A DNA stretch of 64,000 bases from NCBI GenBank assembly GCA_947498705.1, contig CANMLW010000002.1:124001-188000 (forward strand), in the 5' to 3' direction. The stretch comes from an uncultured Aquimarina sp. (GTDB lineage Bacteria; Bacteroidota; Bacteroidia; Flavobacteriales; Flavobacteriaceae). Positions 1-64,000 of this stretch are shown here, piece after piece (positions within the stretch are counted from its first letter, which is position 1; every line of letters begins with the position of its first letter). Below the pieces are notes generated by a model. That model searched no databases. It saw only the letters and a list, made by a program, of their open reading frames with translations, and was not told where the DNA came from. The position numbers were made by a program, and so were the translations under genes.

Positions 1-327
1 AATGCCAGCTTCATTAAAAACAGGAACACATAAGGTGGATTTTGTTATAAACCTTAGTTGTTCATCATAGGATTTTTCAAACAGAATATTTTCTCGAACA
101 TTGTTTTCGATAATAGCACTTTCCTGCTCAAACATAGTCCCTACAATTCCTTTACCAACAGGTACAGAAATTATAATATTGTCAATACCCTGAGCAACCA
201 GGCTTTCTAGAGTCGATTTTTCTTTATTTAATAAAAAAAAGGTACTGCGCTCTACTTGTAAAATAGTAGAGATCTGCTCCAAAAGAGTATTAACTTCTTG
301 TAGTATTTTCTTGTTGACAGTGATCAT
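1..327 (-). CDS. GAF-domain protein, N-terminal part (runs off left edge)
   Basis: The minus-strand frame opens with ATG at 327-325, which overlaps the TGA stop of the upstream gene (ATGA), so the two are translationally coupled. It stays open to the window edge (109 codons). The product starts MITVNKKILQEVNTLLEQIS and reads as a GAF fold: an amphipathic first helix, a beta-rich core with FFLLNKEKSTLESLVAQG, the typical VPVGKGIVGTMF segment, a helix with IIENNVREN, then STLCVPVFNE. GAF domains bind small ligands such as cyclic nucleotides or mediate dimerisation. The output domain lies outside the window, so it could be a kinase, phosphodiesterase, cyclase or phosphatase. As the last visible gene of the NHLM export operon it may sense a state connected with secretion; that is inference. 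It is too short at the edge for standard ORF listing but is clearly a real gene. Confidence 0.8.
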   Translation of the reverse strand, partial: MITVNKKILQEVNTLLEQISTILQVERSTFFLLNKEKSTLESLVAQGIDNIIISVPVGKGIVGTMFEQESAIIENNVRENILFEKSYDEQLRFITKSTLCVPVFNEAGI

Positions 328-1478
328 AGAGCAAGTTCATTTTCCTTACTTTTATAGTGTGCTATCAAGTTTTGAAAACCTTTGGGAGATGCCATAGTAA
401 TTAGATCCAATTCACAAATACAAATGATTCGTTTTAATTGATCTTTTGATGTTGTTATAGGACCAAGTGACTTATCAAATTCTGAGATATTATCTGCAAT
501 TTTTTTAACCAATTTGAGTAATACCTCGAAGGCTTCTGTTGATAAGCCTTTATCGCTGAGATAATTTTCTAAACGCCCTCCTTTTCTGTATTGTGGATAG
601 TTTTCTAACCCAAGAAAATACAAGAACCATTCTTTATTAAATTGCCCTAATACTTTTGTAATACCTGCATAATCGGCAATTATTTCATCATGTATATTAT
701 TGGCCATTTGACCAAAATACTTTAGGGTAAAAAGATGAGCACATTCATGTTCTAATCGTATTTGCAAAGAATAATCTATCCATTGTGTTAAGGGAAGGTT
801 CATATTTTTTGCAGTAGTATTACTATAAGGTTTTGTACTTAAAACAATGATCTTATCCTTATATAGTTTTGGGTGTGGCAGGATATATTCTTTGAAATAA
901 GATCCCCAACTTTCAAAAGGATTTGATTGTTGCCATTCTTTTTTTAATCGATGAATTCGATCCCAGTTGTTAATACCATTGATAATAGCAGCCCCCATCG
1001 ATTTTGGAAGATGTTCCGGTTCGTTTTTGCATGAAAGCGCTTGTATGACTGCACAAAAATCTTGTTCATCAGGAATAATTAAGACGGGTATTTTACCTAC
1101 CAGGCTTTGATGAATCCACAAGCGAATAGCTTTTGGGTTATTTAACACCAATCCACTTGCCGCTTTCATGGTTTCTGTAGACACACCTTTTAGTGTTGCA
1201 TTTCTATAGGCCTCTGTAACACTTATATTTTTTTCTATCGGAAACTGTAACTGTACCAAATATTTTTTTAGTGTTTCAAAAACCCCTATAGTATCAGACT
1301 CTTTATGATAAGCCTCCCATGTGATACTATAGGGTTCTTCATCGCAACAATCGTAATTGGATGAATTGATATTTTTTGTAGAAAACTTGTTCTTTGAATA
1401 GGCAAGTAGTTCTGAAATTATATTTTCATTGCTGGTATATGCTTTAAGCAGTGAATATCTGATGTTGTCATCTGTCAT
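324..1478 (-). CDS. Zincin-like HExxH protein of the NHLM export operon
   Basis: 384 residues, no signal peptide or membrane helix seen, so probably cytoplasmic. The most telling feature is H244-E-C-A-H248 followed by E265-x3-D269 (DEIIAD), which resembles the HExxH...ExxxD arrangement of gluzincin metallopeptidases. A Trp- and Pro-rich central region precedes it and a helical C-terminus follows. I do not recognise a characterised family; I believe related uncharacterised proteins occur beside NHLM exporters (possibly the family catalogued as DUF7005), but cannot confirm this. The gene starts 5 bp after the stop of the second NHLM ABC transporter and overlaps the GAF gene by ATGA, so it belongs to the export operon. 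A role in trimming leader peptides or exported products is a reasonable hypothesis; a structural HExxH without catalysis is the alternative. Confidence 0.7.
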   Translation of the reverse strand: MTDDNIRYSLLKAYTSNENIISELLAYSKNKFSTKNINSSNYDCCDEEPYSITWEAYHKESDTIGVFETLKKYLVQLQFPIEKNISVTEAYRNATLKGVSTETMKAASGLVLNNPKAIRLWIHQSLVGKIPVLIIPDEQDFCAVIQALSCKNEPEHLPKSMGAAIINGINNWDRIHRLKKEWQQSNPFESWGSYFKEYILPHPKLYKDKIIVLSTKPYSNTTAKNMNLPLTQWIDYSLQIRLEHECAHLFTLKYFGQMANNIHDEIIADYAGITKVLGQFNKEWFLYFLGLENYPQYRKGGRLENYLSDKGLSTEAFEVLLKLVKKIADNISEFDKSLGPITTSKDQLKRIICICELDLITMASPKGFQNLIAHYKSKENELAL

Positions 1479-1483
1479 GTTAT

Positions 1484-4399
1484 TTATGCAATTTGTCGTT
1501 TAGCCAGATTGTAGAATACACCATTCATTTTCATAAGTTCGTTATAGGTTCCTGATTCTACAATAGTTCCTTTATCCATCACATAAATACGATCTGCATT
1601 CATAACCGTACTTAATCGATGTGCAATTACGATTCTGGTAGCTTGTAATTTATCCAGGCTTTCTGCAACGATATTTTGCGTTCTATTATCTAATGCGCTG
1701 GTGGCTTCGTCCATATATAATAATCTTGGCTTATGAGCAATGGCTCTAGCGATCATGAGTCGTTGTCGTTGTCCTCCAGAAAAAGTTCCTGCTCCTTCAC
1801 TAATCACGGTATGCATCTCCATAGGCATTTGTTTGATATCTTCTTCCATACCAGCCATACGTGCTGCTTCCCATGCGTCTTCTAAGGTTAACTCAGAATT
1901 ACCTACAATGTTTTTAAGAATACTTCCAGACATCAGGGCTCCGTTTTGCAGTACCACCCCAATTTGTCGTCGCACCAAATCTTTATTCATTGCGTCATAA
2001 GCCTGACCATCATAATATACCGACCCTAATTCGGGTTCTTCAAAGCCTAGTAACAATCTCATTACGGTAGATTTTCCTGAGCCCGAGGTACCCACAAAGG
2101 CAACCATTTCTCCTGGTTTGATACGAAATGATACATCTTTTAGTATTAATGGCTGATCTTCGTGATATCTAAAAGAAACAGAGTTCATTTCTATTTCTCC
2201 AGATAGCTCACCAGGATCAGTACTACCCTCTGATGATTCTGGTGTCTCTTCTAAAATAGGTTTTACTCTTTCATAAAGCGTTACCATATTAAGAGAAGAG
2301 ATTAATGCCAAACTCATTTTTAAACAGTCTCCTAAAAACTGATTAAAAGCACTTATAAAAGCCATAAACGCACCAACAGAAATGATACCTGTAGTTTTAT
2401 CTGCCGTGGTTATCATGTAATAGATAAAGGAGAAAAAGAAAATATTGGTGAATAAGGGATATGAACTGTTAAATATTTCAACATAATTTTGGTAACTACC
2501 CGATTGAAATCCTAGTTTCTTTAGTTTCGAGAATCGATCTGCCCAAAGTGTAAATATTCTCTTTTCTGCACCGGTGATTCTAATTTTATTAATACCAGAT
2601 AAAAACTCGAATAAAAACCCTTGTAACTCTCCTTGGGTGTCTGCAATTTGTCGATCGTATTTCAATTTTAGCCATCCCATAAAGGTAATAAATAGTACAG
2701 CCAATACTGCTAATCCAATTCCTACCCAGGCAAGACTAGGTTGATAGTAAAAGAGTAGCCCTAAATTAACAAATGAAAAAGCTCCGCTTAATACGGCAGT
2801 TAATACGGTATTTGATAATATTTGTTTGATGCTGTTGATACTTAAAGTACGATTGGTTAAATCTCCAGCTGTAAATTTTTTATAAAAAGATACCGGTAAG
2901 CGAAGTAAATGATCCATGACTCCTGCTTGTAGATTAATGCTGGATTTTGTTTCGACCCTCATTTGTAAAACGCCACGTACCAATTGTAAACCGGCAGTAA
3001 CGATGCCGATCATAATCAATATGATAAATACTTCGGCAAGCAATGATTTATCGGCAGTAGGAATTACATCGTCAAACAATATACCCGACATCACAGGTAT
3101 TAATAAACCTATAAGACTACCTGCAAGTGCTGCTATAATTAAGAATTTTGCATCTATTTTCACTCCCTTTATTGCAAAATTCCATATTTTTTTAACAGAT
3201 GTCATTGGGCTATTAAAACTGTAAAAGAACATATACCCGATAGGGTCTAAGGTCTCTGCAATTTCGTTGGTAACCACTTTTTCTTCACCTGTTTTAGGAT
3301 CTTTTAAGAGATAGGTTTGAGTGTCTTTTTGAATTAAGGCTACAGGAGTTTTTTCTTCTTTTAAAAAGGCTAATAAATGCCCGTTTTCTTCTTTCCACCA
3401 AACTCCTCTCAAGATTATTTTTCGTACCCTGATATTTGATGCTTGTGCAATGGCATGTAGCTGATTTTTGGTGTTATCACTATAACTATCCAAAAATTTT
3501 GGAGCTTCGAAGGTAAACCCTGCTGCATCTCCTATAATTTGACAAGTATTAAAAAGATGGTGATCATCCTCGGCAACATTAGATAATGAGGAGACAGTAT
3601 CTTTTTTAGAAGAATTATCTGTAACAATGGATCTTAATTTCCCCAGAGACGCAGTTAATTTTTTCTCCTCAGAGTTTACTTTCTCTGTAATGCGAATTCT
3701 TTCTTCAGATTTATGGTGCTGGATATTGGCGATGAGCTTTTGGTACAAATACTTCTGAAGATTTTGTAAAGACAACATAAAGTAAACCTCATCTTTAAGA
3801 ACCTCTTGAGTACCAAAAACCTCAATTTTTGTGTTGTTTTTTAGCGCTTTTATCCAAAGATGATCAGATACTGCAATAGGATAGGAGTAATCTGGCGTAT
3901 TCTTATTAAAATCGGCATCACTATATTTTGCAACTTCTCCTTCTTTTACAAGACACCAAACCAATCCTTTATAGGGGTATGCAATTTCGTTTTCTTTTAA
4001 TGAGATTTCCTCATTTCCATTTAGTGCTTTATAGATTCTGGGGATGCTTGTTTGATGCAATGCATTTACTGTTTTAAGCACCCATTTGTCGATAAGTTGC
4101 TTTAGAAACGTATGGTTGATATCAACTAATTTATTTTTGTTGATGGCCATGAGTGTTGCTTTAGCACTTACCGCAATTAACTTGGTTCCAGGCCCCGTAG
4201 GCTGTGTTTGCAAACTAAAAAGAAGCTCGCCTTGTTTGGCTCTGTATAGATGTTTTAAAGTACTTTTAGGTTCACCATCTTCTCCAACAGTAGCATGATA
4301 GATATCTACGCTACCAGAAGTGATCATCCAAAACCTATCAAAATTGTCAAGAACAATAGATTTGTTAACTCCTAAGTGTATTTTTTCTTTTTCGAACAT
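1484..4399 (-). CDS. NHLM peptide-export ABC transporter, second subunit (no peptidase)
   Basis: 971 residues. The first ~120 residues resemble a cyclic-nucleotide-binding fold (ITSGSVDIYHATV, GELLFSLQTQP), and a long linker region follows. Residues ~400-720 form an ABC exporter membrane domain with several hydrophobic helices. The C-terminal ATPase has Walker A GTSGSGKST (~770), signature FSGGQRQR (~873), Walker B LLYMDEAT (~893) and the H-loop IVIAHRLST. This long layout matches the second ABC protein of NHLM bacteriocin export systems (the TIGR03797-type family). It should pair with the C39-peptidase ABC protein encoded 14 bp upstream to form a heterodimeric inner-membrane exporter for NHLP-leader peptides. 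No C39 peptidase domain is present here, as expected for this partner. Confidence 0.93.
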   Translation of the reverse strand: MFEKEKIHLGVNKSIVLDNFDRFWMITSGSVDIYHATVGEDGEPKSTLKHLYRAKQGELLFSLQTQPTGPGTKLIAVSAKATLMAINKNKLVDINHTFLKQLIDKWVLKTVNALHQTSIPRIYKALNGNEEISLKENEIAYPYKGLVWCLVKEGEVAKYSDADFNKNTPDYSYPIAVSDHLWIKALKNNTKIEVFGTQEVLKDEVYFMLSLQNLQKYLYQKLIANIQHHKSEERIRITEKVNSEEKKLTASLGKLRSIVTDNSSKKDTVSSLSNVAEDDHHLFNTCQIIGDAAGFTFEAPKFLDSYSDNTKNQLHAIAQASNIRVRKIILRGVWWKEENGHLLAFLKEEKTPVALIQKDTQTYLLKDPKTGEEKVVTNEIAETLDPIGYMFFYSFNSPMTSVKKIWNFAIKGVKIDAKFLIIAALAGSLIGLLIPVMSGILFDDVIPTADKSLLAEVFIILIMIGIVTAGLQLVRGVLQMRVETKSSINLQAGVMDHLLRLPVSFYKKFTAGDLTNRTLSINSIKQILSNTVLTAVLSGAFSFVNLGLLFYYQPSLAWVGIGLAVLAVLFITFMGWLKLKYDRQIADTQGELQGFLFEFLSGINKIRITGAEKRIFTLWADRFSKLKKLGFQSGSYQNYVEIFNSSYPLFTNIFFFSFIYYMITTADKTTGIISVGAFMAFISAFNQFLGDCLKMSLALISSLNMVTLYERVKPILEETPESSEGSTDPGELSGEIEMNSVSFRYHEDQPLILKDVSFRIKPGEMVAFVGTSGSGKSTVMRLLLGFEEPELGSVYYDGQAYDAMNKDLVRRQIGVVLQNGALMSGSILKNIVGNSELTLEDAWEAARMAGMEEDIKQMPMEMHTVISEGAGTFSGGQRQRLMIARAIAHKPRLLYMDEATSALDNRTQNIVAESLDKLQATRIVIAHRLSTVMNADRIYVMDKGTIVESGTYNELMKMNGVFYNLAKRQIA

Positions 4400-4413
4400 G
4401 CCCTTCTAATTTT

Positions 4414-6651
4414 TTATTTTGCGTCAATTAATTTTGTATAAACCCCTTTCATTGCGAGAAGTTCTTCATGAGTCCCTCGTTCTACAATTTTTCCGAATTG
4501 CATTACAATAATTTCATCACAGTCAAGGATGGTACTAAGCCTATGTGCTACAATCAAACAGGTACAACCTCTTTTTTTGATATTATCCATGACTGTTTTT
4601 TCTGATTTTGGATCCAAAGCACTAGTGGCTTCGTCCATTACCAGAATAGAAGGGTTGGTTGCCAATGCACGTGCTATTTCTAATCGCTGGCGCTGTCCCC
4701 CGCTAAAATTTGCGCCTCTTTCCATCACTTCACTTTCATATGCATTGCTTCTAGAGGATATCACATCATGAATTGCAGCATCCCGTGCCGATTGGATAAT
4801 GTTGTTTTCTGTAGCCTTATGATTCCAGAAAGAAATATTTTCTTGTATAGTTCCTTTAAACATTAATACTTCCTGATCGATCACCGCAATAGATTCTGTG
4901 AGTATGTATCTGGGTATTTCACTTCGTTGTTTACCATCAAATAAGATGTCACCTTCCCAGGGTTTATATAAACCAGATACCAGTTTTGCCACGGTAGATT
5001 TACCGCTTCCAGACCCTCCGACAAGTGCTACTCTGCTACCTGGTTTTAATTTTAGATCAAAATTTTCGATAAGTGCAGGCATCGTAGTATTGTAGCCAAA
5101 CGTCATGTTTTTTATTTCGATATACCCGGTAAGTTTATCCAACATAGGTGCTTTGTTGATCATAGCGTGTAATGCCTCGCTAGAAGGTGTCTCTTGAGTC
5201 TCTAATAATTCGTCGACTGCTTGTTCTACTTTAAACTCTTCTGAGGTTTCATAATTTAAGACATCATCGATACGTCCCATGTCTCCTTCTGTTTCCTGAA
5301 GCATACTGCCCACAGATACTAATTGATTTACAGGACGCATAAAATTGTTCATCAAATACAGAAAGGCCACCAACATTCCAAGGGTCATTTGTCCGTCCAT
5401 TACTCTCATGGCACCAAAGCCCATAATCATAGTGGTTGTTAATGACATTAGTAATGGAGGAATAATATTTAACCGAATGGTTAGCCATCCTAGTTCTTGT
5501 TGTGCATTCATAACCTTGGCCAGATATCCGGTCCAGGTGGTAAAGAAATCACTTTCTCTACCAGAAGCTTTTAAGGTTTCGATCATACTAATTCCAGAAG
5601 TAGTAGTTCCCAGAAGCTTTCCGTTTTCATTGATCATTCTTCTATTTCCATCTTTACGAGCACGAGAAACATATTGTAGGGCCAGTATATTTAGGGTAGC
5701 CATAAAAATCCCGATAAGGGTTAGGATCACATCATACGAGAACATTAATAAGGCATAAAACACTACTACAATCACATTTAAGGCAGCATTGGCCAGATCA
5801 CCACTTAGCAGTCGAGCTACTTTATCGTTTAGTGATACTCTACTACCGATCTCACTACTATATCGTTGTGTAAAGAAAGCTATAGGTAAATGAAAAATAT
5901 GCCATAAGAATTTGCTCGAGGTGGTTAGAGCCAATTTGGTTTCTAATCGTAGTAGGTAATATTGTTGTAAGTATACCAGTGCAGCATTAATGGTTAAAAT
6001 TGCACCCATTATAAGTAATAGAGGCATTACAAAACCAGAAATTCCGTTGATCAGATACTTATCAATAAAAATTTTGGTAAAAGAAGGAATGACCAATCCT
6101 GGAATTACAAGAAACAAACTAGCGAGTATAATATAAACGATACTAATTTTTGAATGAGATATACGTGTTGATAAAGACGACATGAGTCCTTTTTTCTCAT
6201 TCCCTTTTTCAAATTGCTCTTCGGGTTCAAAAGTCATGACCACCCCAGTAAAGGCATCATCAAATTCCTGATAACTTACATGGTATCTGCCCTGTGCAGG
6301 ATCATTTAAATAGACTTTATTTTTTGTGAAGCCTTCTAAAACCAGAAAGTGATTAAAGTTCCAGAAAATAATAGCTGGTACCTCTAGTTGTTTTAGTTTT
6401 TCGATAGACTTTGCATATCCTTTTGCTTTTAATCCAAAGGTTCTTGCAGCTTTAAGAATGTTGGTTGCTTTTAATCCATCTCTAGAAACACCACAAACAA
6501 TTCTCAATTTTTCTAATGGTACAAACTTGCCATAATATCCCAGAATGATACTTAGCGATGCGGCTCCACATTCTACACCTTCCATTTGTAAAACGGAAGG
6601 TGTTTTTACGGGTCGTGCTTGTTTTGGTATAATATCCTTATTCTTGTCCAT
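4414..6651 (-). CDS. NHLM peptide-export ABC transporter with C39 leader peptidase
   Basis: 745 residues from the chosen ATG at 6651. A TTG eight codons upstream keeps the frame open but lies inside the HlyD gene, so the ATG is preferred. Residues ~15-135 are a C39 papain-like peptidase with C28 (VECGAAS), H101 (FNHFLVLEG) and D117 (LNDPAQG), all present. Six or so membrane helices follow (~165-430), then an ATPase with GGSGSGKST, FSGGQRQR, ILVMDEAT and IVAHRLST. This is the PCAT architecture of NHLM systems (TIGR03796-like). It should cleave NHLP leaders after the GG motif and pump the core peptides out. The likely substrates are the two precursors at 10274-10618 and 10851-11183. It lies between the HlyD adaptor and the second ABC gene in one operon. 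Confidence 0.95.
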   Translation of the reverse strand: MDKNKDIIPKQARPVKTPSVLQMEGVECGAASLSIILGYYGKFVPLEKLRIVCGVSRDGLKATNILKAARTFGLKAKGYAKSIEKLKQLEVPAIIFWNFNHFLVLEGFTKNKVYLNDPAQGRYHVSYQEFDDAFTGVVMTFEPEEQFEKGNEKKGLMSSLSTRISHSKISIVYIILASLFLVIPGLVIPSFTKIFIDKYLINGISGFVMPLLLIMGAILTINAALVYLQQYYLLRLETKLALTTSSKFLWHIFHLPIAFFTQRYSSEIGSRVSLNDKVARLLSGDLANAALNVIVVVFYALLMFSYDVILTLIGIFMATLNILALQYVSRARKDGNRRMINENGKLLGTTTSGISMIETLKASGRESDFFTTWTGYLAKVMNAQQELGWLTIRLNIIPPLLMSLTTTMIMGFGAMRVMDGQMTLGMLVAFLYLMNNFMRPVNQLVSVGSMLQETEGDMGRIDDVLNYETSEEFKVEQAVDELLETQETPSSEALHAMINKAPMLDKLTGYIEIKNMTFGYNTTMPALIENFDLKLKPGSRVALVGGSGSGKSTVAKLVSGLYKPWEGDILFDGKQRSEIPRYILTESIAVIDQEVLMFKGTIQENISFWNHKATENNIIQSARDAAIHDVISSRSNAYESEVMERGANFSGGQRQRLEIARALATNPSILVMDEATSALDPKSEKTVMDNIKKRGCTCLIVAHRLSTILDCDEIIVMQFGKIVERGTHEELLAMKGVYTKLIDAK

Positions 6652-6661
6652 ATCGCATTTT

Positions 6662-7924
6662 TTAGTATAAATCAAAGAATTTCTTTAGCGCTGGTACAAC
6701 AATAGTTGCAGGGGGTTCTGTTCTTACAGTAATTTTTCCCATACAAGAAGTTCCTTCATTTATGGCGATATCGGGCCCTTTGGCAGAGGTCCATTTAAAC
6801 CCACTATGTGAAGTAGGATCTTTTTCAAATTCTACGTATACTTCAAAAGGAGCTCCCATAGATAACAGCCCTCGAACCAATTGATCGTTTTTTACAGAAG
6901 TCATCATTCCTTTTTGGGTTACCGGAAAATCAGAAACATATGTTACTTTTCCTTTCATAAACCCATACTCCTGCGGTTGTACAGTCGAAGGTACTACCAA
7001 AGCTTCCATTCCTACCTTTATTTTTTTACCATCTTGTGAAGGGATGTATAACACTCCGCGCAATTTATCACCACTAATATGGGATTGATTTTTTAGTTTG
7101 AACAATGGACTTCCTTGCCCAACCATGATTCCGGCATCGGTTAGTAACTCTACTACTTGTCCGTCATAAGGGCTTCTGATATTGGTTTGTATATCATAGC
7201 GCTCCATAAGATGTTTTTGTCTTCGTTCTGCCTCGGCAATTCGTTGTTTTTTAATACTAATTCGTTGCTCCAGATCAAATCCAATACTTAGTTTTTGGGT
7301 CGAAGTCTGTACGTGTTGTGCCTTCAGGTTTTCGATTGCATTTCTGGCACTTTCCATCTGTTGTTCGGTATTTACTACCTGTGATCTGGTAATAAGCCCT
7401 TGCTCTAACAGTCCGTTTTCGGTTTTAAGTTGATTTTTAAGAAAATTTAAATTCTTTTGGTTTGCTTCTATTTGTAAATCGATACTGGTACGTTTTTGCT
7501 GAATCAATTCACCTTGCAATCGCGTATCCTGATTACCGTATGACAGTAACTGTTTGAGTTCGTATTTTCTTTCTTCTAAAGAAGCGTTGATATCTTCTAA
7601 TTGTTGATGTAGCTCGGGTTGTTCGATCACAGCAATGATATCATTCTCTTTTACAGTTTCACCAAGTTCAACTTTCAACGCTACTAGTTGTCCTTGTGAC
7701 GTAGAAACTACTTCATGAATTTCTCCGCCCAGTAAAACCCCTGTTACATTAAGTTTTGTTTTTACTTTACCCATAAACGCCCATGCGATGCCAGTTCCCA
7801 GAATAATGGCAATGGTAATCATTGCGATCCAGGCTTTGGTACCCGTGATTTTTATAAGTTGATCCAGTTTTTCTGGCGTAGAAAGCTTTTCTAATGCTGC
7901 TTTTCTAAAGAATCCTGCTGCCAT
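6662..7924 (-). CDS. HlyD-family periplasmic adaptor of the NHLM exporter
   Basis: 420 residues. One membrane helix at ~32-51 (AMITIAIILGTGIAWAFMG) anchors the protein in the inner membrane. A lipoyl/barrel-sandwich segment (VLLGGEIHEVVSTSQGQLVALKVELGETVKEND) follows, then a long alpha-helical hairpin (~110-235, rich in Gln, Glu and Lys), a return lipoyl half (DIQTNIRSPYDGQVVELLTDAGIMVGQG) and beta-barrel parts. This matches the NHLM secretion protein/HlyD family (TIGR03794-like). It connects the ABC pair to the TolC-like protein encoded just upstream, spanning the periplasm. It starts 25 bp after the TolC-like gene ends, consistent with one transcript. Confidence 0.92.
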   Translation of the reverse strand: MAAGFFRKAALEKLSTPEKLDQLIKITGTKAWIAMITIAIILGTGIAWAFMGKVKTKLNVTGVLLGGEIHEVVSTSQGQLVALKVELGETVKENDIIAVIEQPELHQQLEDINASLEERKYELKQLLSYGNQDTRLQGELIQQKRTSIDLQIEANQKNLNFLKNQLKTENGLLEQGLITRSQVVNTEQQMESARNAIENLKAQHVQTSTQKLSIGFDLEQRISIKKQRIAEAERRQKHLMERYDIQTNIRSPYDGQVVELLTDAGIMVGQGSPLFKLKNQSHISGDKLRGVLYIPSQDGKKIKVGMEALVVPSTVQPQEYGFMKGKVTYVSDFPVTQKGMMTSVKNDQLVRGLLSMGAPFEVYVEFEKDPTSHSGFKWTSAKGPDIAINEGTSCMGKITVRTEPPATIVVPALKKFFDLY

Positions 7925-7949
7925 GATTATAATGTTTTTATATTAATGA

Positions 7950-9527
7950 TTAAAAGTTTGGTGTGGTATAGTATATGTCTTTGGTAATCGATGAAAGCAC
8001 CAGTTTGTTTTCATTCATGGTAATGAGTGTCCCCGTCTCATGTCTGATAGTAATAATTGCCGACGCAAATAGTTGTTGTGCTTGTAAATACTCTAATTGT
8101 GCAAATGTTAATCGTTCCTGAAACAGAATTAAATTTAGAAGCGTAGTTAATCCATTTTGAAACTTAACTTGTTCATTGTCAAATACATTTTGATAATATC
8201 CCAAAGTCTCTTCTGCTTTTTGAAGTATTAAAACACTATTTTTTAGGTTATTAAGAGCAATACTTACATTCAAATCGATATTTCTACCCAGGTTATTGGT
8301 TGCTATTTCCTGATCGGTAACGGCTGTTTTATTTTGTAAAAATGTACCTCTTGCCAGATTATTGCTAAACGGAAAACTAAGATTAAGCCTGGCACCAATG
8401 GTATAATTTCTCCCTTCTGTATTGCTTAAAGAGTTAAATGCTTTTTGTACTCCATTACCCATGTTCATACCTCCGTAGGATACAAACCCTGTTAGATCCA
8501 GTTGAGGTTTACGATTATTCGATGCGAGATCTAATCTAAGCTCGAGTGCCTCTAGTTGTTTTTCAAAAGCCTTTAGGTCTTTTCTATTTTCTTTAGCAAG
8601 GTTGATAAAGGGGGTTGCTGTAATACTTTCATCAAATCCAGAAGTAGTGATGGCCGGAAATTCGTTGGTAGGAATACCAATTTGCTGACTTTCTTTTTCG
8701 TCAAGTCCAATGGCTCTACTTAAGTTAACTCTTGCGTTGTATAGGTTTTGTTCGGCTACTCGGGTTTGTCTTTCCTGGTTGGCTAGATCTGCCATTATTT
8801 GGATGAGGTCTCCGGCAGGTTTTTTATCGGCTTTTACCAATTCTTGGGTAATGCGTAACACATTACTTACTCGCTCTTCGTTCTGTTTAAAAATTTCCAG
8901 GTTTTTATAGGCAGTCAGATATTGCCAGTACGCAATACCCATTTGTAAAAGTTCGAATGACGTGGTAAGTTCAAAATTATGTTGGATACTTTCTACCTGT
9001 AAGGAAGAAGATTTTTCTAATGCCGTTGTTATTTTTAACCCTCTTCCTCTTAGTAAGGGTTGTGTAAGCGAAAAAGTAGATGTTACTGTATGATCTGATA
9101 TAAATTCACCAACATTTTGATTAAAACTGTTTATAGGAAAATTGTCTGATAATTGAGAATAATCTACACTTATGTTGGCACTTAATCCTGTTCGAAATTT
9201 TCGTTGTACTCCTAATGAAAAACCGGTATTTCTGGTTTCAATAAAATCATCATTCCCCAGTATGCTATTTCTAGGATCTACATCAAAAAGATTGGCTCTC
9301 CTATTACTAAGAGATAATCCAGAAGAGAATTGATAATCAAAAGTACCGCGCTGAATTTGAAAACTAGCTTCAGAATTATCGATCTGCAGGTTGTTTCTCT
9401 TTACGATTGGACTTTTATCAAAAGTAAGTCTGGATAGTTGAATAAGATCTCCCTCGATAACGGATTGTCCAAATGTGCAAAACGTATATAGGAATGTAAT
9501 ACTGTAGAAAAATATTTTAAGGTTCAT
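7950..9527 (-). CDS. TolC-family outer-membrane channel
   Basis: 525 residues. A signal peptide of about 20 residues (hydrophobic core FFYSITFLYTFCTFG, cleavage near GQS) precedes two outer-membrane-factor repeats. Typical segments are SFSLGVQR-type beta strands, FSLTQPLLRG at the first channel strand, and long helices with LQVESIQHNFELTTS and AEETLGYYQNVFDNEQVKFQNG. The protein should form the trimeric exit duct in the outer membrane for peptides pumped by the ABC pair. Its position between the cyclic-nucleotide-fold gene and the HlyD gene makes the operon a complete type 1 secretion line (ABC, adaptor, outer-membrane channel). Confidence 0.92.
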   Translation of the reverse strand: MNLKIFFYSITFLYTFCTFGQSVIEGDLIQLSRLTFDKSPIVKRNNLQIDNSEASFQIQRGTFDYQFSSGLSLSNRRANLFDVDPRNSILGNDDFIETRNTGFSLGVQRKFRTGLSANISVDYSQLSDNFPINSFNQNVGEFISDHTVTSTFSLTQPLLRGRGLKITTALEKSSSLQVESIQHNFELTTSFELLQMGIAYWQYLTAYKNLEIFKQNEERVSNVLRITQELVKADKKPAGDLIQIMADLANQERQTRVAEQNLYNARVNLSRAIGLDEKESQQIGIPTNEFPAITTSGFDESITATPFINLAKENRKDLKAFEKQLEALELRLDLASNNRKPQLDLTGFVSYGGMNMGNGVQKAFNSLSNTEGRNYTIGARLNLSFPFSNNLARGTFLQNKTAVTDQEIATNNLGRNIDLNVSIALNNLKNSVLILQKAEETLGYYQNVFDNEQVKFQNGLTTLLNLILFQERLTFAQLEYLQAQQLFASAIITIRHETGTLITMNENKLVLSSITKDIYYTTPNF

Positions 9528-9539
9528 TATAAAGATAGA

Positions 9540-10052
9540 TTATACTTCAGAGAATTTATGTAAGATTTGACTAAATCGGGCGCCTGCTTGTGCAACACCG
9601 TCTAATACATTGGTGTCGATCAAATCTGCTTCGTCGGGCGATTCGTACCCTAATTGATTGGTGGTTTTACGTAATCTGTTAGATAAAAACAGAGCCAGTG
9701 AGTAGTAAAAGTTAGATCTAAATGTCACATCAGAGTCTAGCTTTTCGTTCATTAACTCACGAGAAATACTATAGACAACACTTGTTTCTGATGCCATTAC
9801 AGATACCGAAGGTGGTCGTGATTCTAAAAACGACATTTCTCCTACAATTTCTCCCGGACCAATAGTCGCAACTTCGTGATCTCTATCTACTATAGAGAGT
9901 TGTCCCGATAAGATGATATAAATATTTTCTACATCTTCTCCTTTGCGTATTAGTGTATCCTGAGGGTTCAGATTTTTTTTAGAGCCATTTTGAATCATCC
10001 ATTCGATATCCAAGTCGGTTAAGTGGCCTAATAAAAAAAGTACTTTTTTCAT
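9540..10052 (-). CDS. Cyclic-nucleotide-binding-fold protein, first gene of export operon
   Basis: 170 residues. Residues ~20-115 are a CRP-type cNMP-binding fold (DTLIRKGEDVENIYIILSG, IGPGEIVGEMSFLE, RPPSVSVMA). The phosphate-binding cassette GEMSFLESRPPSVSV is close to the cAMP-binding consensus, with an Arg-Pro pair near the usual Arg. There is no HTH domain; the C-terminus is a short helical tail. It is therefore not a classical Crp regulator and may instead control the exporter, whose second ABC subunit carries a related N-terminal fold. It is the first gene after the shared direct-repeat promoter at 10102-10159 and is followed 12 bp later by the TolC gene. A ligand-bound gate or scaffold role is inference. 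Confidence 0.85.
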   Translation of the reverse strand: MKKVLFLLGHLTDLDIEWMIQNGSKKNLNPQDTLIRKGEDVENIYIILSGQLSIVDRDHEVATIGPGEIVGEMSFLESRPPSVSVMASETSVVYSISRELMNEKLDSDVTFRSNFYYSLALFLSNRLRKTTNQLGYESPDEADLIDTNVLDGVAQAGARFSQILHKFSEV

Positions 10053-10101
10053 ATTGTTATCATTTGAAATTAAAAATCAACTTAGTGCTATAAGTATTGG
10101 G

Positions 10102-10159
10102 CTAATTTAGGAGGGAAAGCTGGTATAAAACTGACAAGAAAACGTGTAGAACTGCCAAG
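10102..10159 (-). promoter_or_regulatory. Promoter with two direct-repeat activator sites (export operon)
   Basis: On the plus strand two direct repeats, GTATAAAACTGACAAG (10123-10138) and GTGTAGAACTGCCAAG (10144-10159), are 21 bp apart. Thirteen bases nearer the gene lies CTAATTTA (10102-10109), which reads TAAATTAG in the direction of transcription and resembles the Bacteroidota -7 element. The same geometry recurs at 10645-10702 and 11209-11266. Twenty-one-bp spaced direct repeats overlapping the -33 region fit a class II AraC- or LytTR-type activator. Confidence 0.75.
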
Positions 10160-10177
10160 TTATATGAGTAAATAGCG

Positions 10178-10210
10178 AGACCCCAAAGGTTTTTGAAACC
10201 TTTGGGGTCT
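10178..10210 (-). terminator. Hairpin after precursor 1 (no clear T-tract)
   Basis: A perfect 15-bp stem: AGACCCCAAAGGTTT (10178-10192), 3-nt loop, and its complement (10196-10210). It lies between the stop of precursor 1 and the promoter of the export operon. The sequence on the minus-strand exit side is not T-rich, so termination strength is uncertain. It shares its CCAAAGGTTT core with the hairpins at 10741 and 11283. Confidence 0.6.
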
Positions 10211-10273
10211 TACAATTAGTATAGTTTTACTAAATGAATATATTTCATAAAGAAAACACTGAGATAGGATGTA

Positions 10274-10618
10274 TTACTCAACACCCAATATCCATTTAGC
10301 GATTGGTACACTCACATTGTCATAAAGCCATTCTAATGGGTTTTGGGTGCCTCCTGATACTGCTTCTAGTTGATCTTCGGTTAGTTCTACGTCGTCCAGG
10401 TCTGGTTTTGCAGGGATGTTAATGTAGATATGATCAGGATTGGTTTGATCTATAACAAGAACTTCTTTATTACCAGATATTTCTTTTCCTGTGATTTTTT
10501 GGATCTCTTCTTTAGGATTAGCAATAAGACGTTCTTTAAAGTCAGTATCCTCCCAGGCTTTTGTGATTAGGGAGTTTAAAAGCTCTTGTCCTTTATTTTG
10601 TGCTGTTGTAGTTTCCAT
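10274..10618 (-). CDS. NHLP-leader peptide precursor 1
   Basis: 114 residues from the ATG at 10618. An upstream in-frame ATG at 10648 coincides with the -7 element, so it cannot lie in the transcript. The leader (1-90) begins METTTAQNKG, carries the nitrile-hydratase-like helix (LLNSLITKAWEDTDFKERL, ANPKEE) and NPDHIYINIPAKP, and ends ELTEDQLEAVSGG, a C39 cleavage site. The 24-residue core TQNPLEWLYDNVSVPIAKWI plus LGVE has no Cys and one Thr and one Ser. Hydrophobic residues fall at i/i+3/i+4 spacing, giving two short amphipathic helices split by Pro15. It is probably a linear secreted peptide rather than a lanthipeptide or azole peptide. The leader is nearly identical to precursor 2, so the two are duplicates with diverged cores. 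Confidence 0.93.
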   Translation of the reverse strand: METTTAQNKGQELLNSLITKAWEDTDFKERLIANPKEEIQKITGKEISGNKEVLVIDQTNPDHIYINIPAKPDLDDVELTEDQLEAVSGGTQNPLEWLYDNVSVPIAKWILGVE

Positions 10619-10644
10619 GTTTACGATTTTGATAAATAATACTG

Positions 10645-10702
10645 CCAATATATTTTAAAAAAGAGGTGTAAAACCGACAATAAAACTTAGAGAGCTGCCA
10701 AG
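10645..10702 (-). promoter_or_regulatory. Promoter with direct-repeat activator sites (precursor 1)
   Basis: Plus-strand half-sites GTGTAAAACCGACAAT (10666-10681) and TTAGAGAGCTGCCAAG (10687-10702) are 21 bp apart. Thirteen bases away is CCAATATA (10645-10652), which reads TATATTGG toward the gene. The predicted transcript starts about 20 nt before the ATG at 10618, which supports that start codon. The layout is identical to the other two promoters in this locus. Confidence 0.75.
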
Positions 10703-10740
10703 TGGTGAAGACAGGAAAGAGAAAAAGATTAATGTGAAAA

Positions 10741-10783
10741 AATTAAGGTCCCAAAGGTTTTCGAAACCTTTGGGACCTTAATT
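10741..10783 (-). terminator. Rho-independent terminator after precursor 2
   Basis: A perfect 20-bp stem (10741-10760 with 10764-10783) and 3-nt loop TCG. In the minus direction the stem is followed by TTTTTCACATTAATC, a usable T-tract. It separates precursor 2 from the promoter of precursor 1. The core CCCAAAGGTTT matches the hairpins at 10178 and 11283. Confidence 0.75.
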
Positions 10784-10850
10784 CATAATGATAAAACAGG
10801 TGTTTTTCGTATACATCAAAAAAGTTTAAACCCGTTCCATACTATAATTT

Positions 10851-11183
10851 TTAATTAATGAAACTATCAATCCAATCTTTCAATCTATCGATAGCATCTG
10901 TGACAGGACTACCACCTCCTGCTACGGTTTCTAATTGATTCTCGGTTAATTCTACATCATCCAAAGTTGGCTTTGCCGGGATGTTAATGTAGATATGATC
11001 AGGATTGGTTTGATCGAGAACAAGGACCTTTTTATCATTAGAGATCTCTTTTCCGATAATTTTCTCAACCTCTTCTTTGGGATTGGCAATAAGTCGTTTT
11101 TTAAACTCTGAATCTTCCCAAGCTTTTGTAATTAATGAATTTAAAAATATTTCTCCTTTGTTTTGTGCTGTTGTAGTTTCCAT
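10851..11183 (-). CDS. NHLP-leader peptide precursor 2
   Basis: 110 residues. The 90-residue leader is nearly identical to that of precursor 1 (METTTAQNKG start, NPDHIYINIPAKP, ELTENQLETVAGG). The 20-residue core after G90 is GSPVTDAIDRLKDWIDSFIN. V4, A7, I8, L11, W14, I15, F18 and I19 of the core line up on one face of a helix, with Asp, Arg and Lys on the other: an almost ideal amphipathic helix of net charge about -2, with no Cys. It looks like a short membrane-active or signalling helix (phenol-soluble-modulin-like in shape only). It has its own promoter (11209-11266) and terminator (10741-10783), so each precursor is an independent unit exported by the operon to the left. Confidence 0.93.
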   Translation of the reverse strand: METTTAQNKGEIFLNSLITKAWEDSEFKKRLIANPKEEVEKIIGKEISNDKKVLVLDQTNPDHIYINIPAKPTLDDVELTENQLETVAGGGSPVTDAIDRLKDWIDSFIN

Positions 11184-11208
11184 CTTTAGATTTTAGTAAA
11201 TAATACTG

Positions 11209-11266
11209 CCAATGTATTTTAAAAAAGAAGTGTAAAACTGACAATATAACTGGTAGAGCTGCCACA
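11209..11266 (-). promoter_or_regulatory. Promoter with direct-repeat activator sites (precursor 2)
   Basis: Plus-strand half-sites GTGTAAAACTGACAAT (11230-11245) and TGGTAGAGCTGCCACA (11251-11266), 21 bp apart. After a 13-bp gap comes CCAATGTA (11209-11216), reading TACATTGG toward the gene. The predicted leader before the ATG at 11183 is about 20 nt. The spacing is identical in all three copies. Confidence 0.75.
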
Positions 11267-11281
11267 TTGCAAGAGTAAAGT

Positions 11282-11317
11282 AAGACCCCAAAGGTTTTCA
11301 AAACCTTTAGGGGTCTT
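11282..11317. terminator. Hairpin upstream of precursor 2 promoter
   Basis: AAGACCCCAAAGGTTTT pairs with its complement around 11300-11317 with a single bulged T. Same CCAAAGGTTTT core as the hairpins behind the two precursors, so the locus repeats a hairpin-promoter-gene unit. No good T-tract on the minus side. Confidence 0.5.
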
Positions 11318-11345
11318 CTGTTTATTATCAATGATAATAAATAAA

Positions 11346-11382
11346 AAAAAAGCACATTAATGACCGTATAATGTGCTTTTTA
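11346..11382. terminator. Bidirectional terminator with A/T flanks
   Basis: AAAAAGCACATTA (11347-11359) pairs with TAATGTGCTTTTT (11369-11381) around a 9-nt loop. An A-run precedes it and a T-run ends it, so it can terminate on either strand. It most likely ends the transcript of the AraC-type gene, although 250 bp beyond its stop. Confidence 0.6.
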
Positions 11383-11502
11383 CCAGGAAATCGACTGTTA
11401 TGGTCGTAAAGGAAAAAAAGTGTTTCATTCCTGGATTTGTATAAAGGTGGTTTACCTCATAAAATTTCTCGATTATGTATTAAATATCTGAGATGCATAT
11501 TG

Positions 11503-11605
11503 ATTCTTCATTGTCAACCTGAACTTGTTTCAGGTTCTTGTCATAATTAGTACTTATGAGCGAAATGAGATTCCGAAATAAATTCGGAATGACATTGTTT
11601 AAAAT
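11503..11605. repeat. Dispersed palindromic repeats (CTGAACTTGTTTCAGG / ATTCCGAAATAAATTCGGAAT)
   Basis: Two adjacent short hairpins, AACCTGAACTTGTTTCAGGTT near 11517 and GATTCCGAAATAAATTCGG near 11570, the latter followed by AATGACA. They belong to the same family as the elements at 28408, 53450 and 55258. They create a spurious minus-strand reading frame across this gap. The rest of 11184-11633 holds only the promoter and hairpins listed separately. Confidence 0.7.
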
Positions 11606-11633
11606 CATTGTTACACAAAACATACTATCATAA

Positions 11634-12296
11634 TTATTTATGAGAAAAAATAAACTCTTTGGGGGTGATCCCATAGTGTTGAAAAAACAGTTTAGAAAAG
11701 TAATGAGTGTCATAATATCCTACCGCATAAGCTACCTCTGATACGGTGTTATACATAAACTTGCTTAAGAGTTCTTTGGCTTTATGTAATTTTAGAATCC
11801 TGATGTATTTATTAGGAGTAAGATGCAGCAGGTTTTTAATTTTTCGATGCAGTTGTCGTTCACTTATCGCCAGTTTATAGGATAGATCTTGCAAGTTTAC
11901 CTGGCTACTTTTTATTTCGTCAAAAACTTCGGTTTCAAAATTTACCAACCAGTGATGATCTGTGATCGAAATACTTTTAGGCTGTATCGCTTCTTTGCAC
12001 AGGTGTTTTACTTTTGGATTGGCATTATAAATATCAAAAATAATGGGTTGCTGTTTTTTAGAAACCTGTATCGATCTTGATCTGGCAATATCGGTTACCT
12101 CTTTGATCAATCTCGAAATTTCCTGACTATTCGAAAAAATAATTTCGGATACATTCTCTGGTTTTTCATTATTTTTAATCTGTTTAGCTCTTTCATTGGC
12201 CTCAATAATAGAAGTTAACGGATTTTGTAAATGCTGTGCGATTTGTATCAGGATATCAGAAGAGTTCCAGTCTATTGTTTGATGAGTAGCTTCCAT
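11634..12296 (-). CDS. AraC-type regulator with degenerate kinase dimerisation domain
   Basis: 220 residues. Residues ~15-70 resemble a HisKA dimerisation helix pair (IAQHLQNPLTSIIEANERA), but the phosphoacceptor position of the usual HELRTPL box is Gln21, so it cannot be a working kinase. A linker (~70-125) leads to a C-terminal AraC/XylS double HTH (~128-218: LSYKLAISERQLHRKIKNLL, then VSEVAYAVGYYDTHYFSKLF and HYGITPKEF). No receiver domain and no membrane helix. It resembles the output end of a Bacteroidota hybrid two-component protein cut down to a cytoplasmic dimer. It lies directly upstream of the three 21-bp direct-repeat promoters and is the best candidate to activate them. A repressor role or unrelated target cannot be excluded. 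Confidence 0.85.
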   Translation of the reverse strand: MEATHQTIDWNSSDILIQIAQHLQNPLTSIIEANERAKQIKNNEKPENVSEIIFSNSQEISRLIKEVTDIARSRSIQVSKKQQPIIFDIYNANPKVKHLCKEAIQPKSISITDHHWLVNFETEVFDEIKSSQVNLQDLSYKLAISERQLHRKIKNLLHLTPNKYIRILKLHKAKELLSKFMYNTVSEVAYAVGYYDTHYFSKLFFQHYGITPKEFIFSHK

Positions 12297-12351
12297 TTTT
12301 ATTTGTTTTTTGAGATAAATGATTTGTAGAATATTGGTGATGATTATGATT

Positions 12352-13560
12352 CTAGTAGTATATTTTTAGTAATCCAGCTCTAATCAATCTACCGGCCAGT
12401 TTTAGTTTGTTGGCATCACTTAGACTAGGGATATCGTTGACCAAAAATGCTTCTTTATGATCTGCAATAAACTCTAAGGCAGGGGCAATGGCGGCAGGAC
12501 CTTTAACCACATTTCCAGAGAATAATATTCTTGCCACTGTAGCTGTTTTTAAGACACGACAATTCATATGATTTCTTTGTATAACCTTTGTCTCGAGCGT
12601 GATGTTCTCTATTTGATCGACATGTTCAAAATGCCCGTCGGCCATAGGTTTATGATCCACTTTAAATGCCTCACCCAAATGCTGCATGGTTTGTTTAAGT
12701 TGTTTTGGCTGTAGAGCATTATGTAGCAGCTCTGAAAGTGTATGCAGGATCTCTTCTGGCCATTCTTGGTTTTCCGGATTTAAAAAACCTACTGGTAAGG
12801 ATTGTCTTAATGCTACCTGGGTGTTTGTAATTTGATCCAATGATTTTGTAAGTACATCTATCCATTGTGTTGGGTATACCCCAATGGTAAGATGTAATGA
12901 GGACTCGTCTGTGGTAACCGCTTCGTGCGGAATCCCTCTTGGGATGTATAGCATATCACCCGCATTTAGAGTAATGTCTTGTACCTTGTTAAGGTGTTCT
13001 CTGGCAAATATGGGCTGGGGGCTGCCTACCCGGGGGGTTGGATATATGGTGTCGTATAGTTTCCAGTGCTTTTTTCCTGCTACCTGTACTACAAATACAT
13101 CATGCGTGTCATAATGTGGTAATAAGGCAGTTTGGTTTTTTGGTGTTAAGTACATATTCGCTGTGGTTTTATGGCTTAACAATGCACGCAGGTTGTGACA
13201 CAAGGTTTGTATAGGTGCCCAAAATCGGTCTATTTCATTAATCACAAGGGTGTACCCCTCTGCATAAGAAGTATAGAGTTTATTAAGGTTAAGACTCCCG
13301 TCTTTATTTTCGTAAGTAACGGGATCCAGTGGTTCCTGGTTTTTTACTACCCGTAGACTACTCCCTTTGGGCCTATGAAAATCTAATACCTTGTCGATAT
13401 CGGCCATAGCTAATAGCGGTGTAAAGTAAGAAGCGTTTTCTCGTTGTATAAGTAAGGGTTGTTTACCCCAGTATTGATGACTAAAATCTTCTACTGTATA
13501 AGGATAAATCAATTCCTGAAAATCTGTAACGATTTCTTTTTTTTCTAATACTAAATCCAT
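12352..13560 (-). CDS. JmjC/cupin-type 2-oxoglutarate oxygenase (ribosomal-oxygenase-like)
   Basis: 402 residues. The JmjC core has the iron triad H149-x-D151 (LLPHYDTHDVF) and H212 (IPRGIPHEAV), preceded by the typical entry SHQYWGKQPLLI and followed by LHLTIGVYP. A winged-helix-like C-terminal part ends in GRLIRAGLLKIYY. The layout matches bacterial RoxA/YcfD-type hydroxylases (Cupin_4 family), which hydroxylate Arg or His in ribosomal proteins. Here it follows the AraC-type regulator in the same direction, 55 bp upstream, in the NHLM locus, and the locus has no other candidate modifying enzyme. Modification of an exported peptide is therefore possible, but the default function is protein hydroxylation. 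None of the three shared direct-repeat promoters is found before it. Confidence 0.88.
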   Translation of the reverse strand: MDLVLEKKEIVTDFQELIYPYTVEDFSHQYWGKQPLLIQRENASYFTPLLAMADIDKVLDFHRPKGSSLRVVKNQEPLDPVTYENKDGSLNLNKLYTSYAEGYTLVINEIDRFWAPIQTLCHNLRALLSHKTTANMYLTPKNQTALLPHYDTHDVFVVQVAGKKHWKLYDTIYPTPRVGSPQPIFAREHLNKVQDITLNAGDMLYIPRGIPHEAVTTDESSLHLTIGVYPTQWIDVLTKSLDQITNTQVALRQSLPVGFLNPENQEWPEEILHTLSELLHNALQPKQLKQTMQHLGEAFKVDHKPMADGHFEHVDQIENITLETKVIQRNHMNCRVLKTATVARILFSGNVVKGPAAIAPALEFIADHKEAFLVNDIPSLSDANKLKLAGRLIRAGLLKIYY

Positions 13561-14098
13561 GACTATCGAGTGTTTTTTAGTAGTATTTTGTTTCTATTCA
13601 TTGTTTGCAAGCCGTTTAGGCTGACTGATTTTGTTTTTGGGGAGAAAAGCATTCCTTTAAATCATTAAAGGAATGCCTGCAAACTCAACTCAATCGATCC
13701 CTTTTTCCCCAATCTGGATAACTGCTATCTACCCAAAAAGAGATCATGTCTTTTATAAATAACTATGATTGATGCCTCATAGCAGTTTATTTTTTTGATA
13801 GTTTTTGATGACGGTGTAAAATGACAATGTCAACTAGGATATCAGCCTTGGATTTGCTTTTTTTGTTGAATCAAATATAGGGGTGAGAAATAGCCAATTA
13901 CAAGGGGATTACGTCTCGATTCTACGAATAAAGAGTCGCAATTCGTAGAATCTGGACACATGAAAATGATGGGTAAGTGATTAAAAATAGGAGGTTTAGC
14001 AATGATATGTGATAATAATTACCTTTTTTTGTGAGACGTTGTTTCAAATGATGGGTGATGGGGCGGTTTTTATTAATGAAGCTCCTTTTTTTGAATAG
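13561..14098. other. Intergenic region with nested inverted repeats
   Basis: No gene supported. GCATTCCTTTAA (13649-13660) pairs with TTAAAGGAATGC (13665-13676). Around it GTTTGCAAGCC (~13603) can pair with GCCTGCAAAC (~13675) and TTGGGGAGAAAA with a downstream TTTTTCCCC, so alternative structures are possible. At 13814 a single GTGTAAAATGACAA resembles one activator half-site but lacks the partner and the -7 element. Confidence 0.5.
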
Positions 14099-14215
14099 TC
14101 CCTTCTCCCTCCTTCGACACGCTCAGGATAGAATCTGGGAGAAGGCTAGGATGAGGGTGTTTATACAGGATATCCTCACCTTAATCCTCTCCCAAGGGGA
14201 GATTTAATAACAAAA
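14099..14215. repeat. Composite dispersed repeat with inserted CTTCGACA element
   Basis: CCCTTCTCCCT and AGGGAGAAGG-type arms (CCCTTCTCCC near 14100, GGGAGAAGG near 14136) flank CTTCGACACGCTCAGGATA. The arms alone form the common C-rich/G-rich hairpin seen near 24020. The remaining part (TCCTCACC...CCTCTCCCAAGGGGAG) is a further copy of the C/G-rich hairpin. Nothing coding is seen up to the gene at 14338. Confidence 0.65.
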
Positions 14216-14337
14216 CGAGAAGATAAACAATAGAAAAGAAAAACTAAATAACCAACAACACGTTACCCCTCGTTGGATTAGGTCTTACTAACAAAGAAAA
14301 GACCAAAATCAGCGAAGTGTTTAAATAATAAACCGTA

Positions 14338-16260
14338 ATGCACATTACTTTTAAAAACCTGATATTCCCAAAAAAAGGCCTATGTATGGGAGCATGCCTT
14401 TTGTTTCTTTTGGCTTGGGGTGCATCTGCCCAGGATACGACATCGATGGTAGTACATGACTCGATACGACAAATGGAGTATCAAAAATTGTACAAGCTTA
14501 TTTATGATATAAAAAGAGACCAACCCGAGCTGGCAGAAAAATATGCAGAAGTATATCTTAATCGTGCTAAAAAAGAAAAGAATATCCTGGAACAAGCAAA
14601 AGGATATCGCCTTTTTGTATTCATAAACCCTAAGAGTTATGAACAAGGTATAAGCTATATTGATAGTGCCATTACTATAGGAAAAAATTTAAAAGGTAAA
14701 AAATATCCGGCATTATTATATATACATAAAGGCTTATTCTTGGAAGAACAAGCAAATTTTAAAAAGGCATTGGATAATCATTTGATAGCTTTGAATATTG
14801 CTAAAAAAAGAGAGAATGGAGTATTGGAAAATGTATGCAATCATAATATCGCCTTAATTAAAAGAAAATTTGGGCATTATGAAGAATCCAAAGCACTTTT
14901 TAAAAATGTAGTACAATATGATTTAAAAAGATATCAAAAAAAAGAAATTCCAATATATCCTTATCATTTATCTTTGAAAGAATTAATCAATACTTATCGA
15001 TTGAATCAACAAATTGATTCGGCTTATATCCTCAATGAACGTGGAATTAAAGAATCTAAAGGAGAATTTCATGCCCCTTATTTTATTTTAAACCGAGGAA
15101 TATTGTCCTATCATAAAGATGAGTACATTGCGGCCGTCAAAGATATACAAAGTATTTTACCAATTATTACTAATCCCAAAAATGGATTGTATTTTAATAC
15201 ATTTACAATGCTGGATGCTTATTTGTATTTGGGTAAATCTTATGATGCTCTTCCTCGAAAAGAATTGGCGATACATTATTATAAAAAAATTGATTCGATT
15301 GCGGAAACCACCAATTATGTATTACCCGAAACCATTACGGCTTATTTGGCTTTGAAAAAGCATTATAGTAGTATAGATGATAAAAATAATCAATTGGTCT
15401 ATATCAATAAATTGTTACGGGCAGATAGTATTTTAAATGATAATTATACGTATCTACGAAAAACATTAAAGAATGAGTATGATACCCCCCGTTTGGTCGC
15501 TCAAAAAGAAGCGTTGATCCAGGAGTTAGAGGCTTCTAACAAAACATCGTCCTGGTGGGTATGGAGCTTGGCAACATTTGTACTAATCGTAAGTGGAATG
15601 ACCCTTTTTTATTATCGAAAACAACATTTGTATAAAGTACGGTTTCAAAAATTGATTGCGGGTGAAGCCCCCCTTCGACAGCCCTTCGACAAGCTCAGGG
15701 TGACATCTCAGGATGACATGCTTCGAGAACCCTTCGACAATGCCCGTTCTGAGCCCTTCGATAAACTCAAGACAAGCACTGCCGAAGGGCTCAGGGTGAC
15801 ACCTGAGGATACAGATGAGATATCCCATTCCGTAAAGTCAGAACCGGCTAAGTTGAATTCGCAGAAGGGAGAAAAAGATTTGGGGATTAGCTCCGATATT
15901 GTGACCAAGGTACTACAGGAGTTGGATACCTTCGAAAAAAAGCAGGAGTTTTTAAAAACCAATCTTACCACCGCTTCGGTAGCCCAAAAACTAAAAACCA
16001 ATGCCAAATACCTGTCAAAAATTATCAACTATCATAAACAAAAAAGTTTTACTCAATATATTAACGAATTGCGTATTGATTTTATCGTAGAAGCTTTAAA
16101 AACCAATACTAGATATCGGCAATATACTATCAAAGCGCTGGCTAGCGAAGCCGGGTTTAACTCTACCGAGGTATTTTCGAAATCCTTTTATAAAAAAACG
16201 GGGATCTATCCTTCGTATTTTATAAAACAGCTTGAAAAACAAGGGTATGAAGAAGGTTGA
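14338..16260 (+). CDS. Membrane TPR/AraC-type regulator, paralogue 1
   Basis: 640 residues. A secretion signal (GACLLFLLAWGASAQ) is followed by a conserved block (QMEYQKLYKLIYDIKRDQPE), about seven TPR-like helical pairs in the periplasm (~45-395), a TM helix at ~404-426 (WWVWSLATFVLIVSGMTLFYYRK), then a cytoplasmic linker and an AraC/XylS HTH (~520-636: KLKTNAKYLSKIINYHKQKS, IKALASEAGFNSTEVFSKSFYK). The architecture suggests a one-component sensor: periplasmic TPRs bind a ligand, perhaps a peptide, and the inner-side HTH controls genes. The linker (~443-490) is built largely from in-frame dispersed repeats (PFDKLRVTS and similar), which are absent or different in the two paralogues. The GG-peptide gene begins 107 bp downstream. 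Confidence 0.85.
   Translation: MHITFKNLIFPKKGLCMGACLLFLLAWGASAQDTTSMVVHDSIRQMEYQKLYKLIYDIKRDQPELAEKYAEVYLNRAKKEKNILEQAKGYRLFVFINPKSYEQGISYIDSAITIGKNLKGKKYPALLYIHKGLFLEEQANFKKALDNHLIALNIAKKRENGVLENVCNHNIALIKRKFGHYEESKALFKNVVQYDLKRYQKKEIPIYPYHLSLKELINTYRLNQQIDSAYILNERGIKESKGEFHAPYFILNRGILSYHKDEYIAAVKDIQSILPIITNPKNGLYFNTFTMLDAYLYLGKSYDALPRKELAIHYYKKIDSIAETTNYVLPETITAYLALKKHYSSIDDKNNQLVYINKLLRADSILNDNYTYLRKTLKNEYDTPRLVAQKEALIQELEASNKTSSWWVWSLATFVLIVSGMTLFYYRKQHLYKVRFQKLIAGEAPLRQPFDKLRVTSQDDMLREPFDNARSEPFDKLKTSTAEGLRVTPEDTDEISHSVKSEPAKLNSQKGEKDLGISSDIVTKVLQELDTFEKKQEFLKTNLTTASVAQKLKTNAKYLSKIINYHKQKSFTQYINELRIDFIVEALKTNTRYRQYTIKALASEAGFNSTEVFSKSFYKKTGIYPSYFIKQLEKQGYEEG
15668..15812 (+). repeat. 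Dispersed CTTCGACA repeats in frame inside paralogue 1
   Basis: At least five unit copies or fragments (CCCTTCGACAAGCTCAGG, CTTCGAGAACCCTTCGAC, CCCTTCGATAAACTC, GCCGAAGGGCTCAGGGTGAC) lie inside the coding sequence between TM helix and HTH. They add about 48 codons without breaking the frame. The same units occur between genes at 19010, 19070, 23762, 23820 and 24141. Confidence 0.85.
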
Positions 16261-16330
16261 TTCCTTGTTTTTACGGTCTTGATTCTTAGAATTAAGAGTA
16301 GCACCTCCTTTTTTTCTTGATTTATAGTGG

Positions 16331-16338
16331 TAAGTTTG
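16331..16338 (+). promoter_or_regulatory. -7 element TAAGTTTG before the GG-leader peptide
   Basis: TAAGTTTG matches the Bacteroidota TAnnTTTG box and would start a transcript about 20 nt before the ATG at 16367. A convincing -33 TTTG at the right distance is not obvious, so strength is unclear. Confidence 0.5.
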
Positions 16339-16366
16339 GCTTGCAATCACACAAAAATTTAAACTC

Positions 16367-16528
16367 ATGAAAAAAACATTAACACTTTCGAAAATCAAGA
16401 TTACCAAATTAAGTATAGAACAAATGTCAGCCCTAAAAGCAGGAGGTAATTGGGGAGATGGTGGAGATAGAAGTTTTGGGCATCCGGAGTGCAACGGTGA
16501 AGATGATAATGTACGAATGATGCGTTAG
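16367..16528 (+). CDS. 53-residue double-glycine-leader peptide (candidate RiPP/secreted signal)
   Basis: The frame reads MKKTLTLSKIKITKLSIEQM then SALKAGG, followed by the core NWGDGGDRSFGHPECNGEDD plus NVRMMR. The leader (1-27) has the KxxKITKLSxEQMxxLKxGG pattern of Bacteroidota GG-leader natural-product precursors (TIGR04149-like). Such leaders are cut by C39 peptidases. The 26-residue core is Gly- and Asp-rich with one Cys, one Pro and one Trp. A -7 box lies 29 bp upstream. The gene sits between TPR/AraC regulator 1 and a secreted prolyl oligopeptidase and is too short for routine ORF calling. No modifying enzyme (LanB/C, radical SAM, ATP-grasp) is nearby. Candidate exporter in the window: the C39 ABC system of region 1. 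Function as signal or toxin is inference. Confidence 0.75.
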   Translation: MKKTLTLSKIKITKLSIEQMSALKAGGNWGDGGDRSFGHPECNGEDDNVRMMR

Positions 16529-16658
16529 GCGAGATACATCTTTTAGTTGCAATCTTTATGATTATGATTAAGCATTTTATATCCCGCTGTTAGGTGGGAT
16601 ATTGTTGTATATTGACACAATACCAACATAATTAATATATACCACCCTTGTTTAGATT

Positions 16659-18818
16659 ATGAAAAAACTGTTGCTCTTTTTTTTAGTAGTAGTATCTTGT
16701 GCAAAACCTCAATCATACTATAACTATCCAATGATACCATCACAAGCTATATTCGATACTTATCATGGGCAAACGATAGAAGATCCCTATCGTCATTTGG
16801 AGGATTTAGAAGATTCGACTGTGATTTCCTGGTTACAGGCTCAGGAAACTTTGGCCAAAGAAACTCTAAACCATCTATCGGGAAGAGATAAACTTATTGA
16901 AGAGCAACAAACTTTGGATGCTAGCAATAAAGGGAATATTCGATCAATAAGAAAAACATCGAAAGGACAATATTTTTACCTAAAAAAGAAACCGACTGAT
17001 CTCGATAGGAAGCTTTATATGCGAGAAAACCTAAATGGCCCAGAAAAGTTTTTATATGAACTGGCACCGATATATAGTAAAGAGGGATATCGTATACGTA
17101 CGATAGCACCCGATGGTTTTGGGAGTAAAGTAGCGATCAGTATATCGAAATCGGGAGAAGAAATTTCTAAAATTATTACCCTAGATATAGTGACTAAAAA
17201 ATTATTACCTGGGGTGATAACCCAAGTAAACCCTAGTTATGGTGGCATCCATTGGCATCCCGACGATTCGGGCTTTATCACCATGTATTTTCCGTTTACA
17301 GATCCCAAAGATCCTAACTATAGTCTACAGTCTAAGGCCATGTATTATAACCCACATCAGCAAACTCCTATACCGATCGATGTTTTTTCGATGACCAGTG
17401 CACCAGAAGCAGCTATGAACCCCGAAGATTTTCCTTATATAACCATGGCCAATAAAGACTATGTATTGGGTGAAGTAGGAGGAACAGGAGCGTATTCTGA
17501 TATGTATATCAAACCGATCAAAGATTTGTTAGCCGTTACTCCGTGGCAAAAACTATACACTAAACCCGAACGGATCAAAAAAGTGATCGTAGCTCAAGAT
17601 CAATTTATTTTTTTATCTGCAAAAAATGCTTCCAACTTTAAAATCTGTAGTACGCCAATCACCGATCCCGATTTTAAGCATCCAAAGGTATTGGTAGCTG
17701 AAGATAAGCATAGTGTGATTACCGATATCGAGGTCACCCGGAACAGTATCTTTTTTGTACGGGTGCAAAATGGAGTTGTTGCCAAATTATACCAGTATAC
17801 AAATGGACAAGAAAAAGAAATTCCTTTACCCAATCCTTCGGGTACTGCATTAATCAAATCGTTAGGAATCGAGACCTCATATCTGTCGGTAGTAACGCGG
17901 GGGTGGACCACCAAAAATACACGTTATCGTTATGATACTAACACTAATAAATTTAAAGAAGAAAAATTGATTCAATCTTATGATTATCTAGAATTTAAGG
18001 ATTTTATCATCGAAGAAATCGAAATCCCTTCGCATGATGGGGTTTTACTCCCGGTATCTCTGGTTTATAAAAAAGGAATCAAAAAAGATGGAAATAATCG
18101 CACGTTGTTATATACCTATGGCTCGTATGGTACATCGGTAAAACCATTTTTTTTCACTCATTTCTTAAATTGGGTAGCCCAAGGAGGGATAATGGTAGTT
18201 CCTCACGTACGAGGAGGGGGCGAAAAAGGTGATACCTGGCATAAAGCAGGATATAAAACTACCAAACCCAATACCTGGAAAGATATGATCGCCTGTACTC
18301 AATATATGATCGATCACAAGTATACCTCGCCCCAAAAAACCGTTTTATGGGGCTCTAGTGCCGGGGGGATTATGGCAGGACGTGCCATGACTGATCGACC
18401 CGATTTATATGCTGCGGTGATTATGCTTTCACCTTCATTAAATTTAGTACGTTCAGAAATTCAACCTAATGGTCTAAATAGTGTTAAAGAATTTGGGACG
18501 GTTCAAAAAGAAGAAGAATTTAAAGCTTTGCTGGAGATGGATGCCTACCATCAGCTTCAAAAAAATACGGCTTATCCTGCGGTATTAATCAAAGCTGGGA
18601 TGAAAGATGGGAGAGTCGTTGCCTGGGATCCTGCCAAATTTATGGCCAAACTACAGGCCTATAATATTTCTAATAAACCTATTTTATTCGATATCGATTT
18701 TGGAGGAGGGCATGGAGCCACGAGCGCTTCGACAACTAAAAAATATAATCGTTATGCCGATATTTTCGCCTTTGCGTATTGGCAAACCGGGCATCCTGAT
18801 TATCAGCCTGGGGAGTAG
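16659..18818 (+). CDS. Prolyl oligopeptidase (S9A), probable lipoprotein
   Basis: 719 residues. The N-terminus MKKLLLFFLVVVSCAKPQ is a lipoprotein signal with Cys14 as the lipid anchor. IFDTYHGQTIEDPYRHLED is the standard start of the prolyl oligopeptidase fold, then a beta-propeller (~90-420) and an alpha/beta-hydrolase domain with S567 (GSSAGG), D650 (KAGMKDGRV) and H685 (GGGHG). All three catalytic residues are present. The family cuts short proline-containing peptides, the propeller excluding large proteins. Expected location is the periplasm or outer membrane. Its neighbour is a secreted GG peptide with one Pro (GHPEC) and a TPR regulator, suggesting a peptide maturation or turnover role; a general peptide-scavenging role is the alternative. 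It starts 130 bp after the peptide gene. Confidence 0.92.
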   Translation: MKKLLLFFLVVVSCAKPQSYYNYPMIPSQAIFDTYHGQTIEDPYRHLEDLEDSTVISWLQAQETLAKETLNHLSGRDKLIEEQQTLDASNKGNIRSIRKTSKGQYFYLKKKPTDLDRKLYMRENLNGPEKFLYELAPIYSKEGYRIRTIAPDGFGSKVAISISKSGEEISKIITLDIVTKKLLPGVITQVNPSYGGIHWHPDDSGFITMYFPFTDPKDPNYSLQSKAMYYNPHQQTPIPIDVFSMTSAPEAAMNPEDFPYITMANKDYVLGEVGGTGAYSDMYIKPIKDLLAVTPWQKLYTKPERIKKVIVAQDQFIFLSAKNASNFKICSTPITDPDFKHPKVLVAEDKHSVITDIEVTRNSIFFVRVQNGVVAKLYQYTNGQEKEIPLPNPSGTALIKSLGIETSYLSVVTRGWTTKNTRYRYDTNTNKFKEEKLIQSYDYLEFKDFIIEEIEIPSHDGVLLPVSLVYKKGIKKDGNNRTLLYTYGSYGTSVKPFFFTHFLNWVAQGGIMVVPHVRGGGEKGDTWHKAGYKTTKPNTWKDMIACTQYMIDHKYTSPQKTVLWGSSAGGIMAGRAMTDRPDLYAAVIMLSPSLNLVRSEIQPNGLNSVKEFGTVQKEEEFKALLEMDAYHQLQKNTAYPAVLIKAGMKDGRVVAWDPAKFMAKLQAYNISNKPILFDIDFGGGHGATSASTTKKYNRYADIFAFAYWQTGHPDYQPGE

Positions 18819-18892
18819 AGTTTTGGGGAGTCGGGTATCAGGTTTTGGGAGTCGGGTATCAGGTATCAGGTTTTGGGTGTTTGGAGTGTAAG
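18815..18892. repeat. GTCGGGTATCAGG minisatellite
   Basis: Imperfect tandem units GGGAGTCGGGTATCAGGTTTT directly after the oligopeptidase stop. Related units occur at 23600-23642 and, inverted, at 61110-61150. Non-coding. Confidence 0.75.
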
Positions 18893-18899
18893 AAGTAAA

Positions 18900-19215
18900 T
18901 TCAGAATGCAGAATTATGAAGAGTTGATGAATTTGGAAGCTCGAGGTTGGGTGTGAAGTCATGGCCTTTTAGTTTCTATTTTGTATTTATAATTTCTAAG
19001 ATATACTTCGACAGGCTCAGCATGACATCTATTTTCAGAATTGTCAATTAGTATCTCATTGTCACCCTGAGCTTGTCGAAGGGTTGTCGAAGGATGTTGT
19101 TACTAGTAAAGAGGCCCTTCGAAACCAACAACGATTCATAATTCCGAATTTACTTCCCCTCACCCCAGCCCTCTCCCAGAGGGAGCTATCCGTAGGACTG
19201 AGGGGGTATACTCCC
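18900..19215. repeat. Intergenic composite repeat (copy 1 of ~185-bp dispersed block)
   Basis: 18905-19090 (from GCAGAATTATGAAG through GTGTGAAGTCATGGCC to CCCTGAGCTTGTCGAAGGG) recurs with few changes at 23655-23842. It contains two CTTCGACA-type units in opposite orientation (~19006 and ~19063). At 19158-19208 follows a C/G-rich hairpin with GAGCTATCCGTAGGACTGAG. No gene seen between 18819 and 19296. Confidence 0.7.
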
Positions 19216-19266
19216 GACACCGGTCCTCCGACTTCTGACCTATTACTCTTTCACAATTAAATTACC

Positions 19267-19274
19267 TACATTTG
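19267..19274 (+). promoter_or_regulatory. -7 element TACATTTG before TPR/AraC paralogue 2
   Basis: TACATTTG matches TAnnTTTG; a transcript would begin about 16 nt before the GTG start at 19297. The surrounding AAATTACCTACATTTGGCA recurs at 24362-24380 before cbiP, so both genes use a duplicated promoter segment. Confidence 0.6.
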
Positions 19275-19296
19275 GCAACCAACCTATCTAAAAACC

Positions 19297-21102
19297 GTGT
19301 TACCCAAAAGTGATCACCACCATACAATACTAAGAACTCTCTTGATATGGAGTTGTGTTACTTTATTTTTTATTATATCACTACAAGCTCAGGATAAAAA
19401 AGAGGAAATTATCATTCCTGATTCGATTAAGCAGATGGAGTATGACTCGCTTTATAAACTTATTTATGATATAAGGAGAGATCAACCAAAACTTGCTACA
19501 CAATATTGCCAGGTATATCTTGATAAGGCAAAAAGAGAAAATGATAGTCTTAGACAAACAATTGGCTATCGACTTTTTACCGTGGTAAATCAGAAGAATT
19601 ATAAATATGATTTCCACTATATAGATAGTGCTATAGCAGTAGGGAAACATCTAAAGGATACCAAATACCCTGCATTATTACATATACATAAAGGAATTTT
19701 GTTTGAAGAAAAGGCTAATTTCAAAAAAGCTTTAGATTATTATTTAATAGGACTTGATCTTGCCCGAAAAAGAGGAAATATCGATTTAGAACTTGCATGT
19801 AATCACAATATTGCTTTAATAAAAAGAAAATTTGGACATTATGGAGAAGCAAAACGTATTTTAAAAACCGTTTATAAGAGGGATGCAAAACGATATAAAA
19901 GAAAAGAGATTTCTCTAGAATATTATCATCTATCATTAGTCGAATTAATTAATACCTATCGCCTTACAAAGCAAATTGACTCTGCATATGCACTTAACAA
20001 TATTGGAATTAAAGAATCAGAAGGAGGGTTTCATACTCCATATTTTATTTTAAACCGAGGTATATTACTTTGGCATCAACAAAAATACACTGCTGCCATT
20101 AAAAACATAGAAAGTGTAGTACCGTTGATTGAAGATAATAGAAATGCATTATATTTTAGTGTCCTTTGTAATATTGAGGCATATTTGTATTTAGGAAAGT
20201 CCTATGATGCCCTCGAAAAAAAGGATACTGCGCTTTATTATTATAAAAAGATAGACTCGATAGCAGAAAAGATTAATTACGTATTACCAGAAACTCATGA
20301 AGCTTATTTGGGGTTAAAAAAGCACTATGAAAAGTTGGGAGATAAAGACCAACAATTGATATATATGAATAAATTATTGAGGTCTGATAGTATCCTAAAA
20401 GATAATTATAACTACCTAAGAAAAAAGCTAAAAAATGAGTATGATGCCCCACGTTGGGTAGCCGATAAAGAAGCCTTGATCCAGAAGTTGGAGTCGGCCA
20501 AAGAAAGTACTTCTTCTCGTTTTTATATAATCGTATTTATCATGACTCTATGTATATTAGGGATTGGTGGGATTGCGGTTCTTAATTATCGTAAACGGAA
20601 GTTGTATACGCAACGGTTTCAGAAGTTGGTGAGTGATGATACCTCCCTTCTACAGCCCTTCGATAAACTCAGGACAAGCACCGTTGAAGGGCTAAGGGTG
20701 AAATCTCGGGGTGATAAAGAATTAACGATTAGTCCCGAAATTGTAGAAAAAGTATTAAAAGAACTAGCGCGATTCGAGAAAAACCGGGAGTATCTAAAAC
20801 CCAACCTTACCACTAGTGTATTGGCACGTAAACTAAAAACCAATGCTAAGTACCTGTCAAAAATTATCAATTATCATAAGGGCAAGAACATTACTCAATA
20901 TCTTAATGACTTGCGTATCGAGTATATCATAGAAGAGTTAAAAATCAATACCAAGTATAGAAACTATACGATTAAGGCTCTGGCCAAAGAAGCGGGTTTT
21001 AATCTGGGAGAAGTATTTTCTAAAGCTTTTTATAAAAAGACCGGGATTTATCCTTCTTACTTTATCAAACAATTAGAAAAGAAGCAGCAAAGAGAAGTAT
21101 GA
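19297..21102 (+). CDS. Membrane TPR/AraC-type regulator, paralogue 2
   Basis: 601 residues with a GTG start, chosen because it is the only start placed before the signal peptide (TLLIWSCVTLFFIISLQAQ) and just after the -7 element. The layout is as in paralogue 1: QMEYDSLYKLIYDIRRDQPK block, TPR-like repeats, TM helix ~406-432 (YIIVFIMTLCILGIGGIAVLNYRK), HTH ~490-597 (KLKTNAKYLSKIINYHKGK, IKALAKEAGFNLGEVFSKAF). Its TPR part is much closer to paralogue 3 than to paralogue 1. A shorter repeat insertion (QPFDKLRTSTVEGLRV) lies in the linker after the TM helix. Probably a periplasmic-ligand sensor regulating nearby or distant genes; ligand unknown. Confidence 0.85.
   Translation: MLPKSDHHHTILRTLLIWSCVTLFFIISLQAQDKKEEIIIPDSIKQMEYDSLYKLIYDIRRDQPKLATQYCQVYLDKAKRENDSLRQTIGYRLFTVVNQKNYKYDFHYIDSAIAVGKHLKDTKYPALLHIHKGILFEEKANFKKALDYYLIGLDLARKRGNIDLELACNHNIALIKRKFGHYGEAKRILKTVYKRDAKRYKRKEISLEYYHLSLVELINTYRLTKQIDSAYALNNIGIKESEGGFHTPYFILNRGILLWHQQKYTAAIKNIESVVPLIEDNRNALYFSVLCNIEAYLYLGKSYDALEKKDTALYYYKKIDSIAEKINYVLPETHEAYLGLKKHYEKLGDKDQQLIYMNKLLRSDSILKDNYNYLRKKLKNEYDAPRWVADKEALIQKLESAKESTSSRFYIIVFIMTLCILGIGGIAVLNYRKRKLYTQRFQKLVSDDTSLLQPFDKLRTSTVEGLRVKSRGDKELTISPEIVEKVLKELARFEKNREYLKPNLTTSVLARKLKTNAKYLSKIINYHKGKNITQYLNDLRIEYIIEELKINTKYRNYTIKALAKEAGFNLGEVFSKAFYKKTGIYPSYFIKQLEKKQQREV
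20645..20706 (+). repeat. Dispersed CTTCGACA repeat in frame inside paralogue 2
   Basis: CAGCCCTTCGATAAACTCAG and the inverse unit GAAGGGCTAAGGGTGA lie head to head in the linker codons. The pair is the intergenic repeat family, inserted without frame loss. Confidence 0.8.
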
Positions 21103-21128
21103 AAACTTAGTTGTCAATTTTTTTATGA

Positions 21129-21383
21129 TTAAGGTTTTATAATCGACGTTTTTGAAAAGAACCCAAAAATGCATCCTACTTCCTTTTCATAGACATAGCT
21201 TTGTAATGAATAATCATATAAAACAGGGGCATTTAACAATTTCATCGTTTTGATAATACGGTATAAGGTGTTTTTAGAGATTCCCAAGTACGATGCAAAA
21301 TCTTCTGGAGTTCCTGTAGCTTTCATACGTATTAATCGATCGATACGCTTTATCAATTCAATGTTTTTGATCATAATGTCCAT
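21129..21383 (-). CDS. Small helix-turn-helix protein
   Basis: 84 residues. IELIKRIDRLIRMKATGTPE followed by FASYLGISKNTLYRIIKTMK forms a winged-helix/HTH_11-type DNA-binding unit; the rest (YDYSLQSYVYEKEVGCIFGF) would be the wing. Proteins of this type are common and uncharacterised in Bacteroidota and are often found near small-peptide loci. It is convergent with paralogue 2 (27 bp between the stops). A start at Met4 is equally possible. It probably acts as a small local repressor or activator. Confidence 0.75.
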   Translation of the reverse strand: MDIMIKNIELIKRIDRLIRMKATGTPEDFASYLGISKNTLYRIIKTMKLLNAPVLYDYSLQSYVYEKEVGCIFGFFSKTSIIKP

Positions 21384-21802
21384 ACGTTGTTGTTTAATTT
21401 AGTATTTAAGTTCTTAGGATTTGGAAGGCCGTACTTACTTATATAATTTATTGTTTCATAATGATGATTAGTTTCTAAGTGAGTCTATGTAAATGGGGAA
21501 CATGATACTTTTACATCTCTATAAAATGTTGATGAAATGATTCCCTAAATATTTAATGAGTTAATTTTTTTGTTTGATCAAATATAAAGAGTGAATTTAT
21601 GTTTTGGCAAGGGTATTCAGTCGATATTCAGGGAATATTAAGTAATGGATAATATATTATTTATCTGATAATAAGTATTTTAAGACATATTTTTTTAATT
21701 GGGTATTAATTGACAAGTTTTGGTGGTTTTCTTAGAATAAATCCAGAGATTCTTAATGTGATATGTTAAATTTGACTGCTGGTTTTTTAGAAAAAATGAT
21801 CG
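21384..21802. other. Intergenic region with -7 element TAAATTTG
   Basis: AT-rich, no gene supported. TAAATTTG (21767-21774) matches the Bacteroidota -7 box and lies 28 bp before the ATG of paralogue 3. A 15-codon frame near 21493 has no leader-like features and was not called. Confidence 0.5.
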
Positions 21803-23599
21803 ATGAGAGGTATTTATAAGAATTCTATTTTAAAAAAATATACAATTTATAAAGGGTTATACTTTTTCCTTCTTTTTACAATATTCTTACAAGCCCAGCA
21901 CAAAGAGCAAGTAGTCATTCCTGACTATGTAAGGCAAATGAGATATGATGCACTCTATAAACTTATTTATGATATAAAAAGAGATCAACCAGAGCTAGCC
22001 ACACAATATTGCCGGGTATATCTTGATAAGGCAAAAAGAGAAAATGATAGTCTTAGGCAAACAATTGGCTATCGACTTTTTACCGTGGTAAATCATAAGA
22101 ATTATAGATATGCTTTTCATTATATAGATAGTGCTATAGCAATAGGAAAACATTTAAAAGATACCAAATATCCAGCATTATTACATATACATAAAGGTAT
22201 TCTGCTTGAGAGTGACAGAGCTAATTTCAAAAAAGCTTTAGATTATTATTTGATAGGGCTTGATCTTGCTCGAAAAAGAGGAAATATTGATTTAGAGCTT
22301 TCATGTAATCACAATATTGCTTTAATCAAAAGAAAATTTGGCCATTATGAGGAAGCAAATCGTATTTTAAAAACCGTTTGTAAGAGGGAAGCGAAACGAT
22401 ATAAAAGAAAAATAATTCCCTTAGAATATTATCATCTATCATTAGCCGAATTAATTAATACCTATCGGCTTACAAACCAAATTGATTCTGCATACACGCT
22501 TAATAATATTGCAATTAAAGAGTCCGAAGGAGAGTTTCATAAACACTATTTTGTTTTGACAGGAGGTATGTTACTTTGGCATAAACAAAAATATACCGCA
22601 GCGATTAAAAATCTAGAAAGCGTAGTTCCATTGATTGAAAATAATAGAAATGGAGTATATTTTGATATTCTTGACGCTATTGAGGCATATTTATATTTAG
22701 GAAAATCTTATGATGCACTTAACCAAAGAGATACAGCTATTCGTTATTACAAAAAAATAGATTCGATTGCAGAAAAGAAGAACTATGTATTGGCAGAAAC
22801 TCATGAAGCTTATCTATTCCTAAAAAGACATTACGAAAAGCTGGGAGATAAAGACCAACAATTAATCTATGTAAATAAGCTGTTACGGTCTGATAGTATC
22901 CTAAAAGATAATTATAACTACTTGCGAAAAAAGATAACAAATGACTATGATGTGCCAAGATGGGTAGCTGATAAGGAAGCCTTGATCGAGGAGTTGGAAT
23001 CAGCGAAAAAAAGTACTTCTTCTCGTTTTTATCTAATCGTATCCATCATGACTCTATGTATATTAGGGGTTGGTGGGGTTGCGATTCTTAATTATCGTAA
23101 ACGGAGGTTGTATGCCCAGCGGTTTCAGAAGTTGGTGGGGGATGATACCCTTCGACAAGCTCAGGGTGACATGCTTCGACAGCCTTTCGGCAAATCTAAT
23201 GAGACATCTCAGGGTGATAAAGAGTTAACGATTAGTCCTGATATTGTAGAAAAGGTATTGCAAGAATTAGCACGGTTCGAGAAGAACCAGGAGTATCTAA
23301 AACCTAATCTTACCACTAGTGTATTGGCACGTAAACTAAAAACCAATGCGAAGTATCTGTCCAAAATTATCAATCACCATAAAGGCAAGAATATTACGCA
23401 ATACCTTAATGATCTGCGTATCGATTATATCATAGAAGAGTTAAAAACCAATACAAAATATAGAAATTATACGATCAAAGCTCTGGCCAAAGAAGCAGGG
23501 TTTAATCTGGGAGAAGTATTTTCGAAAGCGTTTTATAAAAAGACCGGGATTTACCCTTCGTATTTTATTAAAGAGTTGCAGAAGAAGGAGAATGAATAG
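21803..23599 (+). CDS. Membrane TPR/AraC-type regulator, paralogue 3
   Basis: 598 residues, ATG start. Signal peptide (GLYFFLLFTIFLQAQ), QMRYDALYKLIYDIKRDQPE block, TPR-like repeats, TM helix around 408-434 (SRFYLIVSIMTLCILGVGG), AraC HTH at the C-terminus (AKYLSKIINHHKGKN, IKALAKEAGFNLGEVFSKAF). Long stretches are identical to paralogue 2, so the two arose by a recent duplication that spans everything but the signal peptide. The linker carries its own version of the repeat insertion (LRQAQGDMLRQPFGK). Differences from paralogue 2 in the TPR region may define ligand specificity. Confidence 0.85.
   Translation: MRGIYKNSILKKYTIYKGLYFFLLFTIFLQAQHKEQVVIPDYVRQMRYDALYKLIYDIKRDQPELATQYCRVYLDKAKRENDSLRQTIGYRLFTVVNHKNYRYAFHYIDSAIAIGKHLKDTKYPALLHIHKGILLESDRANFKKALDYYLIGLDLARKRGNIDLELSCNHNIALIKRKFGHYEEANRILKTVCKREAKRYKRKIIPLEYYHLSLAELINTYRLTNQIDSAYTLNNIAIKESEGEFHKHYFVLTGGMLLWHKQKYTAAIKNLESVVPLIENNRNGVYFDILDAIEAYLYLGKSYDALNQRDTAIRYYKKIDSIAEKKNYVLAETHEAYLFLKRHYEKLGDKDQQLIYVNKLLRSDSILKDNYNYLRKKITNDYDVPRWVADKEALIEELESAKKSTSSRFYLIVSIMTLCILGVGGVAILNYRKRRLYAQRFQKLVGDDTLRQAQGDMLRQPFGKSNETSQGDKELTISPDIVEKVLQELARFEKNQEYLKPNLTTSVLARKLKTNAKYLSKIINHHKGKNITQYLNDLRIDYIIEELKTNTKYRNYTIKALAKEAGFNLGEVFSKAFYKKTGIYPSYFIKELQKKENE
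23147..23217 (+). repeat. Dispersed CTTCGACA repeat in frame inside paralogue 3
   Basis: CCCTTCGACAAGCTCAGG followed by GTGACATGCTTCGACAGCC in the linker codons. The first unit is the perfect 24-bp form (8 codons, LRQAQGDM), the same length as the insertion documented at 24141. Confidence 0.85.
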
Positions 23600-23642
23600 T
23601 TGTTGGGTTTTGGGTATCTGGTGTCGGGTATCTGGTGTCCGA
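23600..23642. repeat. GGGTATCTGGTGTC minisatellite
   Basis: TTGGGTTTTGGGTATCTGG then GTGTCGGGTATCTGGTGTCC directly after the stop of paralogue 3, related to the array at 18815. Confidence 0.7.
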
Positions 23643-23654
23643 AGCAAATTATGA

Positions 23655-24367
23655 ATGCAGAATTCAGAATTATGGAGAGCGGATGAAGTTGGAAGTCTGA
23701 AGTTGGGTGTGAAGTCATGGCCTTTTAGTTTCTATTCTGTATTTACAACTACTAATATATGCTTCGACAGGCTTAGCATGACATCTATTTTCAGAATTGT
23801 CAATTAGTATCTTGCTGTCACCCTGAGCTTGTCGAAGGGTGTTGTTTTGTTCCTCTCTATTAATTTTTAAGTTTTAATTCCTGACTTTCTGATCTTCCAA
23901 TTCTTTTTCAGAACCTTTCTTTAAGTTGCTCCCCTTTTAGGGGGAGCTGTCCGTAGGACTGAGGGGGTATTTTTGGTTTATTATGGGCTATTCATGATTC
24001 TACATTTATTTCCCTCACCCCACCCCTCTCCCGGGGGGAGAAGGGTGTTGTTTTGTTCTTCTCTATTAATTTTTAAGTTTTAATTCCTGACTTTCTGATC
24101 TTCTAATTCTTTTTTAGAGCCTTTCTTTAAGTTACTCCCTCTTCGACAAGCTCAGAGTGACACCTTTTAGAGGGAGCTGTCCGTAGGACTGGGGGGATAC
24201 TTCCGACATCGGACTTCTAGCTTCAAACCCACATATTCCTAAAATGTTCTCGATACAATCTGCTTAGGCAGATTACTCGAACAGACGGGGAGACTATTAA
24301 CTTCATCTATCAACTAATAACCATTAACCAAAAACTTCAACTCCATTCAACATTCAAGTAAATTACC
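23655..24367. repeat. Composite repeat region with tandem duplication and nested insertion
   Basis: 23655-23842 is copy 2 of the block at 18905. Then 23837-23972 and 24041-24200 are two direct copies (~135 bp; AAGGGTGTTGTTTTGTTC to GGAGCTGTCCGTAGGACTG). Copy 2 differs by a 24-bp insertion at 24141-24164, CTTCGACAAGCTCAGAGTGA plus CACC, placed inside the C/G hairpin. Another C/G hairpin lies at 24012-24040. No coding sequence seen. Confidence 0.8.
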
Positions 24368-24375
24368 TACATTTG
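24368..24375 (+). promoter_or_regulatory. -7 element TACATTTG before the cbiP operon
   Basis: TACATTTG in the context AAATTACCTACATTTGGCA, identical to the box at 19267. It lies 26 bp before the ATG of cbiP. No B12 riboswitch is seen in front of this operon. Confidence 0.6.
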
Positions 24376-24400
24376 GCAGCAATTCATCTAGCAACAAAGA

Positions 24401-25879
24401 ATGAGTTTAATGAAAAAACTACGCCCCATTATGTTTGTGGGTACGGGTTCTGATGTTGGAAAAAGCATGCTGGTTACTGGTATATGTCGACTTTTACAAC
24501 AAAAAGGATATCACCCGGCTCCTTTTAAGGCACAAAACATGTCACTTAATAGTTTTGCAACTCCTGATGGATTAGAGATTGGAAGGGCACAAGCCGTACA
24601 GGCAGAAGCTTGTAAAATTGCTTGTACTACCGATATGAATCCTGTTTTGTTAAAACCATCGGGTGCTAATAAATCACAAGTAGTTTTACATGGCAAACCT
24701 ATAGGGGATCAAACCATTAAAGAATATTTTTTAGGAAACAATAAAGCAGAACTCTTCGAAGAGGCAAAAACGGCTTTTTTTAGATTACAAAAATCCTATA
24801 CTCCTATTGTGATGGAAGGTGCGGGCAGTATTAGCGAGCTTAATCTAAAACATAGAGACATCGTGAATATGCGAATGGCCCATGCTGCAGAGGCCGATGT
24901 ATATCTGGTGGCAGATATTGATAAAGGCGGTGTTTTTGCTAGTGTGTATGGATCGATTGCCTTGTTAGAACCCTGGGAAAAGAACCTGGTAAAAGGAATT
25001 ATTATCAATAAATTTAGAGGAGATGCTTCTCTTTTTGAAGACGGAAAAAAGACACTCGAAAAATTGACAGGAATCCCCGTTTTAGGAATCGTTCCTTATG
25101 CCACCGATATTTATATCGAAGAAGAAGACTCGGTTGGACTGGCAAAAAAGAAAACCACCACCACAGATGGGTTGGTTAATATTGCGGTGGTTTTATTACC
25201 CTATATTTCTAACTATACCGATTTTAATGTATTAGAAAAAGATTCAAGAACACATTTGTTTTATACCAATGACCCAGAAAGTATTGCAAAGGCCGATATT
25301 ATCATTCTTCCGGGGAGTAAAAATACGATTCAGGATCTTTTATTTCTTAGAGAAAAAGGAATTGCACAGGTTATCCTAAGAGCATATGAAGAGGAAAAAA
25401 TGATCATTGGTATTTGCGGTGGATACCAAATGTTGGGAAACCAGATAGAAGATCCTCTGGGGGTAGAAAGTGAGATTAAATCAATTCCGGGACTAGGAAT
25501 CTTACCGATAGATACTCAACTTACTGTAGAGAAAACCACAACACAATGTAATTTTAAATTTAAAGCGTATGCTGAAACCTGCTCTGGATATGAAATACAT
25601 ATGGGAGTAACTACCTCTAAGGACGTATCGCCTTTAAATAATATAGGGCAGCAGCCTGAAGGATATCAACAAAAAAACTGTTGGGGGACCTATATTCATG
25701 GGATTTTGGACAATACTGTTGTGATAGAAGATATATTGCAACACTTTTCTTCAGAAAAAAAAAGTACCCCTTTTGACTATAAAAAGTACAAAGAAGAAAA
25801 CTATGATAAACTGGCAGCATTGTTAGAAAAACACATCGATATCGAAGCTATAATCTTAGAAATGCAGCATACATTATGA
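24401..25879 (+). CDS. cbiP: Cobyric acid synthase
   Basis: 492 residues. It amidates the b, d, e and g side chains of adenosylcobyrinate a,c-diamide using glutamine and ATP. The N-terminal dethiobiotin-synthetase-like domain starts PIMFVGTGSDVGKSMLVTGI with its P-loop and contains KAQNMSLNSFATPDG and EGAGSISELNL. The C-terminal class I glutamine amidotransferase domain has the nucleophile C339 (GICGGYQMLG) and H433 (GTYIHGI). Length is normal for CbiP/CobQ. It is the first gene of a tight operon (cbiP-cobD-cbiB-ATPase) with 4-bp and 16-bp overlaps. A second in-frame ATG three codons later is also possible as start. Confidence 0.96.
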   Translation: MSLMKKLRPIMFVGTGSDVGKSMLVTGICRLLQQKGYHPAPFKAQNMSLNSFATPDGLEIGRAQAVQAEACKIACTTDMNPVLLKPSGANKSQVVLHGKPIGDQTIKEYFLGNNKAELFEEAKTAFFRLQKSYTPIVMEGAGSISELNLKHRDIVNMRMAHAAEADVYLVADIDKGGVFASVYGSIALLEPWEKNLVKGIIINKFRGDASLFEDGKKTLEKLTGIPVLGIVPYATDIYIEEEDSVGLAKKKTTTTDGLVNIAVVLLPYISNYTDFNVLEKDSRTHLFYTNDPESIAKADIIILPGSKNTIQDLLFLREKGIAQVILRAYEEEKMIIGICGGYQMLGNQIEDPLGVESEIKSIPGLGILPIDTQLTVEKTTTQCNFKFKAYAETCSGYEIHMGVTTSKDVSPLNNIGQQPEGYQQKNCWGTYIHGILDNTVVIEDILQHFSSEKKSTPFDYKKYKEENYDKLAALLEKHIDIEAIILEMQHTL

Positions 25880-26895
25880 TATACGGACACGGCGATGATG
25901 GCTATCGATATAACACCTTGTTTAAAGCAAATTTTAGCTCTAACGTATGGTACGAAGGGACTTCAGAAAAACTACTATCTCATTTACAAGAACAATTAGC
26001 TACTATTGCCAGTTATCCAACTCCTAATGCAGATGAGTTGGCCACCAAAATTGCAGCTCATCATCAAGTACAACCCGAGCAAATTCTGATGACTAACGGA
26101 GCTACAGAAGCATTTTATTTGATTGCGACTCTCTTTTTTGAGAAGAGTGTTGCCATAGGCATTCCGACATTTGCAGAATATGAAGATGCCTGTGTTCGAA
26201 ACCAAATGAAGATTAACTATTTTGATCGTTCAGCGCTTACAAAAGCTTCTTTTGATGAGGATTTGGTATTTCTTTGTAATCCTAATAACCCTGATGGGTT
26301 TAGTACCTCAGTTTCAGAAATAAAAGAACTGCTAACAACCTATCCAAAAACAGTATTTGTAATAGACGAGGCGTATATTGATTTTACTATAGAGATTGCA
26401 TCTTGTGTTTCGCTTTTAGAAGCGTTTGACAACCTGATTATCGTTAAATCATTGACCAAACTGTTTACTATACCGGGACTACGATTAGGCTATATTGTAT
26501 GTCCAGAAACTATAAAAACACGATTGCAGCAATCCAAAATGCCATGGAGTGTGAATACGATGGCTATCGAAGCAGGGAAATATATCTATGATCATTATGA
26601 AGCAATGAAGCCTAATATGTCTGTACTTTTGAAGTATAGTAGGATGTTGCAACAACAGGTTAATGCGATAAATGGTTTTAAGGTGATTTTTTCGACAACC
26701 AATTATTTTTTGGTAAAACTCGATACCCCCGATGCGGCAAAACTCAAAGACTATCTGGCGCACCATCATCAATTATTGATAAGAGATGCTTCAAATTTTA
26801 GAAGTTTGGATGCGCACTATATTCGTATTGCCAGTCAATGTCCTCAAAAAAATGAACTCTTAATAAATGCATTGCAAGCATGGAGTATACAGTAA
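25876..26895 (+). CDS. cobD: PLP-dependent L-threonine-O-3-phosphate decarboxylase (CobD-like)
   Basis: 339 residues, fold type I aminotransferase. It begins IYGHGDDGYRYN, similar to the HGG entry of CobD, and has NGATEAFYLIA, FLCNPNNPDG, VIDEAYIDF and the PLP lysine K195 in VKSLTKLFTIPGLRLGY. CobD makes (R)-1-amino-2-propanol phosphate, the linker in the nucleotide loop. A histidinol-phosphate aminotransferase is the usual alternative reading, but the cobalamin operon context favours CobD. It overlaps cbiP by 4 bp and cbiB by 16 bp. Confidence 0.88.
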   Translation: MIYGHGDDGYRYNTLFKANFSSNVWYEGTSEKLLSHLQEQLATIASYPTPNADELATKIAAHHQVQPEQILMTNGATEAFYLIATLFFEKSVAIGIPTFAEYEDACVRNQMKINYFDRSALTKASFDEDLVFLCNPNNPDGFSTSVSEIKELLTTYPKTVFVIDEAYIDFTIEIASCVSLLEAFDNLIIVKSLTKLFTIPGLRLGYIVCPETIKTRLQQSKMPWSVNTMAIEAGKYIYDHYEAMKPNMSVLLKYSRMLQQQVNAINGFKVIFSTTNYFLVKLDTPDAAKLKDYLAHHHQLLIRDASNFRSLDAHYIRIASQCPQKNELLINALQAWSIQ

Positions 26896-27803
26896 TCATT
26901 CCTTTACTAATTGGGTATTTACTCGATTTGACATTAGGGGATCCCAGATGGTTACCCCACCCCATACGATTGTTTGGAAACTGTATTGCTTTGGGCGAAA
27001 AAAAGCTAAATACCTCTCCATTTAGATTTGTAAAAGGAATGATCCTTACACTACTATTGGTTGCTATGGTTGCCTTATTTTTTTACTTTGTGCAGCAGGC
27101 GTTATTCTCATATCCAGTGGCCTACTTTATTTTTTCTTCGGTCTTTGTGTTTTATGCCTTGGCAAATAAGAGCCTGATCGAAGAGGGCAAAGCAGTATTT
27201 AACGCCTTGCAACAAGGATTGGATCAAGGTAGAAAACGATTGTCCTGGATTGTTGGTAGAGAAACCGATCAATTAGATGCACAACAGATAAAAACAGCTG
27301 TTTTTGAAACCCTATCAGAAAATTTAAGCGATGGGGTAATTGCGCCTTTATTTTATTATGCTTTGTTTGGTGTTCCTGGAGCGATGAGTTATAAAATGAT
27401 CAATACGCTGGATTCTATGATCGGTTATAAAAATGAGCGGTATATTCGTTTTGGTAAGTTTGCTGCAAAATTAGATGATGTAGCCAATTTCATTCCAGCC
27501 AGGCTCACTGCATTTTTAATGTTATTGGTGACTGCAAAATTACATAAGATTCCGTTTGTACTTCGATACGGCAAGCAACATGCCAGTCCCAATGCTGGAT
27601 ATCCCGAGGCAGCGCTAGCCGCTATTCTGGATTGCAAGTTTGGAGGTCCTAATTATTATCACGGGCAATTGATAGAAAAACCCTTTATAGGAACGAATGA
27701 CAGAATCTTAAAGGATCATGAAATAAAAACAGTAGCACGTATTAATCAAAAAGTAACTTTTGTAGTTGTGCTATCCATAGGGATCATTTATTATTATATC
27801 TAA
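26880..27803 (+). CDS. cbiB: Adenosylcobinamide-phosphate synthase
   Basis: 307 residues, integral membrane protein. It attaches aminopropanol (phosphate) to adenosylcobyric acid. Diagnostic segments are LLIGYLLDLTLGDPRWLPHP near the N-terminus, GRETDQLD, ETLSENLSDGVIAPLFYY, NTLDSMIGYKNERY and the C-terminal FGGPNYYHG. Several hydrophobic helices are visible (e.g. MILTLLLVAMVALFFYFV). Its start lies inside the end of cobD, typical of translational coupling. Confidence 0.96.
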   Translation: MEYTVIIPLLIGYLLDLTLGDPRWLPHPIRLFGNCIALGEKKLNTSPFRFVKGMILTLLLVAMVALFFYFVQQALFSYPVAYFIFSSVFVFYALANKSLIEEGKAVFNALQQGLDQGRKRLSWIVGRETDQLDAQQIKTAVFETLSENLSDGVIAPLFYYALFGVPGAMSYKMINTLDSMIGYKNERYIRFGKFAAKLDDVANFIPARLTAFLMLLVTAKLHKIPFVLRYGKQHASPNAGYPEAALAAILDCKFGGPNYYHGQLIEKPFIGTNDRILKDHEIKTVARINQKVTFVVVLSIGIIYYYI

Positions 27804-28337
27804 ATGGGATCTACAAATAAAAGATATATCATTACAGGGGGGCCGGGAACGGGAAAAACAAGTTTAATTACCGAATTACGAAAACATGGATGCCTGTGTT
27901 ATGATGAAGTTTCCAGAAAGATAATAATCGAACAACAAGCATTGGGAAGTAATAAGACTCCCTGGGGAGATCTTCCTGCTTTTGTAGATTTGGTATATCG
28001 ACAAACCATAAAGGAATTAGACCACCCTGTTCAAAAAAATACGTTTGTAGATCGTGGATTGCCCGATAGCATCGCATATTTATGTGCAAAATCATATCCT
28101 ATTCCTGATTATTTATTAGATTTTTTATACAAAACCTATTATAAAACGATAGTCTTTCTGGCACCACCCTGGGAAGAGATTTATATCAATGACCCACAAC
28201 GGCCTCAATCCTATCAAGAGGCAGTTTGTATTCATGAGCATTTGGTAATGGTCTATCAAAAGTTAGGTTTTACTATGCATGTTTTACCTCAAACAACTTT
28301 AACAAAACGTGTAGATTTTATAATGTCTATTATTTAA
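27804..28337 (+). CDS. P-loop ATPase/kinase-like protein in the cobalamin operon
   Basis: 177 residues. The P-loop GGPGTGKT (12-19) begins the chain, with CYDEVSRKII after it and a DRGLPDSIAYL segment like a nucleotide kinase. The fold looks like the AAA_28/NadR-type kinase family rather than CobU, which has a GGxRSGKS loop. It directly follows cbiB, with its ATG touching the cbiB stop, so it is probably co-expressed. The window contains no CobU, so it might supply or support the adenosylcobinamide kinase step; that is inference, and a nucleoside or NMN kinase role is an alternative. Confidence 0.75.
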   Translation: MGSTNKRYIITGGPGTGKTSLITELRKHGCLCYDEVSRKIIIEQQALGSNKTPWGDLPAFVDLVYRQTIKELDHPVQKNTFVDRGLPDSIAYLCAKSYPIPDYLLDFLYKTYYKTIVFLAPPWEEIYINDPQRPQSYQEAVCIHEHLVMVYQKLGFTMHVLPQTTLTKRVDFIMSII

Positions 28338-28407
28338 ACAAAAAAAGTATCTTCGCCGCCGGTTTATGGTTCTTTTAGATTTATATAGTTAAATCCATAT
28401 TATCTGT

Positions 28408-28487
28408 TATGCTGAACTTGATTCAGCATCTTATTGGAATGTATACAGCCAATAAGATGAGATCCCAAATCTAGTTTGGGATGACAT
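28408..28487. repeat. Two dispersed palindromic repeats
   Basis: ATGCTGAACTTGATTCAGCAT (arms TGCTGAA/TTCAGCA, near 28410) and GATCCCAAATCTAGTTTGGG plus ATGACA (near 28463). Same family as the elements at 11503 and 55258. Together with the riboswitch they fill the gap before the TonB receptor. Confidence 0.6.
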
Positions 28488-28504
28488 ACATACTGATTTA
28501 GTTA

Positions 28505-28660
28505 TAGTAACCTGAAAGATGAAAAGGGAATTTGGTGCAAATCCAAAGCTGTTCCCGCAACTGTAATACATAGTAAAGTTATAATCATTATGCCACTGTA
28601 ATAGTACGAATTATCATGGGAAGGCGATTATAATTGTGTAAAGTCAGGAGACCTGCCATA
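28505..28660 (+). promoter_or_regulatory. Cobalamin (AdoCbl) riboswitch
   Basis: The B12-box and its surroundings are clear: GGGAATTTGGTGCAAATCC, AAGCTGTTCCCGCAACTGTAA, GCCACTG (28592-28598), GGGAAGGCG (28618-28626) and AAGTCAGGAGACCTGCC (28640-28656). It lies upstream of the TonB receptor gene on the same strand. Just after it TAACTCT...AGAGTTA (28678-28698) can form a hairpin that could serve as the expression platform near the receptor start. Expected effect: lower receptor expression when B12 is plentiful. No second copy is seen before the other cobalamin genes in the window. Confidence 0.95.
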
Positions 28661-28781
28661 ATCTATATTTTAATATTAACTCTCGGGTAAAGAGTTAGAT
28701 ATAGTTGGAGCCTTGTACAAAAAATGTATTAAGAGTTCTTTTTATTTCTATGCCTTTTCCCACTTAACTTTAATTTTATCA

Positions 28782-31043
28782 ATGAAAAAAATTATGTTTT
28801 GTGGTGTATTGGTTTTGATGAGTCTATCTGTCTTTTCACAATCCAGTACTTCCATTTTAAAAGGAATTATTAAAGATGCGAATAGCGGTTATAATATTCC
28901 TAATGTCTCCATTACTTTACTAGAACAAAATAAAAGAACGACGAGTAATACCGATGGCCATTATCGATTAAAACTCCCAACAGGTACATACAACGTTCAA
29001 TATTCGGCAATAGGTTATGCAACAATTACAAAAAAAATTGTACTAAAAGCGGCAGAGCAAATACAACATATTGGACTTCATTTTTCTGAAACCGAACTAT
29101 CCGAAGTTATTATTCAATCTGATAAAAACAAGGAGATAGGTGTTAATAAGGTTTCGAAAATATCATTAAAACTGAGGCCTGTAAACAGCGCGCAAGATCT
29201 ATTAAAGACAGTACCGGGACTTTTTATAGCACAACATGCAGGAGGAGGTAAAGCCGAACAAATTTTTTTAAGGGGTTTTGATAATGATCACGGTACAGAC
29301 TTTGCTGTTTCTGTAGATGATATTCCTGTAAACCTGAGCTCGCATGCACATGGACAAGGATATGCTGATATGCATTTTCTTATTCCCGAAACAGTAGGAG
29401 ATGCCAATTATTATAAAGGTCCTCATGAGGCTACTTTGGGAAATTTTGCCGTTTCGGGAGCTGCCTTGTATACAACAAAAAGCAGATTAAACCGCAATAC
29501 TCTAAAATTAGAGTATGGTCAATATGATTTTGTGCGTGCGCTAGCAATGGTTACTCTTTTGGATAAAAAGAATTTCTTGTCAAAAAACTATGAGAATGCC
29601 TATATTGCTATAGAAGGTACCTATAACAAGAGTTTTTTTGATAGCCCTCAAAATTTAAGACGTTTGAATACTTTTTCTAAATATACGCTGGATATAAACG
29701 ATAAAAACACCTTAACCACATCGGTATCTACTTTTCATAGCAACTGGAATGCATCTGGGCAAATCCCCCAACGAGCTGTTTTAGCAGGAAGAATAGATAG
29801 ATATGGTGCAATAGATGATAGCGAAGGAGGGGATACAGAGAGAATACATGTAAACATTCAGCTGGAATCTAGTCTATCAGAGAAACTAAGTTTTAAAAAC
29901 CAGGTGTATTATCTTTCTAATATATATAATCTCTATTCTAATTTTACATTTTTTCAGAATGATCCCGTAAATGGAGATATGATCCATCAGTCAGAAAACC
30001 GAGATGTATTTTCTTATAATGGAAAATTTTCTTTAAACACTACGTTGGGGAATTTAAGAAGTAAAACAGATTTTGGTTTTGGTGTTCAGTACAATAATAA
30101 CAAGACTCAATTAAACAATACTATTAAAAGAGTACCTATAGAAACTGTTAATACTTTTAAAATAAAAGAAACCAACTATAGCCTTTATCTTAAAGAGCAA
30201 TTAAAACTTAGCAATAATTTTACGATACTGGCGGGAATTAGAGGGGACTATTTTACCTTTAATTTAGAAGAGCTTTTACCAGAACCTGATAAGGATAACA
30301 ATGATGCTTTTAGACTTAGCCCTAAACTTAGTCTCTTCTATGATTTGTCCAAAAATATACAACTATACGCAAAAGCGAGTACTGGTTTCCATTCTAATTA
30401 TACCCAGGCTGCTGTAGAACAAAAATCCATACATCCTTTACCAAAAGTAATAGGGTATGATTTAGGTAGCGAATTTAAAATAGGTAAAAAATTAGTTGCC
30501 AACTTAGCCTCTTGGTATCTTAAAAGTGATGCAGAATTTGTATTTGTTTCTGATGGTTTTGAGTTTGAAAACAAAGGACGTTCAGAACGTATCGGTGCCG
30601 AGGCTTCGTTTAGATATCAACCATTATCATATTTTTGGTTAGATACCGATGTAAACTATAGTTACGGAACCTTGCTTGATGAACCCGAAGAAGCAAATAA
30701 AATACCTTCGGCACCACGATTTACTTCGACAGGAGGGGCAACACTTAGGCTAAAAAATGGGATTAATGGATCCCTTCGCTATAGATATCTTGCAGAACGA
30801 CCCTTGGTAGAAGACGAATCTGTCATAGCAGAAGAGTACTTCTTAATAGATGCAGTAATTAATTATGCCAAACCCTCTTATGAAATAGGAATATCTATTG
30901 AAAATATATTCGATCAAAAATGGATGGAAGCAGTATTTTATGACTCTTCAAAACTTCAGGAAGAACCAAACCCGGTAGAAGATTTTCATTTTACACCAGG
31001 AACTCCTTTCTTAGCTAAATTAAGCCTAACTTATTTCTTTTAA
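28782..31043 (+). CDS. TonB-dependent receptor, probable cobalamin/corrinoid transporter
   Basis: 753 residues from the ATG at 28782, chosen because it opens a clean signal peptide (KKIMFCGVLVLMSLSVFSQ); the earlier in-frame ATG at 28713 gives a poor one. After the signal come a CarboxypepD_reg-like domain (~28-105), a plug (~125-240: RPVNSAQDLLKTVPGLFIAQ, GFDNDHGTDFAVSVDDIPVN, SHAHGQGYADMHFL) and a beta-barrel ending in a terminal Phe (LAKLSLTYFF). The HAHGQGYAD stretch is a His-rich feature in the plug. The B12 riboswitch directly upstream and the corrin genes downstream indicate uptake of cobalamin or a precursor across the outer membrane; cobalt or another metal chelate is possible. Confidence 0.92.
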   Translation: MKKIMFCGVLVLMSLSVFSQSSTSILKGIIKDANSGYNIPNVSITLLEQNKRTTSNTDGHYRLKLPTGTYNVQYSAIGYATITKKIVLKAAEQIQHIGLHFSETELSEVIIQSDKNKEIGVNKVSKISLKLRPVNSAQDLLKTVPGLFIAQHAGGGKAEQIFLRGFDNDHGTDFAVSVDDIPVNLSSHAHGQGYADMHFLIPETVGDANYYKGPHEATLGNFAVSGAALYTTKSRLNRNTLKLEYGQYDFVRALAMVTLLDKKNFLSKNYENAYIAIEGTYNKSFFDSPQNLRRLNTFSKYTLDINDKNTLTTSVSTFHSNWNASGQIPQRAVLAGRIDRYGAIDDSEGGDTERIHVNIQLESSLSEKLSFKNQVYYLSNIYNLYSNFTFFQNDPVNGDMIHQSENRDVFSYNGKFSLNTTLGNLRSKTDFGFGVQYNNNKTQLNNTIKRVPIETVNTFKIKETNYSLYLKEQLKLSNNFTILAGIRGDYFTFNLEELLPEPDKDNNDAFRLSPKLSLFYDLSKNIQLYAKASTGFHSNYTQAAVEQKSIHPLPKVIGYDLGSEFKIGKKLVANLASWYLKSDAEFVFVSDGFEFENKGRSERIGAEASFRYQPLSYFWLDTDVNYSYGTLLDEPEEANKIPSAPRFTSTGGATLRLKNGINGSLRYRYLAERPLVEDESVIAEEYFLIDAVINYAKPSYEIGISIENIFDQKWMEAVFYDSSKLQEEPNPVEDFHFTPGTPFLAKLSLTYFF

Positions 31044-31045
31044 TT

Positions 31046-31873
31046 ATGGGAAAAAACATAGCAAAAGTAACATCAACCTTTCAATTTTGTGATGGGGGTT
31101 CGTGTCGAAAAGCAAAAAGTGAAATTGCCATACGTGAAGCAAGGGCCTATCTTCGTAATCAAGGATTATGGGATGATACCCATACCATAAAAACGAGATG
31201 TAATGGGCGATGTGAGGATGCACCAACCTGGATTGTACAACCGGGTAATTATTGGTATAAAAACCTAACTCCAGAAAAAGCAATTGCCATTGTAAAATCA
31301 CATACCGAAAAGAATGAGCCTGTAGAAGAACATTTATTGTATAAAGAAGGATGGTCTGTATTACTTACCGATAAAGAAAAAGTTGTGACCCCCCCAGTTT
31401 TTAAACATAAAACAGATCCCGAATTAGGAGATGCTCTGGTTGCAAGAGCTTTTGCGTCTGATCAACATCTATATCCGTTGTTACAGTATTTTTTTAGAGA
31501 GCCTAAGCCAATTGCAGTACGCCAGGATACCGAGCTCATCGAGATAAGCACTCCCCATCTGGTAGATTATTCTGATGATTATCAAGTTACTGTAAAGGGA
31601 AATGAGCTTGATTTACAATTAACCATCGCCGGAATCCCTAAAGATATTTCAGAGGAAATTGCAGCTCATAAAGTTAGTGTAGCAGAAGTGATTTGGCTTA
31701 AAAAAAGGGCTATCTTTACCAAGGCAATTCGGCTTAAAAATAAGAAAGGAAAACACCTGGTTACTTTTTGGATACGCGAAGAAGATCATAGAACCTGGGA
31801 GCATGTTTTGAAGATTTATTTATCGATGTCACCAGATAAGATTAGGATAGAAGAAGAAGCTAGTATAGAGTGA
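31046..31873 (+). CDS. Thioredoxin-like (2Fe-2S) ferredoxin-domain protein
   Basis: 275 residues. The N-terminal ~90 residues carry C15, C20, C52 and C56 (FCDGGSCRKAKSE, TRCNGRCEDAPT), the cysteine pattern of thioredoxin-like [2Fe-2S] ferredoxins. The C-terminal half (~120-275) is a domain I do not recognise, with paired strands and a metal-ligand-poor sequence. It begins 2 bp after the receptor stop, so it is under the same riboswitch. A role as electron donor for cobalt reduction or corrin-ring chemistry would fit; that is inference from context. Confidence 0.82.
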   Translation: MGKNIAKVTSTFQFCDGGSCRKAKSEIAIREARAYLRNQGLWDDTHTIKTRCNGRCEDAPTWIVQPGNYWYKNLTPEKAIAIVKSHTEKNEPVEEHLLYKEGWSVLLTDKEKVVTPPVFKHKTDPELGDALVARAFASDQHLYPLLQYFFREPKPIAVRQDTELIEISTPHLVDYSDDYQVTVKGNELDLQLTIAGIPKDISEEIAAHKVSVAEVIWLKKRAIFTKAIRLKNKKGKHLVTFWIREEDHRTWEHVLKIYLSMSPDKIRIEEEASIE

Positions 31874-31902
31874 TTGTATAAAAAGTTTAAAAGTTCACAT
31901 AA

Positions 31903-32715
31903 TTGAGTGTTAAGAATATAAGTATATTAGGATGTGGTTGGTTAGGATTACCCCTGGCGATTGATTTTATATCCAAAGGAATTAATATAAAGGGCTCTAC
32001 AACGACTGCCGATAAAATTTCTACGCTTCAGGAACACGACATCACTCCTTTTTTGCTAACTCTTGGAGAGGAATCTAAAGAAGGATACGCCGATTTTTTA
32101 TTGGATAGCGGGGTGGTGGTGATTAATTTTCCGCCAAGACGAATTCCTAACATTATCAAAATCTATCAAGAGCAGATACAAAGTATATTGCCTTATATTT
32201 CGGCAACGCAAAAGGTGATTTTTATTAGTTCTACATCGGTCTATCAAAACACAAACGATGAGGTGACAGAGGCTATTGACATACATCCCGAAAAAGAATC
32301 GGGTAAGGCAGTTGCAGCTGTAGAGCAGTTATTGCAAGAACATCTTGAGGATCGTTTAACGATTATTAGGTTAAGTGGTTTGATAGGATATGATCGTTTG
32401 CCGGGTAGGTTTTTGGCTAATAAAAAAGATGTACAGAATGGCGATGCTCCTATCAATGTAATTCATAGAGATGATTGTATTGGTCTTATCCAGGCGGTTA
32501 TAGAAAAAAAAGCATGGGGCGAGATTATTAACGGTAGTGCAGATCAACATCCAAAGCGTAAAGAGTTTTATACGCAAGCAGCGCAAAACATTGGACTTAC
32601 ACCGCCAAGTTTTAAGAAAGAAGAAAAAATTGCTTATAAAATCATATCGAATCGCAAGAGTAAAGAATTATTAGGATATACTTATGTATATCCCGATCCA
32701 TTAAAATTAATTTAA
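31903..32715 (+). CDS. Rossmann-fold NAD(P)-binding epimerase/SDR-like protein
   Basis: 270 residues, TTG start at 31903 (no ATG or GTG in frame before the Rossmann motif). The nucleotide-binding glycine-rich loop GCGWLGLPLA (9-18) is followed by FISSTSVYQNTNDEVTE, where the Ser and Tyr of an SDR active site could lie, and by INGSADQHPKRKEFY. Short members of this kind are annotated as NAD-dependent epimerases or YeeZ-like proteins. It lies between the ferredoxin gene and cobA in a close-packed series. Its place in the cobalamin pathway is not clear; reduction of a corrin intermediate is speculative. Confidence 0.75.
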   Translation: MSVKNISILGCGWLGLPLAIDFISKGINIKGSTTTADKISTLQEHDITPFLLTLGEESKEGYADFLLDSGVVVINFPPRRIPNIIKIYQEQIQSILPYISATQKVIFISSTSVYQNTNDEVTEAIDIHPEKESGKAVAAVEQLLQEHLEDRLTIIRLSGLIGYDRLPGRFLANKKDVQNGDAPINVIHRDDCIGLIQAVIEKKAWGEIINGSADQHPKRKEFYTQAAQNIGLTPPSFKKEEKIAYKIISNRKSKELLGYTYVYPDPLKLI

Positions 32716-32717
32716 TC

Positions 32718-33440
32718 ATGTATCCCGTAGCTATTGTAGGTGCCGGCCCTGGAGATCCGGATTTATTAACCGTAAAAGCCCATAGGCTTATTGAAGAGGC
32801 AGATGTGGTTCTTCATGACAACCTGGTGTCTGATGCTATTTTAGAAATCAATAGGCAAGGAGAAAAAGTCTATGTAGGACGTAAATTTGGAGATACTTCT
32901 GATCAAATAGAACGACAACAAAGAATCAATGAGTTGTTGCACGCATATCATCTCGAAGGTAAAAAGGTAGTACGACTCAAATCAGGAGATCCGTATGTAT
33001 ATGGTAGAGCTGCCGAAGAGGCCAGATATCTTACAGAAAAAGGAACTCCTTTCGAGGTAATTCCGGGTATTTCTGCAGCGTTGGCAGCTGCCAATATTTT
33101 TAATATCCCCGTTACCGAGCGCAATAAATCTAATGCCATGCTTATTTGTACTGCGCATACTGCCGATTATTCTTTTGAGCAACTTACTGGTATTGCACAT
33201 ATGCTGAAAGCAGGAAACACGATTTCTATCTATATGGGATTAAAAAGTTTGCACAGGATCATTCCTAAACTGCTAGAGGTTTGTAAGGATACGAATATCC
33301 CTGTTAGTATTGCATCTCGGGTATCGCGAGAAGATCAGGCAATACTTACAGGTACCTTAGGAACCATAGAGGAATTGGTAGCAGAAAGTGATTTACAAAT
33401 GCCAGCGGTTGTACTTGTTGGACCAACACCTATAGGCTAA
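32718..33440 (+). CDS. cobA: Uroporphyrinogen-III C-methyltransferase
   Basis: 240 residues, the normal size of single-domain SUMT. It adds methyl groups from SAM at C2 and C7 of uroporphyrinogen III to give precorrin-2, the entry to sirohaem and cobalamin. Visible motifs are VAIVGAGPGDPDLLTVKA near the start, DVVLHDNLV, VYVGRKFGD, VVRLKSGDPYVYGR and GISAALAAANIFNIPVTER. It begins 2 bp after the previous stop and is followed by the cbiX-like chelatase gene, a common arrangement. Confidence 0.96.
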   Translation: MYPVAIVGAGPGDPDLLTVKAHRLIEEADVVLHDNLVSDAILEINRQGEKVYVGRKFGDTSDQIERQQRINELLHAYHLEGKKVVRLKSGDPYVYGRAAEEARYLTEKGTPFEVIPGISAALAAANIFNIPVTERNKSNAMLICTAHTADYSFEQLTGIAHMLKAGNTISIYMGLKSLHRIIPKLLEVCKDTNIPVSIASRVSREDQAILTGTLGTIEELVAESDLQMPAVVLVGPTPIG

Positions 33441-33457
33441 GAAAATAGTATAGATAT

Positions 33458-34396
33458 ATGAAAGAAGGAATATTACTTTGTGGACATGGTAGTCGAAGAG
33501 AAGCAGCGATTACCTCTTTTAAAAAACTGGTAACGATTCTTCAGGAACGCTACCAAAAAGATTATGAGGTAGACTATGGTTTTTTAGAGTTTAATCACCC
33601 TACCTATGAGGCGGCGGTAGAACGTATGTACCTAAACGGTATTCGAAAAATATATGCTTTACCGGTGATTTTATTTGCTGGGTCACATGCAAAAAATGAC
33701 ATTCCGTATGAACTAAATACACTACAGAGCTATCACGACGATCTAACCATTACAATGGCAAAACATATTGGGGTGAGCTCCTTTTTGTTAGATCTTGCTG
33801 TTAAGCGTATCGAAGAAACTGAAGCCACCTTATCTCCTCTTGATCGTAAGGAAACTTGTTTGGTCGTGGTAGGTAGGGGTACAACAGACCCCGATGCCAA
33901 TAGTGATGTTTGTAAACTAACCAGCATGCTTTGGGAAGGAATGGGGTTTGGGTTTGCCACCACCGCTTATAGTGGTACGGCATATCCCAAGGTAGATGAA
34001 TCATTACAAATGATAGAAAAATTAGGTTTTAAACGTACCATTGTTATTCCGTTTTTCTTTTTTACAGGGGTTCTATTAGAACGTATTTATGGTCATGTAA
34101 ATGATATGAATATTTCTTCTGATCTCGAATATATCTATACCGATCCTTTTGGTACCGATGAATTGCTTATGAAAGCGTTTGACGAACGACTAGAAGAAGC
34201 CAAAACAGGAACTGCCTATATGAATTGCCAACTTTGCAAGTACAGAAAACAAGTAGTAGGTTTTGAACAAGATTATGGCAAAGAACAAATTGGTCACCAC
34301 CTAAATGTAAAAGGAATTTTATTTGAAGAAGATGAAAAGCCTGGCGAAGTCAAAAACTCTTTGGGTAGTAAGATTAAAAAAGTATTGGGTATTTAA
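33458..34396 (+). CDS. cbiX: Sirohydrochlorin cobalt/iron chelatase, CbiX type
   Basis: 312 residues, a double-module CbiX. The first module has LLCGHGSRREA with the metal-ligand His9 and LFAGSHAKNDIP with a second His. The second module is degenerate, VVVGRGTTDPDAN and FFFFTGVLLERIYGHV. A C-terminal tail has MNCQLCKYRKQV, a C-x2-C pair followed by His-containing residues, possibly a metal or Fe-S site as in some CbiX proteins. It inserts cobalt into sirohydrochlorin in the early-insertion (anaerobic) route, yet CobN (late insertion) is also encoded in the window. Confidence 0.9.
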   Translation: MKEGILLCGHGSRREAAITSFKKLVTILQERYQKDYEVDYGFLEFNHPTYEAAVERMYLNGIRKIYALPVILFAGSHAKNDIPYELNTLQSYHDDLTITMAKHIGVSSFLLDLAVKRIEETEATLSPLDRKETCLVVVGRGTTDPDANSDVCKLTSMLWEGMGFGFATTAYSGTAYPKVDESLQMIEKLGFKRTIVIPFFFFTGVLLERIYGHVNDMNISSDLEYIYTDPFGTDELLMKAFDERLEEAKTGTAYMNCQLCKYRKQVVGFEQDYGKEQIGHHLNVKGILFEEDEKPGEVKNSLGSKIKKVLGI

Positions 34397-34420
34397 TAAA
34401 TACGAGTATCAGACATTATT

Positions 34421-34822
34421 ATGAATAATTGCATATTCTGTAACATAGTAAAAGGAACAGCAAAGTCTTGGAAAGTGTATGAAACCAAAGATACATATGC
34501 TTTTTTAGATATTCATCCAGCTAGCAGGTATCATACTTTGGTGATCCCCAAAAAGCACTACACTAATATGTTTGATATTCCAGAAGAAGAGCTTACAGCA
34601 GTGATCACTACTGTAAAAAAGGTAGTTAAGTTGTATGAAGAAAAGTTGGGGTTTAGAAACATCCAAATCATTAGTAATTCTGGAGCAGAAGCGCAACAAG
34701 AAGTATTTCACTTACATTTTCATATTGTACCCAGAAAAAGAGGAGATGGCCAAAATATTAGACATAGTACGCATTCTGAGTGGGTACGTGATTTTGATGA
34801 GATGCTAGAAAGGATTAGGTAG
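34421..34822 (+). CDS. HIT-family nucleotide hydrolase
   Basis: 133 residues. The histidine triad HLHFHIVP with the HxHxH pattern is near residue 104-110, and CIFCNIVKG at the N-terminus is the common zinc-type start. HIT proteins hydrolyse nucleoside phosphoramidates or dinucleoside polyphosphates. It is 24 bp after cbiX and may be co-transcribed, but it is a general cell protein and is not expected to belong to the corrin pathway. Confidence 0.95.
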   Translation: MNNCIFCNIVKGTAKSWKVYETKDTYAFLDIHPASRYHTLVIPKKHYTNMFDIPEEELTAVITTVKKVVKLYEEKLGFRNIQIISNSGAEAQQEVFHLHFHIVPRKRGDGQNIRHSTHSEWVRDFDEMLERIR

Positions 34823-34924
34823 TATACCAAGAATCCTTATTTCGAATCATTGATTATTTTGAACCTCTTGTAAGGTTGTAAGAAATTATCGTCTATTGAT
34901 AGTGAACAATAAAAAATCAATAGC

Positions 34925-36295
34925 ATGATGAAAAAAAGTATATTACTAATGTTTTGTTTAGCCATTATTGCAACTTCTTGTAGCAATGATGATGATAATA
35001 ACACTACGATCGTAGAACCAACAAAAACAAGTTTTAAGATTACATTATCAAATGTCATTAATTATTTAAAGGCTAAAAAATTTGGTAGTGGCCCTTTAAC
35101 TATGACGGGTCAAACACATACGGTTACGTTTCAGGCTACACAAGGAACCTATTTGAGTTTTGCCAATATGTTTGCACAAAGTAACGACTGGTTTTTTGCA
35201 ACCGATGATGCGGGAATAAAACTTTGGGATGGAGATACTCCTAAAACAGGAGATATTTCTGATTATATAAAAGTTTATGATGCAGGTAGTGAAGAAGATG
35301 AGGATTTCTTAACAGATTTTCCTGGTACTATGTATACCGCTCCAAATCAATCAGACGTAAATATGGGGCCAGCAGATGATGATACCAATGTTAGAGATAC
35401 AGAAAGAGATATTACAAACTACTTAACTGCTAGTCTTGCATATGATGAACCGACAAAAACTTTTACATTAACTATTACCAAGGCCAATAGAGAAGCTTTA
35501 CACAATCCAGGGTTTGTTACCCCAGGGATTCTGGTGATACACACTATGCCTAATGCTTTATTTGAAGAAGGAATGCCATTAAGAGAAAATGGATTAGAAA
35601 GTTTGGCAGAAGATGGTTCTCCACAGGCAATTTATGATTGGTTTAATGAAGAAGGTTCGAACGGAGCTCCACTAAGAATATCTTCTTCTCATACTCCTTT
35701 TGCTCCAGGGGTAGCATACACATTTACAGAAAAAGATCCTTTCTTTACGCAAGGAGAGGCTGTAACTGCAGATAGTGGATTAGAAGAATTATCAGAAGAT
35801 GGAAATAATGCCATTGCTTTAGCTTATTTAACAGATAACGGGATAAATGCTGTAGCTAGTCAGGAACCAGGAGGAGTTGGTCCTGGAGGAAGCTTAACTT
35901 TTACATTGGAGGCAGTACCAGGTGATAAATTTGGATTTGCGACCATGTTTGTACAGTCTAATGATTGGTTTATCTCTTTTAATAATGATGGTGTAGCACT
36001 ATTTAATGAAGATGGAACTCCAAAAAGTGGCTCAGAGGATAGTATCCAGGCATATCTATTTGATGCAGGAACAGAAATAGATGAAGCTGTTGGATTTGGA
36101 GCAAACCAACCACCAAGACAAGGTGATGCAAATACCGGAGCAGCCGATGAAAATACTGCGATTAGAAGAGTAGAAGAAATCAACGATGAGCAATTTGGAA
36201 AAGGAGTAATTACTTCTGCCCCTGGCGTTGTTGCCTTAAATGATGAAAGAGGAGGTTATAATTTGATTACGGTAACGATTGAGCCAATCAACTAA
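34925..36295 (+). CDS. Spondin-domain lipoprotein with two tandem domains
   Basis: 456 residues. MMKKSILLMFCLAIIATSC is a lipoprotein signal with Cys19, followed by SNDDDNN, an acidic linker typical of surface-exported lipoproteins in Flavobacteriia. Two repeats resemble the bacterial spondin_N domain: FKITLSNV...AQSNDWFFATDDAGIKLWD (~37-175) and a second copy with VQSNDWFISFNNDGVALFNED (~310-450). Between them lies GENGLESLAEDG/DSGLEELSEDG-type sequence. Likely a cell-surface protein binding glycans or metals; substrate unknown. It ends at the bidirectional terminator 36320-36354. Confidence 0.85.
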   Translation: MMKKSILLMFCLAIIATSCSNDDDNNTTIVEPTKTSFKITLSNVINYLKAKKFGSGPLTMTGQTHTVTFQATQGTYLSFANMFAQSNDWFFATDDAGIKLWDGDTPKTGDISDYIKVYDAGSEEDEDFLTDFPGTMYTAPNQSDVNMGPADDDTNVRDTERDITNYLTASLAYDEPTKTFTLTITKANREALHNPGFVTPGILVIHTMPNALFEEGMPLRENGLESLAEDGSPQAIYDWFNEEGSNGAPLRISSSHTPFAPGVAYTFTEKDPFFTQGEAVTADSGLEELSEDGNNAIALAYLTDNGINAVASQEPGGVGPGGSLTFTLEAVPGDKFGFATMFVQSNDWFISFNNDGVALFNEDGTPKSGSEDSIQAYLFDAGTEIDEAVGFGANQPPRQGDANTGAADENTAIRRVEEINDEQFGKGVITSAPGVVALNDERGGYNLITVTIEPIN

Positions 36296-36319
36296 TTAGT
36301 TAAAACCAGATTATATTCT

Positions 36320-36354
36320 AAAGAAGCTGTCTAAAAATTTTAGACAGCTTCTTT
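36320..36354. terminator. Bidirectional terminator between convergent genes
   Basis: A perfect 17-bp stem, AAAGAAGCTGTCTAAAA (36320-36336), 1-nt loop, and its complement (36338-36354). It lies 25 bp after the spondin lipoprotein stop and 28 bp after the stop of the convergent gene 36382-37182. T-rich sequence follows on the plus side (GTCTTTACAGTTTTTT). Confidence 0.85.
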
Positions 36355-36381
36355 GTCTTTACAGTTTTTTAGTTTATCCAC

Positions 36382-37182
36382 TTAAGCCAGCTTATATTTC
36401 CATCTAACCCCACACATTTTATCATGGTAATCAATGCTATCATTCATATTAATTTTACCATACTCTTTAATCAAATGACAGGTAGAATAATCCCTGGATT
36501 TTTCTTCATAATCTTTTATCCATTCTGATAGTTTTTGCTGTTGTTCGGTATTTCTGCCAGGATAAATTACTTTTATTCCTTTTTGTTTAATTCGATAAGG
36601 TTTTGGTGTTAAACGAGCCCGATAGCAATTTTGTTTAATACACAACCATCGGTACAGATGGTCAGAACCAAAATCATTCATTATACTTTTTGATTCGCCG
36701 GTTCTGGGGTTAAAATCTTTGTTAGTTACTAATACTCTATATCCTTTTGAGGTTTCATATACTCTAAAACCTAATTCGGCATATTTATTTTTGCCGACGA
36801 TTTTATCTATTTTGTCAAGTATGAGTTCTTTTTTGGTATTCTTTCTTTTAAATAGACGGTCTGCTAATGATTTTGAGTAATCATCGATATCAATAAACAG
36901 CATGTTTTTTGAGTTTAATACCAAAGCGCCATACCTGTTTCTGGTAATAATATTATGATCGTCAATTTTATGAATAATTTCTTCAACAATATCAGCTTCA
37001 TATTCCTGATCTCTATCTAATTCGCCATTTATTATTTTTTGTGCTTTCAGGAGTTTGTTCTCGGCATCTTTGATGGCTTCATTTTCTGATACATTTGACC
37101 CTCCATGAACTTTTGATAATTGTTTTATTCCTTTTATGTTTAGTTCTTTTGTATATGCTACCCAATATTTAAAAATTCTCAT
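36382..37182 (-). CDS. Conserved hypothetical protein
   Basis: 266 residues, soluble, no signal. I do not recognise a named family, but the order of conserved blocks looks like a widespread uncharacterised protein: NRYGALVLNSKNMLFIDIDD, LGFRVYETSKGYRVLVTNKD, SDHLYRWLCIKQNCYRARLT followed by PKPYR, and a C-terminal WxYK. The IDIDD acidic run could bind a metal. It is the distal gene of the minus-strand group with the terminator at 36320. The gap of about 110 bp to the Ada zinc-domain gene upstream makes co-transcription possible. Confidence 0.7.
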   Translation of the reverse strand: MRIFKYWVAYTKELNIKGIKQLSKVHGGSNVSENEAIKDAENKLLKAQKIINGELDRDQEYEADIVEEIIHKIDDHNIITRNRYGALVLNSKNMLFIDIDDYSKSLADRLFKRKNTKKELILDKIDKIVGKNKYAELGFRVYETSKGYRVLVTNKDFNPRTGESKSIMNDFGSDHLYRWLCIKQNCYRARLTPKPYRIKQKGIKVIYPGRNTEQQQKLSEWIKDYEEKSRDYSTCHLIKEYGKINMNDSIDYHDKMCGVRWKYKLA

Positions 37183-37289
37183 AATTCTTTATTAATAATA
37201 GAAAGTGGTGTAAAAATAGTTTTAATGAGGTGGTTACTATTTGATATCTGTTGCTCAACAAATCTAACAAATTTAAAGGATCTAATTTT

Positions 37290-37535
37290 TTAGTTAGATG
37301 TATCTTTCCATTTTTGATAGGCTATTTTCATACAATGACCACAAGGGCGAAAATTATTTTCTAATGCCTCTTCTTTGGTCGAAAAAAATACACGGTTTTC
37401 TTTTTTCATTCGTTTACCAGATTTGCAGTGTAGTGAACCATAAATTTTTAACTTTTTATTGCCTCCATATAGTATTTGTCTTGTTCTTATTTTGCGTCTT
37501 AGGTTCGAGGCAATGATATCAGTATGGTGTATCAT
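37290..37535 (-). CDS. Ada-type zinc-binding domain protein (phosphotriester sensor fragment)
   Basis: 81 residues. Residues 30-70 match the N-terminal zinc domain of Ada: KIYGSLHCKSGKRM...RVFFSTKEEALENNFRPCGHC. C37, C65 and C68 are present, but the second Cys of the usual CxxxC pair is Lys41, so the zinc site has one ligand fewer than E. coli Ada, or uses another residue. In Ada this domain accepts a methyl group from DNA phosphotriesters and switches on the regulator. The gene overlaps the 3' end of the AraC/OGT gene by ATGA (37532-37535), so the two products form a split Ada system. Confidence 0.82.
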   Translation of the reverse strand: MIHHTDIIASNLRRKIRTRQILYGGNKKLKIYGSLHCKSGKRMKKENRVFFSTKEEALENNFRPCGHCMKIAYQKWKDTSN

Positions 37536-38374
37536 TGGTTGTTAACTTTTGCAGCTTCCCAACCTATGATTGCAGATTTTCGGGTGCCTCCCCACATATA
37601 CCCCCCGATAGTACCAGTAGATTGAATCACTCGATGACAAGGAATCAAAAAAGCAACAGGGTTACTACCTATAGCGGTACCGATAGCTCTGGACGCTTTG
37701 GGCTTGTCTATTTCTTTTGCGATAGTACCATAAGTAGATAGATTACCCATAGGGATCTTTAATAAAGTTTCCCATACCTTTAACTGAAACGGAGTTCCGT
37801 TTAGATGTAATTTGATTTCGTTTAATTTACTCCAATCGTTTCTAAATATGAACAGGGCATTTTGTTGTATGGTATCCACTACCTGGTTATAATTGGCATT
37901 GGGAAATCTTTTCTTTAGTATATCAAACGCTTCTTTTTGCTCTTCAAAAAAAGCCATATGACAAATTCCTTTAGAGGTAGAGGCTACAATGATTTTACCA
38001 AAAGGACTCTCGGCAAAACTATAACAAATAGATAGGTGTTCTCCTCCGTTCTTATATTCGCCAGGAGTCATTCCTTCAATGTTCACAAATAAATCATGTA
38101 AGCGGCTGGTTCCAGAAAGTCCTGTCTCATAAGCAGTATCAAATAATGTCGCTTGTTTGTTTTTTAATAATTGCTTGGCATGATTGATACTAATGTATTG
38201 CATAAATTTTTTTGGACTTACACCTGCCCAATCTGTAAAAAGTCGTTGAAAATGATGTGGACTTAAATGCACACTTTCTGCAATTTGATCCAGAGAAGGT
38301 TGCTCTTTAAAATTTGTGCTTATATAATCAATTGCTTTGGCAATTCGATCATAATTGATGTGTTGTTTACTCAT
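37532..38374 (-). CDS. ada: Ada-like fusion: AraC HTH plus O6-methylguanine-DNA methyltransferase
   Basis: 280 residues. Residues ~5-105 are an AraC-type double HTH (LDQIAESVHLSPHHFQRLFTD). Residues ~110-275 are the methyltransferase with the active-site PCHRV motif (AFLIPCHRVIQSTGTIGGY). It removes methyl groups from O6-methylguanine and probably controls its own repair genes. The Ada zinc domain is not at the N-terminus but is encoded as a separate small protein just downstream (37290-37535). A promoter with the GTATACGTATAC palindrome lies upstream (38394-38410). Confidence 0.93.
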   Translation of the reverse strand: MSKQHINYDRIAKAIDYISTNFKEQPSLDQIAESVHLSPHHFQRLFTDWAGVSPKKFMQYISINHAKQLLKNKQATLFDTAYETGLSGTSRLHDLFVNIEGMTPGEYKNGGEHLSICYSFAESPFGKIIVASTSKGICHMAFFEEQKEAFDILKKRFPNANYNQVVDTIQQNALFIFRNDWSKLNEIKLHLNGTPFQLKVWETLLKIPMGNLSTYGTIAKEIDKPKASRAIGTAIGSNPVAFLIPCHRVIQSTGTIGGYMWGGTRKSAIIGWEAAKVNNQ

Positions 38375-38393
38375 TTTATATAGTATTTTAACA

Positions 38394-38410
38394 CAAAAGT
38401 ATACGTATAC
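38394..38410 (-). promoter_or_regulatory. -7 element TACTTTTG with GTATACGTATAC palindrome
   Basis: On the minus strand TACTTTTG (38401-38394) matches TAnnTTTG, about 20 bp before the ada ATG. The perfect 12-bp palindrome GTATACGTATAC (38399-38410) overlaps its upstream edge and is a candidate operator for Ada self-control. Confidence 0.5.
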
Positions 38411-38448
38411 CGAAGGCTAAAAAACCCGATTCTTGCTATTCGAAAACT

Positions 38449-39867
38449 TTATTCTTCAACTTTTCCAGCTTCCCTATTTTTTTGTCCCGTCTGATTCGTT
38501 AGAGCATCTCCTAACTCTGCTCGCATTTTATCAGCTAGTACTTTAATTTTCTCAATTACTTCAGGATTTTGTGCTGCTATATTGGTCGTTTCGCTAATAT
38601 CTTTAGATAAATCATACAGCTCTATTTTTGTCATAGTGTTGTATTCATAGTTTACAGGAAGTCCATTTTTGCCTCCTGATTTTCCGTTTAAGGTTCGATA
38701 TTTATGAGGAAAATATAGTTTCCAATTCTTATATCGTACCCCATGTAATTCATTTACATGATAATAGAAAAAATAGGCTTCGTGTGGACTGTTGGTAGCC
38801 GCTCCTGTCCACAGATCCCAAACACTTTTTCCATCGATTACATTTTTAGGTAAAGAAGCACCTGTAATTTCTGCAATGGTCGGTAAAATATCTATGTTCA
38901 TCATCGGAGTATTAATAGTTCTACCGGGTTGTATCTTACCAGGATAGTAAATAATACAAGGCTCTCTTTGTCCACCTTCTAAGGCAGTCCCTTTTCCTTC
39001 TCTAAGAGGATAAGCGCTACCTGCGTGTTCTCCATAACTTAACCATGGACCATTGTCTGATGTAAAAATGACCAAGGTATTGTCATCAATATTATATTCT
39101 TTTAAGGTAGCTAAAATTTGGCCTACCGACCAATCTATTTCCATGATTACATCCCCATATAATCCTCTTTTTGATTTTCCTTTAAATTTGTCTGATACAT
39201 ATAAGGGAACATGGGGTTGTGGGTGAGCGACATACAAGAAGAAAGGAGCATCCTTATGATCTTTGATAAAATCGATACTTCTTTCTGTAATTTTGGTAGT
39301 AAGTAAAGCCTGATCGGTTAAGGTATCTATAACAGTCTTATTTTCATACAACGGAAGCGGATCAAAGTTGTATTTTTCCTGATAGGGATGATTAGGCCAC
39401 ATATCATTCGAATAGGGAATCCCGTAGTATGTATCAAATCCGTGATTAGTAGGCATAAATTTTGGAGCATCACCTAGATGCCATTTGCCAAAAATTCCTG
39501 TTTTATATCCACGCTCTTTTAGCATTTCTGCAAGTGTGGTTTCAGATGAGTTTAACCCTTTTTTACTATTAGGCATTAATGCACTATGAATGCCTATTCT
39601 GTTTGGATAGCAACCAGTAAGAAGTGCTGCTCGGGATGCCGAACAAACTGCTTGTGCTGCATAAAAATCGGTTAACCGAATGCCATCCTTAGCCATTTGA
39701 TCCAGATTGGGCGTATCAATATCGGTTGCTCCAAAACATCCAACATCCTGATAACCTTGGTCATCTGTAAAAATGATAATTACATTGGGTTTTTCTGTGG
39801 TTTGGCCGTTCGTACTTAAAATAGTACCAAATACTAATGCAACTAAATAAAATACAGTTTTGTTCAT
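38449..39867 (-). CDS. Secreted sulfatase (arylsulfatase type)
   Basis: 472 residues. A signal peptide (KTVFYLVALVFGTILSTNG) precedes the sulfatase entry PNVIIIFTDDQGYQDVGCFG with metal-binding Asp pair. The formylglycine site C-S-A-S-R-A-A-L-L-T-G (around residue 82) needs a maturation enzyme not in this window. GIFGKWHLGD, a second metal motif FTSDNGPW, and a C-terminal domain complete the family pattern. It cleaves sulfate esters, typical of marine bacteria using sulfated polysaccharides. The 90-bp gap to the PhyH gene and the same strand suggest separate or weak linkage. Confidence 0.94.
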   Translation of the reverse strand: MNKTVFYLVALVFGTILSTNGQTTEKPNVIIIFTDDQGYQDVGCFGATDIDTPNLDQMAKDGIRLTDFYAAQAVCSASRAALLTGCYPNRIGIHSALMPNSKKGLNSSETTLAEMLKERGYKTGIFGKWHLGDAPKFMPTNHGFDTYYGIPYSNDMWPNHPYQEKYNFDPLPLYENKTVIDTLTDQALLTTKITERSIDFIKDHKDAPFFLYVAHPQPHVPLYVSDKFKGKSKRGLYGDVIMEIDWSVGQILATLKEYNIDDNTLVIFTSDNGPWLSYGEHAGSAYPLREGKGTALEGGQREPCIIYYPGKIQPGRTINTPMMNIDILPTIAEITGASLPKNVIDGKSVWDLWTGAATNSPHEAYFFYYHVNELHGVRYKNWKLYFPHKYRTLNGKSGGKNGLPVNYEYNTMTKIELYDLSKDISETTNIAAQNPEVIEKIKVLADKMRAELGDALTNQTGQKNREAGKVEE

Positions 39868-39956
39868 TGTAAGCTTTTGTGTGATATCAGAATTGACTTT
39901 TGTAAATATACCTAGACTTTTTAAATAAAAAATGACCCTTATTTTAATGAATAATC

Positions 39957-40685
39957 TTATGCAGAGGTTTGCACTTTCATAAACTCAAGCCAATGTAAAG
40001 GCTCATGTAGTTGAAGACTATTAAACTCTAAATGAATTACACGTCTTTGTTTGTCGTTAAGCGTTCTGTTTGAAGCATGTAAGGTAAGAGGTTTCATAAG
40101 CATGATTCCTCCTTTTTTTACTTCGCAAATATGTTCTTTTTTGGTGTCCCATTCTTTCGATTCGACTCTTATAATTCCTTCTAAGTGTGATTTTGGAATT
40201 ACTTTTAAGGCTCCATTGTTTTTATCAGTATCGTCTAAGTGAATTCTTAGGGTTATCGTATTCTGTAGAATATGAAGAGGTGGTTGCACCCCATATTGTC
40301 CTTTTTTAAAAGTCCAATTCTTATAGTTATCCAGATCTGTTTTTTGGTCAACAGAAATACTTAAATCCTGATGATAAGCCACAAACCAGTTTGACATACT
40401 AGGTTTATCAAAGTAAATGGCTTTGGTTAGAAAGTAATCTGATGTCGAAAAACTATTAATTAATGTAATAAGTTTTTGATTAAACAATAAACCTGATAAT
40501 TCAGGGATATTTTTCATCAATTGCCGAATCGCAAATAAATCCTTTGTTTTATGAAACGAATTACTATTCTGTTCGGCTTGTGCTATGCATTCTATTATTT
40601 GGTCAATTTCTGTGTTAGAATATATACTTTCTACAATGGCAAATCCATTTTCTTCTAGTGTTGTTTTGTTTGTTATATAGTTCAT
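39957..40685 (-). CDS. Phytanoyl-CoA dioxygenase-family oxygenase
   Basis: 242 residues. The iron-binding triad is H-Q-D (AYHQDLSI) and the distal His in KPLTLHASNRT; the 2-oxoglutarate Arg may be in NDKQRRVIHLEF. GALKVIPKSHLEG is the typical PhyH loop. It is a non-haem Fe(II)/2-oxoglutarate oxygenase of unknown substrate. It precedes the sulfatase gene and directly follows cobN (20-bp gap), so it may be the last gene of the cbiA-cobN transcript by position only. Substrate not deducible. Confidence 0.88.
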   Translation of the reverse strand: MNYITNKTTLEENGFAIVESIYSNTEIDQIIECIAQAEQNSNSFHKTKDLFAIRQLMKNIPELSGLLFNQKLITLINSFSTSDYFLTKAIYFDKPSMSNWFVAYHQDLSISVDQKTDLDNYKNWTFKKGQYGVQPPLHILQNTITLRIHLDDTDKNNGALKVIPKSHLEGIIRVESKEWDTKKEHICEVKKGGIMLMKPLTLHASNRTLNDKQRRVIHLEFNSLQLHEPLHWLEFMKVQTSA

Positions 40686-40705
40686 ATGTTTTTGTATTAA
40701 AAAAA

Positions 40706-43700
40706 CTATTCCACAATCCCTTCACTTTCCAAATACAATTCTTCTAGCTGTTCTTTGATTTCATCAGAAGGATTTGCCCACATTCCCCTTTGTATGGCTT
40801 CGAGTAGTCGTTCACTCATATCTTTAAGAGCCCAGGGATTATTTTGTTGTATAAATTCTTTGTTTTCTGGAGTCAGTAAATAACTTTCTGTAATACCTTC
40901 GTACATAAAATCATCGATAAGATTGGTGGTTGCATCATAGGCAAACAGGTAATCTAAGGTTGCTGCCATTTCGAAAGCACCTTTGTATCCATGTCTTTGT
41001 ACACCCTTGATCCATTTTGGATTAACTACTCGAGAACGGTATACTTTTAGCAATTCTTCTTTCAATGTTTTTATTTTAGGAGTTTCGGGTCTCGAGTGAT
41101 CTCCAAAATAAATCTCGGCTTCATCACCTTTAGTTGCTTTTACCGCATTTGCCAATCCCCCATGAAATTGGTAATAATCATCACTATCCAGAATATCGTG
41201 TTCCCTATTATCCTGATTTTGCATGACAATTTGCATGGCTTGCAATCTATTTTGAAAAGATTCATGTGCAGAAACTCCTTTTTTAGAATTACCATAGGCA
41301 TATCCACTCCAATTAATATATACCTTGGCAAGATCTTCTTGTGTTTTCCAGTTTTTCTCATCGATTACGGCTTGTAGTCCTGCTCCATACGCACCTGGTT
41401 TAGATCCAAACACTCGATATAGGGCTCGTTGTGATGCTTCTTCCTGTGGTAGACCTTGTTCTTGCCATTGACGCTGTTCTTCTAAAAAACGCTTTCGAAT
41501 CGGATTGTCTTCTAAAGGCTCATCAAGATTTGCTAACCGTGTGACTACTGCATTAAATAGGTTAATCACATCTGGGAAAGCATCTCTAAAAAAACCCGAG
41601 ATTCTAAGCGTAACATCTACTCTTGGTCTGCCCAATTTGATGAGTGGTACTACCTCAAAATCTGTTACTCTACGATTTGCATTTTTCCAAATAGGCCGAA
41701 CACCCATTAGTGCAAATGCCTGCGCAATATCATCTCCTCCTGTACGCATGGTAGATGTACCCCAAACAGAAACCCCGATCGTTTCTGGATAGTCTCCATT
41801 TTCTTGTAAATATCGATCGATAATCAACTGGGCACTTTTCTCTCCGAGGCGATATGCTGTTTCTGTAGGAATGGTACGTACATCTACAGAATAGAAATTT
41901 CGCCCTGTTGGTAATAAATCTAATCGGCCTCTAGTAGGGGCTCCAGAAGGACCAGAGGGCACATAATGACCATTTAAACCATCTAATAAAAACTGTAATT
42001 CGTCGGTGGTCTGCTGTACTTTTTGTAAGGTGTTATTTTTAATAACTTGCAGCATTTCACTTAATAATGGATAAGACTTTGGTAGTATTCCATTTTCAAG
42101 AAATTGGATTAGAAGCTTTTTTGCAATAGTTTCTAATTGAGCAACAACTTGTCCCGCTGTTTTGCAAAAAGCGCCTTCAATGGTAAGGTTCATCACTTCT
42201 GTATAGGGGATTTCTAGTATATTTTCTTTGATGCCCAAATCTTTTGCAAGTACTTGTGTAATTCCTTCTTGGTGATAGCCCGGTACACGATGCAATGCAA
42301 TAAGTAAATCAATTAATTGCTCATCGACAGGCGCTTTTCCGAAGATATGTAACCCATCTCTAATCTGTGCTTCTTTCAGCTCGCATAAATATCCATCTAG
42401 TTTCACTAATAATTCATCTACATCATCAGACGAAATCCCTAAATCTACATTTAGCTTCGTTTCCTTTACCAATAGGGAAATTTCTTTTTCTAGTACTCGA
42501 GATCGTTTCGGGTCTAAAGAAGAGGCTTCGTAGTATTCATCGACCAAATGTTCTAGTTTCATCAAACTACCATAACTTTCTGCCCTAGTCATTGGTGGGA
42601 TCAAATGATCTATAATCACGGCTTGGTTTCTTCTTTTAGCCTGCGTTCCTTCTCCCGGGTCATTAATGATAAAAGGATAGAAGTGTGGTAAGGCTCCAAA
42701 CACAGCTGCCGGGAAACAAGATGCTGGATCTAGCGATACGCTTTTACCAGGTAACCACTCGAGATTACCATGTTTTCCTAAATGAATGACCGCATCTGCA
42801 TGATATTCTTGTTGTAACCAAAAATAATACGCCAAATATTGATAGGTAGGTGGTAAATCGGGAGAATGATAAATGGCTTGTGGATCTTGGTTATATCCTC
42901 TGGAGGGTTGGATACTAACAAAAATATTTCCTACTAAAAACCCTGATACGATAAAACCAGTACCTGTAAAATAGGGATCCTCTTCTGGTGTGCCCCATTG
43001 CTCTATTACTTTTTCTCGTAACTCTTTTGATAATGCCGAAAAACAATTTTGAAAATCTTTGTGGTCAAAAACCAACGAATGAGGTCGAGTCATCGTTGTT
43101 GCGACATCGTTGGTAGTCATTTGCGTAATCCAATGCATTAATTCGGTACCGCTGGTTGGTAACTGCTCACCTACATCATATCCTTTGGTTTTAAGAGCAT
43201 CTAATAAAACGATACAACTCTCTGGGGTATCTAATCCTACACCGTTTGCCAGGCGACTATCTTTATTAGGGTAGTTGGGTAAAATAACCGCTACTTTTTT
43301 TTCGCTATTCTTTTTATATTGTAATGTGGCCCATCGCTGTGCCAGTTCGGCCATAAATTCGCAAGCAGGAATATGGGCTTCGTATTTTAAGATCGAACTA
43401 TCGGTAAGGTCATCTTTTTCGACTTCTTTTTTAAAGGAAACGGCACGACCAATGATACGTCCATCAATTTCTGGTAAAGCGATATTCATGGCAATATCTG
43501 TAGGTGGCAACCCAAAAAGTCCTTCTTCCCAAACTTCTTTATTTGCGGTAGAGAATATGGCTTGTAGGACGGGTACTTTTAGTTTTTCAAAAATAAACTC
43601 AGAACCATCCATGGGTTTGATGGTAAATCCTGTGGTATTAATAATGGTATGTATGGGGCGCTTACCAGTATTGGTCATCAATCGTTCTACCTGTTCTAAT

Positions 43701-44452
43701 AGTTTAACATCTCTAAGGTTACTGGCAAAAACAACGAATGCATTCATTTTTTGAGCATTTAATGCTTCACTCATTGCTTGTAGTGGTGACATATTATCGG
43801 CTAGATAATGGGCGCGATATGCCAGTAATACTACATTGGGTTTGTCACTATCCAAAGAGGATGCTAGCATTTCTTGAGTAACCATTCCAGCATCTATAGT
43901 ATATAAAAATACATCGGCGATTGACTGGGCCGGAGCAATATCGATGTTGGTATCAAAAAAGGTGTTTCGTAGATAGTTAAGGAATGCTATCGCATTTTCT
44001 TTTCCTCCTTCTTGTAGATATTGTCGAGATTGATGTACAATTTGTATCTCTGCAGAAGATAATTTCATCAATTCAAAATCGGGTTCGTGAGCTGGTAAAA
44101 ATAAAACAGTGTTACCAACACGTTCTTGTAGCGTAACCAATGATTCTACTAAGTATTTGTAATAGCTAAGCCCTCCTAACATACTACACACAATTACCTT
44201 TGCTTTTTCGAGTACTTCTTCGAGATAGGTATCGATCGTTAGTTCTTGTTTTAGGTAAACAAGGTTGGTCATTCGCAGGCTTGGTAAGGTGTCACCTTCT
44301 GCCTTGTGTAATTCTTTATATGCCTCGTTTATGGTATGAATTTCAGTATCACCAGCACTTAAAAAAACGATGTCTCCTGGTTGTTGTTCTATATAAAAAA
44401 TCCCATCATCATTAGGGTTCCACCCTCCGGGTATGGTTGCGATTAGATGCAT
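40706..44452 (-). CDS. cobN: Cobaltochelatase subunit CobN
   Basis: 1248 residues from ATG 44452; the frame opens farther upstream, but this start (MHLIATIPGGWNPNDDGIFY) overlaps the end of cbiA by 10 bp in the usual coupling pattern. CobN/ChlH hallmarks: LPAHEPDFELM, HSLVFDHKDFQ, DAVIHLGKHGNLEWLPGKS, IDHLIPPMTRAESYG, GRNFYSVDVRTIPTETAYRL and GVSVWGTSTMRTGGDDIAQA. It is the large corrin-binding subunit inserting cobalt into hydrogenobyrinate a,c-diamide with an ATPase (CobS/CobT). Here the ATPase is probably the ChlI/ChlD fusion at 55334-56998. Only the early-insertion chelatase CbiX would otherwise be expected, so two chelatase types coexist. Confidence 0.95.
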   Translation of the reverse strand: MHLIATIPGGWNPNDDGIFYIEQQPGDIVFLSAGDTEIHTINEAYKELHKAEGDTLPSLRMTNLVYLKQELTIDTYLEEVLEKAKVIVCSMLGGLSYYKYLVESLVTLQERVGNTVLFLPAHEPDFELMKLSSAEIQIVHQSRQYLQEGGKENAIAFLNYLRNTFFDTNIDIAPAQSIADVFLYTIDAGMVTQEMLASSLDSDKPNVVLLAYRAHYLADNMSPLQAMSEALNAQKMNAFVVFASNLRDVKLLEQVERLMTNTGKRPIHTIINTTGFTIKPMDGSEFIFEKLKVPVLQAIFSTANKEVWEEGLFGLPPTDIAMNIALPEIDGRIIGRAVSFKKEVEKDDLTDSSILKYEAHIPACEFMAELAQRWATLQYKKNSEKKVAVILPNYPNKDSRLANGVGLDTPESCIVLLDALKTKGYDVGEQLPTSGTELMHWITQMTTNDVATTMTRPHSLVFDHKDFQNCFSALSKELREKVIEQWGTPEEDPYFTGTGFIVSGFLVGNIFVSIQPSRGYNQDPQAIYHSPDLPPTYQYLAYYFWLQQEYHADAVIHLGKHGNLEWLPGKSVSLDPASCFPAAVFGALPHFYPFIINDPGEGTQAKRRNQAVIIDHLIPPMTRAESYGSLMKLEHLVDEYYEASSLDPKRSRVLEKEISLLVKETKLNVDLGISSDDVDELLVKLDGYLCELKEAQIRDGLHIFGKAPVDEQLIDLLIALHRVPGYHQEGITQVLAKDLGIKENILEIPYTEVMNLTIEGAFCKTAGQVVAQLETIAKKLLIQFLENGILPKSYPLLSEMLQVIKNNTLQKVQQTTDELQFLLDGLNGHYVPSGPSGAPTRGRLDLLPTGRNFYSVDVRTIPTETAYRLGEKSAQLIIDRYLQENGDYPETIGVSVWGTSTMRTGGDDIAQAFALMGVRPIWKNANRRVTDFEVVPLIKLGRPRVDVTLRISGFFRDAFPDVINLFNAVVTRLANLDEPLEDNPIRKRFLEEQRQWQEQGLPQEEASQRALYRVFGSKPGAYGAGLQAVIDEKNWKTQEDLAKVYINWSGYAYGNSKKGVSAHESFQNRLQAMQIVMQNQDNREHDILDSDDYYQFHGGLANAVKATKGDEAEIYFGDHSRPETPKIKTLKEELLKVYRSRVVNPKWIKGVQRHGYKGAFEMAATLDYLFAYDATTNLIDDFMYEGITESYLLTPENKEFIQQNNPWALKDMSERLLEAIQRGMWANPSDEIKEQLEELYLESEGIVE

Positions 44453-45765
44453 ATATTTTCTTGTTTTAACCCAAACTCTGTAGTAGGATTTATTGCTGCC
44501 CAATACAAATGAATGTAGCTTGCATAAACGTTTTTATATCTATAAATTTTTGTGGTAACTTCTTTTTCTCTCGCCGAAAATACCTGGGCTACGGTTGCTA
44601 TTTCATCATCGTTCAATATGCTGGAATAATGAAATTCATGCCCCCAAATTTCTACTTCATTAAAGCGTACTTTTCGATATCCTAATGATAGCTTTTTGTT
44701 TTCCATAGAAGTACTAAACTCAAATACACCTGCCATTGGATGTGCTTTGCCGTTTTCATCAATAATCGAGTTTCCCAAATACATCATCCCTCCACATTCG
44801 GCAAAGATTTTTACTCCTCGATTTGCTGCTTCTTTAATTTGGGTTCTCATCTGGGTATTCTGAGATAGTTCTTGCAGGTATAATTCTGGATAACCACCTG
44901 CCAAATATATATAATCTGCTTCAGGAAGTATGGTATCTTTTATAGGGCTGAAGTAAACTATATTTCCTATGGTTTCTAACCATTTTAAATTTTCTAAATA
45001 GGTAAAACTAAAGGCCGCATCTTTGGCAATTGCAATAGTTTTGGCTTTGACTTTGGGAGTTGTTTTTTGAGTCTTTATTTCTTTTCGAAAACTTTGAGTG
45101 TTTTGCGATAGCTCTAAAAGATCTTGAATAGAAATATGATCTGCAATATGTGTAGCTGCTTTTTCAATAACGGTTTCAAAGGTATCGTCTATATGCAATC
45201 CTAAATGCCGAGACGGAATGTTAATGTCATCATTGGGCGGGATATATCCCAGAGATTGAATACCCACCGTATCACAGGCTTCTTTTAGAAAAGAATAGTG
45301 CGAAGCTGTTTTTACAAAATTAAAGATAACTCCTGCTATCTTCACCTCGGGATCAAAGGTCTTTAACCCATGTAAAATGGGCGCGATTGTATACGCCATA
45401 CTACGGGCATTAACCACCAAAATAACCGGAATATCCAATAATTTGGCAATCGATGCCGAGCTTCCCTGATCTTTTACAGCCCCATCAAACAATCCCATGA
45501 CACCTTCTACAATACTAATATCGGCTTGCTGTTGATATTTTTTGAAAACCTCGATTACATGATCTTCAGGCATCATTATGGTATCCAGATTAACAGCGGC
45601 TTGTCGCGCTGCAGTACTGTGATGTATGGTGTCGATATAATCTGGTCCACATTTAAAAGGTTGTACACTATACCCTTGATTAACAAACCAACGAGACAAA
45701 CCCAGTGTAAGGGTTGTTTTTCCTGAGTTGCTCCAGGGGGCCGCGATTAAAAATGCTTTGGACAT
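44443..45765 (-). CDS. cbiA: Cobyrinate a,c-diamide synthase (CbiA/CobB type)
   Basis: 440 residues. It amidates the a and c carboxylates of (hydrogeno)cobyrinic acid with glutamine and ATP. The N-terminal domain has the P-loop KAFLIAAPWSNSGKTTLTLGL and VQPFKCGPDYID, EGVMGLFDG; the C-terminal amidotransferase has the nucleophile motif FAECGGMMYLG and EFHYS near the end. Whether the natural substrate has cobalt cannot be told from sequence; with CobN downstream, hydrogenobyrinic acid is possible. The promoter is at 45794-45824. Confidence 0.94.
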   Translation of the reverse strand: MSKAFLIAAPWSNSGKTTLTLGLSRWFVNQGYSVQPFKCGPDYIDTIHHSTAARQAAVNLDTIMMPEDHVIEVFKKYQQQADISIVEGVMGLFDGAVKDQGSSASIAKLLDIPVILVVNARSMAYTIAPILHGLKTFDPEVKIAGVIFNFVKTASHYSFLKEACDTVGIQSLGYIPPNDDINIPSRHLGLHIDDTFETVIEKAATHIADHISIQDLLELSQNTQSFRKEIKTQKTTPKVKAKTIAIAKDAAFSFTYLENLKWLETIGNIVYFSPIKDTILPEADYIYLAGGYPELYLQELSQNTQMRTQIKEAANRGVKIFAECGGMMYLGNSIIDENGKAHPMAGVFEFSTSMENKKLSLGYRKVRFNEVEIWGHEFHYSSILNDDEIATVAQVFSAREKEVTTKIYRYKNVYASYIHLYWAAINPTTEFGLKQENICI

Positions 45766-45793
45766 GGATTAAAAAGAATATAGAAATTAGGAT

Positions 45794-45824
45794 CAAAGAT
45801 AACGTAGCAGATCATAGATCACAA
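45794..45824 (-). promoter_or_regulatory. Promoter of the cbiA-cobN operon (TTG-N20-TATCTTTG)
   Basis: On the minus strand TTG (45824-45822) is followed by 20 bp and TATCTTTG (45801-45794), a full match to the Bacteroidota -33/-7 pattern (TTG, TAnnTTTG). The ATG of cbiA lies about 28 bp beyond. No riboswitch is present in this leader. Confidence 0.7.
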
Positions 45825-45949
45825 TAGGAAGTGTAAAAATGCTAGATTTTGTGATACTATATAAATCTTTGATATCTCAAATAAGTACACTTTACTCAAT
45901 CAAAATTATGTTTCACTCATTTTTAGTTTAAACTGTATAGTAACAATGG

Positions 45950-45957
45950 TACTTTTG
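45950..45957 (+). promoter_or_regulatory. -7 element TACTTTTG before the plugless SusC gene
   Basis: TACTTTTG matches TAnnTTTG, 45 bp before the ATG at 46003, and drives the pair 46003-53408 away from the divergent cbiA operon. A -33 element at the right distance is not clear. Confidence 0.5.
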
Positions 45958-46002
45958 GCAACATAAAAGAAAATTAAACGTATAGCAAAACTTTACCCTA
46001 CG

Positions 46003-48837
46003 ATGAGAAATAGATTACGAATACTACTACTTGTTTTTTTATGGATCCCCTTAATAAGCTATGGTCAGGAAGGTATTGTATCGGGAGTTTTATTACATGA
46101 TGATGGTAACCCATTACCTGGAGCTAATATCTATGTGAAAGGAGGTAGTCTTGGTACTTTAACAGATTTTGATGGAAATTATAGGATAGAATGCAAGGTT
46201 GGCGATATACTTGTTTTTTCTTTTGTAGGTTTATTAAACAAAGAAGTGGTGGTAACTCCCGAAATGTTTAATGGGGTATCAGAAAGAGGCATATCATATA
46301 TTTCTGTAACACCAGTAACTTCTGATGCGTATGCTAAAGCTGTTAAGAATATTAAAAAGGCATCGTATACTATTCAAACTGTTGAGAATTCGAATATTAC
46401 CTATAATAAAAATAACTCCTATTTTCAGTACAATAGAATTAAAGGGATAGCTATAGAGAAGGATAAAGTAAACTTAACATACTTCCGTCCAGATGTATAT
46501 TTTGAGGTTGGTTATCGGCCAAGTTTTGGAGTTCGATATATAAGAGATAAAAATCTTCCAGAATTGCAGCGATCTTATAGTCAGGGAACTCCTCTAAATG
46601 GAGCACTTTCTTTTCAGGGAGCCGAAACAGGTAACATTTTTTCATATGGGCCTTTACTAAATACACTCGAATTTGATGGAAATACATATTTGTATGATAG
46701 TAATGGAGCATTGGTAAATACCGGTACAGGCAACGGAAATCCATCGAGTAGTTATGATAATTCTTTATTAGAAACCACATATAACAATTCTCACAAAGTA
46801 TTTTTTAATATTTCAACAGATGCAGAACTCTTTGGGTTTGATTTTTTAAATGAAAATTCTAAAGACATATACGATAGAGAACGAAATACTAATAATAGGT
46901 TAATGGCGAGCTATAAAAAGAAAAAACGGTACAATACTATGGGTTGGAATTCTTTTATTACCTATCAAACCATTAGGGATAATCAACCTAATAGTAACGG
47001 TTTTCAAAATAACCTTCTTCTTAATCAATGGGCCACACCACCTTCTTTTAGCAATCAGCAGGGAACCATACTACCTGATACTAGTCAAAGGAGTTTTAGC
47101 ACATCGTTTAACAATCCTCTATGGTTACTAAATAATCATCGTAATATGATAAAAGACCGATCTTTTACTGCCAGTATTCAGAATGATATGGATATTACCA
47201 ACGAGATTGGATTAGAAAGTAAATTAAGTTATAACTATACTAAACAAAAGCAAGAATTTGGAGTAACAAAAGGAACAGTTGGTTTTGAAAATGGTTTTTT
47301 GAGTCATAAAGATATTGAGACTCAAAAAATAAATGCTGTAATTAACTTTGATTATTCCGGATACCTTAACAATAATAAGATTGGATTAAAATCGATCGTT
47401 CATTACAACTATGATGATTTAAAGTTTTTATTTCAGCAATCTTCTGGTTTCGAAAATTTTACATTTAATAACCCTTTAAGTAGTCTAGAAATCAATCAAT
47501 CAATATCCAGAAATACCGTTAGACTACTACATCAATTTCGATATGAGATACATAACGCCTGGGAATTTAAGTTCATGAATAACTCTTATTATTCATCTAT
47601 TCAGGATAATAATTGGTTTTTGCCATCCTTATCTCTAAAGGTTGATCTGAAAGAATTATTCAATATATATGGTATTAATAAACTTTTGATATCTTCTAAT
47701 ACTTCATTTGATATCAATGACAACCCTCTTTATTATAGTAATTTAAGTCACAATAGTCTGTTGATAGCTCCAGAAGAAAGTTTAACCAATACATCAAACA
47801 ATGATTTATTTATTGATGCTTCGATTGATCTTGAGAAGAAAGAGAATTACGAACTAAATGCATCCTTTGGTCTCTATCTTTTAGGAGGTAATACAAACGT
47901 TGATATTACTTATTATGATTCAAAAACAAAAGGAAGTGTATTTCCTGTTATAGATAATGGTGTTTTTCAATTAAAAAATGTAGCCGATATAAGAACCAAA
48001 GGCTTCGAATTTACTATCGATTCAAGAATAAGGTTAGGCGATGAGTTTTATTACCAGCCAACTATATCTTTTTCTACCTATAACACCGAGACGCTAGAAG
48101 TGGCAGATAATTCTGAACGAATACCGATAGCAGGATTTTCAACAGTTTCGAAAAATTTGATAGTAGGAGAGTCTGCAGGGGTACTTATTGGGTCTGCGTA
48201 TGCACGAGATAACCAAAATAATGTGATTATTGGTGATGATGGATTTCCTTTGGTGGCGGCAACTCAGCAAATAATTGGAGATCCAGTCCCAGATTATAAT
48301 ATTGGGATTAACAATACTTTTGAATGGAAAAAATTAGAACTTAACGTTGTTGTAGATGTTCAAAAAGGAGGAGATATCTGGAACGGAACCCAAAATGTAT
48401 TGAATTACCTAGGTACATCTGAGCAATCTGCTGTAGAACGAAATACCAACAATTATGTTTTTGCTGGAGTTGATCAACAAGGAAATGCAAATACAATCCC
48501 AGTAGATTTTTACAACCCAAATAATCCAATTTCTGAAAATCGATTTGTACGATATGGCTTTGCAGGTGTTGCCGAAGAAGCAATTGTCGACGCAAGTTAT
48601 ATCAACATAAAGTCGGTAGATATTTCATACACACTTTTTGATGATAATGATAACAAAGAACGTTTTTTACGAGAATGTAGATTAGGAGTATACACAAAGA
48701 ATATATATACATGGTCAAAATATAGAGGCCATACGCCTTATAGTAGCCTTTATGGGAATTCATCTGGTCAGGAGCTTAATTTTTTTAATACCCCGCTTCA
48801 GAGCGAGATTGGGCTCACCTTAAAGTTAAAAATATAG
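46003..48837 (+). CDS. SusC-type outer-membrane barrel lacking the plug domain
   Basis: 944 residues. A signal peptide (LLLVFLWIPLISYG) leads to a CarboxypepD_reg-like domain (~24-90: GVLLHDDGNPLPGANIYVKG, TLTDFDGNYRI). Normal SusC/RagA proteins next have a plug of ~120 residues (LQGxxAGV, EPLYVVDG, VLKDASAxAIYG); here none of those motifs is present. The chain passes over a short helical stretch (SDAYAKAVKNIKKASYT) directly into barrel sequence (FRPDVYFEVGYRPSFGVRYI, then SYGPLLNTLEFDG) and ends as SusC barrels do (QSEIGLTLKLKI). There is no SusD neighbour. The missing plug is found in the next gene, 2 bp downstream. Role: probably a gated outer-membrane pore working with that protein. Confidence 0.85.
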   Translation: MRNRLRILLLVFLWIPLISYGQEGIVSGVLLHDDGNPLPGANIYVKGGSLGTLTDFDGNYRIECKVGDILVFSFVGLLNKEVVVTPEMFNGVSERGISYISVTPVTSDAYAKAVKNIKKASYTIQTVENSNITYNKNNSYFQYNRIKGIAIEKDKVNLTYFRPDVYFEVGYRPSFGVRYIRDKNLPELQRSYSQGTPLNGALSFQGAETGNIFSYGPLLNTLEFDGNTYLYDSNGALVNTGTGNGNPSSSYDNSLLETTYNNSHKVFFNISTDAELFGFDFLNENSKDIYDRERNTNNRLMASYKKKKRYNTMGWNSFITYQTIRDNQPNSNGFQNNLLLNQWATPPSFSNQQGTILPDTSQRSFSTSFNNPLWLLNNHRNMIKDRSFTASIQNDMDITNEIGLESKLSYNYTKQKQEFGVTKGTVGFENGFLSHKDIETQKINAVINFDYSGYLNNNKIGLKSIVHYNYDDLKFLFQQSSGFENFTFNNPLSSLEINQSISRNTVRLLHQFRYEIHNAWEFKFMNNSYYSSIQDNNWFLPSLSLKVDLKELFNIYGINKLLISSNTSFDINDNPLYYSNLSHNSLLIAPEESLTNTSNNDLFIDASIDLEKKENYELNASFGLYLLGGNTNVDITYYDSKTKGSVFPVIDNGVFQLKNVADIRTKGFEFTIDSRIRLGDEFYYQPTISFSTYNTETLEVADNSERIPIAGFSTVSKNLIVGESAGVLIGSAYARDNQNNVIIGDDGFPLVAATQQIIGDPVPDYNIGINNTFEWKKLELNVVVDVQKGGDIWNGTQNVLNYLGTSEQSAVERNTNNYVFAGVDQQGNANTIPVDFYNPNNPISENRFVRYGFAGVAEEAIVDASYINIKSVDISYTLFDDNDNKERFLRECRLGVYTKNIYTWSKYRGHTPYSSLYGNSSGQELNFFNTPLQSEIGLTLKLKI

Positions 48838-48839
48838 AT

Positions 48840-51800
48840 ATGAAAGAATCAGGATATAAATTGCTAGTAGTAGGTATCGCCCTATTTTTTATGGGTTTAT
48901 CGATGCCATTAAAAGCTCAGGAAGTAGAAGACTGCGTGATAGAAAAGATATATACGCAAACTGATAGATCTTTTTATTTTCCGGGAGAAACTATTTGGTT
49001 TAAATCTTATGTGGTAGGTATAGATAATACCATTTCGATATTGAGCGATATCATGTATGCCGAATTAATTTCACCACAGGGAAGCACTGTAAAAACAATC
49101 AAATTATCGATTCACCAGGGATATGCTTATGGTGATTTTATGATCGATAAAGATTTGGTTGGTGGTATCTATAGCATTAGAACGTTTACTAATTGGATGC
49201 GTAATTATGAAAAAGAAGCGGTATTTACCAAGAAGATTACGGTACAAAAAATTGTAAAACCCAATGTGTTATTGTCCTTAGAGTTTGAAAAAGAAGGATA
49301 TGGAAAATCATCGTGGGTTACTGCAAGTTTTGATGTTAAAGATTTAAAAAACAACCCAATAAGTAATACAGATGTTACGTATAAAGTATCTGTAAAAGGA
49401 AACGTTATCCAATCAAAAAATATACTTACCAATATAGAAGGAAAAGCAAACATACGATTTCAACTTCCTGATAACTTAGCATCACGAGATGTAGTCTTAA
49501 TTGTTCAAATTCCTCATAAAGGAACTACAGAATCAATTTCTAAAAGTGTTCCTGTTGTTTTGAATACGATAGACCTGCAATTCTTTCCGGAAAGCGGAAA
49601 ACTATTAGAAGGTATTAAAAGCCAAGTGGCTTTTAAGGCGATAGACGAATTTGGAAAACCTGTAGCTGTAGAAGGAAATATTATAAATAATAGCGGGACT
49701 GTGGTAACATCGTTTGCTAGTTTTCATGATGGGATGGGATCTTTTTACCTTACCCCTGTTACAAACGAAAAATATTATGCAGAAATAAAAGCTCCATTCA
49801 CTTCAGAAGAAAGAATATCGTTTCCTAAAATTTATAAAGATGGGGTAAATTTTGCCGTAAGTTCTGATTCCTTGGTCACAAAACTTCATGTACATTCTAC
49901 ATTAACAAAACCATTGTATTTAGAAGTTTCTAATGCCTGTAAGATACTATTAAAACAAACTATCAAAAGTGGGCAAGATATCATTGATATTGATACACAG
50001 AATTTTCCCATTGGAATTACAACATTTAGTATTACCGACAAAAATCAAAACCCATTAGCAGAACGACTGGTTTTTATCAATGCACATAAACAGCTAACTA
50101 TTGATGTACAATTGGACAAGGAAATTTATCAAACTCGTGAAAAGGTAAAAGTAGCTATACTCACAAAAGATAAGGATAATTGTCCCGTTCCTTCAAATTT
50201 GTCTATTGCAATTGCAGATAATAAACTATTGTCTTTTGCAAATGATAAACAAGATCATATTTTATCGTACCTATTATTGTCATCTGAATTAAAGGGAAGC
50301 ATATATAAACCGAGCTTCTATTTTAATCCAAAAGAGAAAAAATCGTATCAAGCAATAGATTATGTAATGTTAACCCATGGTTGGAGAGATTATATGCTGA
50401 AACCATTACCTATTGAAGAAGCTCAATATAAACCAGAACAATTGGCAACTCAATCAGGAAAAGTGGTTGATCGTAAAGGAAACCCGGTAGCAGCAACTTT
50501 GTTATTGTTTGATGAACAAGGAAATAAAGTCTTAGTCTTTAAAAGCGACAGTAACGGTGATTTTTCCTTTAAGTTTGACAAAAGCCATCGCTTAACCCTT
50601 ATTGCCTATACAGAAAAGGGAAGAATGTTAGAGATCATTGAAAGTGAAAAAACAAAAGGGTACTTTAATAATATTCCTGTAAGTAACACTAGAACAGAGT
50701 CGCAAGAATATAAAAATATGCCTTCAAAATTTAATACTCCTGTCCAGCAACCAATTAAGAAGGAGGCAAAGGCATCTGTTGCTTTATCAGAAAGTAGTTC
50801 GAGTCTTGATGAAGTCGTTATTATTGAGTCGGCAATGAGCAAAAGAAAGCTAATTAGTTCCTCTATTGTTAAAATTGAGACCCATGAAATAGGAAGTAAT
50901 CAATCTGTAGCACAATTGTTACAGGGACAAATAGCAGGTGTTGTTGTTGTAAATGACAATAGAATTCAAGGTAGTGGTGCAGGAATAGCTATAAGAGGCG
51001 CAAATTCGATCTCTGGAAACAATGAACCATTAATAGTGGTAGATGGTGTTCCTTATGCTACCAATGTTTTGTCCAAATTAAGCGGTAAAGAAGTGCATAG
51101 TGTTACTGTCCTAAAGAATACAGCTGCTACTGTTTTATATGGCAGTACAGCTGCCAATGGTGTTGTTGTGGTTGCCACAAAAAGCCAAAGTTTTAATGGT
51201 AATTGGGGTAAAAAGAAATTGAATAATGCCAAGTATAACAATTATGCCATTAAGACCTTTTATAATTACCAACCTTCTGGTTTGTATCTTGCCAAACAGT
51301 TTTATACCCCAATGTATCTTGGAGAAAAACTCCCCAAAGAGCGTAATGATTTTAGACAAACCATTTATTGGAATCCCGTTGTACAAACCGATGAAAATGG
51401 GAAGGCCGAGATTGAGTTTTATAATTCTGATGCAATTACCTCTTTTCAAATTATAGCTGAAGGAGTAGGTTATAATGGGTTAGTGGGTAGACAAAAGAAA
51501 GTCTATGCGACCAAAAAGCTTTTGAATGTAGATTTTAAAGCCCCTAATTATATGGTATTAAATGATACCATTACTTTACCGGTTACTATAACGAATGAAA
51601 CCACTCAAAAGATAGCTACAAAGTTAACAATTGAATTACCAGAGCATCTAAAATTGCTAGAACCTTTTACTGAAAACATAACCATAGAAGCCAATAGTTC
51701 GATAGTTCAACACGTAAAAGTTATTCCGATAAAAAAAGCAGAAAAAGTACATGTTGCACTTGCATTAGCATCTGATGAGTTTTCTGATTTTGTAAAAAGA

Positions 51801-53408
51801 GAAACTACGATTCTAAGTCCTTATTTTCCGACCCAGGTTTCTGTTTCTGGAGTCAAATCACAATCCTTTCAGTTTTCTATAGACAATATGGTAAAAGGTA
51901 GTCTTAAAGCTAACTTTGCATTATATACAGATATTATAGGTGATGTTATGGATGGTATAGAAGGAATCATAAGAGAACCCTATGGTTGTTTTGAGCAAGT
52001 GTCGTCAAGTACCTACCCCAATATTTTGGTGTTAAAGTATCTTAAGGAAACCAATAAAAGTAATCCCGAGATAGAGAAAAAAGCATTAGATTTTATAAAG
52101 AAAGGATATAAAAAACTAGCGGCTTATGAAACTGCTCAGGATGGTTTTGAATGGTATGGCGGTACCCCTCCTCATGAAGCATTAACAGCCTATGGGTTAA
52201 TGGAGTTTACAGAGATGAAAGAAGTATATGAAGGAGTTAGTGAACCTATGCTACAAAGAACAATCAAGTATCTTCTAAGTCGTAAAAATGGAAAAGGAGG
52301 TTTTAAACAAAACAGAGGGAAGTATGGTTTTTCTGCCGCTCCAGAGAACGTAAACAATGCCTATATTGTATATGCTATAAGCGAATCGGGGGTAGAGGTA
52401 AATATCGAAGAAGAGTATAATCATACCTATAATGAGGCGTTAAAAAGTAATGATACCTATAGAATGGCATTGATGGCATGTGCTAGCTTTAACCTTGGTA
52501 GACTAGAAAATGCAGCGTTATTACTTACTAATATCAAGAAAAATATTGAAAGCTATGGTTTCTCTAATTTACCAGTAGATAATACCATTACACGCTCTTA
52601 TGGAAATGCAAAGAATATCGAAACTGCAGCTTTTTCATTATTGGCATTGATGAAAAAAGAAAATTACGATACGTTTTTAGTAACTCAAGGTGTTGATTAC
52701 TTGGTGAGTATGCGCAAACATAATAGATTTGGTTCTACACAATCTACATCAATGGCCTTAAAGGCATTGGTAGTATATACCAGAAGTCAAAAAACTAAAA
52801 TGATTACCAAGAATGATTTTGTTACGTTAACTCTTAATGGTAAGGTACTAAACAAACAATTAAATAGTTCTAAAAACGGAAAAATTGTCATTGATAATAT
52901 AGCGTCGTATATTATAGAAGGAAATCAAAATTTGCAAGTTCAGTTTTCAAATCCCGAAATTACATTTCCCTATTCACTAAACGTTACCTATGATAGCTTT
53001 TTGCCCGACTCTGCCAAAGATGCTTCATTGGCATTAAAAACTACTATAGCAGATAAAGACTATAAGGTAGGAGATAATGTAAGCATGACGATTGATGTTA
53101 TCAATAAGAAAAATGAACACCTGGGGATGGTAACTTCGATCATTGGAGTACCTTCTGGAACCACGCCGCAACCGTGGCAGTTAAAAGAACTAGTAGAACA
53201 AAATAAGGTAGCTTATTATGAGATATTTGATAATTATCTGGTGTTTTATTGGAGGTCTTTTAAAGCACTAGAAACAAATACTATTCGTTTGGATTTGAAG
53301 GCTGATATCGCAGGTAGCTATCAATCACCAGCAAGTACCGCATATTTGTATTATGGCGATGAGTTTAAAACCTGGATTTCTGGAAACAAACTAGAAATTA
53401 AGAATTGA
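48840..53408 (+). CDS. Alpha-2-macroglobulin-like protein with thioester and embedded SusC-type plug
   Basis: 1522 residues. Order of parts: signal peptide (1-26); macroglobulin-type beta domains (~27-530) opening with FYFPGETIWFKSYVVG; CarboxypepD_reg-like domain (~540-605: GKVVDRKGNPVAATLLLFDE); a plug (~655-783) with LDEVVIIES, AQLLQGQIAGVVVV, SISGNNEPLIVVDGVP and VTVLKNTAATVLYGSTAANG; the A2M core (~845-1000: TIYWNPVVQTDENGKAEIEF, YMVLNDTITLPVTI); the thioester domain with P-Y-G-C1050-F-E-Q1053; then the terminal receptor-like domain (~1370-1522). A2M proteins trap proteases by covalent thioester attack. The plug suggests it docks into the plugless barrel just upstream. No lipobox, so periplasmic or outer-membrane associated through the barrel. 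The combination is rare in my knowledge. Confidence 0.88.
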   Translation: MKESGYKLLVVGIALFFMGLSMPLKAQEVEDCVIEKIYTQTDRSFYFPGETIWFKSYVVGIDNTISILSDIMYAELISPQGSTVKTIKLSIHQGYAYGDFMIDKDLVGGIYSIRTFTNWMRNYEKEAVFTKKITVQKIVKPNVLLSLEFEKEGYGKSSWVTASFDVKDLKNNPISNTDVTYKVSVKGNVIQSKNILTNIEGKANIRFQLPDNLASRDVVLIVQIPHKGTTESISKSVPVVLNTIDLQFFPESGKLLEGIKSQVAFKAIDEFGKPVAVEGNIINNSGTVVTSFASFHDGMGSFYLTPVTNEKYYAEIKAPFTSEERISFPKIYKDGVNFAVSSDSLVTKLHVHSTLTKPLYLEVSNACKILLKQTIKSGQDIIDIDTQNFPIGITTFSITDKNQNPLAERLVFINAHKQLTIDVQLDKEIYQTREKVKVAILTKDKDNCPVPSNLSIAIADNKLLSFANDKQDHILSYLLLSSELKGSIYKPSFYFNPKEKKSYQAIDYVMLTHGWRDYMLKPLPIEEAQYKPEQLATQSGKVVDRKGNPVAATLLLFDEQGNKVLVFKSDSNGDFSFKFDKSHRLTLIAYTEKGRMLEIIESEKTKGYFNNIPVSNTRTESQEYKNMPSKFNTPVQQPIKKEAKASVALSESSSSLDEVVIIESAMSKRKLISSSIVKIETHEIGSNQSVAQLLQGQIAGVVVVNDNRIQGSGAGIAIRGANSISGNNEPLIVVDGVPYATNVLSKLSGKEVHSVTVLKNTAATVLYGSTAANGVVVVATKSQSFNGNWGKKKLNNAKYNNYAIKTFYNYQPSGLYLAKQFYTPMYLGEKLPKERNDFRQTIYWNPVVQTDENGKAEIEFYNSDAITSFQIIAEGVGYNGLVGRQKKVYATKKLLNVDFKAPNYMVLNDTITLPVTITNETTQKIATKLTIELPEHLKLLEPFTENITIEANSSIVQHVKVIPIKKAEKVHVALALASDEFSDFVKRETTILSPYFPTQVSVSGVKSQSFQFSIDNMVKGSLKANFALYTDIIGDVMDGIEGIIREPYGCFEQVSSSTYPNILVLKYLKETNKSNPEIEKKALDFIKKGYKKLAAYETAQDGFEWYGGTPPHEALTAYGLMEFTEMKEVYEGVSEPMLQRTIKYLLSRKNGKGGFKQNRGKYGFSAAPENVNNAYIVYAISESGVEVNIEEEYNHTYNEALKSNDTYRMALMACASFNLGRLENAALLLTNIKKNIESYGFSNLPVDNTITRSYGNAKNIETAAFSLLALMKKENYDTFLVTQGVDYLVSMRKHNRFGSTQSTSMALKALVVYTRSQKTKMITKNDFVTLTLNGKVLNKQLNSSKNGKIVIDNIASYIIEGNQNLQVQFSNPEITFPYSLNVTYDSFLPDSAKDASLALKTTIADKDYKVGDNVSMTIDVINKKNEHLGMVTSIIGVPSGTTPQPWQLKELVEQNKVAYYEIFDNYLVFYWRSFKALETNTIRLDLKADIAGSYQSPASTAYLYYGDEFKTWISGNKLEIKN

Positions 53409-53449
53409 GTGTTAAGCCAAAATAATTTTTATTCACAGACAGTAATTTT

Positions 53450-53567
53450 AGTGAGATTCCGAATTTATTTCAGAATCTCACTATGTTATACCAGTTCCGA
53501 TTTTAACTTACCCAATACAACTGCATCTTGTTTTCTTATAAATAAATTCAAGTTGAAACTGGTATAA
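53450..53567. repeat. Hairpin repeat plus inverted-repeat element (MITE-like)
   Basis: AGTGAGATTC...GAATCTCACT (53450-53484) is the common ATTCCGAAT-type hairpin. Next to it TTATACCAGTT (53486-53496) and AACTGGTATAA (53557-53567) are perfect inverted 11-mers bounding an 82-bp element with no coding capacity. The gap 53409-53732 holds this and the promoter/operator listed next; no gene. Confidence 0.6.
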
Positions 53568-53647
53568 AATATTTATGTCGGTTTATCCCGTTTTATGTAT
53601 TAGAAAAACTACCCATTTTGGGTGGGAAACATGAATCTACCATACAG

Positions 53648-53714
53648 TAAGTTTGGCATCATAAAAATATGCTAGAACTTAAAAAAAACTGAATACGATA
53701 TTTTATAAAATATC
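53648..53714 (+). promoter_or_regulatory. -7 element and 18-bp palindromic operator before methyltransferase
   Basis: TAAGTTTG (53648-53655) matches TAnnTTTG. Downstream of it, and 18 bp before the ATG, lies the perfect palindrome GATATTTTATAAAATATC (53697-53714). Its position between promoter and start fits a repressor site or transcript-leader hairpin. The regulator is not in the window. Confidence 0.5.
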
Positions 53715-53732
53715 TTACTTCTAACTTAAATA

Positions 53733-54524
53733 ATGAGTAAACCAACATATACATTAGATAACAAAAACGAGTCTAATAGATTAGAAAATCAAGCAAAAAT
53801 GCCTTGCTATGACCCAATTCGTGAACTTGAGGGTATATCGTTTCGAGATACTACACATTTATTAGATGCGGGTTGCGGCTCTGGTATCGTATCTAGATAC
53901 TTGATTAATAGATGTGAAAATATTCAAATTGATGCATGTGACCTTTCAGAACAACGAGTAATACAGGCATCCTTATTGTCTAAAAATGATAAGGAGAAAG
54001 AAATTCAGTATTTCCAGTCATCATTAGAAAATATTCAAAGAAGAAGTGATAATTATGATGCTGTTGTTTGTCGTTTTGTTTTACAACATCTTAAAGATCC
54101 TCAAATAGCAGTTAATGAATTGTATAGAGTAATCAAAAAAGGAGGGCGTATCGTTTTAATTGATGTTGATGGTATCTTTTTTAATCTATATAGTCAAAAT
54201 GAGAAGTTAAACAAGTATTTGGATATCATAAAACAATCTGTTGATTTTGATTTTTACGTAGGAAGAAAATTACCTTCTCTACTAAAAAATTCGGGATTCA
54301 AAGATATTCATTATAAGGTAGAAACTATGTATTTTACTGGTGATCAATTACATTTAGAACATAAAAATTATATAGAACGTTTTAGTTTTGTATCTGATGT
54401 TTTATATGATATACTAAAAGATAGCAATGCTGTTACCGAATTTACTTCTTTGTATTTGGATGAAGTATTAAAGCCAGAAAACACTTTGTTTTACAATAAG
54501 TTTATTGTTCAAGCCTCAAAATAG
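53733..54524 (+). CDS. Class I SAM-dependent methyltransferase
   Basis: 263 residues. Motif I is HLLDAGCGSGIVSRYL (~43-58), followed by IDACDLSEQRVIQA (acidic ribose loop), YDAVVCRFVLQHLKDP (motif post-II) and a beta-strand GGRIVLIDVDG. The family is the UbiE/Methyltransf_11-25 type acting on small molecules. It is followed 2 bp later by an unrecognised protein, so the two probably work together. No cofactor or carrier-protein genes are nearby, so the substrate is unknown. Confidence 0.88.
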   Translation: MSKPTYTLDNKNESNRLENQAKMPCYDPIRELEGISFRDTTHLLDAGCGSGIVSRYLINRCENIQIDACDLSEQRVIQASLLSKNDKEKEIQYFQSSLENIQRRSDNYDAVVCRFVLQHLKDPQIAVNELYRVIKKGGRIVLIDVDGIFFNLYSQNEKLNKYLDIIKQSVDFDFYVGRKLPSLLKNSGFKDIHYKVETMYFTGDQLHLEHKNYIERFSFVSDVLYDILKDSNAVTEFTSLYLDEVLKPENTLFYNKFIVQASK

Positions 54525-54526
54525 AT

Positions 54527-55234
54527 ATGGATACATCGAACTTTCAGATTGTTGTACTAACACCACCTTTAGAATCCTTAGAAAAAAAAGAGGCTCGATA
54601 TTATTTTTCTAATATGTGTCAAATGAAACTACAGGGATATCAAGCTGTGCACGGTAAAAAATCACTTCCGCTGGATCATTATGATTATTTAGCATCTCAT
54701 TTGTTAATTTGTTTAAAAGGTAAAGAACCTACAATAGTATCTGGTTTTCGTTCTTTATCTTATAATAACTGTTTGTCTCATGATATAGAATTTGATTTAT
54801 TGTTAGAATTTAAAAAATTCGGAAACAAACAATCCCTAGAAGAATTACAAAATTTATTGGCCCAGTGTAATAAAAATAATACAGATATTTTTCATAATTC
54901 GAGATGGACTACATTGCCAGAATATAAGAAAGGAAGAAAATTTCAACTTGATTGTCTTGCTTTAACATATGCTATTATGTATTACCATCATCACCATGCA
55001 ATAGAAAAACAAGAATGGTTATGTTCTGGTATTAATTCCCTTAAGACAGAAAAAATGCTTTATCGGGCAGGGGGTATACCTTTTGGTAGTTATCCTAGTT
55101 ATGAAAGAGAATGGTGTTTTAGTAAAAATGAAAAATTAACTTTTGTTCATGGTCATAAAAATAGAGATGAATCTCGAATTAAAAAGTATGTAGATAAGCA
55201 CAAAAAAACCTGGGATGAAAGAATCATAATTTAG
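54527..55234 (+). CDS. Unrecognised protein paired with methyltransferase (GNAT-like N-acyltransferase?)
   Basis: 235 residues, soluble. The middle reads LPLDHYDYLASHLLICLKGK followed by EPTIVSGFRSLSYNNC and later MLYRAGGIPFG, a flow reminiscent of the GNAT-like autoinducer/N-acyl-amino-acid synthase fold (D-x-x-D-x-x-A-x-H-L, then GxxR). This is weak pattern similarity, not a family assignment. The tract YYHHHH adds a His cluster near residue 151. It starts 2 bp after the methyltransferase, indicating a two-gene unit, perhaps for a small methylated and acylated metabolite. Alternatives: a plain hypothetical with no enzymatic role. Confidence 0.6.
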   Translation: MDTSNFQIVVLTPPLESLEKKEARYYFSNMCQMKLQGYQAVHGKKSLPLDHYDYLASHLLICLKGKEPTIVSGFRSLSYNNCLSHDIEFDLLLEFKKFGNKQSLEELQNLLAQCNKNNTDIFHNSRWTTLPEYKKGRKFQLDCLALTYAIMYYHHHHAIEKQEWLCSGINSLKTEKMLYRAGGIPFGSYPSYEREWCFSKNEKLTFVHGHKNRDESRIKKYVDKHKKTWDERIII

Positions 55235-55248
55235 AGCAAGGTTAATCA

Positions 55249-55300
55249 ACGACTCTTTATGATAAGAACCTGAAATAAGTTCAGGATGACAGCGAAGTCT
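55249..55300. repeat. Dispersed palindromic repeat
   Basis: AACCTGAAATAAGTTCAGG near 55268 followed by ATGACA, the CTGAACT family seen at 11503. Lies between convergent genes, where it may also help termination. Confidence 0.6.
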
Positions 55301-55333
55301 ATGATAAGCAGTAGATAATTAATTAACTCTTTA

Positions 55334-56998
55334 TCAAAAATCAGAAATGGTATTGTAATTAAGACGTAATTGTTGTGCCAACTGTTGTGCTTTGCCTAAT
55401 CGTACAAAACCAGTTTCGGTATCTATAACAGTAGTTTTTTGGATTCGAGCTAGGTACTTTTTATAGGTGTCTATTGCATACTGAAATGGGTTTTGTGCTC
55501 CAGTATTTATTTTACCATCTGTAAAAACAAATAGTTGTACCGTTTGTGTATTGATGGATCGTATCAATTCATACACCTTAAAAAAAGCGGCGCCCAAATT
55601 GGTTTTACCTCCTGTTTTTAATTGATAATTGGTTGCTGAAACTTGCTGCGTATTAGATGTAAATTCCTGAACTATTTTTGCTGTAGTCCCCTGTAAACCT
55701 ACAATAGCATATTGTACTTTTTTAAAGGGTTGAGCAGTAATTGTTTTTTCGATAACTCCTTTTAGATATCCTATTTGTTGATCTATTGCCATAGAGGCAC
55801 TGGTGTCTATCAAAAATACAATATTGGCCGTTGCCTTTTTGTTTGCTTGCTGGTATATCGCAGTAAATTTACCTGTACTAAGGTAATTCTTAATCGATTT
55901 AATTACCGAAATTTCGGGTTGTCGTTGTGCCGGGTACGATACAGAAGGTTGATAGGATGAGGTATCTAGTTTGATTTCTTGTTTTTTGGTGGCTTTTGGT
56001 GCCGAAAATTTTAGACCTTGCTGCACCGCTTTCGGTAACTGAAAAGAAGCAGTACTTTGCCCATTTTGAGTGGTTGTTTCTTCTTCTGAAGTAGGGTTAT
56101 CCCGATTAGAAGGTGTTTCCTTATCTTGATCAGAAGGAGGAGTATATTCTTTTGCACGATGTTGCAATACAAAAGGGGCTATGGTATCCACCATTTCTAA
56201 GGTTACTTCTGCCTGATTAAGATAGGCCGCATAAGCCCTTGCTGTTTTTAGTAATAAGATATCAGCACGCATTCCCTCTACTTGATTAGCAATCGTTAAA
56301 GCCGCACATCGCTCTTGTACGATTTCAGAAATGGTAATTGTATTTAATTGTTGTTTTGCTAAAAGAACCTGCTTCTTAATTGTCTGCTCTTCGGTTTCAA
56401 ATTGCTTATAAAATGTAACAGGATCACTATCAAAATCAAGGCGTTGCATGGCAATTTTGGTACGTGTTTTTACATCTTTTGGTGTTTGGATGGTGACACT
56501 TAATCCAAACCTGTCTAATAACTGCGGGCGTAATGCCCCTTCTTCAGGGTTCATGGTTCCTACCAAACAAAAACGACTATCCATCCATTGGGAGATCCCT
56601 TCTCGTTCCAGATGATATCCTCCGGTTGCAGAGGCATCCAATAATACATCCATCAAATAATCATTCAGTAAATTGACCTCGTCGATATATAAAAAACCTT
56701 GGTGTGCTTGTGCTAATAATCCTTTATCTACAATCGTAGTTTTTTGATTGATCAACGCTTCCAGATTAATACTGCCTAATACCCGATCCTCTGTAGCTCC
56801 AATGGGTAGATTTACAAAAGGAAAATCTGTGCCCATCAATTGGCTTAATCCTCGTACCATAGTGGTTTTGGCAGTTCCTTTGTCTCCTGTAGCTAATACC
56901 CCACCGATACTGGGATCAATAAGGTTAAGTAACAAACAGAGTTTTAGATCTTCCTGGTTAAGAATAGCAGTAAAGGGATATATATATTTGGATTGCAT
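55334..56998 (-). CDS. Chelatase ATPase with AAA+ and VWA domains (ChlI/ChlD fusion type)
   Basis: 554 residues. Residues ~20-300 are an AAA+ ATPase with Walker A ATGDKGTAKTT, Walker B FLYIDEVNLL, RPQLLDRFGLSVTI (sensor/arginine finger region). A polar linker (~300-360) leads to a VWA domain with a MIDAS-type IVFLIDTSASM (~390-400), TNLG and FTDGK. Such BchI-BchD-like single proteins occur next to CobN genes in genomes without CobS/CobT. It is probably the motor for CobN (40706-44452). The gene is 10 kb from cobN in the same orientation, so the complex is split across the genome. Confidence 0.9.
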   Translation of the reverse strand: MQSKYIYPFTAILNQEDLKLCLLLNLIDPSIGGVLATGDKGTAKTTMVRGLSQLMGTDFPFVNLPIGATEDRVLGSINLEALINQKTTIVDKGLLAQAHQGFLYIDEVNLLNDYLMDVLLDASATGGYHLEREGISQWMDSRFCLVGTMNPEEGALRPQLLDRFGLSVTIQTPKDVKTRTKIAMQRLDFDSDPVTFYKQFETEEQTIKKQVLLAKQQLNTITISEIVQERCAALTIANQVEGMRADILLLKTARAYAAYLNQAEVTLEMVDTIAPFVLQHRAKEYTPPSDQDKETPSNRDNPTSEEETTTQNGQSTASFQLPKAVQQGLKFSAPKATKKQEIKLDTSSYQPSVSYPAQRQPEISVIKSIKNYLSTGKFTAIYQQANKKATANIVFLIDTSASMAIDQQIGYLKGVIEKTITAQPFKKVQYAIVGLQGTTAKIVQEFTSNTQQVSATNYQLKTGGKTNLGAAFFKVYELIRSINTQTVQLFVFTDGKINTGAQNPFQYAIDTYKKYLARIQKTTVIDTETGFVRLGKAQQLAQQLRLNYNTISDF

Positions 56999-57097
56999 CA
57001 GTGGCTGTGATTTTGATCATAACTGATGGTAAAAGTACGGAAATATATTAGTACCGTACCAAGAGTGATACGGCAGTATATCCTAACAATGTTTTAA

Positions 57098-57676
57098 TCA
57101 ATTAGGAGCAAAATTATTAGGATCTATGATATGAAAAACATCTTGGATACCAATAATATACTCATACCTATCTTTGATAGGTTTTTTCTGAAAAGCACTA
57201 AAATTTAAATTTTGATTTGTAGAATTTACCAGACGCAATTCATGAACAATATTTAAATAATTAGCATCATCTGTTTTTTCTGAAATTCGTAAACGAATAT
57301 TTCTTTTAGGACAAATTGAAATACCCGGATTTACGTTAGGGTTTTTTGAAGTTATTTTCTGAAACTGAGTTGCAAGATGATGAGGTAATTCGACATATTC
57401 AGAAAAAATGTGCACATAAAAGAATCGTTCACAGTCCATACTTTCTTGATCAATCACAGCATCTATGATGTCTTTTTTATGGCTTTGCAAAAAATCTAGT
57501 AGCTCTATATATACATCTATGTTTTTTGTTTTATCAATACGATCAACTTCTTGTTGTAAAACTTCTGCGATTTTTTCGGGTGTGGCTGGTTCTTCCGGAA
57601 AGAAAGTGCTGATTAGAAAGGGTACAGCAATAATGCCCACTAAAAATATAAATAAGATCAGACACCCTTTTTTCAT
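57098..57676 (-). CDS. Hypothetical single-pass membrane or secreted protein
   Basis: 192 residues. A single hydrophobic segment (CLILFIFLVGIIAVPFLIS, 5-23) could be an uncleaved anchor or signal, then a soluble part beginning FFPEEPATPEKIAEVLQQEV. No family recognised. It lies 99 bp downstream of the chelatase ATPase start on the same strand, with no clear functional tie to its neighbours. Confidence 0.65.
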   Translation of the reverse strand: MKKGCLILFIFLVGIIAVPFLISTFFPEEPATPEKIAEVLQQEVDRIDKTKNIDVYIELLDFLQSHKKDIIDAVIDQESMDCERFFYVHIFSEYVELPHHLATQFQKITSKNPNVNPGISICPKRNIRLRISEKTDDANYLNIVHELRLVNSTNQNLNFSAFQKKPIKDRYEYIIGIQDVFHIIDPNNFAPN

Positions 57677-57748
57677 AGCATTAGTATTAACTGAATTTTT
57701 ATCAGGCGAAAATACGAATTATACCTAGAAAATATGATGTACCCTATT

Positions 57749-58084
57749 TTACAGATTAGAGCCTCCTTTTTTCTGTTCTCTTAGGTATAGAAATAGAGGA
57801 AGTCCCCCAGCAATACCTAGGGCAAACGTATATATCCACACCCAGTATATATTTTTCATTTTATAGCGTTTAGATTCTTTATAAGACCAAACCAAAAACA
57901 ACACAACAATAAACAATAAATCAGTAACAAATGCAGAAGAAATATTATTAGCAAACATGCCATTAAACGTATCTATCGGTTTTGTATAGAGTAGATAGTT
58001 TCCTGTGTTCATCGATTCTAATACGACAAAAATATTGGGTAAGATTGTACCTATTATCAATAAGACGAGATATGTTTTTTTCAT
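57749..58084 (-). CDS. Small membrane protein, DUF2834-like
   Basis: 111 residues with three hydrophobic helices: LVLLIIGTILPNIFVVLES, FVTDLLFIVVLFLVWSYKES and YWVWIYTFALGIAGGLPLFLYL. The order FANNISSAFVTDLLF...W is like the DUF2834 family of uncharacterised inner-membrane proteins. It follows the Crp-type regulator gene by 66 bp, so the pair may be one transcript. Function unknown. Confidence 0.7.
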   Translation of the reverse strand: MKKTYLVLLIIGTILPNIFVVLESMNTGNYLLYTKPIDTFNGMFANNISSAFVTDLLFIVVLFLVWSYKESKRYKMKNIYWVWIYTFALGIAGGLPLFLYLREQKKGGSNL

Positions 58085-58150
58085 GATTGAATATCTTTAT
58101 GTAGTGATATAAAGATATGAGGTGCACTACAAAAAGTTAATTGACGATCG

Positions 58151-58735
58151 TCAAGAAATGTCTTTGGATATAATTCTCTTTCTAATCCTACTTAGCGTTT
58201 CTGGGGTTACTCCCAAAAAAGTGGCCAATTGATATTGAGGAATACGTTGTAGTAACTCGGGGTTGGTCTGTACTAATTTGAGGTATCTTTTTTCGGCATT
58301 TAAGGTGATAAAAGACGCTATGATTTCCTGATAGACGATTAATTCTTCTTCCATCATTACTCTGGCTAGAAATTCGAATCTGGGAAACAATTCGAGAAGC
58401 TTATAGGCTACCTCATGTGTAATTATTGCAACCGAAGTGTTTTCGATTGCCTGTAAATAATGTTTTGACGGAGTTTGCCTGGTAAAACTTTCATACGAAC
58501 TAACAAACATATTTTCGAAGTAAAAATAGGCGGTTTTTTCTTCTATATCGGTTTTGTAAAATAGTCTGATGGATCCATTTATGATAAAATAAAACGCTTT
58601 GGATACTTCTCCTTCAGAAAGTAATAGTTCATCTTTCTCTATTTCTCTTATAGGTATATACGTTTTTATATAGTTTTTTTCATCTTCTGTAAGCGATGTA
58701 TGTTTTTCAAAAAATGTAAGTAAGGCTTCAATCAT
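58151..58735 (-). CDS. Crp/Fnr-family transcription regulator
   Basis: 194 residues. An N-terminal cyclic-nucleotide-binding fold (~20-115: EKDELLLSEGEVSKAFYFII, ENMFVSSYESFTRQTPS) is followed by a dimerisation helix (~120-140) and a short winged HTH (RIPQYQLATFLGVTPETLSRIRKRI). The phosphate-binding cassette is degenerate, so cAMP binding is not assured; in Bacteroidota such proteins respond to varied signals. Its promoter was not resolved. Its neighbours are the Ni/Co permease (upstream) and the DUF2834-like gene. Confidence 0.88.
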   Translation of the reverse strand: MIEALLTFFEKHTSLTEDEKNYIKTYIPIREIEKDELLLSEGEVSKAFYFIINGSIRLFYKTDIEEKTAYFYFENMFVSSYESFTRQTPSKHYLQAIENTSVAIITHEVAYKLLELFPRFEFLARVMMEEELIVYQEIIASFITLNAEKRYLKLVQTNPELLQRIPQYQLATFLGVTPETLSRIRKRIISKDIS

Positions 58736-58757
58736 TTGCTAAACTCCTAAGTATCGG

Positions 58758-59468
58758 TCAAAAAAGATTTCCTTGTAACATGATCAGTCCAATAATAATA
58801 GAGATGATACCTATCACCCCATTCATCCATTTAAAAATCGACATATTACGTTCTATAAAACGACTCATGGTAAAAATAAGTACATAGCTATATACCGCCA
58901 TCGAGATGATGATACCTATCGATTCTATGATCAAAATCAAAATAGCGTCAGATACTGTGTCTGCACTTATGATCAAAGCAGAGGTAAGTGCTCCTCCTGT
59001 TCCTGCAAGGCCGTGTAACATCCCAATCCAAAAAGATCGGTTGATGGGGTTCATTGCAATTTCTTCGCCCGATTTACCATGTAAATGAATGGGGTTACTG
59101 GCCAGATGTTCGTGTGCTTCTATTTTTTTATGATCAGCCATCATTTCATTGATCTTATGATTTCTGCGAATGGCCATAATACCGAGCCAAATCATAATAG
59201 GCCCCACAGAAAATTCTGCCCAAAAAGAGATGTTTTCTACAAAAGCGAGTAGTGCTGCTCTAAATAATAACGCGATCCCACCAAACAATAATAATGTTAC
59301 CGAATGCCCTAATGCCCATTGTGAAGCCGTAAGTACAGTTTTTAAGGATACTTTCTTTTTTTGGATAGCATTTTCTGCCGCCAATACAGAGACAGCCGAC
59401 ATATGATCGGGTTCGAAAGAATGTAACACGCCTGCAATCAGCGGACGAGCAAGGTTCATGATGTTCAT
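58758..59468 (-). CDS. Nickel/cobalt permease (RcnA/UreH/NicO-like)
   Basis: 236 residues with about six membrane helices. The metal motif HSFEPDHMSAV (H16-x4-D21-H22) is the NiCoT-type signature, and GMLHGLAGTGGALTSALIIS is a second conserved helix. A His-rich cytoplasmic loop (ADHKKIEAHEHLASNPIHLHG, residues ~106-126) may bind metal. The start overlaps the cbiD stop (59465-59468), so cobalt supply and corrin synthesis are translationally linked. Direction (uptake or efflux) cannot be told, but the context favours cobalt import. Confidence 0.88.
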   Translation of the reverse strand: MNIMNLARPLIAGVLHSFEPDHMSAVSVLAAENAIQKKKVSLKTVLTASQWALGHSVTLLLFGGIALLFRAALLAFVENISFWAEFSVGPIMIWLGIMAIRRNHKINEMMADHKKIEAHEHLASNPIHLHGKSGEEIAMNPINRSFWIGMLHGLAGTGGALTSALIISADTVSDAILILIIESIGIIISMAVYSYVLIFTMSRFIERNMSIFKWMNGVIGIISIIIGLIMLQGNLF

Positions 59469-60562
59469 AGCGAATACGTTATATAGTGACCATTATTGTT
59501 TATCAAATACAGATCAAGCTGTACCTTGGGTGCAATTCTCTTACAGTGATAATGGCATTTTTCTAATAGTTTTTGATAAAATTTTTCCTGATCGGTAAAA
59601 GTAAAAATTTCCCGAAGACGCCCGGCCATGTTTAGTGCTAAAACTTTGTTAGCAGTTTCTTTGGGGTATCCGGCCTCTATGGCCAATTGATAGATAAACT
59701 CTTTATCCCATGTCGTTTTTCCGCTATGGGTATTGGTATTGCCTTGTGCGAGTTTGGCTGCTTTGCCCAGCATAATCCCCATGGTTACTTTTTTGATCTG
59801 CGGGGATTCGTTTATTTTCTCAAAAGTTTCTTGTATCCAGTTTCCGTAGTGTACACAGGCAATAGGATCGATATCTGTAAATAGCGCTTTTAACATTTTC
59901 TCGCTTCGCGCTCCCGAGTTAATGAGTAATTCGGTTTTGCCATTAGCGATTGCCACATCGACCCCTTGCTGGATACTTGCAATATAAGAAGCAGCAGAAA
60001 AAGGGGTGACAATACCCGAGGTTCCCAGGATGGATATCCCATGTAAAATACCTAAACGACTATTCAATGTTTTTTTGGCGATTTGCTCTCCATTTTTTAC
60101 GGCAATGGCAATAGTAACTCCGTTTTTTTCTAATCGATGATCGGCCAGTATTTTTTTACAAACGGTGGTCATCATTTTTCTGGGAACCGGATTAATAGCC
60201 GGTTCTCCTACCGGGATTTCTAATCCTGGTAATGTTACTAGTCCAACACCTTCTCCTCTTTCAAAAATAATAGCACCTTTGGTATTAAAAGAAATGGTTG
60301 CTTTAATTTCTGCGCCATGGGTTACATCGGGGTCATCTCCTGCATCTTTTATGGTAGTGTAAATAGCTTTATTTTCAGAAAGCATTACCAATTCGACCTT
60401 GAACAATACGGTCTCTCCAATAGGTAATTCAATTTGAATTTTATCGATTTGTTGTTGGGTAACCAAACTATACAATGCAGCTTTGGTGCAAGCAGTAGCA
60501 CAGGCTCCTGTAGTATACCCTCTGCGCAGGGGTTTGTTGGGTATGTCTTGTAGTTCTGCCAA
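59465..60562 (-). CDS. cbiD: Cobalt-precorrin-5B C1-methyltransferase
   Basis: 365 residues with a TTG start (no ATG in frame nearby; an upstream ATG at 60572 is in another frame). It methylates C1 of cobalt-precorrin-5B in the early-cobalt route. Diagnostic segments: RRGYTTGACATACTKAAL at the N-terminus, DAGDDPDVTHGAEI, GEGVGLVTLPGLEIPVGEPAINPVP cut into shorter blocks (GLVTLPGLEIPVG, EPAINPVPRKM), LGILHGISILGTSGIVTPFS and the C-terminal AGRLREI. It is the first gene of the cbiD-permease pair. Confidence 0.95.
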   Translation of the reverse strand: MAELQDIPNKPLRRGYTTGACATACTKAALYSLVTQQQIDKIQIELPIGETVLFKVELVMLSENKAIYTTIKDAGDDPDVTHGAEIKATISFNTKGAIIFERGEGVGLVTLPGLEIPVGEPAINPVPRKMMTTVCKKILADHRLEKNGVTIAIAVKNGEQIAKKTLNSRLGILHGISILGTSGIVTPFSAASYIASIQQGVDVAIANGKTELLINSGARSEKMLKALFTDIDPIACVHYGNWIQETFEKINESPQIKKVTMGIMLGKAAKLAQGNTNTHSGKTTWDKEFIYQLAIEAGYPKETANKVLALNMAGRLREIFTFTDQEKFYQKLLEKCHYHCKRIAPKVQLDLYLINNNGHYITYSL

Positions 60563-60930
60563 AGGTTACACATCCTAATTCGTTGTGCCAAAAGTACTGT
60601 TTTTTGTTTTTAGAAGAGAGATTAGGGTTGTTTTAAAGGTTACAATACTACTTATAGCTGATAAAAGTATACATCACAGCATTGTTTTAATGGGGTAACC
60701 CCTTATCTAACTACTTCGAAGCGTTACCAAAGTATTTCGATGGATTAAAATAGTAGTCCCAACCCTTTGGATTAAGCCTTCGACCCTTTAATAGAAGCCT
60801 AAGAAGCCATAAAGTAACCCAAATAAGCATTAAATCGACCCATCGAAGTACTTGCTCGAGGGCTGATACCCCATAAAGAACTACTTCGAAGTATTAATTT
60901 AATCCTTCGAAGTAGTTCTTTAAGGGGGAC
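60563..60930. repeat. Non-coding region rich in TTCGAAG palindromes
   Basis: No gene seen. AAAGAACTACTTCGAAG (60875-60891) pairs with CTTCGAAGTAGTTCTTT (60905-60921), a perfect 17-bp stem with a 13-nt loop. Other TTCGAAG- or TTCGA-type units occur at about 60714, 60740, 60778 and 60843, several beside AAGTA/TACTT. The promoter of cbiD should lie within the first ~80 bp, but no clear -7 box was found. Confidence 0.6.
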
Positions 60931-61159
60931 CCCCCTTGGTGGTAGGGGATGGGGGTAAATATTGCCCGTGATTATTTAGAACTCGCACCGCGGACTGAGG
61001 CTCTCGAAGTCCTCACCCTTCGAGAACCTCAGGATTCGAAAAATCATTTAACAACTTCGGACTTCGGACACCCGATTTCCAACTTCATAATTTCCTTCTT
61101 CTATTCCAAACACCTGATACCCGACACCAGATACCAGATACCCAAAACCCAACCATCAA
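60931..61159. repeat. Dispersed repeats and inverted minisatellite
   Basis: CTTCGAGAACCTCAGGAT (around 61019) is a variant of the CTTCGACA family. At 61110-61150 lies ACCTGATACCCGACACCAG and following units, the reverse complement of the minisatellite at 18815 and 23600. No coding sequence supported. Confidence 0.6.
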
Positions 61160-64000
61160 CTACACAATTTTCTTCTTATACCACCACCCAATCAAAAGCA
61201 ACACCAACATACCACCTATACCTAATACCCAATACAACAACGTGTTATCTTCAAAATGTATAGGAGTAGGGTCGCCTACCAGATAAAAACCAGCCCAATA
61301 TACCGGTTGGGTACGATGTATATCGGCATTGGCGAGGTATTGTAATTTTGCTTGTTGCAAGGCTTTGGCTTTGTTCATTCCTGTTTTAAGGTGGGTATAA
61401 AAATATTTCATCAATTCTGGGGTCGTATTGTCTGATACCTCCCAACGGCTTAATAGCAAACTCTTGGTACCTGCGTACTGAAATGCATTACCCAAACTCA
61501 TAATCCCCTCGCCTTTGGCAATTGTACCACTACCGGTATTACAAGCACTCAGTACGGTAAGCTCTGCAGGAATATCCATAGCAAATAACTCGTGACTGTA
61601 TAAGAGATTATCTTCTAGAGTATCTTTGGTTTTGGTAAAGTAAAGTTTTGAATTTTCTGGGCGTTCGTGGTCTACATCACCGTGTAAGGCCAGGTGTAAT
61701 ATGTTGTATTGCCCTGCATTTTTCTTAAAATTTGCTTCTATGGCTTGCGACCCATAATAGTATTGCCCATCGATAATATTAGAAATGGCTTTGATCTCTT
61801 TACGAGTACCAGGTAAATCCTCTCCCAGATCTCTTAGTGTGGCCAGGCTCATTTGATGGGTTTGATCCTTGTTTTTTGCCAGTTGAGTACTGTCTGAAAA
61901 TGAAAATGCCAGACACTCTTGTTTTTTTAGAGGATCATTATGGTTATCTGTATTTTTAGTAAAGATCAAGTTAGCTGCATTGGCATAAGAGATAGCATAG
62001 CCTCTTAGCAGATAAGGTAATTTAACAGGATTATTGGTGGTTGTAGGTGTGGTAAGTAACAATTCAAAGTTAAGATGCCATAAGGGACCATCTGGGATGA
62101 TGATCAATTGATCACCTACCAGTTGATTGCGTACAGGCTCCACCAGTTGTTGATACAATCGATGTGCTGTTTTTTTATAAGCCGCTAGGTCTTTATCTGT
62201 AATATAATCGCGAAACTTTGCTACTTGTTCTGCAAGATTAGGAGTTGCTAATGCTTGTACACTGACCTTTTCTTTAGAAATAGTAAACACATAAGTAAGT
62301 GTATCTGCAGTAAAAAATTCTAGTAGGGTAGTATGACCATCTAATTGTTGTTGGATATCCTTTAGCGAGGACATCTTTTTTTGATGTGCCAATTGGTAAT
62401 AGGTAGGATAATTTTTTTCTAAGAGTTGGGTTAATGAATCTTGTCGTTGGGTGATCTCAAACAATTGATTTTCGAATCGTGTGATTTTTGCCGAATCTAT
62501 TTTTTGTTGGGTATGTGCTTTGGTGATTTGGGATTGGTAAAACGCTCTATCGGTACGTAATTCTTTTTCCAGGGTGAGCAGCGTATCAGGCAATCCAGTA
62601 TATTTTTTGGCATTAGCATTGTTTAAGAGCTCTTTTAGGGTATTGGCCTTACTTTTCTCGGTATAATAAAAGGCTTGTGCCAATGCATTTGGGTCTTTTT
62701 GCAATTCATATATCTTAAGTTGTGTAGCCATAGCCTTATGATAAATGGTTTTGGCTTTTTGGGCAAAAGCTACTTTGTCTTGATAGGCCGTATAGGTACC
62801 TCGAATTTGGTCGATCAATAGATCGGCTTGTTGATAGGTATTGATCGCATGGGTTACGTATTCTTGTTTTTGACTTTGTTTATAAAGTTGACTATATACC
62901 TGGGCTTTGCCCTGTAATGAATTTAATAAGATGTTAAGATCATAATAATGATTTGTACAATTTTGTTTTTGTAAGTTTTTATTGGCTTGGATGGCTTTGT
63001 TGTAGAACGATAAACTTTTAGTGTAGTCGTTTTGTGCCCAATATACTTTTGCTATGGTATTATAGGACTGGGCTACTTTGGGATGGTTGGTATTAAATAT
63101 AGCTGATCGTATAGTTAATGATTTTTGGTAGTAGTTTAAGGTATTGGTAAAGTCTTTTTTATCGAAATATAAGTCTCCTATGTTATCATAAGAGTCAGCT
63201 ATATCAGGGTGATTTTTACCAAAAATGACCATTCTAATATCTAGTCCTTTTTGAAAATATTCTAATGCTTTAGAGAAGCTTCTTTGTGCAGCATATGCTT
63301 CTCCTAAATCGTTATAAGAATATGAAATATCTATATGATATTGATTTAGAATTTGTAAACGTATATTTAATGCTTTATTAAGATAAAATATAGCATGCTC
63401 ATAATCTTCTTTTAATTTATAAATCACTCCCATATTATTGTAATTACGAGCGGAAGTGTATCTTTTCGTTGTTTCTCCAATAATTGTGTTATTAAAATAA
63501 AGCGCTTTTTTAAAATATTGTAAAGATTTATTGTAAGCCCCTTTGTATTTATATACAACACCTATATTATTATAAATATCTGATTTGTGTGTAGAAGTAC
63601 TATGATTTTGATCTATAGTTATTAAAGCTTTTGTATAATACTGTAAAGCTTCATCATAATTTCCTTTATTTTTGAAGCTAATTCCTGTTGAATTAAGCAA
63701 AGTAACTATATATGAGTATTCATTCCAATTGGTTGTTATCATTTTGGAAGCACACTTTTTATAGTAAAAAATAGCCTTATCGTAATCACCAATTTTATTG
63801 TAAAAATAACCAAGGTTTCTATAGATTCTCACAAGTTTTGCGTAATTTACAGAAGTTTGTTTTGAATAAATAGACAAAGCCATTTGTAAATATATTATCG
63901 CAGTTTCATATTCTTGTTTTCTAAGATAAACAATAGAGAAAGCAATATAAATATCGACTATTTCGGGATTATTATACCCAAGTCTTTGCACTTTGATACG
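61160..64000 (-). CDS. TPR-CHAT (caspase-like) protein with C-terminal membrane anchor, 5' end cut
   Basis: At least 946 residues; the frame stays open to the window edge, so the start lies outside. About ten TPR units of the Kinesin-light-chain type (NNIGVVYKYKGAYNKSLQYF-like) precede a coiled-coil stretch and a CHAT domain. The putative catalytic dyad is His770 (NILHLALHGD) and Cys817 (TVLSACNTGSG), numbered from the GTG at 63991. VGDPTPIHF ends the domain, followed by a TM helix (LYWVLGIGGMLVLLLIGWWY) and Lys-rich tail. CHAT proteases act in signalling and defence as caspase-like enzymes; the membrane anchor places it at the envelope. Partner and target unknown. Confidence 0.88.
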   Translation of the reverse strand, partial: RIKVQRLGYNNPEIVDIYIAFSIVYLRKQEYETAIIYLQMALSIYSKQTSVNYAKLVRIYRNLGYFYNKIGDYDKAIFYYKKCASKMITTNWNEYSYIVTLLNSTGISFKNKGNYDEALQYYTKALITIDQNHSTSTHKSDIYNNIGVVYKYKGAYNKSLQYFKKALYFNNTIIGETTKRYTSARNYNNMGVIYKLKEDYEHAIFYLNKALNIRLQILNQYHIDISYSYNDLGEAYAAQRSFSKALEYFQKGLDIRMVIFGKNHPDIADSYDNIGDLYFDKKDFTNTLNYYQKSLTIRSAIFNTNHPKVAQSYNTIAKVYWAQNDYTKSLSFYNKAIQANKNLQKQNCTNHYYDLNILLNSLQGKAQVYSQLYKQSQKQEYVTHAINTYQQADLLIDQIRGTYTAYQDKVAFAQKAKTIYHKAMATQLKIYELQKDPNALAQAFYYTEKSKANTLKELLNNANAKKYTGLPDTLLTLEKELRTDRAFYQSQITKAHTQQKIDSAKITRFENQLFEITQRQDSLTQLLEKNYPTYYQLAHQKKMSSLKDIQQQLDGHTTLLEFFTADTLTYVFTISKEKVSVQALATPNLAEQVAKFRDYITDKDLAAYKKTAHRLYQQLVEPVRNQLVGDQLIIIPDGPLWHLNFELLLTTPTTTNNPVKLPYLLRGYAISYANAANLIFTKNTDNHNDPLKKQECLAFSFSDSTQLAKNKDQTHQMSLATLRDLGEDLPGTRKEIKAISNIIDGQYYYGSQAIEANFKKNAGQYNILHLALHGDVDHERPENSKLYFTKTKDTLEDNLLYSHELFAMDIPAELTVLSACNTGSGTIAKGEGIMSLGNAFQYAGTKSLLLSRWEVSDNTTPELMKYFYTHLKTGMNKAKALQQAKLQYLANADIHRTQPVYWAGFYLVGDPTPIHFEDNTLLYWVLGIGGMLVLLLIGWWYKKKIV

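Follow-up and report, generated by a model that had tools for sequence, protein, structure and literature searches.

Within the window, a stretch of 64,000 nucleotides from an uncultured Aquimarina sp. (contig CANMLW010000002.1, positions 124,001 to 188,000), two adjacent genes on the forward strand encode proteins of 944 and 1522 amino acids, and their coordinates, reading frames and 2 bp spacing are as given in an earlier sequence-only reading of this DNA (Table 1). The first protein is a SusC-type barrel with its N-terminal domain, minus the plug, and the second, as judged from its sequence, is a thioester macroglobulin that carries a TonB box and a SusC-type plug. By the domains tested, each is a member of a known family, and in each case one element of that family is missing: the same-chain plug from the SusC protein, and the bait region from the macroglobulin. 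The TonB box in the macroglobulin chain is a feature additional to the description in the sequence-only reading.

Table 1. Features of the barrel–macroglobulin gene pair (positions in the window; residues are those of the encoded protein).
Feature	Position	Strand	Evidence
Plugless SusC-type barrel gene (944 aa)	46003..48837	+	CarbopepD_reg_2, no Plug; TIGR04056 215–980; AF2 22 strands; Foldseek 5fq6
N-terminal extension domain of barrel protein (CarbopepD_reg_2, residues 26–85)	46078..46257	+	Pfam 7.7e-12
Barrel strands (residues 166–943)	46498..48831	+	AF2 secondary structure
Macroglobulin gene with TonB box and plug (1522 aa)	48840..53408	+	Pfam, NCBIfam
MG2 domain (residues 36–127)	48945..49220	+	Pfam 1.4e-11
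CarboxypepD_reg-like stretch ahead of plug (residues 539–589)	50454..50606	+	Pfam 2e-05, under curated cut-off
TonB-box-like LDEVVII (residues 656–662)	50805..50825	+	Sequence; compare VDEVVV reported for Bt1763 (PMC7782687)
SusC-type plug (residues 674–775), bait-region slot	50859..51164	+	Pfam Plug PF07715 1.2e-12, above cut-off; TIGR04056
A2M domain PF00207 (residues 841–930)	51360..51629	+	Pfam 2e-11
Thioester domain TED (residues 1028–1313)	51921..52778	+	Pfam 7.4e-27
Thioester motif GCFEQ (residues 1049–1053)	51984..51998	+	Sequence; 49/49 pairs
C-terminal MG domain, bMG10-like (residues 1404–1508)	53049..53363	+	Pfam 0.00078, under curated cut-off

The sequence-only reading had described the barrel protein as plugless, and had named a plug-profile search of this protein beforehand as a possible refutation. 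Pfam gives no Plug match in it up to E 1, nor up to E 10 (a search in which the HMMER filters discard most matches above ~0.1), and the SusC/RagA model TIGR04056 is matched only over model positions 215–980, by residues 171–943 (149.1 bits, under the curated whole-protein cut-off of 368.25 bits). As a positive control, the ordinary TonB-dependent receptor at 28713–31043, which has its own plug and barrel, was matched by Plug at 1.2e-12, and the whole genome has 48 Plug matches. The AF2 model of the barrel protein, built from nine sequences (mean pLDDT 67, pTM 0.63), contains no plug and has 22 long strands by manual count, the first of which begins at residue 166, with residues 91–149 ahead of it modeled at low confidence. 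The top Foldseek match of this model is the SusC protein BT2264 of B. thetaiotaomicron (5fq6; E 7.0e-38, TM-score 0.59), and profile comparison, too, ranks this chain closest among those solved. The 22-strand barrel and the N-terminal extension domain are thus those of the SusC/RagA receptors, whereas the plug, TonB box and SusD partner gene of that class are missing from this chain and locus, the plug and TonB box being in the other protein.

The claim that the second protein combines a SusC plug with a thioester motif holds (Table 1). Its residues 635–883 match positions 57–318 of TIGR04056, such that the two proteins jointly span nearly all of the SusC model, which establishes their domain complementarity; the stretch shared by both matches (model positions 215–318) is probably a spurious extension. 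With the alpha-2-macroglobulin/complement class (A2M, A2ML1, C3, C5, CD109 and ECAM), the protein shares MG domains, an A2M domain and a TED with the CXEQ motif (MG2, A2M and TED are found in 9/9 members), but it differs in that the TonB box and plug replace the bait region or anaphylatoxin domain, and in that its gene partner is a SusC-type barrel. The thioester may be reactive, and by homology the protein would trap proteases. An AF2 model of residues 330–1522 (mean pLDDT 66, pTM 0.38) places the MG and TED parts mostly above 70, with no fold for the plug within the fragment (pLDDT mostly <50); the best Foldseek matches of this model are A2ML1, A2M, CD109, C5 and ECAM, at TM-scores that are low because the domain arrangement in the model is uncertain.

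Such a pair, with the gene of a plug-bearing thioester protein directly behind that of a plugless barrel, is found in many Bacteroidota. When the species collection was searched with the macroglobulin, the gene immediately upstream encoded the barrel in 8/8 relatives, and the surroundings differed among them (Robertkochia, two Tenacibaculum, Neptunitalea, three other Flavobacteriaceae and a Tannerellaceae MAG); the adjacency is therefore not due to chance. A sample of the phylum (392 genomes) yielded 50 matches, of which 5 encode a full-length thioester protein of this macroglobulin's family, four with plug and barrel and one (G133) with neither. The window's own family, with 395 genomes searched, gave 15 matches (the window, G021, G226 and 12 others), all of them continuous through the plug and with the barrel upstream (15/15). 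The class, with 396 genomes searched, gave 61, of which four run on through the plug without a break (G000, G021, G1026 and G1030) and 57 do not. Searching the order with the barrel instead gave matches at 1e-60 in 47/393 genomes, at 48 places among the best 2 candidates per genome. Dedicated barrels were found at 33 of these places (27 newly read and six already known from other searches), each followed by a plug macroglobulin (33/33), and nine further places hold ordinary SusCs with their own plug, the nearest intact ones that were read, which SusD follows in 9/9 cases, such that the macroglobulin gene in the pair occupies the place of SusD; the other six places are unread. We note that these searches scored the best candidates per genome only (2 in several of them), and the counts are thus of what was found.

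In total, 49 pairs were collected (L001–L008, L047–L049, L070–L079, L121–L147 and the window, with L067–L069, which are the same places as L008, L001 and L006, each counted once), so that the lack of recurrence, which the sequence-only reading had named as a refutation, did not occur. The barrel gene comes first, and the next gene encodes a macroglobulin rather than SusD, in all 49; the intergenic gap is 0–5 nt in 46 (2–5 nt in 43) and −1, −29 and −86 in the other three, the two larger overlaps probably reflecting early starts picked by the script. A scan for promoters and terminators found no more sites than in shuffles, and the operon structure is therefore putative, being read from the gene spacing. 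A Plug match is present in 0/49 paired barrels (48 searched by profile script and the window's by Pfam, which also finds none in 9/9 members), as opposed to 48/49 paired macroglobulins (47 by script and the window's by Pfam), and the GCFEQ motif is present in every paired macroglobulin. The strict TonB-box pattern occurs in 39/49 macroglobulins (0.5 expected by shuffling) and in 0/49 barrels (residues 81–180), and a loose pattern in 48/49 macroglobulins (7.7 expected) and 1/49 barrels (2.3 expected). The one macroglobulin without a Plug profile match is that of L007, in which a diverged plug-like stretch is seen in the alignment. This Tannerellaceae pair (L007:5806–12533) is unusual also in its 730-aa barrel without the N-terminal domain and in the 1 nt overlap of its genes.

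Thioester relatives outside the pairs provide a comparison. We read 41 that have no plug match, namely 40 of the class-level 57 (the other 17, also without a continuous match through the plug, are unread) and that of G133, and none of the 40 that could be checked has a barrel upstream; L115, with 278 nt of upstream sequence, cannot be judged, and L097, L101, L110, L111 and L117 offer 1056–2363 nt. In the 38 of these 41 with clear slot bounds, the place of the plug is taken by a low-complexity stretch of 142–407 residues in which A, K, E, V and N are frequent; we read this stretch as a bait region. A TonB-box-like motif is retained in 5/38 of these slots, compared to 0.03 expected by shuffling, which suggests that the plug was lost in those five. 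The plug-less proteins with a bait-like stretch are L081–L120 and L050, and one of them, L109, has a second CarboxypepD-like stretch as well as a TonB-box motif. Across pairs and relatives, Fisher's test for plug against barrel (48, 1, 0, 41) gives p ~6e-25 with rows treated as independent, which kinship violates. In the tree (FastTree, midpoint root, several weak nodes), the 41 plug-less relatives form one clade with a local support of 0.95, and the state of the barrel changes about twice and that of the plug about four times, such that the independent events are few.

Residues 835–1316 of the macroglobulin align to residues 16–537 of the C3b alpha' chain, which starts immediately after C3a; because of this alignment, the plug is assigned to the position of the C3 anaphylatoxin domain (C3a), or bait region. 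The disordered bait region itself is missing, and its slot holds the TonB box and plug in 48/49 macroglobulins, and a diverged version in L007. For human macroglobulin, the conformational change is reported to be triggered when the bait region, once cleaved, retracts from a central channel; in the complement factors, the cleaved region is described as the anaphylatoxin domain (PMC9352918). A plug in this slot may thus be a trigger element rather than a passive dock, and the linkers that flank it could be cleavable.

In SusC-type receptors, the TonB box ahead of the plug and the link between plug and barrel are both on the periplasmic side, and the plug is reached from the periplasm, which both its ends face. 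If the same holds here, both halves of the macroglobulin should be periplasmic. The SprA pore of the T9SS, which has a separate Plug protein, exports proteins, is built from protein families other than those of this pair, and, to our knowledge, functions without a macroglobulin. It resembles the pair in being a large outer-membrane barrel of Bacteroidota that is described as sealed by a separate protein, Plug (PMC10994853), and a permeable outer membrane is reported for a strain without PorV and Plug (PMC12611786). SusC barrels have been reported without a plug in the lumen in some states, in which the plug may be expelled (PMC7782687). From these SusC states, the T9SS Plug and the periplasmic topology, we infer a barrel that is plugged in trans and opened by TonB via the macroglobulin.

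We consider it probable, on the complementarity of the two sequences and the recurrence of the pair, that the genes encode a split receptor in which the plug of the macroglobulin closes the SusC-type barrel in trans, much as the sequence-only reading proposed. Both genes would then encode parts of a single outer-membrane machine, a divided SusC-type transporter, with the barrel in the outer membrane and a soluble periplasmic macroglobulin sealing it from below through its TonB box and plug. Force exerted by TonB on the macroglobulin's TonB box would withdraw the plug and open the pore; this withdrawal, or a cut beside the plug by an incoming protease, could also end the resting state of the macroglobulin and bare its thioester. 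The entering molecule, for which a protease or a cargo of peptide or protein is most plausible, could then be captured covalently beneath the pore. Taken on its own, the covalent trapping step is a tentative one, which we would rather doubt than assert. Arming of the thioester by plug withdrawal would follow from the plug being in the bait-region slot, and in its fullest form, this would be a TonB-powered complement-like gate in which the plug doubles as the thioester trigger, and withdrawal instead of proteolysis arms covalent capture; we regard this form as possible but unlikely. BT2264, the nearest solved barrel, is reported with oligopeptide ligands (PMC7782687), an observation in keeping with a theme of proteolysis but not enough to assign the cargo.

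A different account is that the macroglobulin plug is structural or vestigial and stays outside the barrel, which would itself be closed by loops or act as a pore, the two genes being linked for another reason. Several of our observations point this way, and hence against trans-plugging, including the failure of AF2 to fold the plug alone. Short Bacteroidota proteins of 779–975 aa have an MG part, mostly followed by a plug in the same place, without a TED; 19 were read from 23 short matches (the 4 excluded being other receptors matched via their plug), 12 of them with a plug score >30, and a barrel gene is upstream in 0/19. These proteins (L051–L066, e.g., L051:5927–8641, L054:6435–9107 and L057:6277–8745), many of which carry such an orphan SusC-type plug, indicate that the plug in MG proteins is older or wider than the pairing. 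A dedicated barrel elsewhere in the genome was considered for them and rejected: the barrel-profile matches >100 bits, among the matches listed for G1030 and for seven genomes that have short proteins, lie in frames of 1032–1182 aa, as long as ordinary SusCs are, and a plug is matched within several of these frames. G1030 holds an exception that also counts against trans-plugging: its thioester macroglobulin (L080) has the plug, with what reads from sequence as an MlaE-like permease gene upstream instead of a barrel. The contig with this locus is 7 kb long, in an assembly of 1670 contigs, and the strongest barrel matches of that genome were SusC-sized frames only, among the matches listed.

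The plug and barrel also show no sign of a common SusC ancestor, and simple fission of one SusC was rejected as unsupported, because a higher plug score does not go with a higher barrel score among 18 intact SusCs (Spearman −0.54, p 0.02). Co-variation with the barrel over 47 of the 49 pairs (omitting L007 and L127), given as partial distance correlation, is weak for the TonB box plus plug (0.23); two MG regions reach 0.40 and 0.38, the CarboxypepD-like part gives −0.21, and the TED and C-terminal domain are at ~0. With L007 omitted, conservation is highest (entropy 1.44) in lumen-facing residues of the barrel at a distance from the periplasmic end, as it is in 10 intact SusCs (0.86), but close to that end the lumen-facing residues vary more (1.79) than lipid-facing ones do (1.57), a pattern that is not decisive and speaks in part against a plug in the lumen. 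The few independent events on the tree, and the retention of the barrel in L007 beside a plug too diverged for the profile, weigh in the same direction. Against a vestigial plug, however, the neighboring gene supplies exactly the part of TIGR04056 that the barrel is missing, the plug remains recognizable in nearly all paired macroglobulins, and the thioester relatives that were read and found to lack it also lack the barrel wherever this could be checked. Taking these points together, we find it improbable that the plug has no role in closing the barrel.

The macroglobulin could instead be a surface-displayed protein, or one that is exported by way of the barrel, anchored by its plug and standing in for the SusD lid, as the position of its gene behind susC would allow. 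The sequence-only reading had entertained both display at, and release through, the pore, and it is this part of its split receptor that has become less likely, while domain complementarity and recurrence uphold the rest. A lipobox pattern is present in 0/49 macroglobulins, or 1/49 with a wider pattern that recovers 7/9 SusD controls, the bacterial macroglobulins described so far are reported as periplasmic (PMC4498604), and the topology of the plug, with both flanks periplasmic, favors a periplasmic macroglobulin over surface display, making this an explanation to which we give little credence. An artefact (assembly error, a frameshifted SusC or a chance domain match), for which we found no point in favor, can be dismissed, being refuted by the recurrence of the same architecture, in open frames, in 49 pairs from many genomes.

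If the plug does dock in trans, a TonB-dependent transporter can be split over two proteins and its gate given to a member of the complement family. This would couple outer-membrane transport to covalent capture in a new way, offer a natural separable plug for the study of plug movement, give bacteria a counterpart of the inserted domain of C3, and suggest a role for the many Bacteroidota proteins with MG domains and a plug. Were the gate also to work as outlined above, it would be, as far as our literature search shows, the first transporter to have a domain of a complement-family protein as its plug, and transport would for the first time be the trigger of a macroglobulin; that search of the full text of open-access papers (subscription papers and preprints being outside its scope), with its results judged by titles and abstract starts, listed no paper on such a system.

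Some further observations concern the barrel and the setting of the pair. A part for the barrel as a BAM component was considered and rejected, as BT2264 and other SusCs are the solved chains nearest to it, a comparison made for a near intact SusC as well; passages of Bacteroidota BAM papers do not contain the word macroglobulin. The neighbors of the pair in the window, on the other strand at 39957–45765 and 55334–60562, encode CobN, a CobB/CobQ-type amidotransferase, CbiD and an AAA-VWA chelatase-like protein, and a PhyH protein and a methyltransferase are also nearby; these cobalamin-type surroundings do not explain the pair. Finally, many sampled genomes of one genus of the order, labeled g18, carry the pair (most of L123–L147), which may be common or fixed in this genus.
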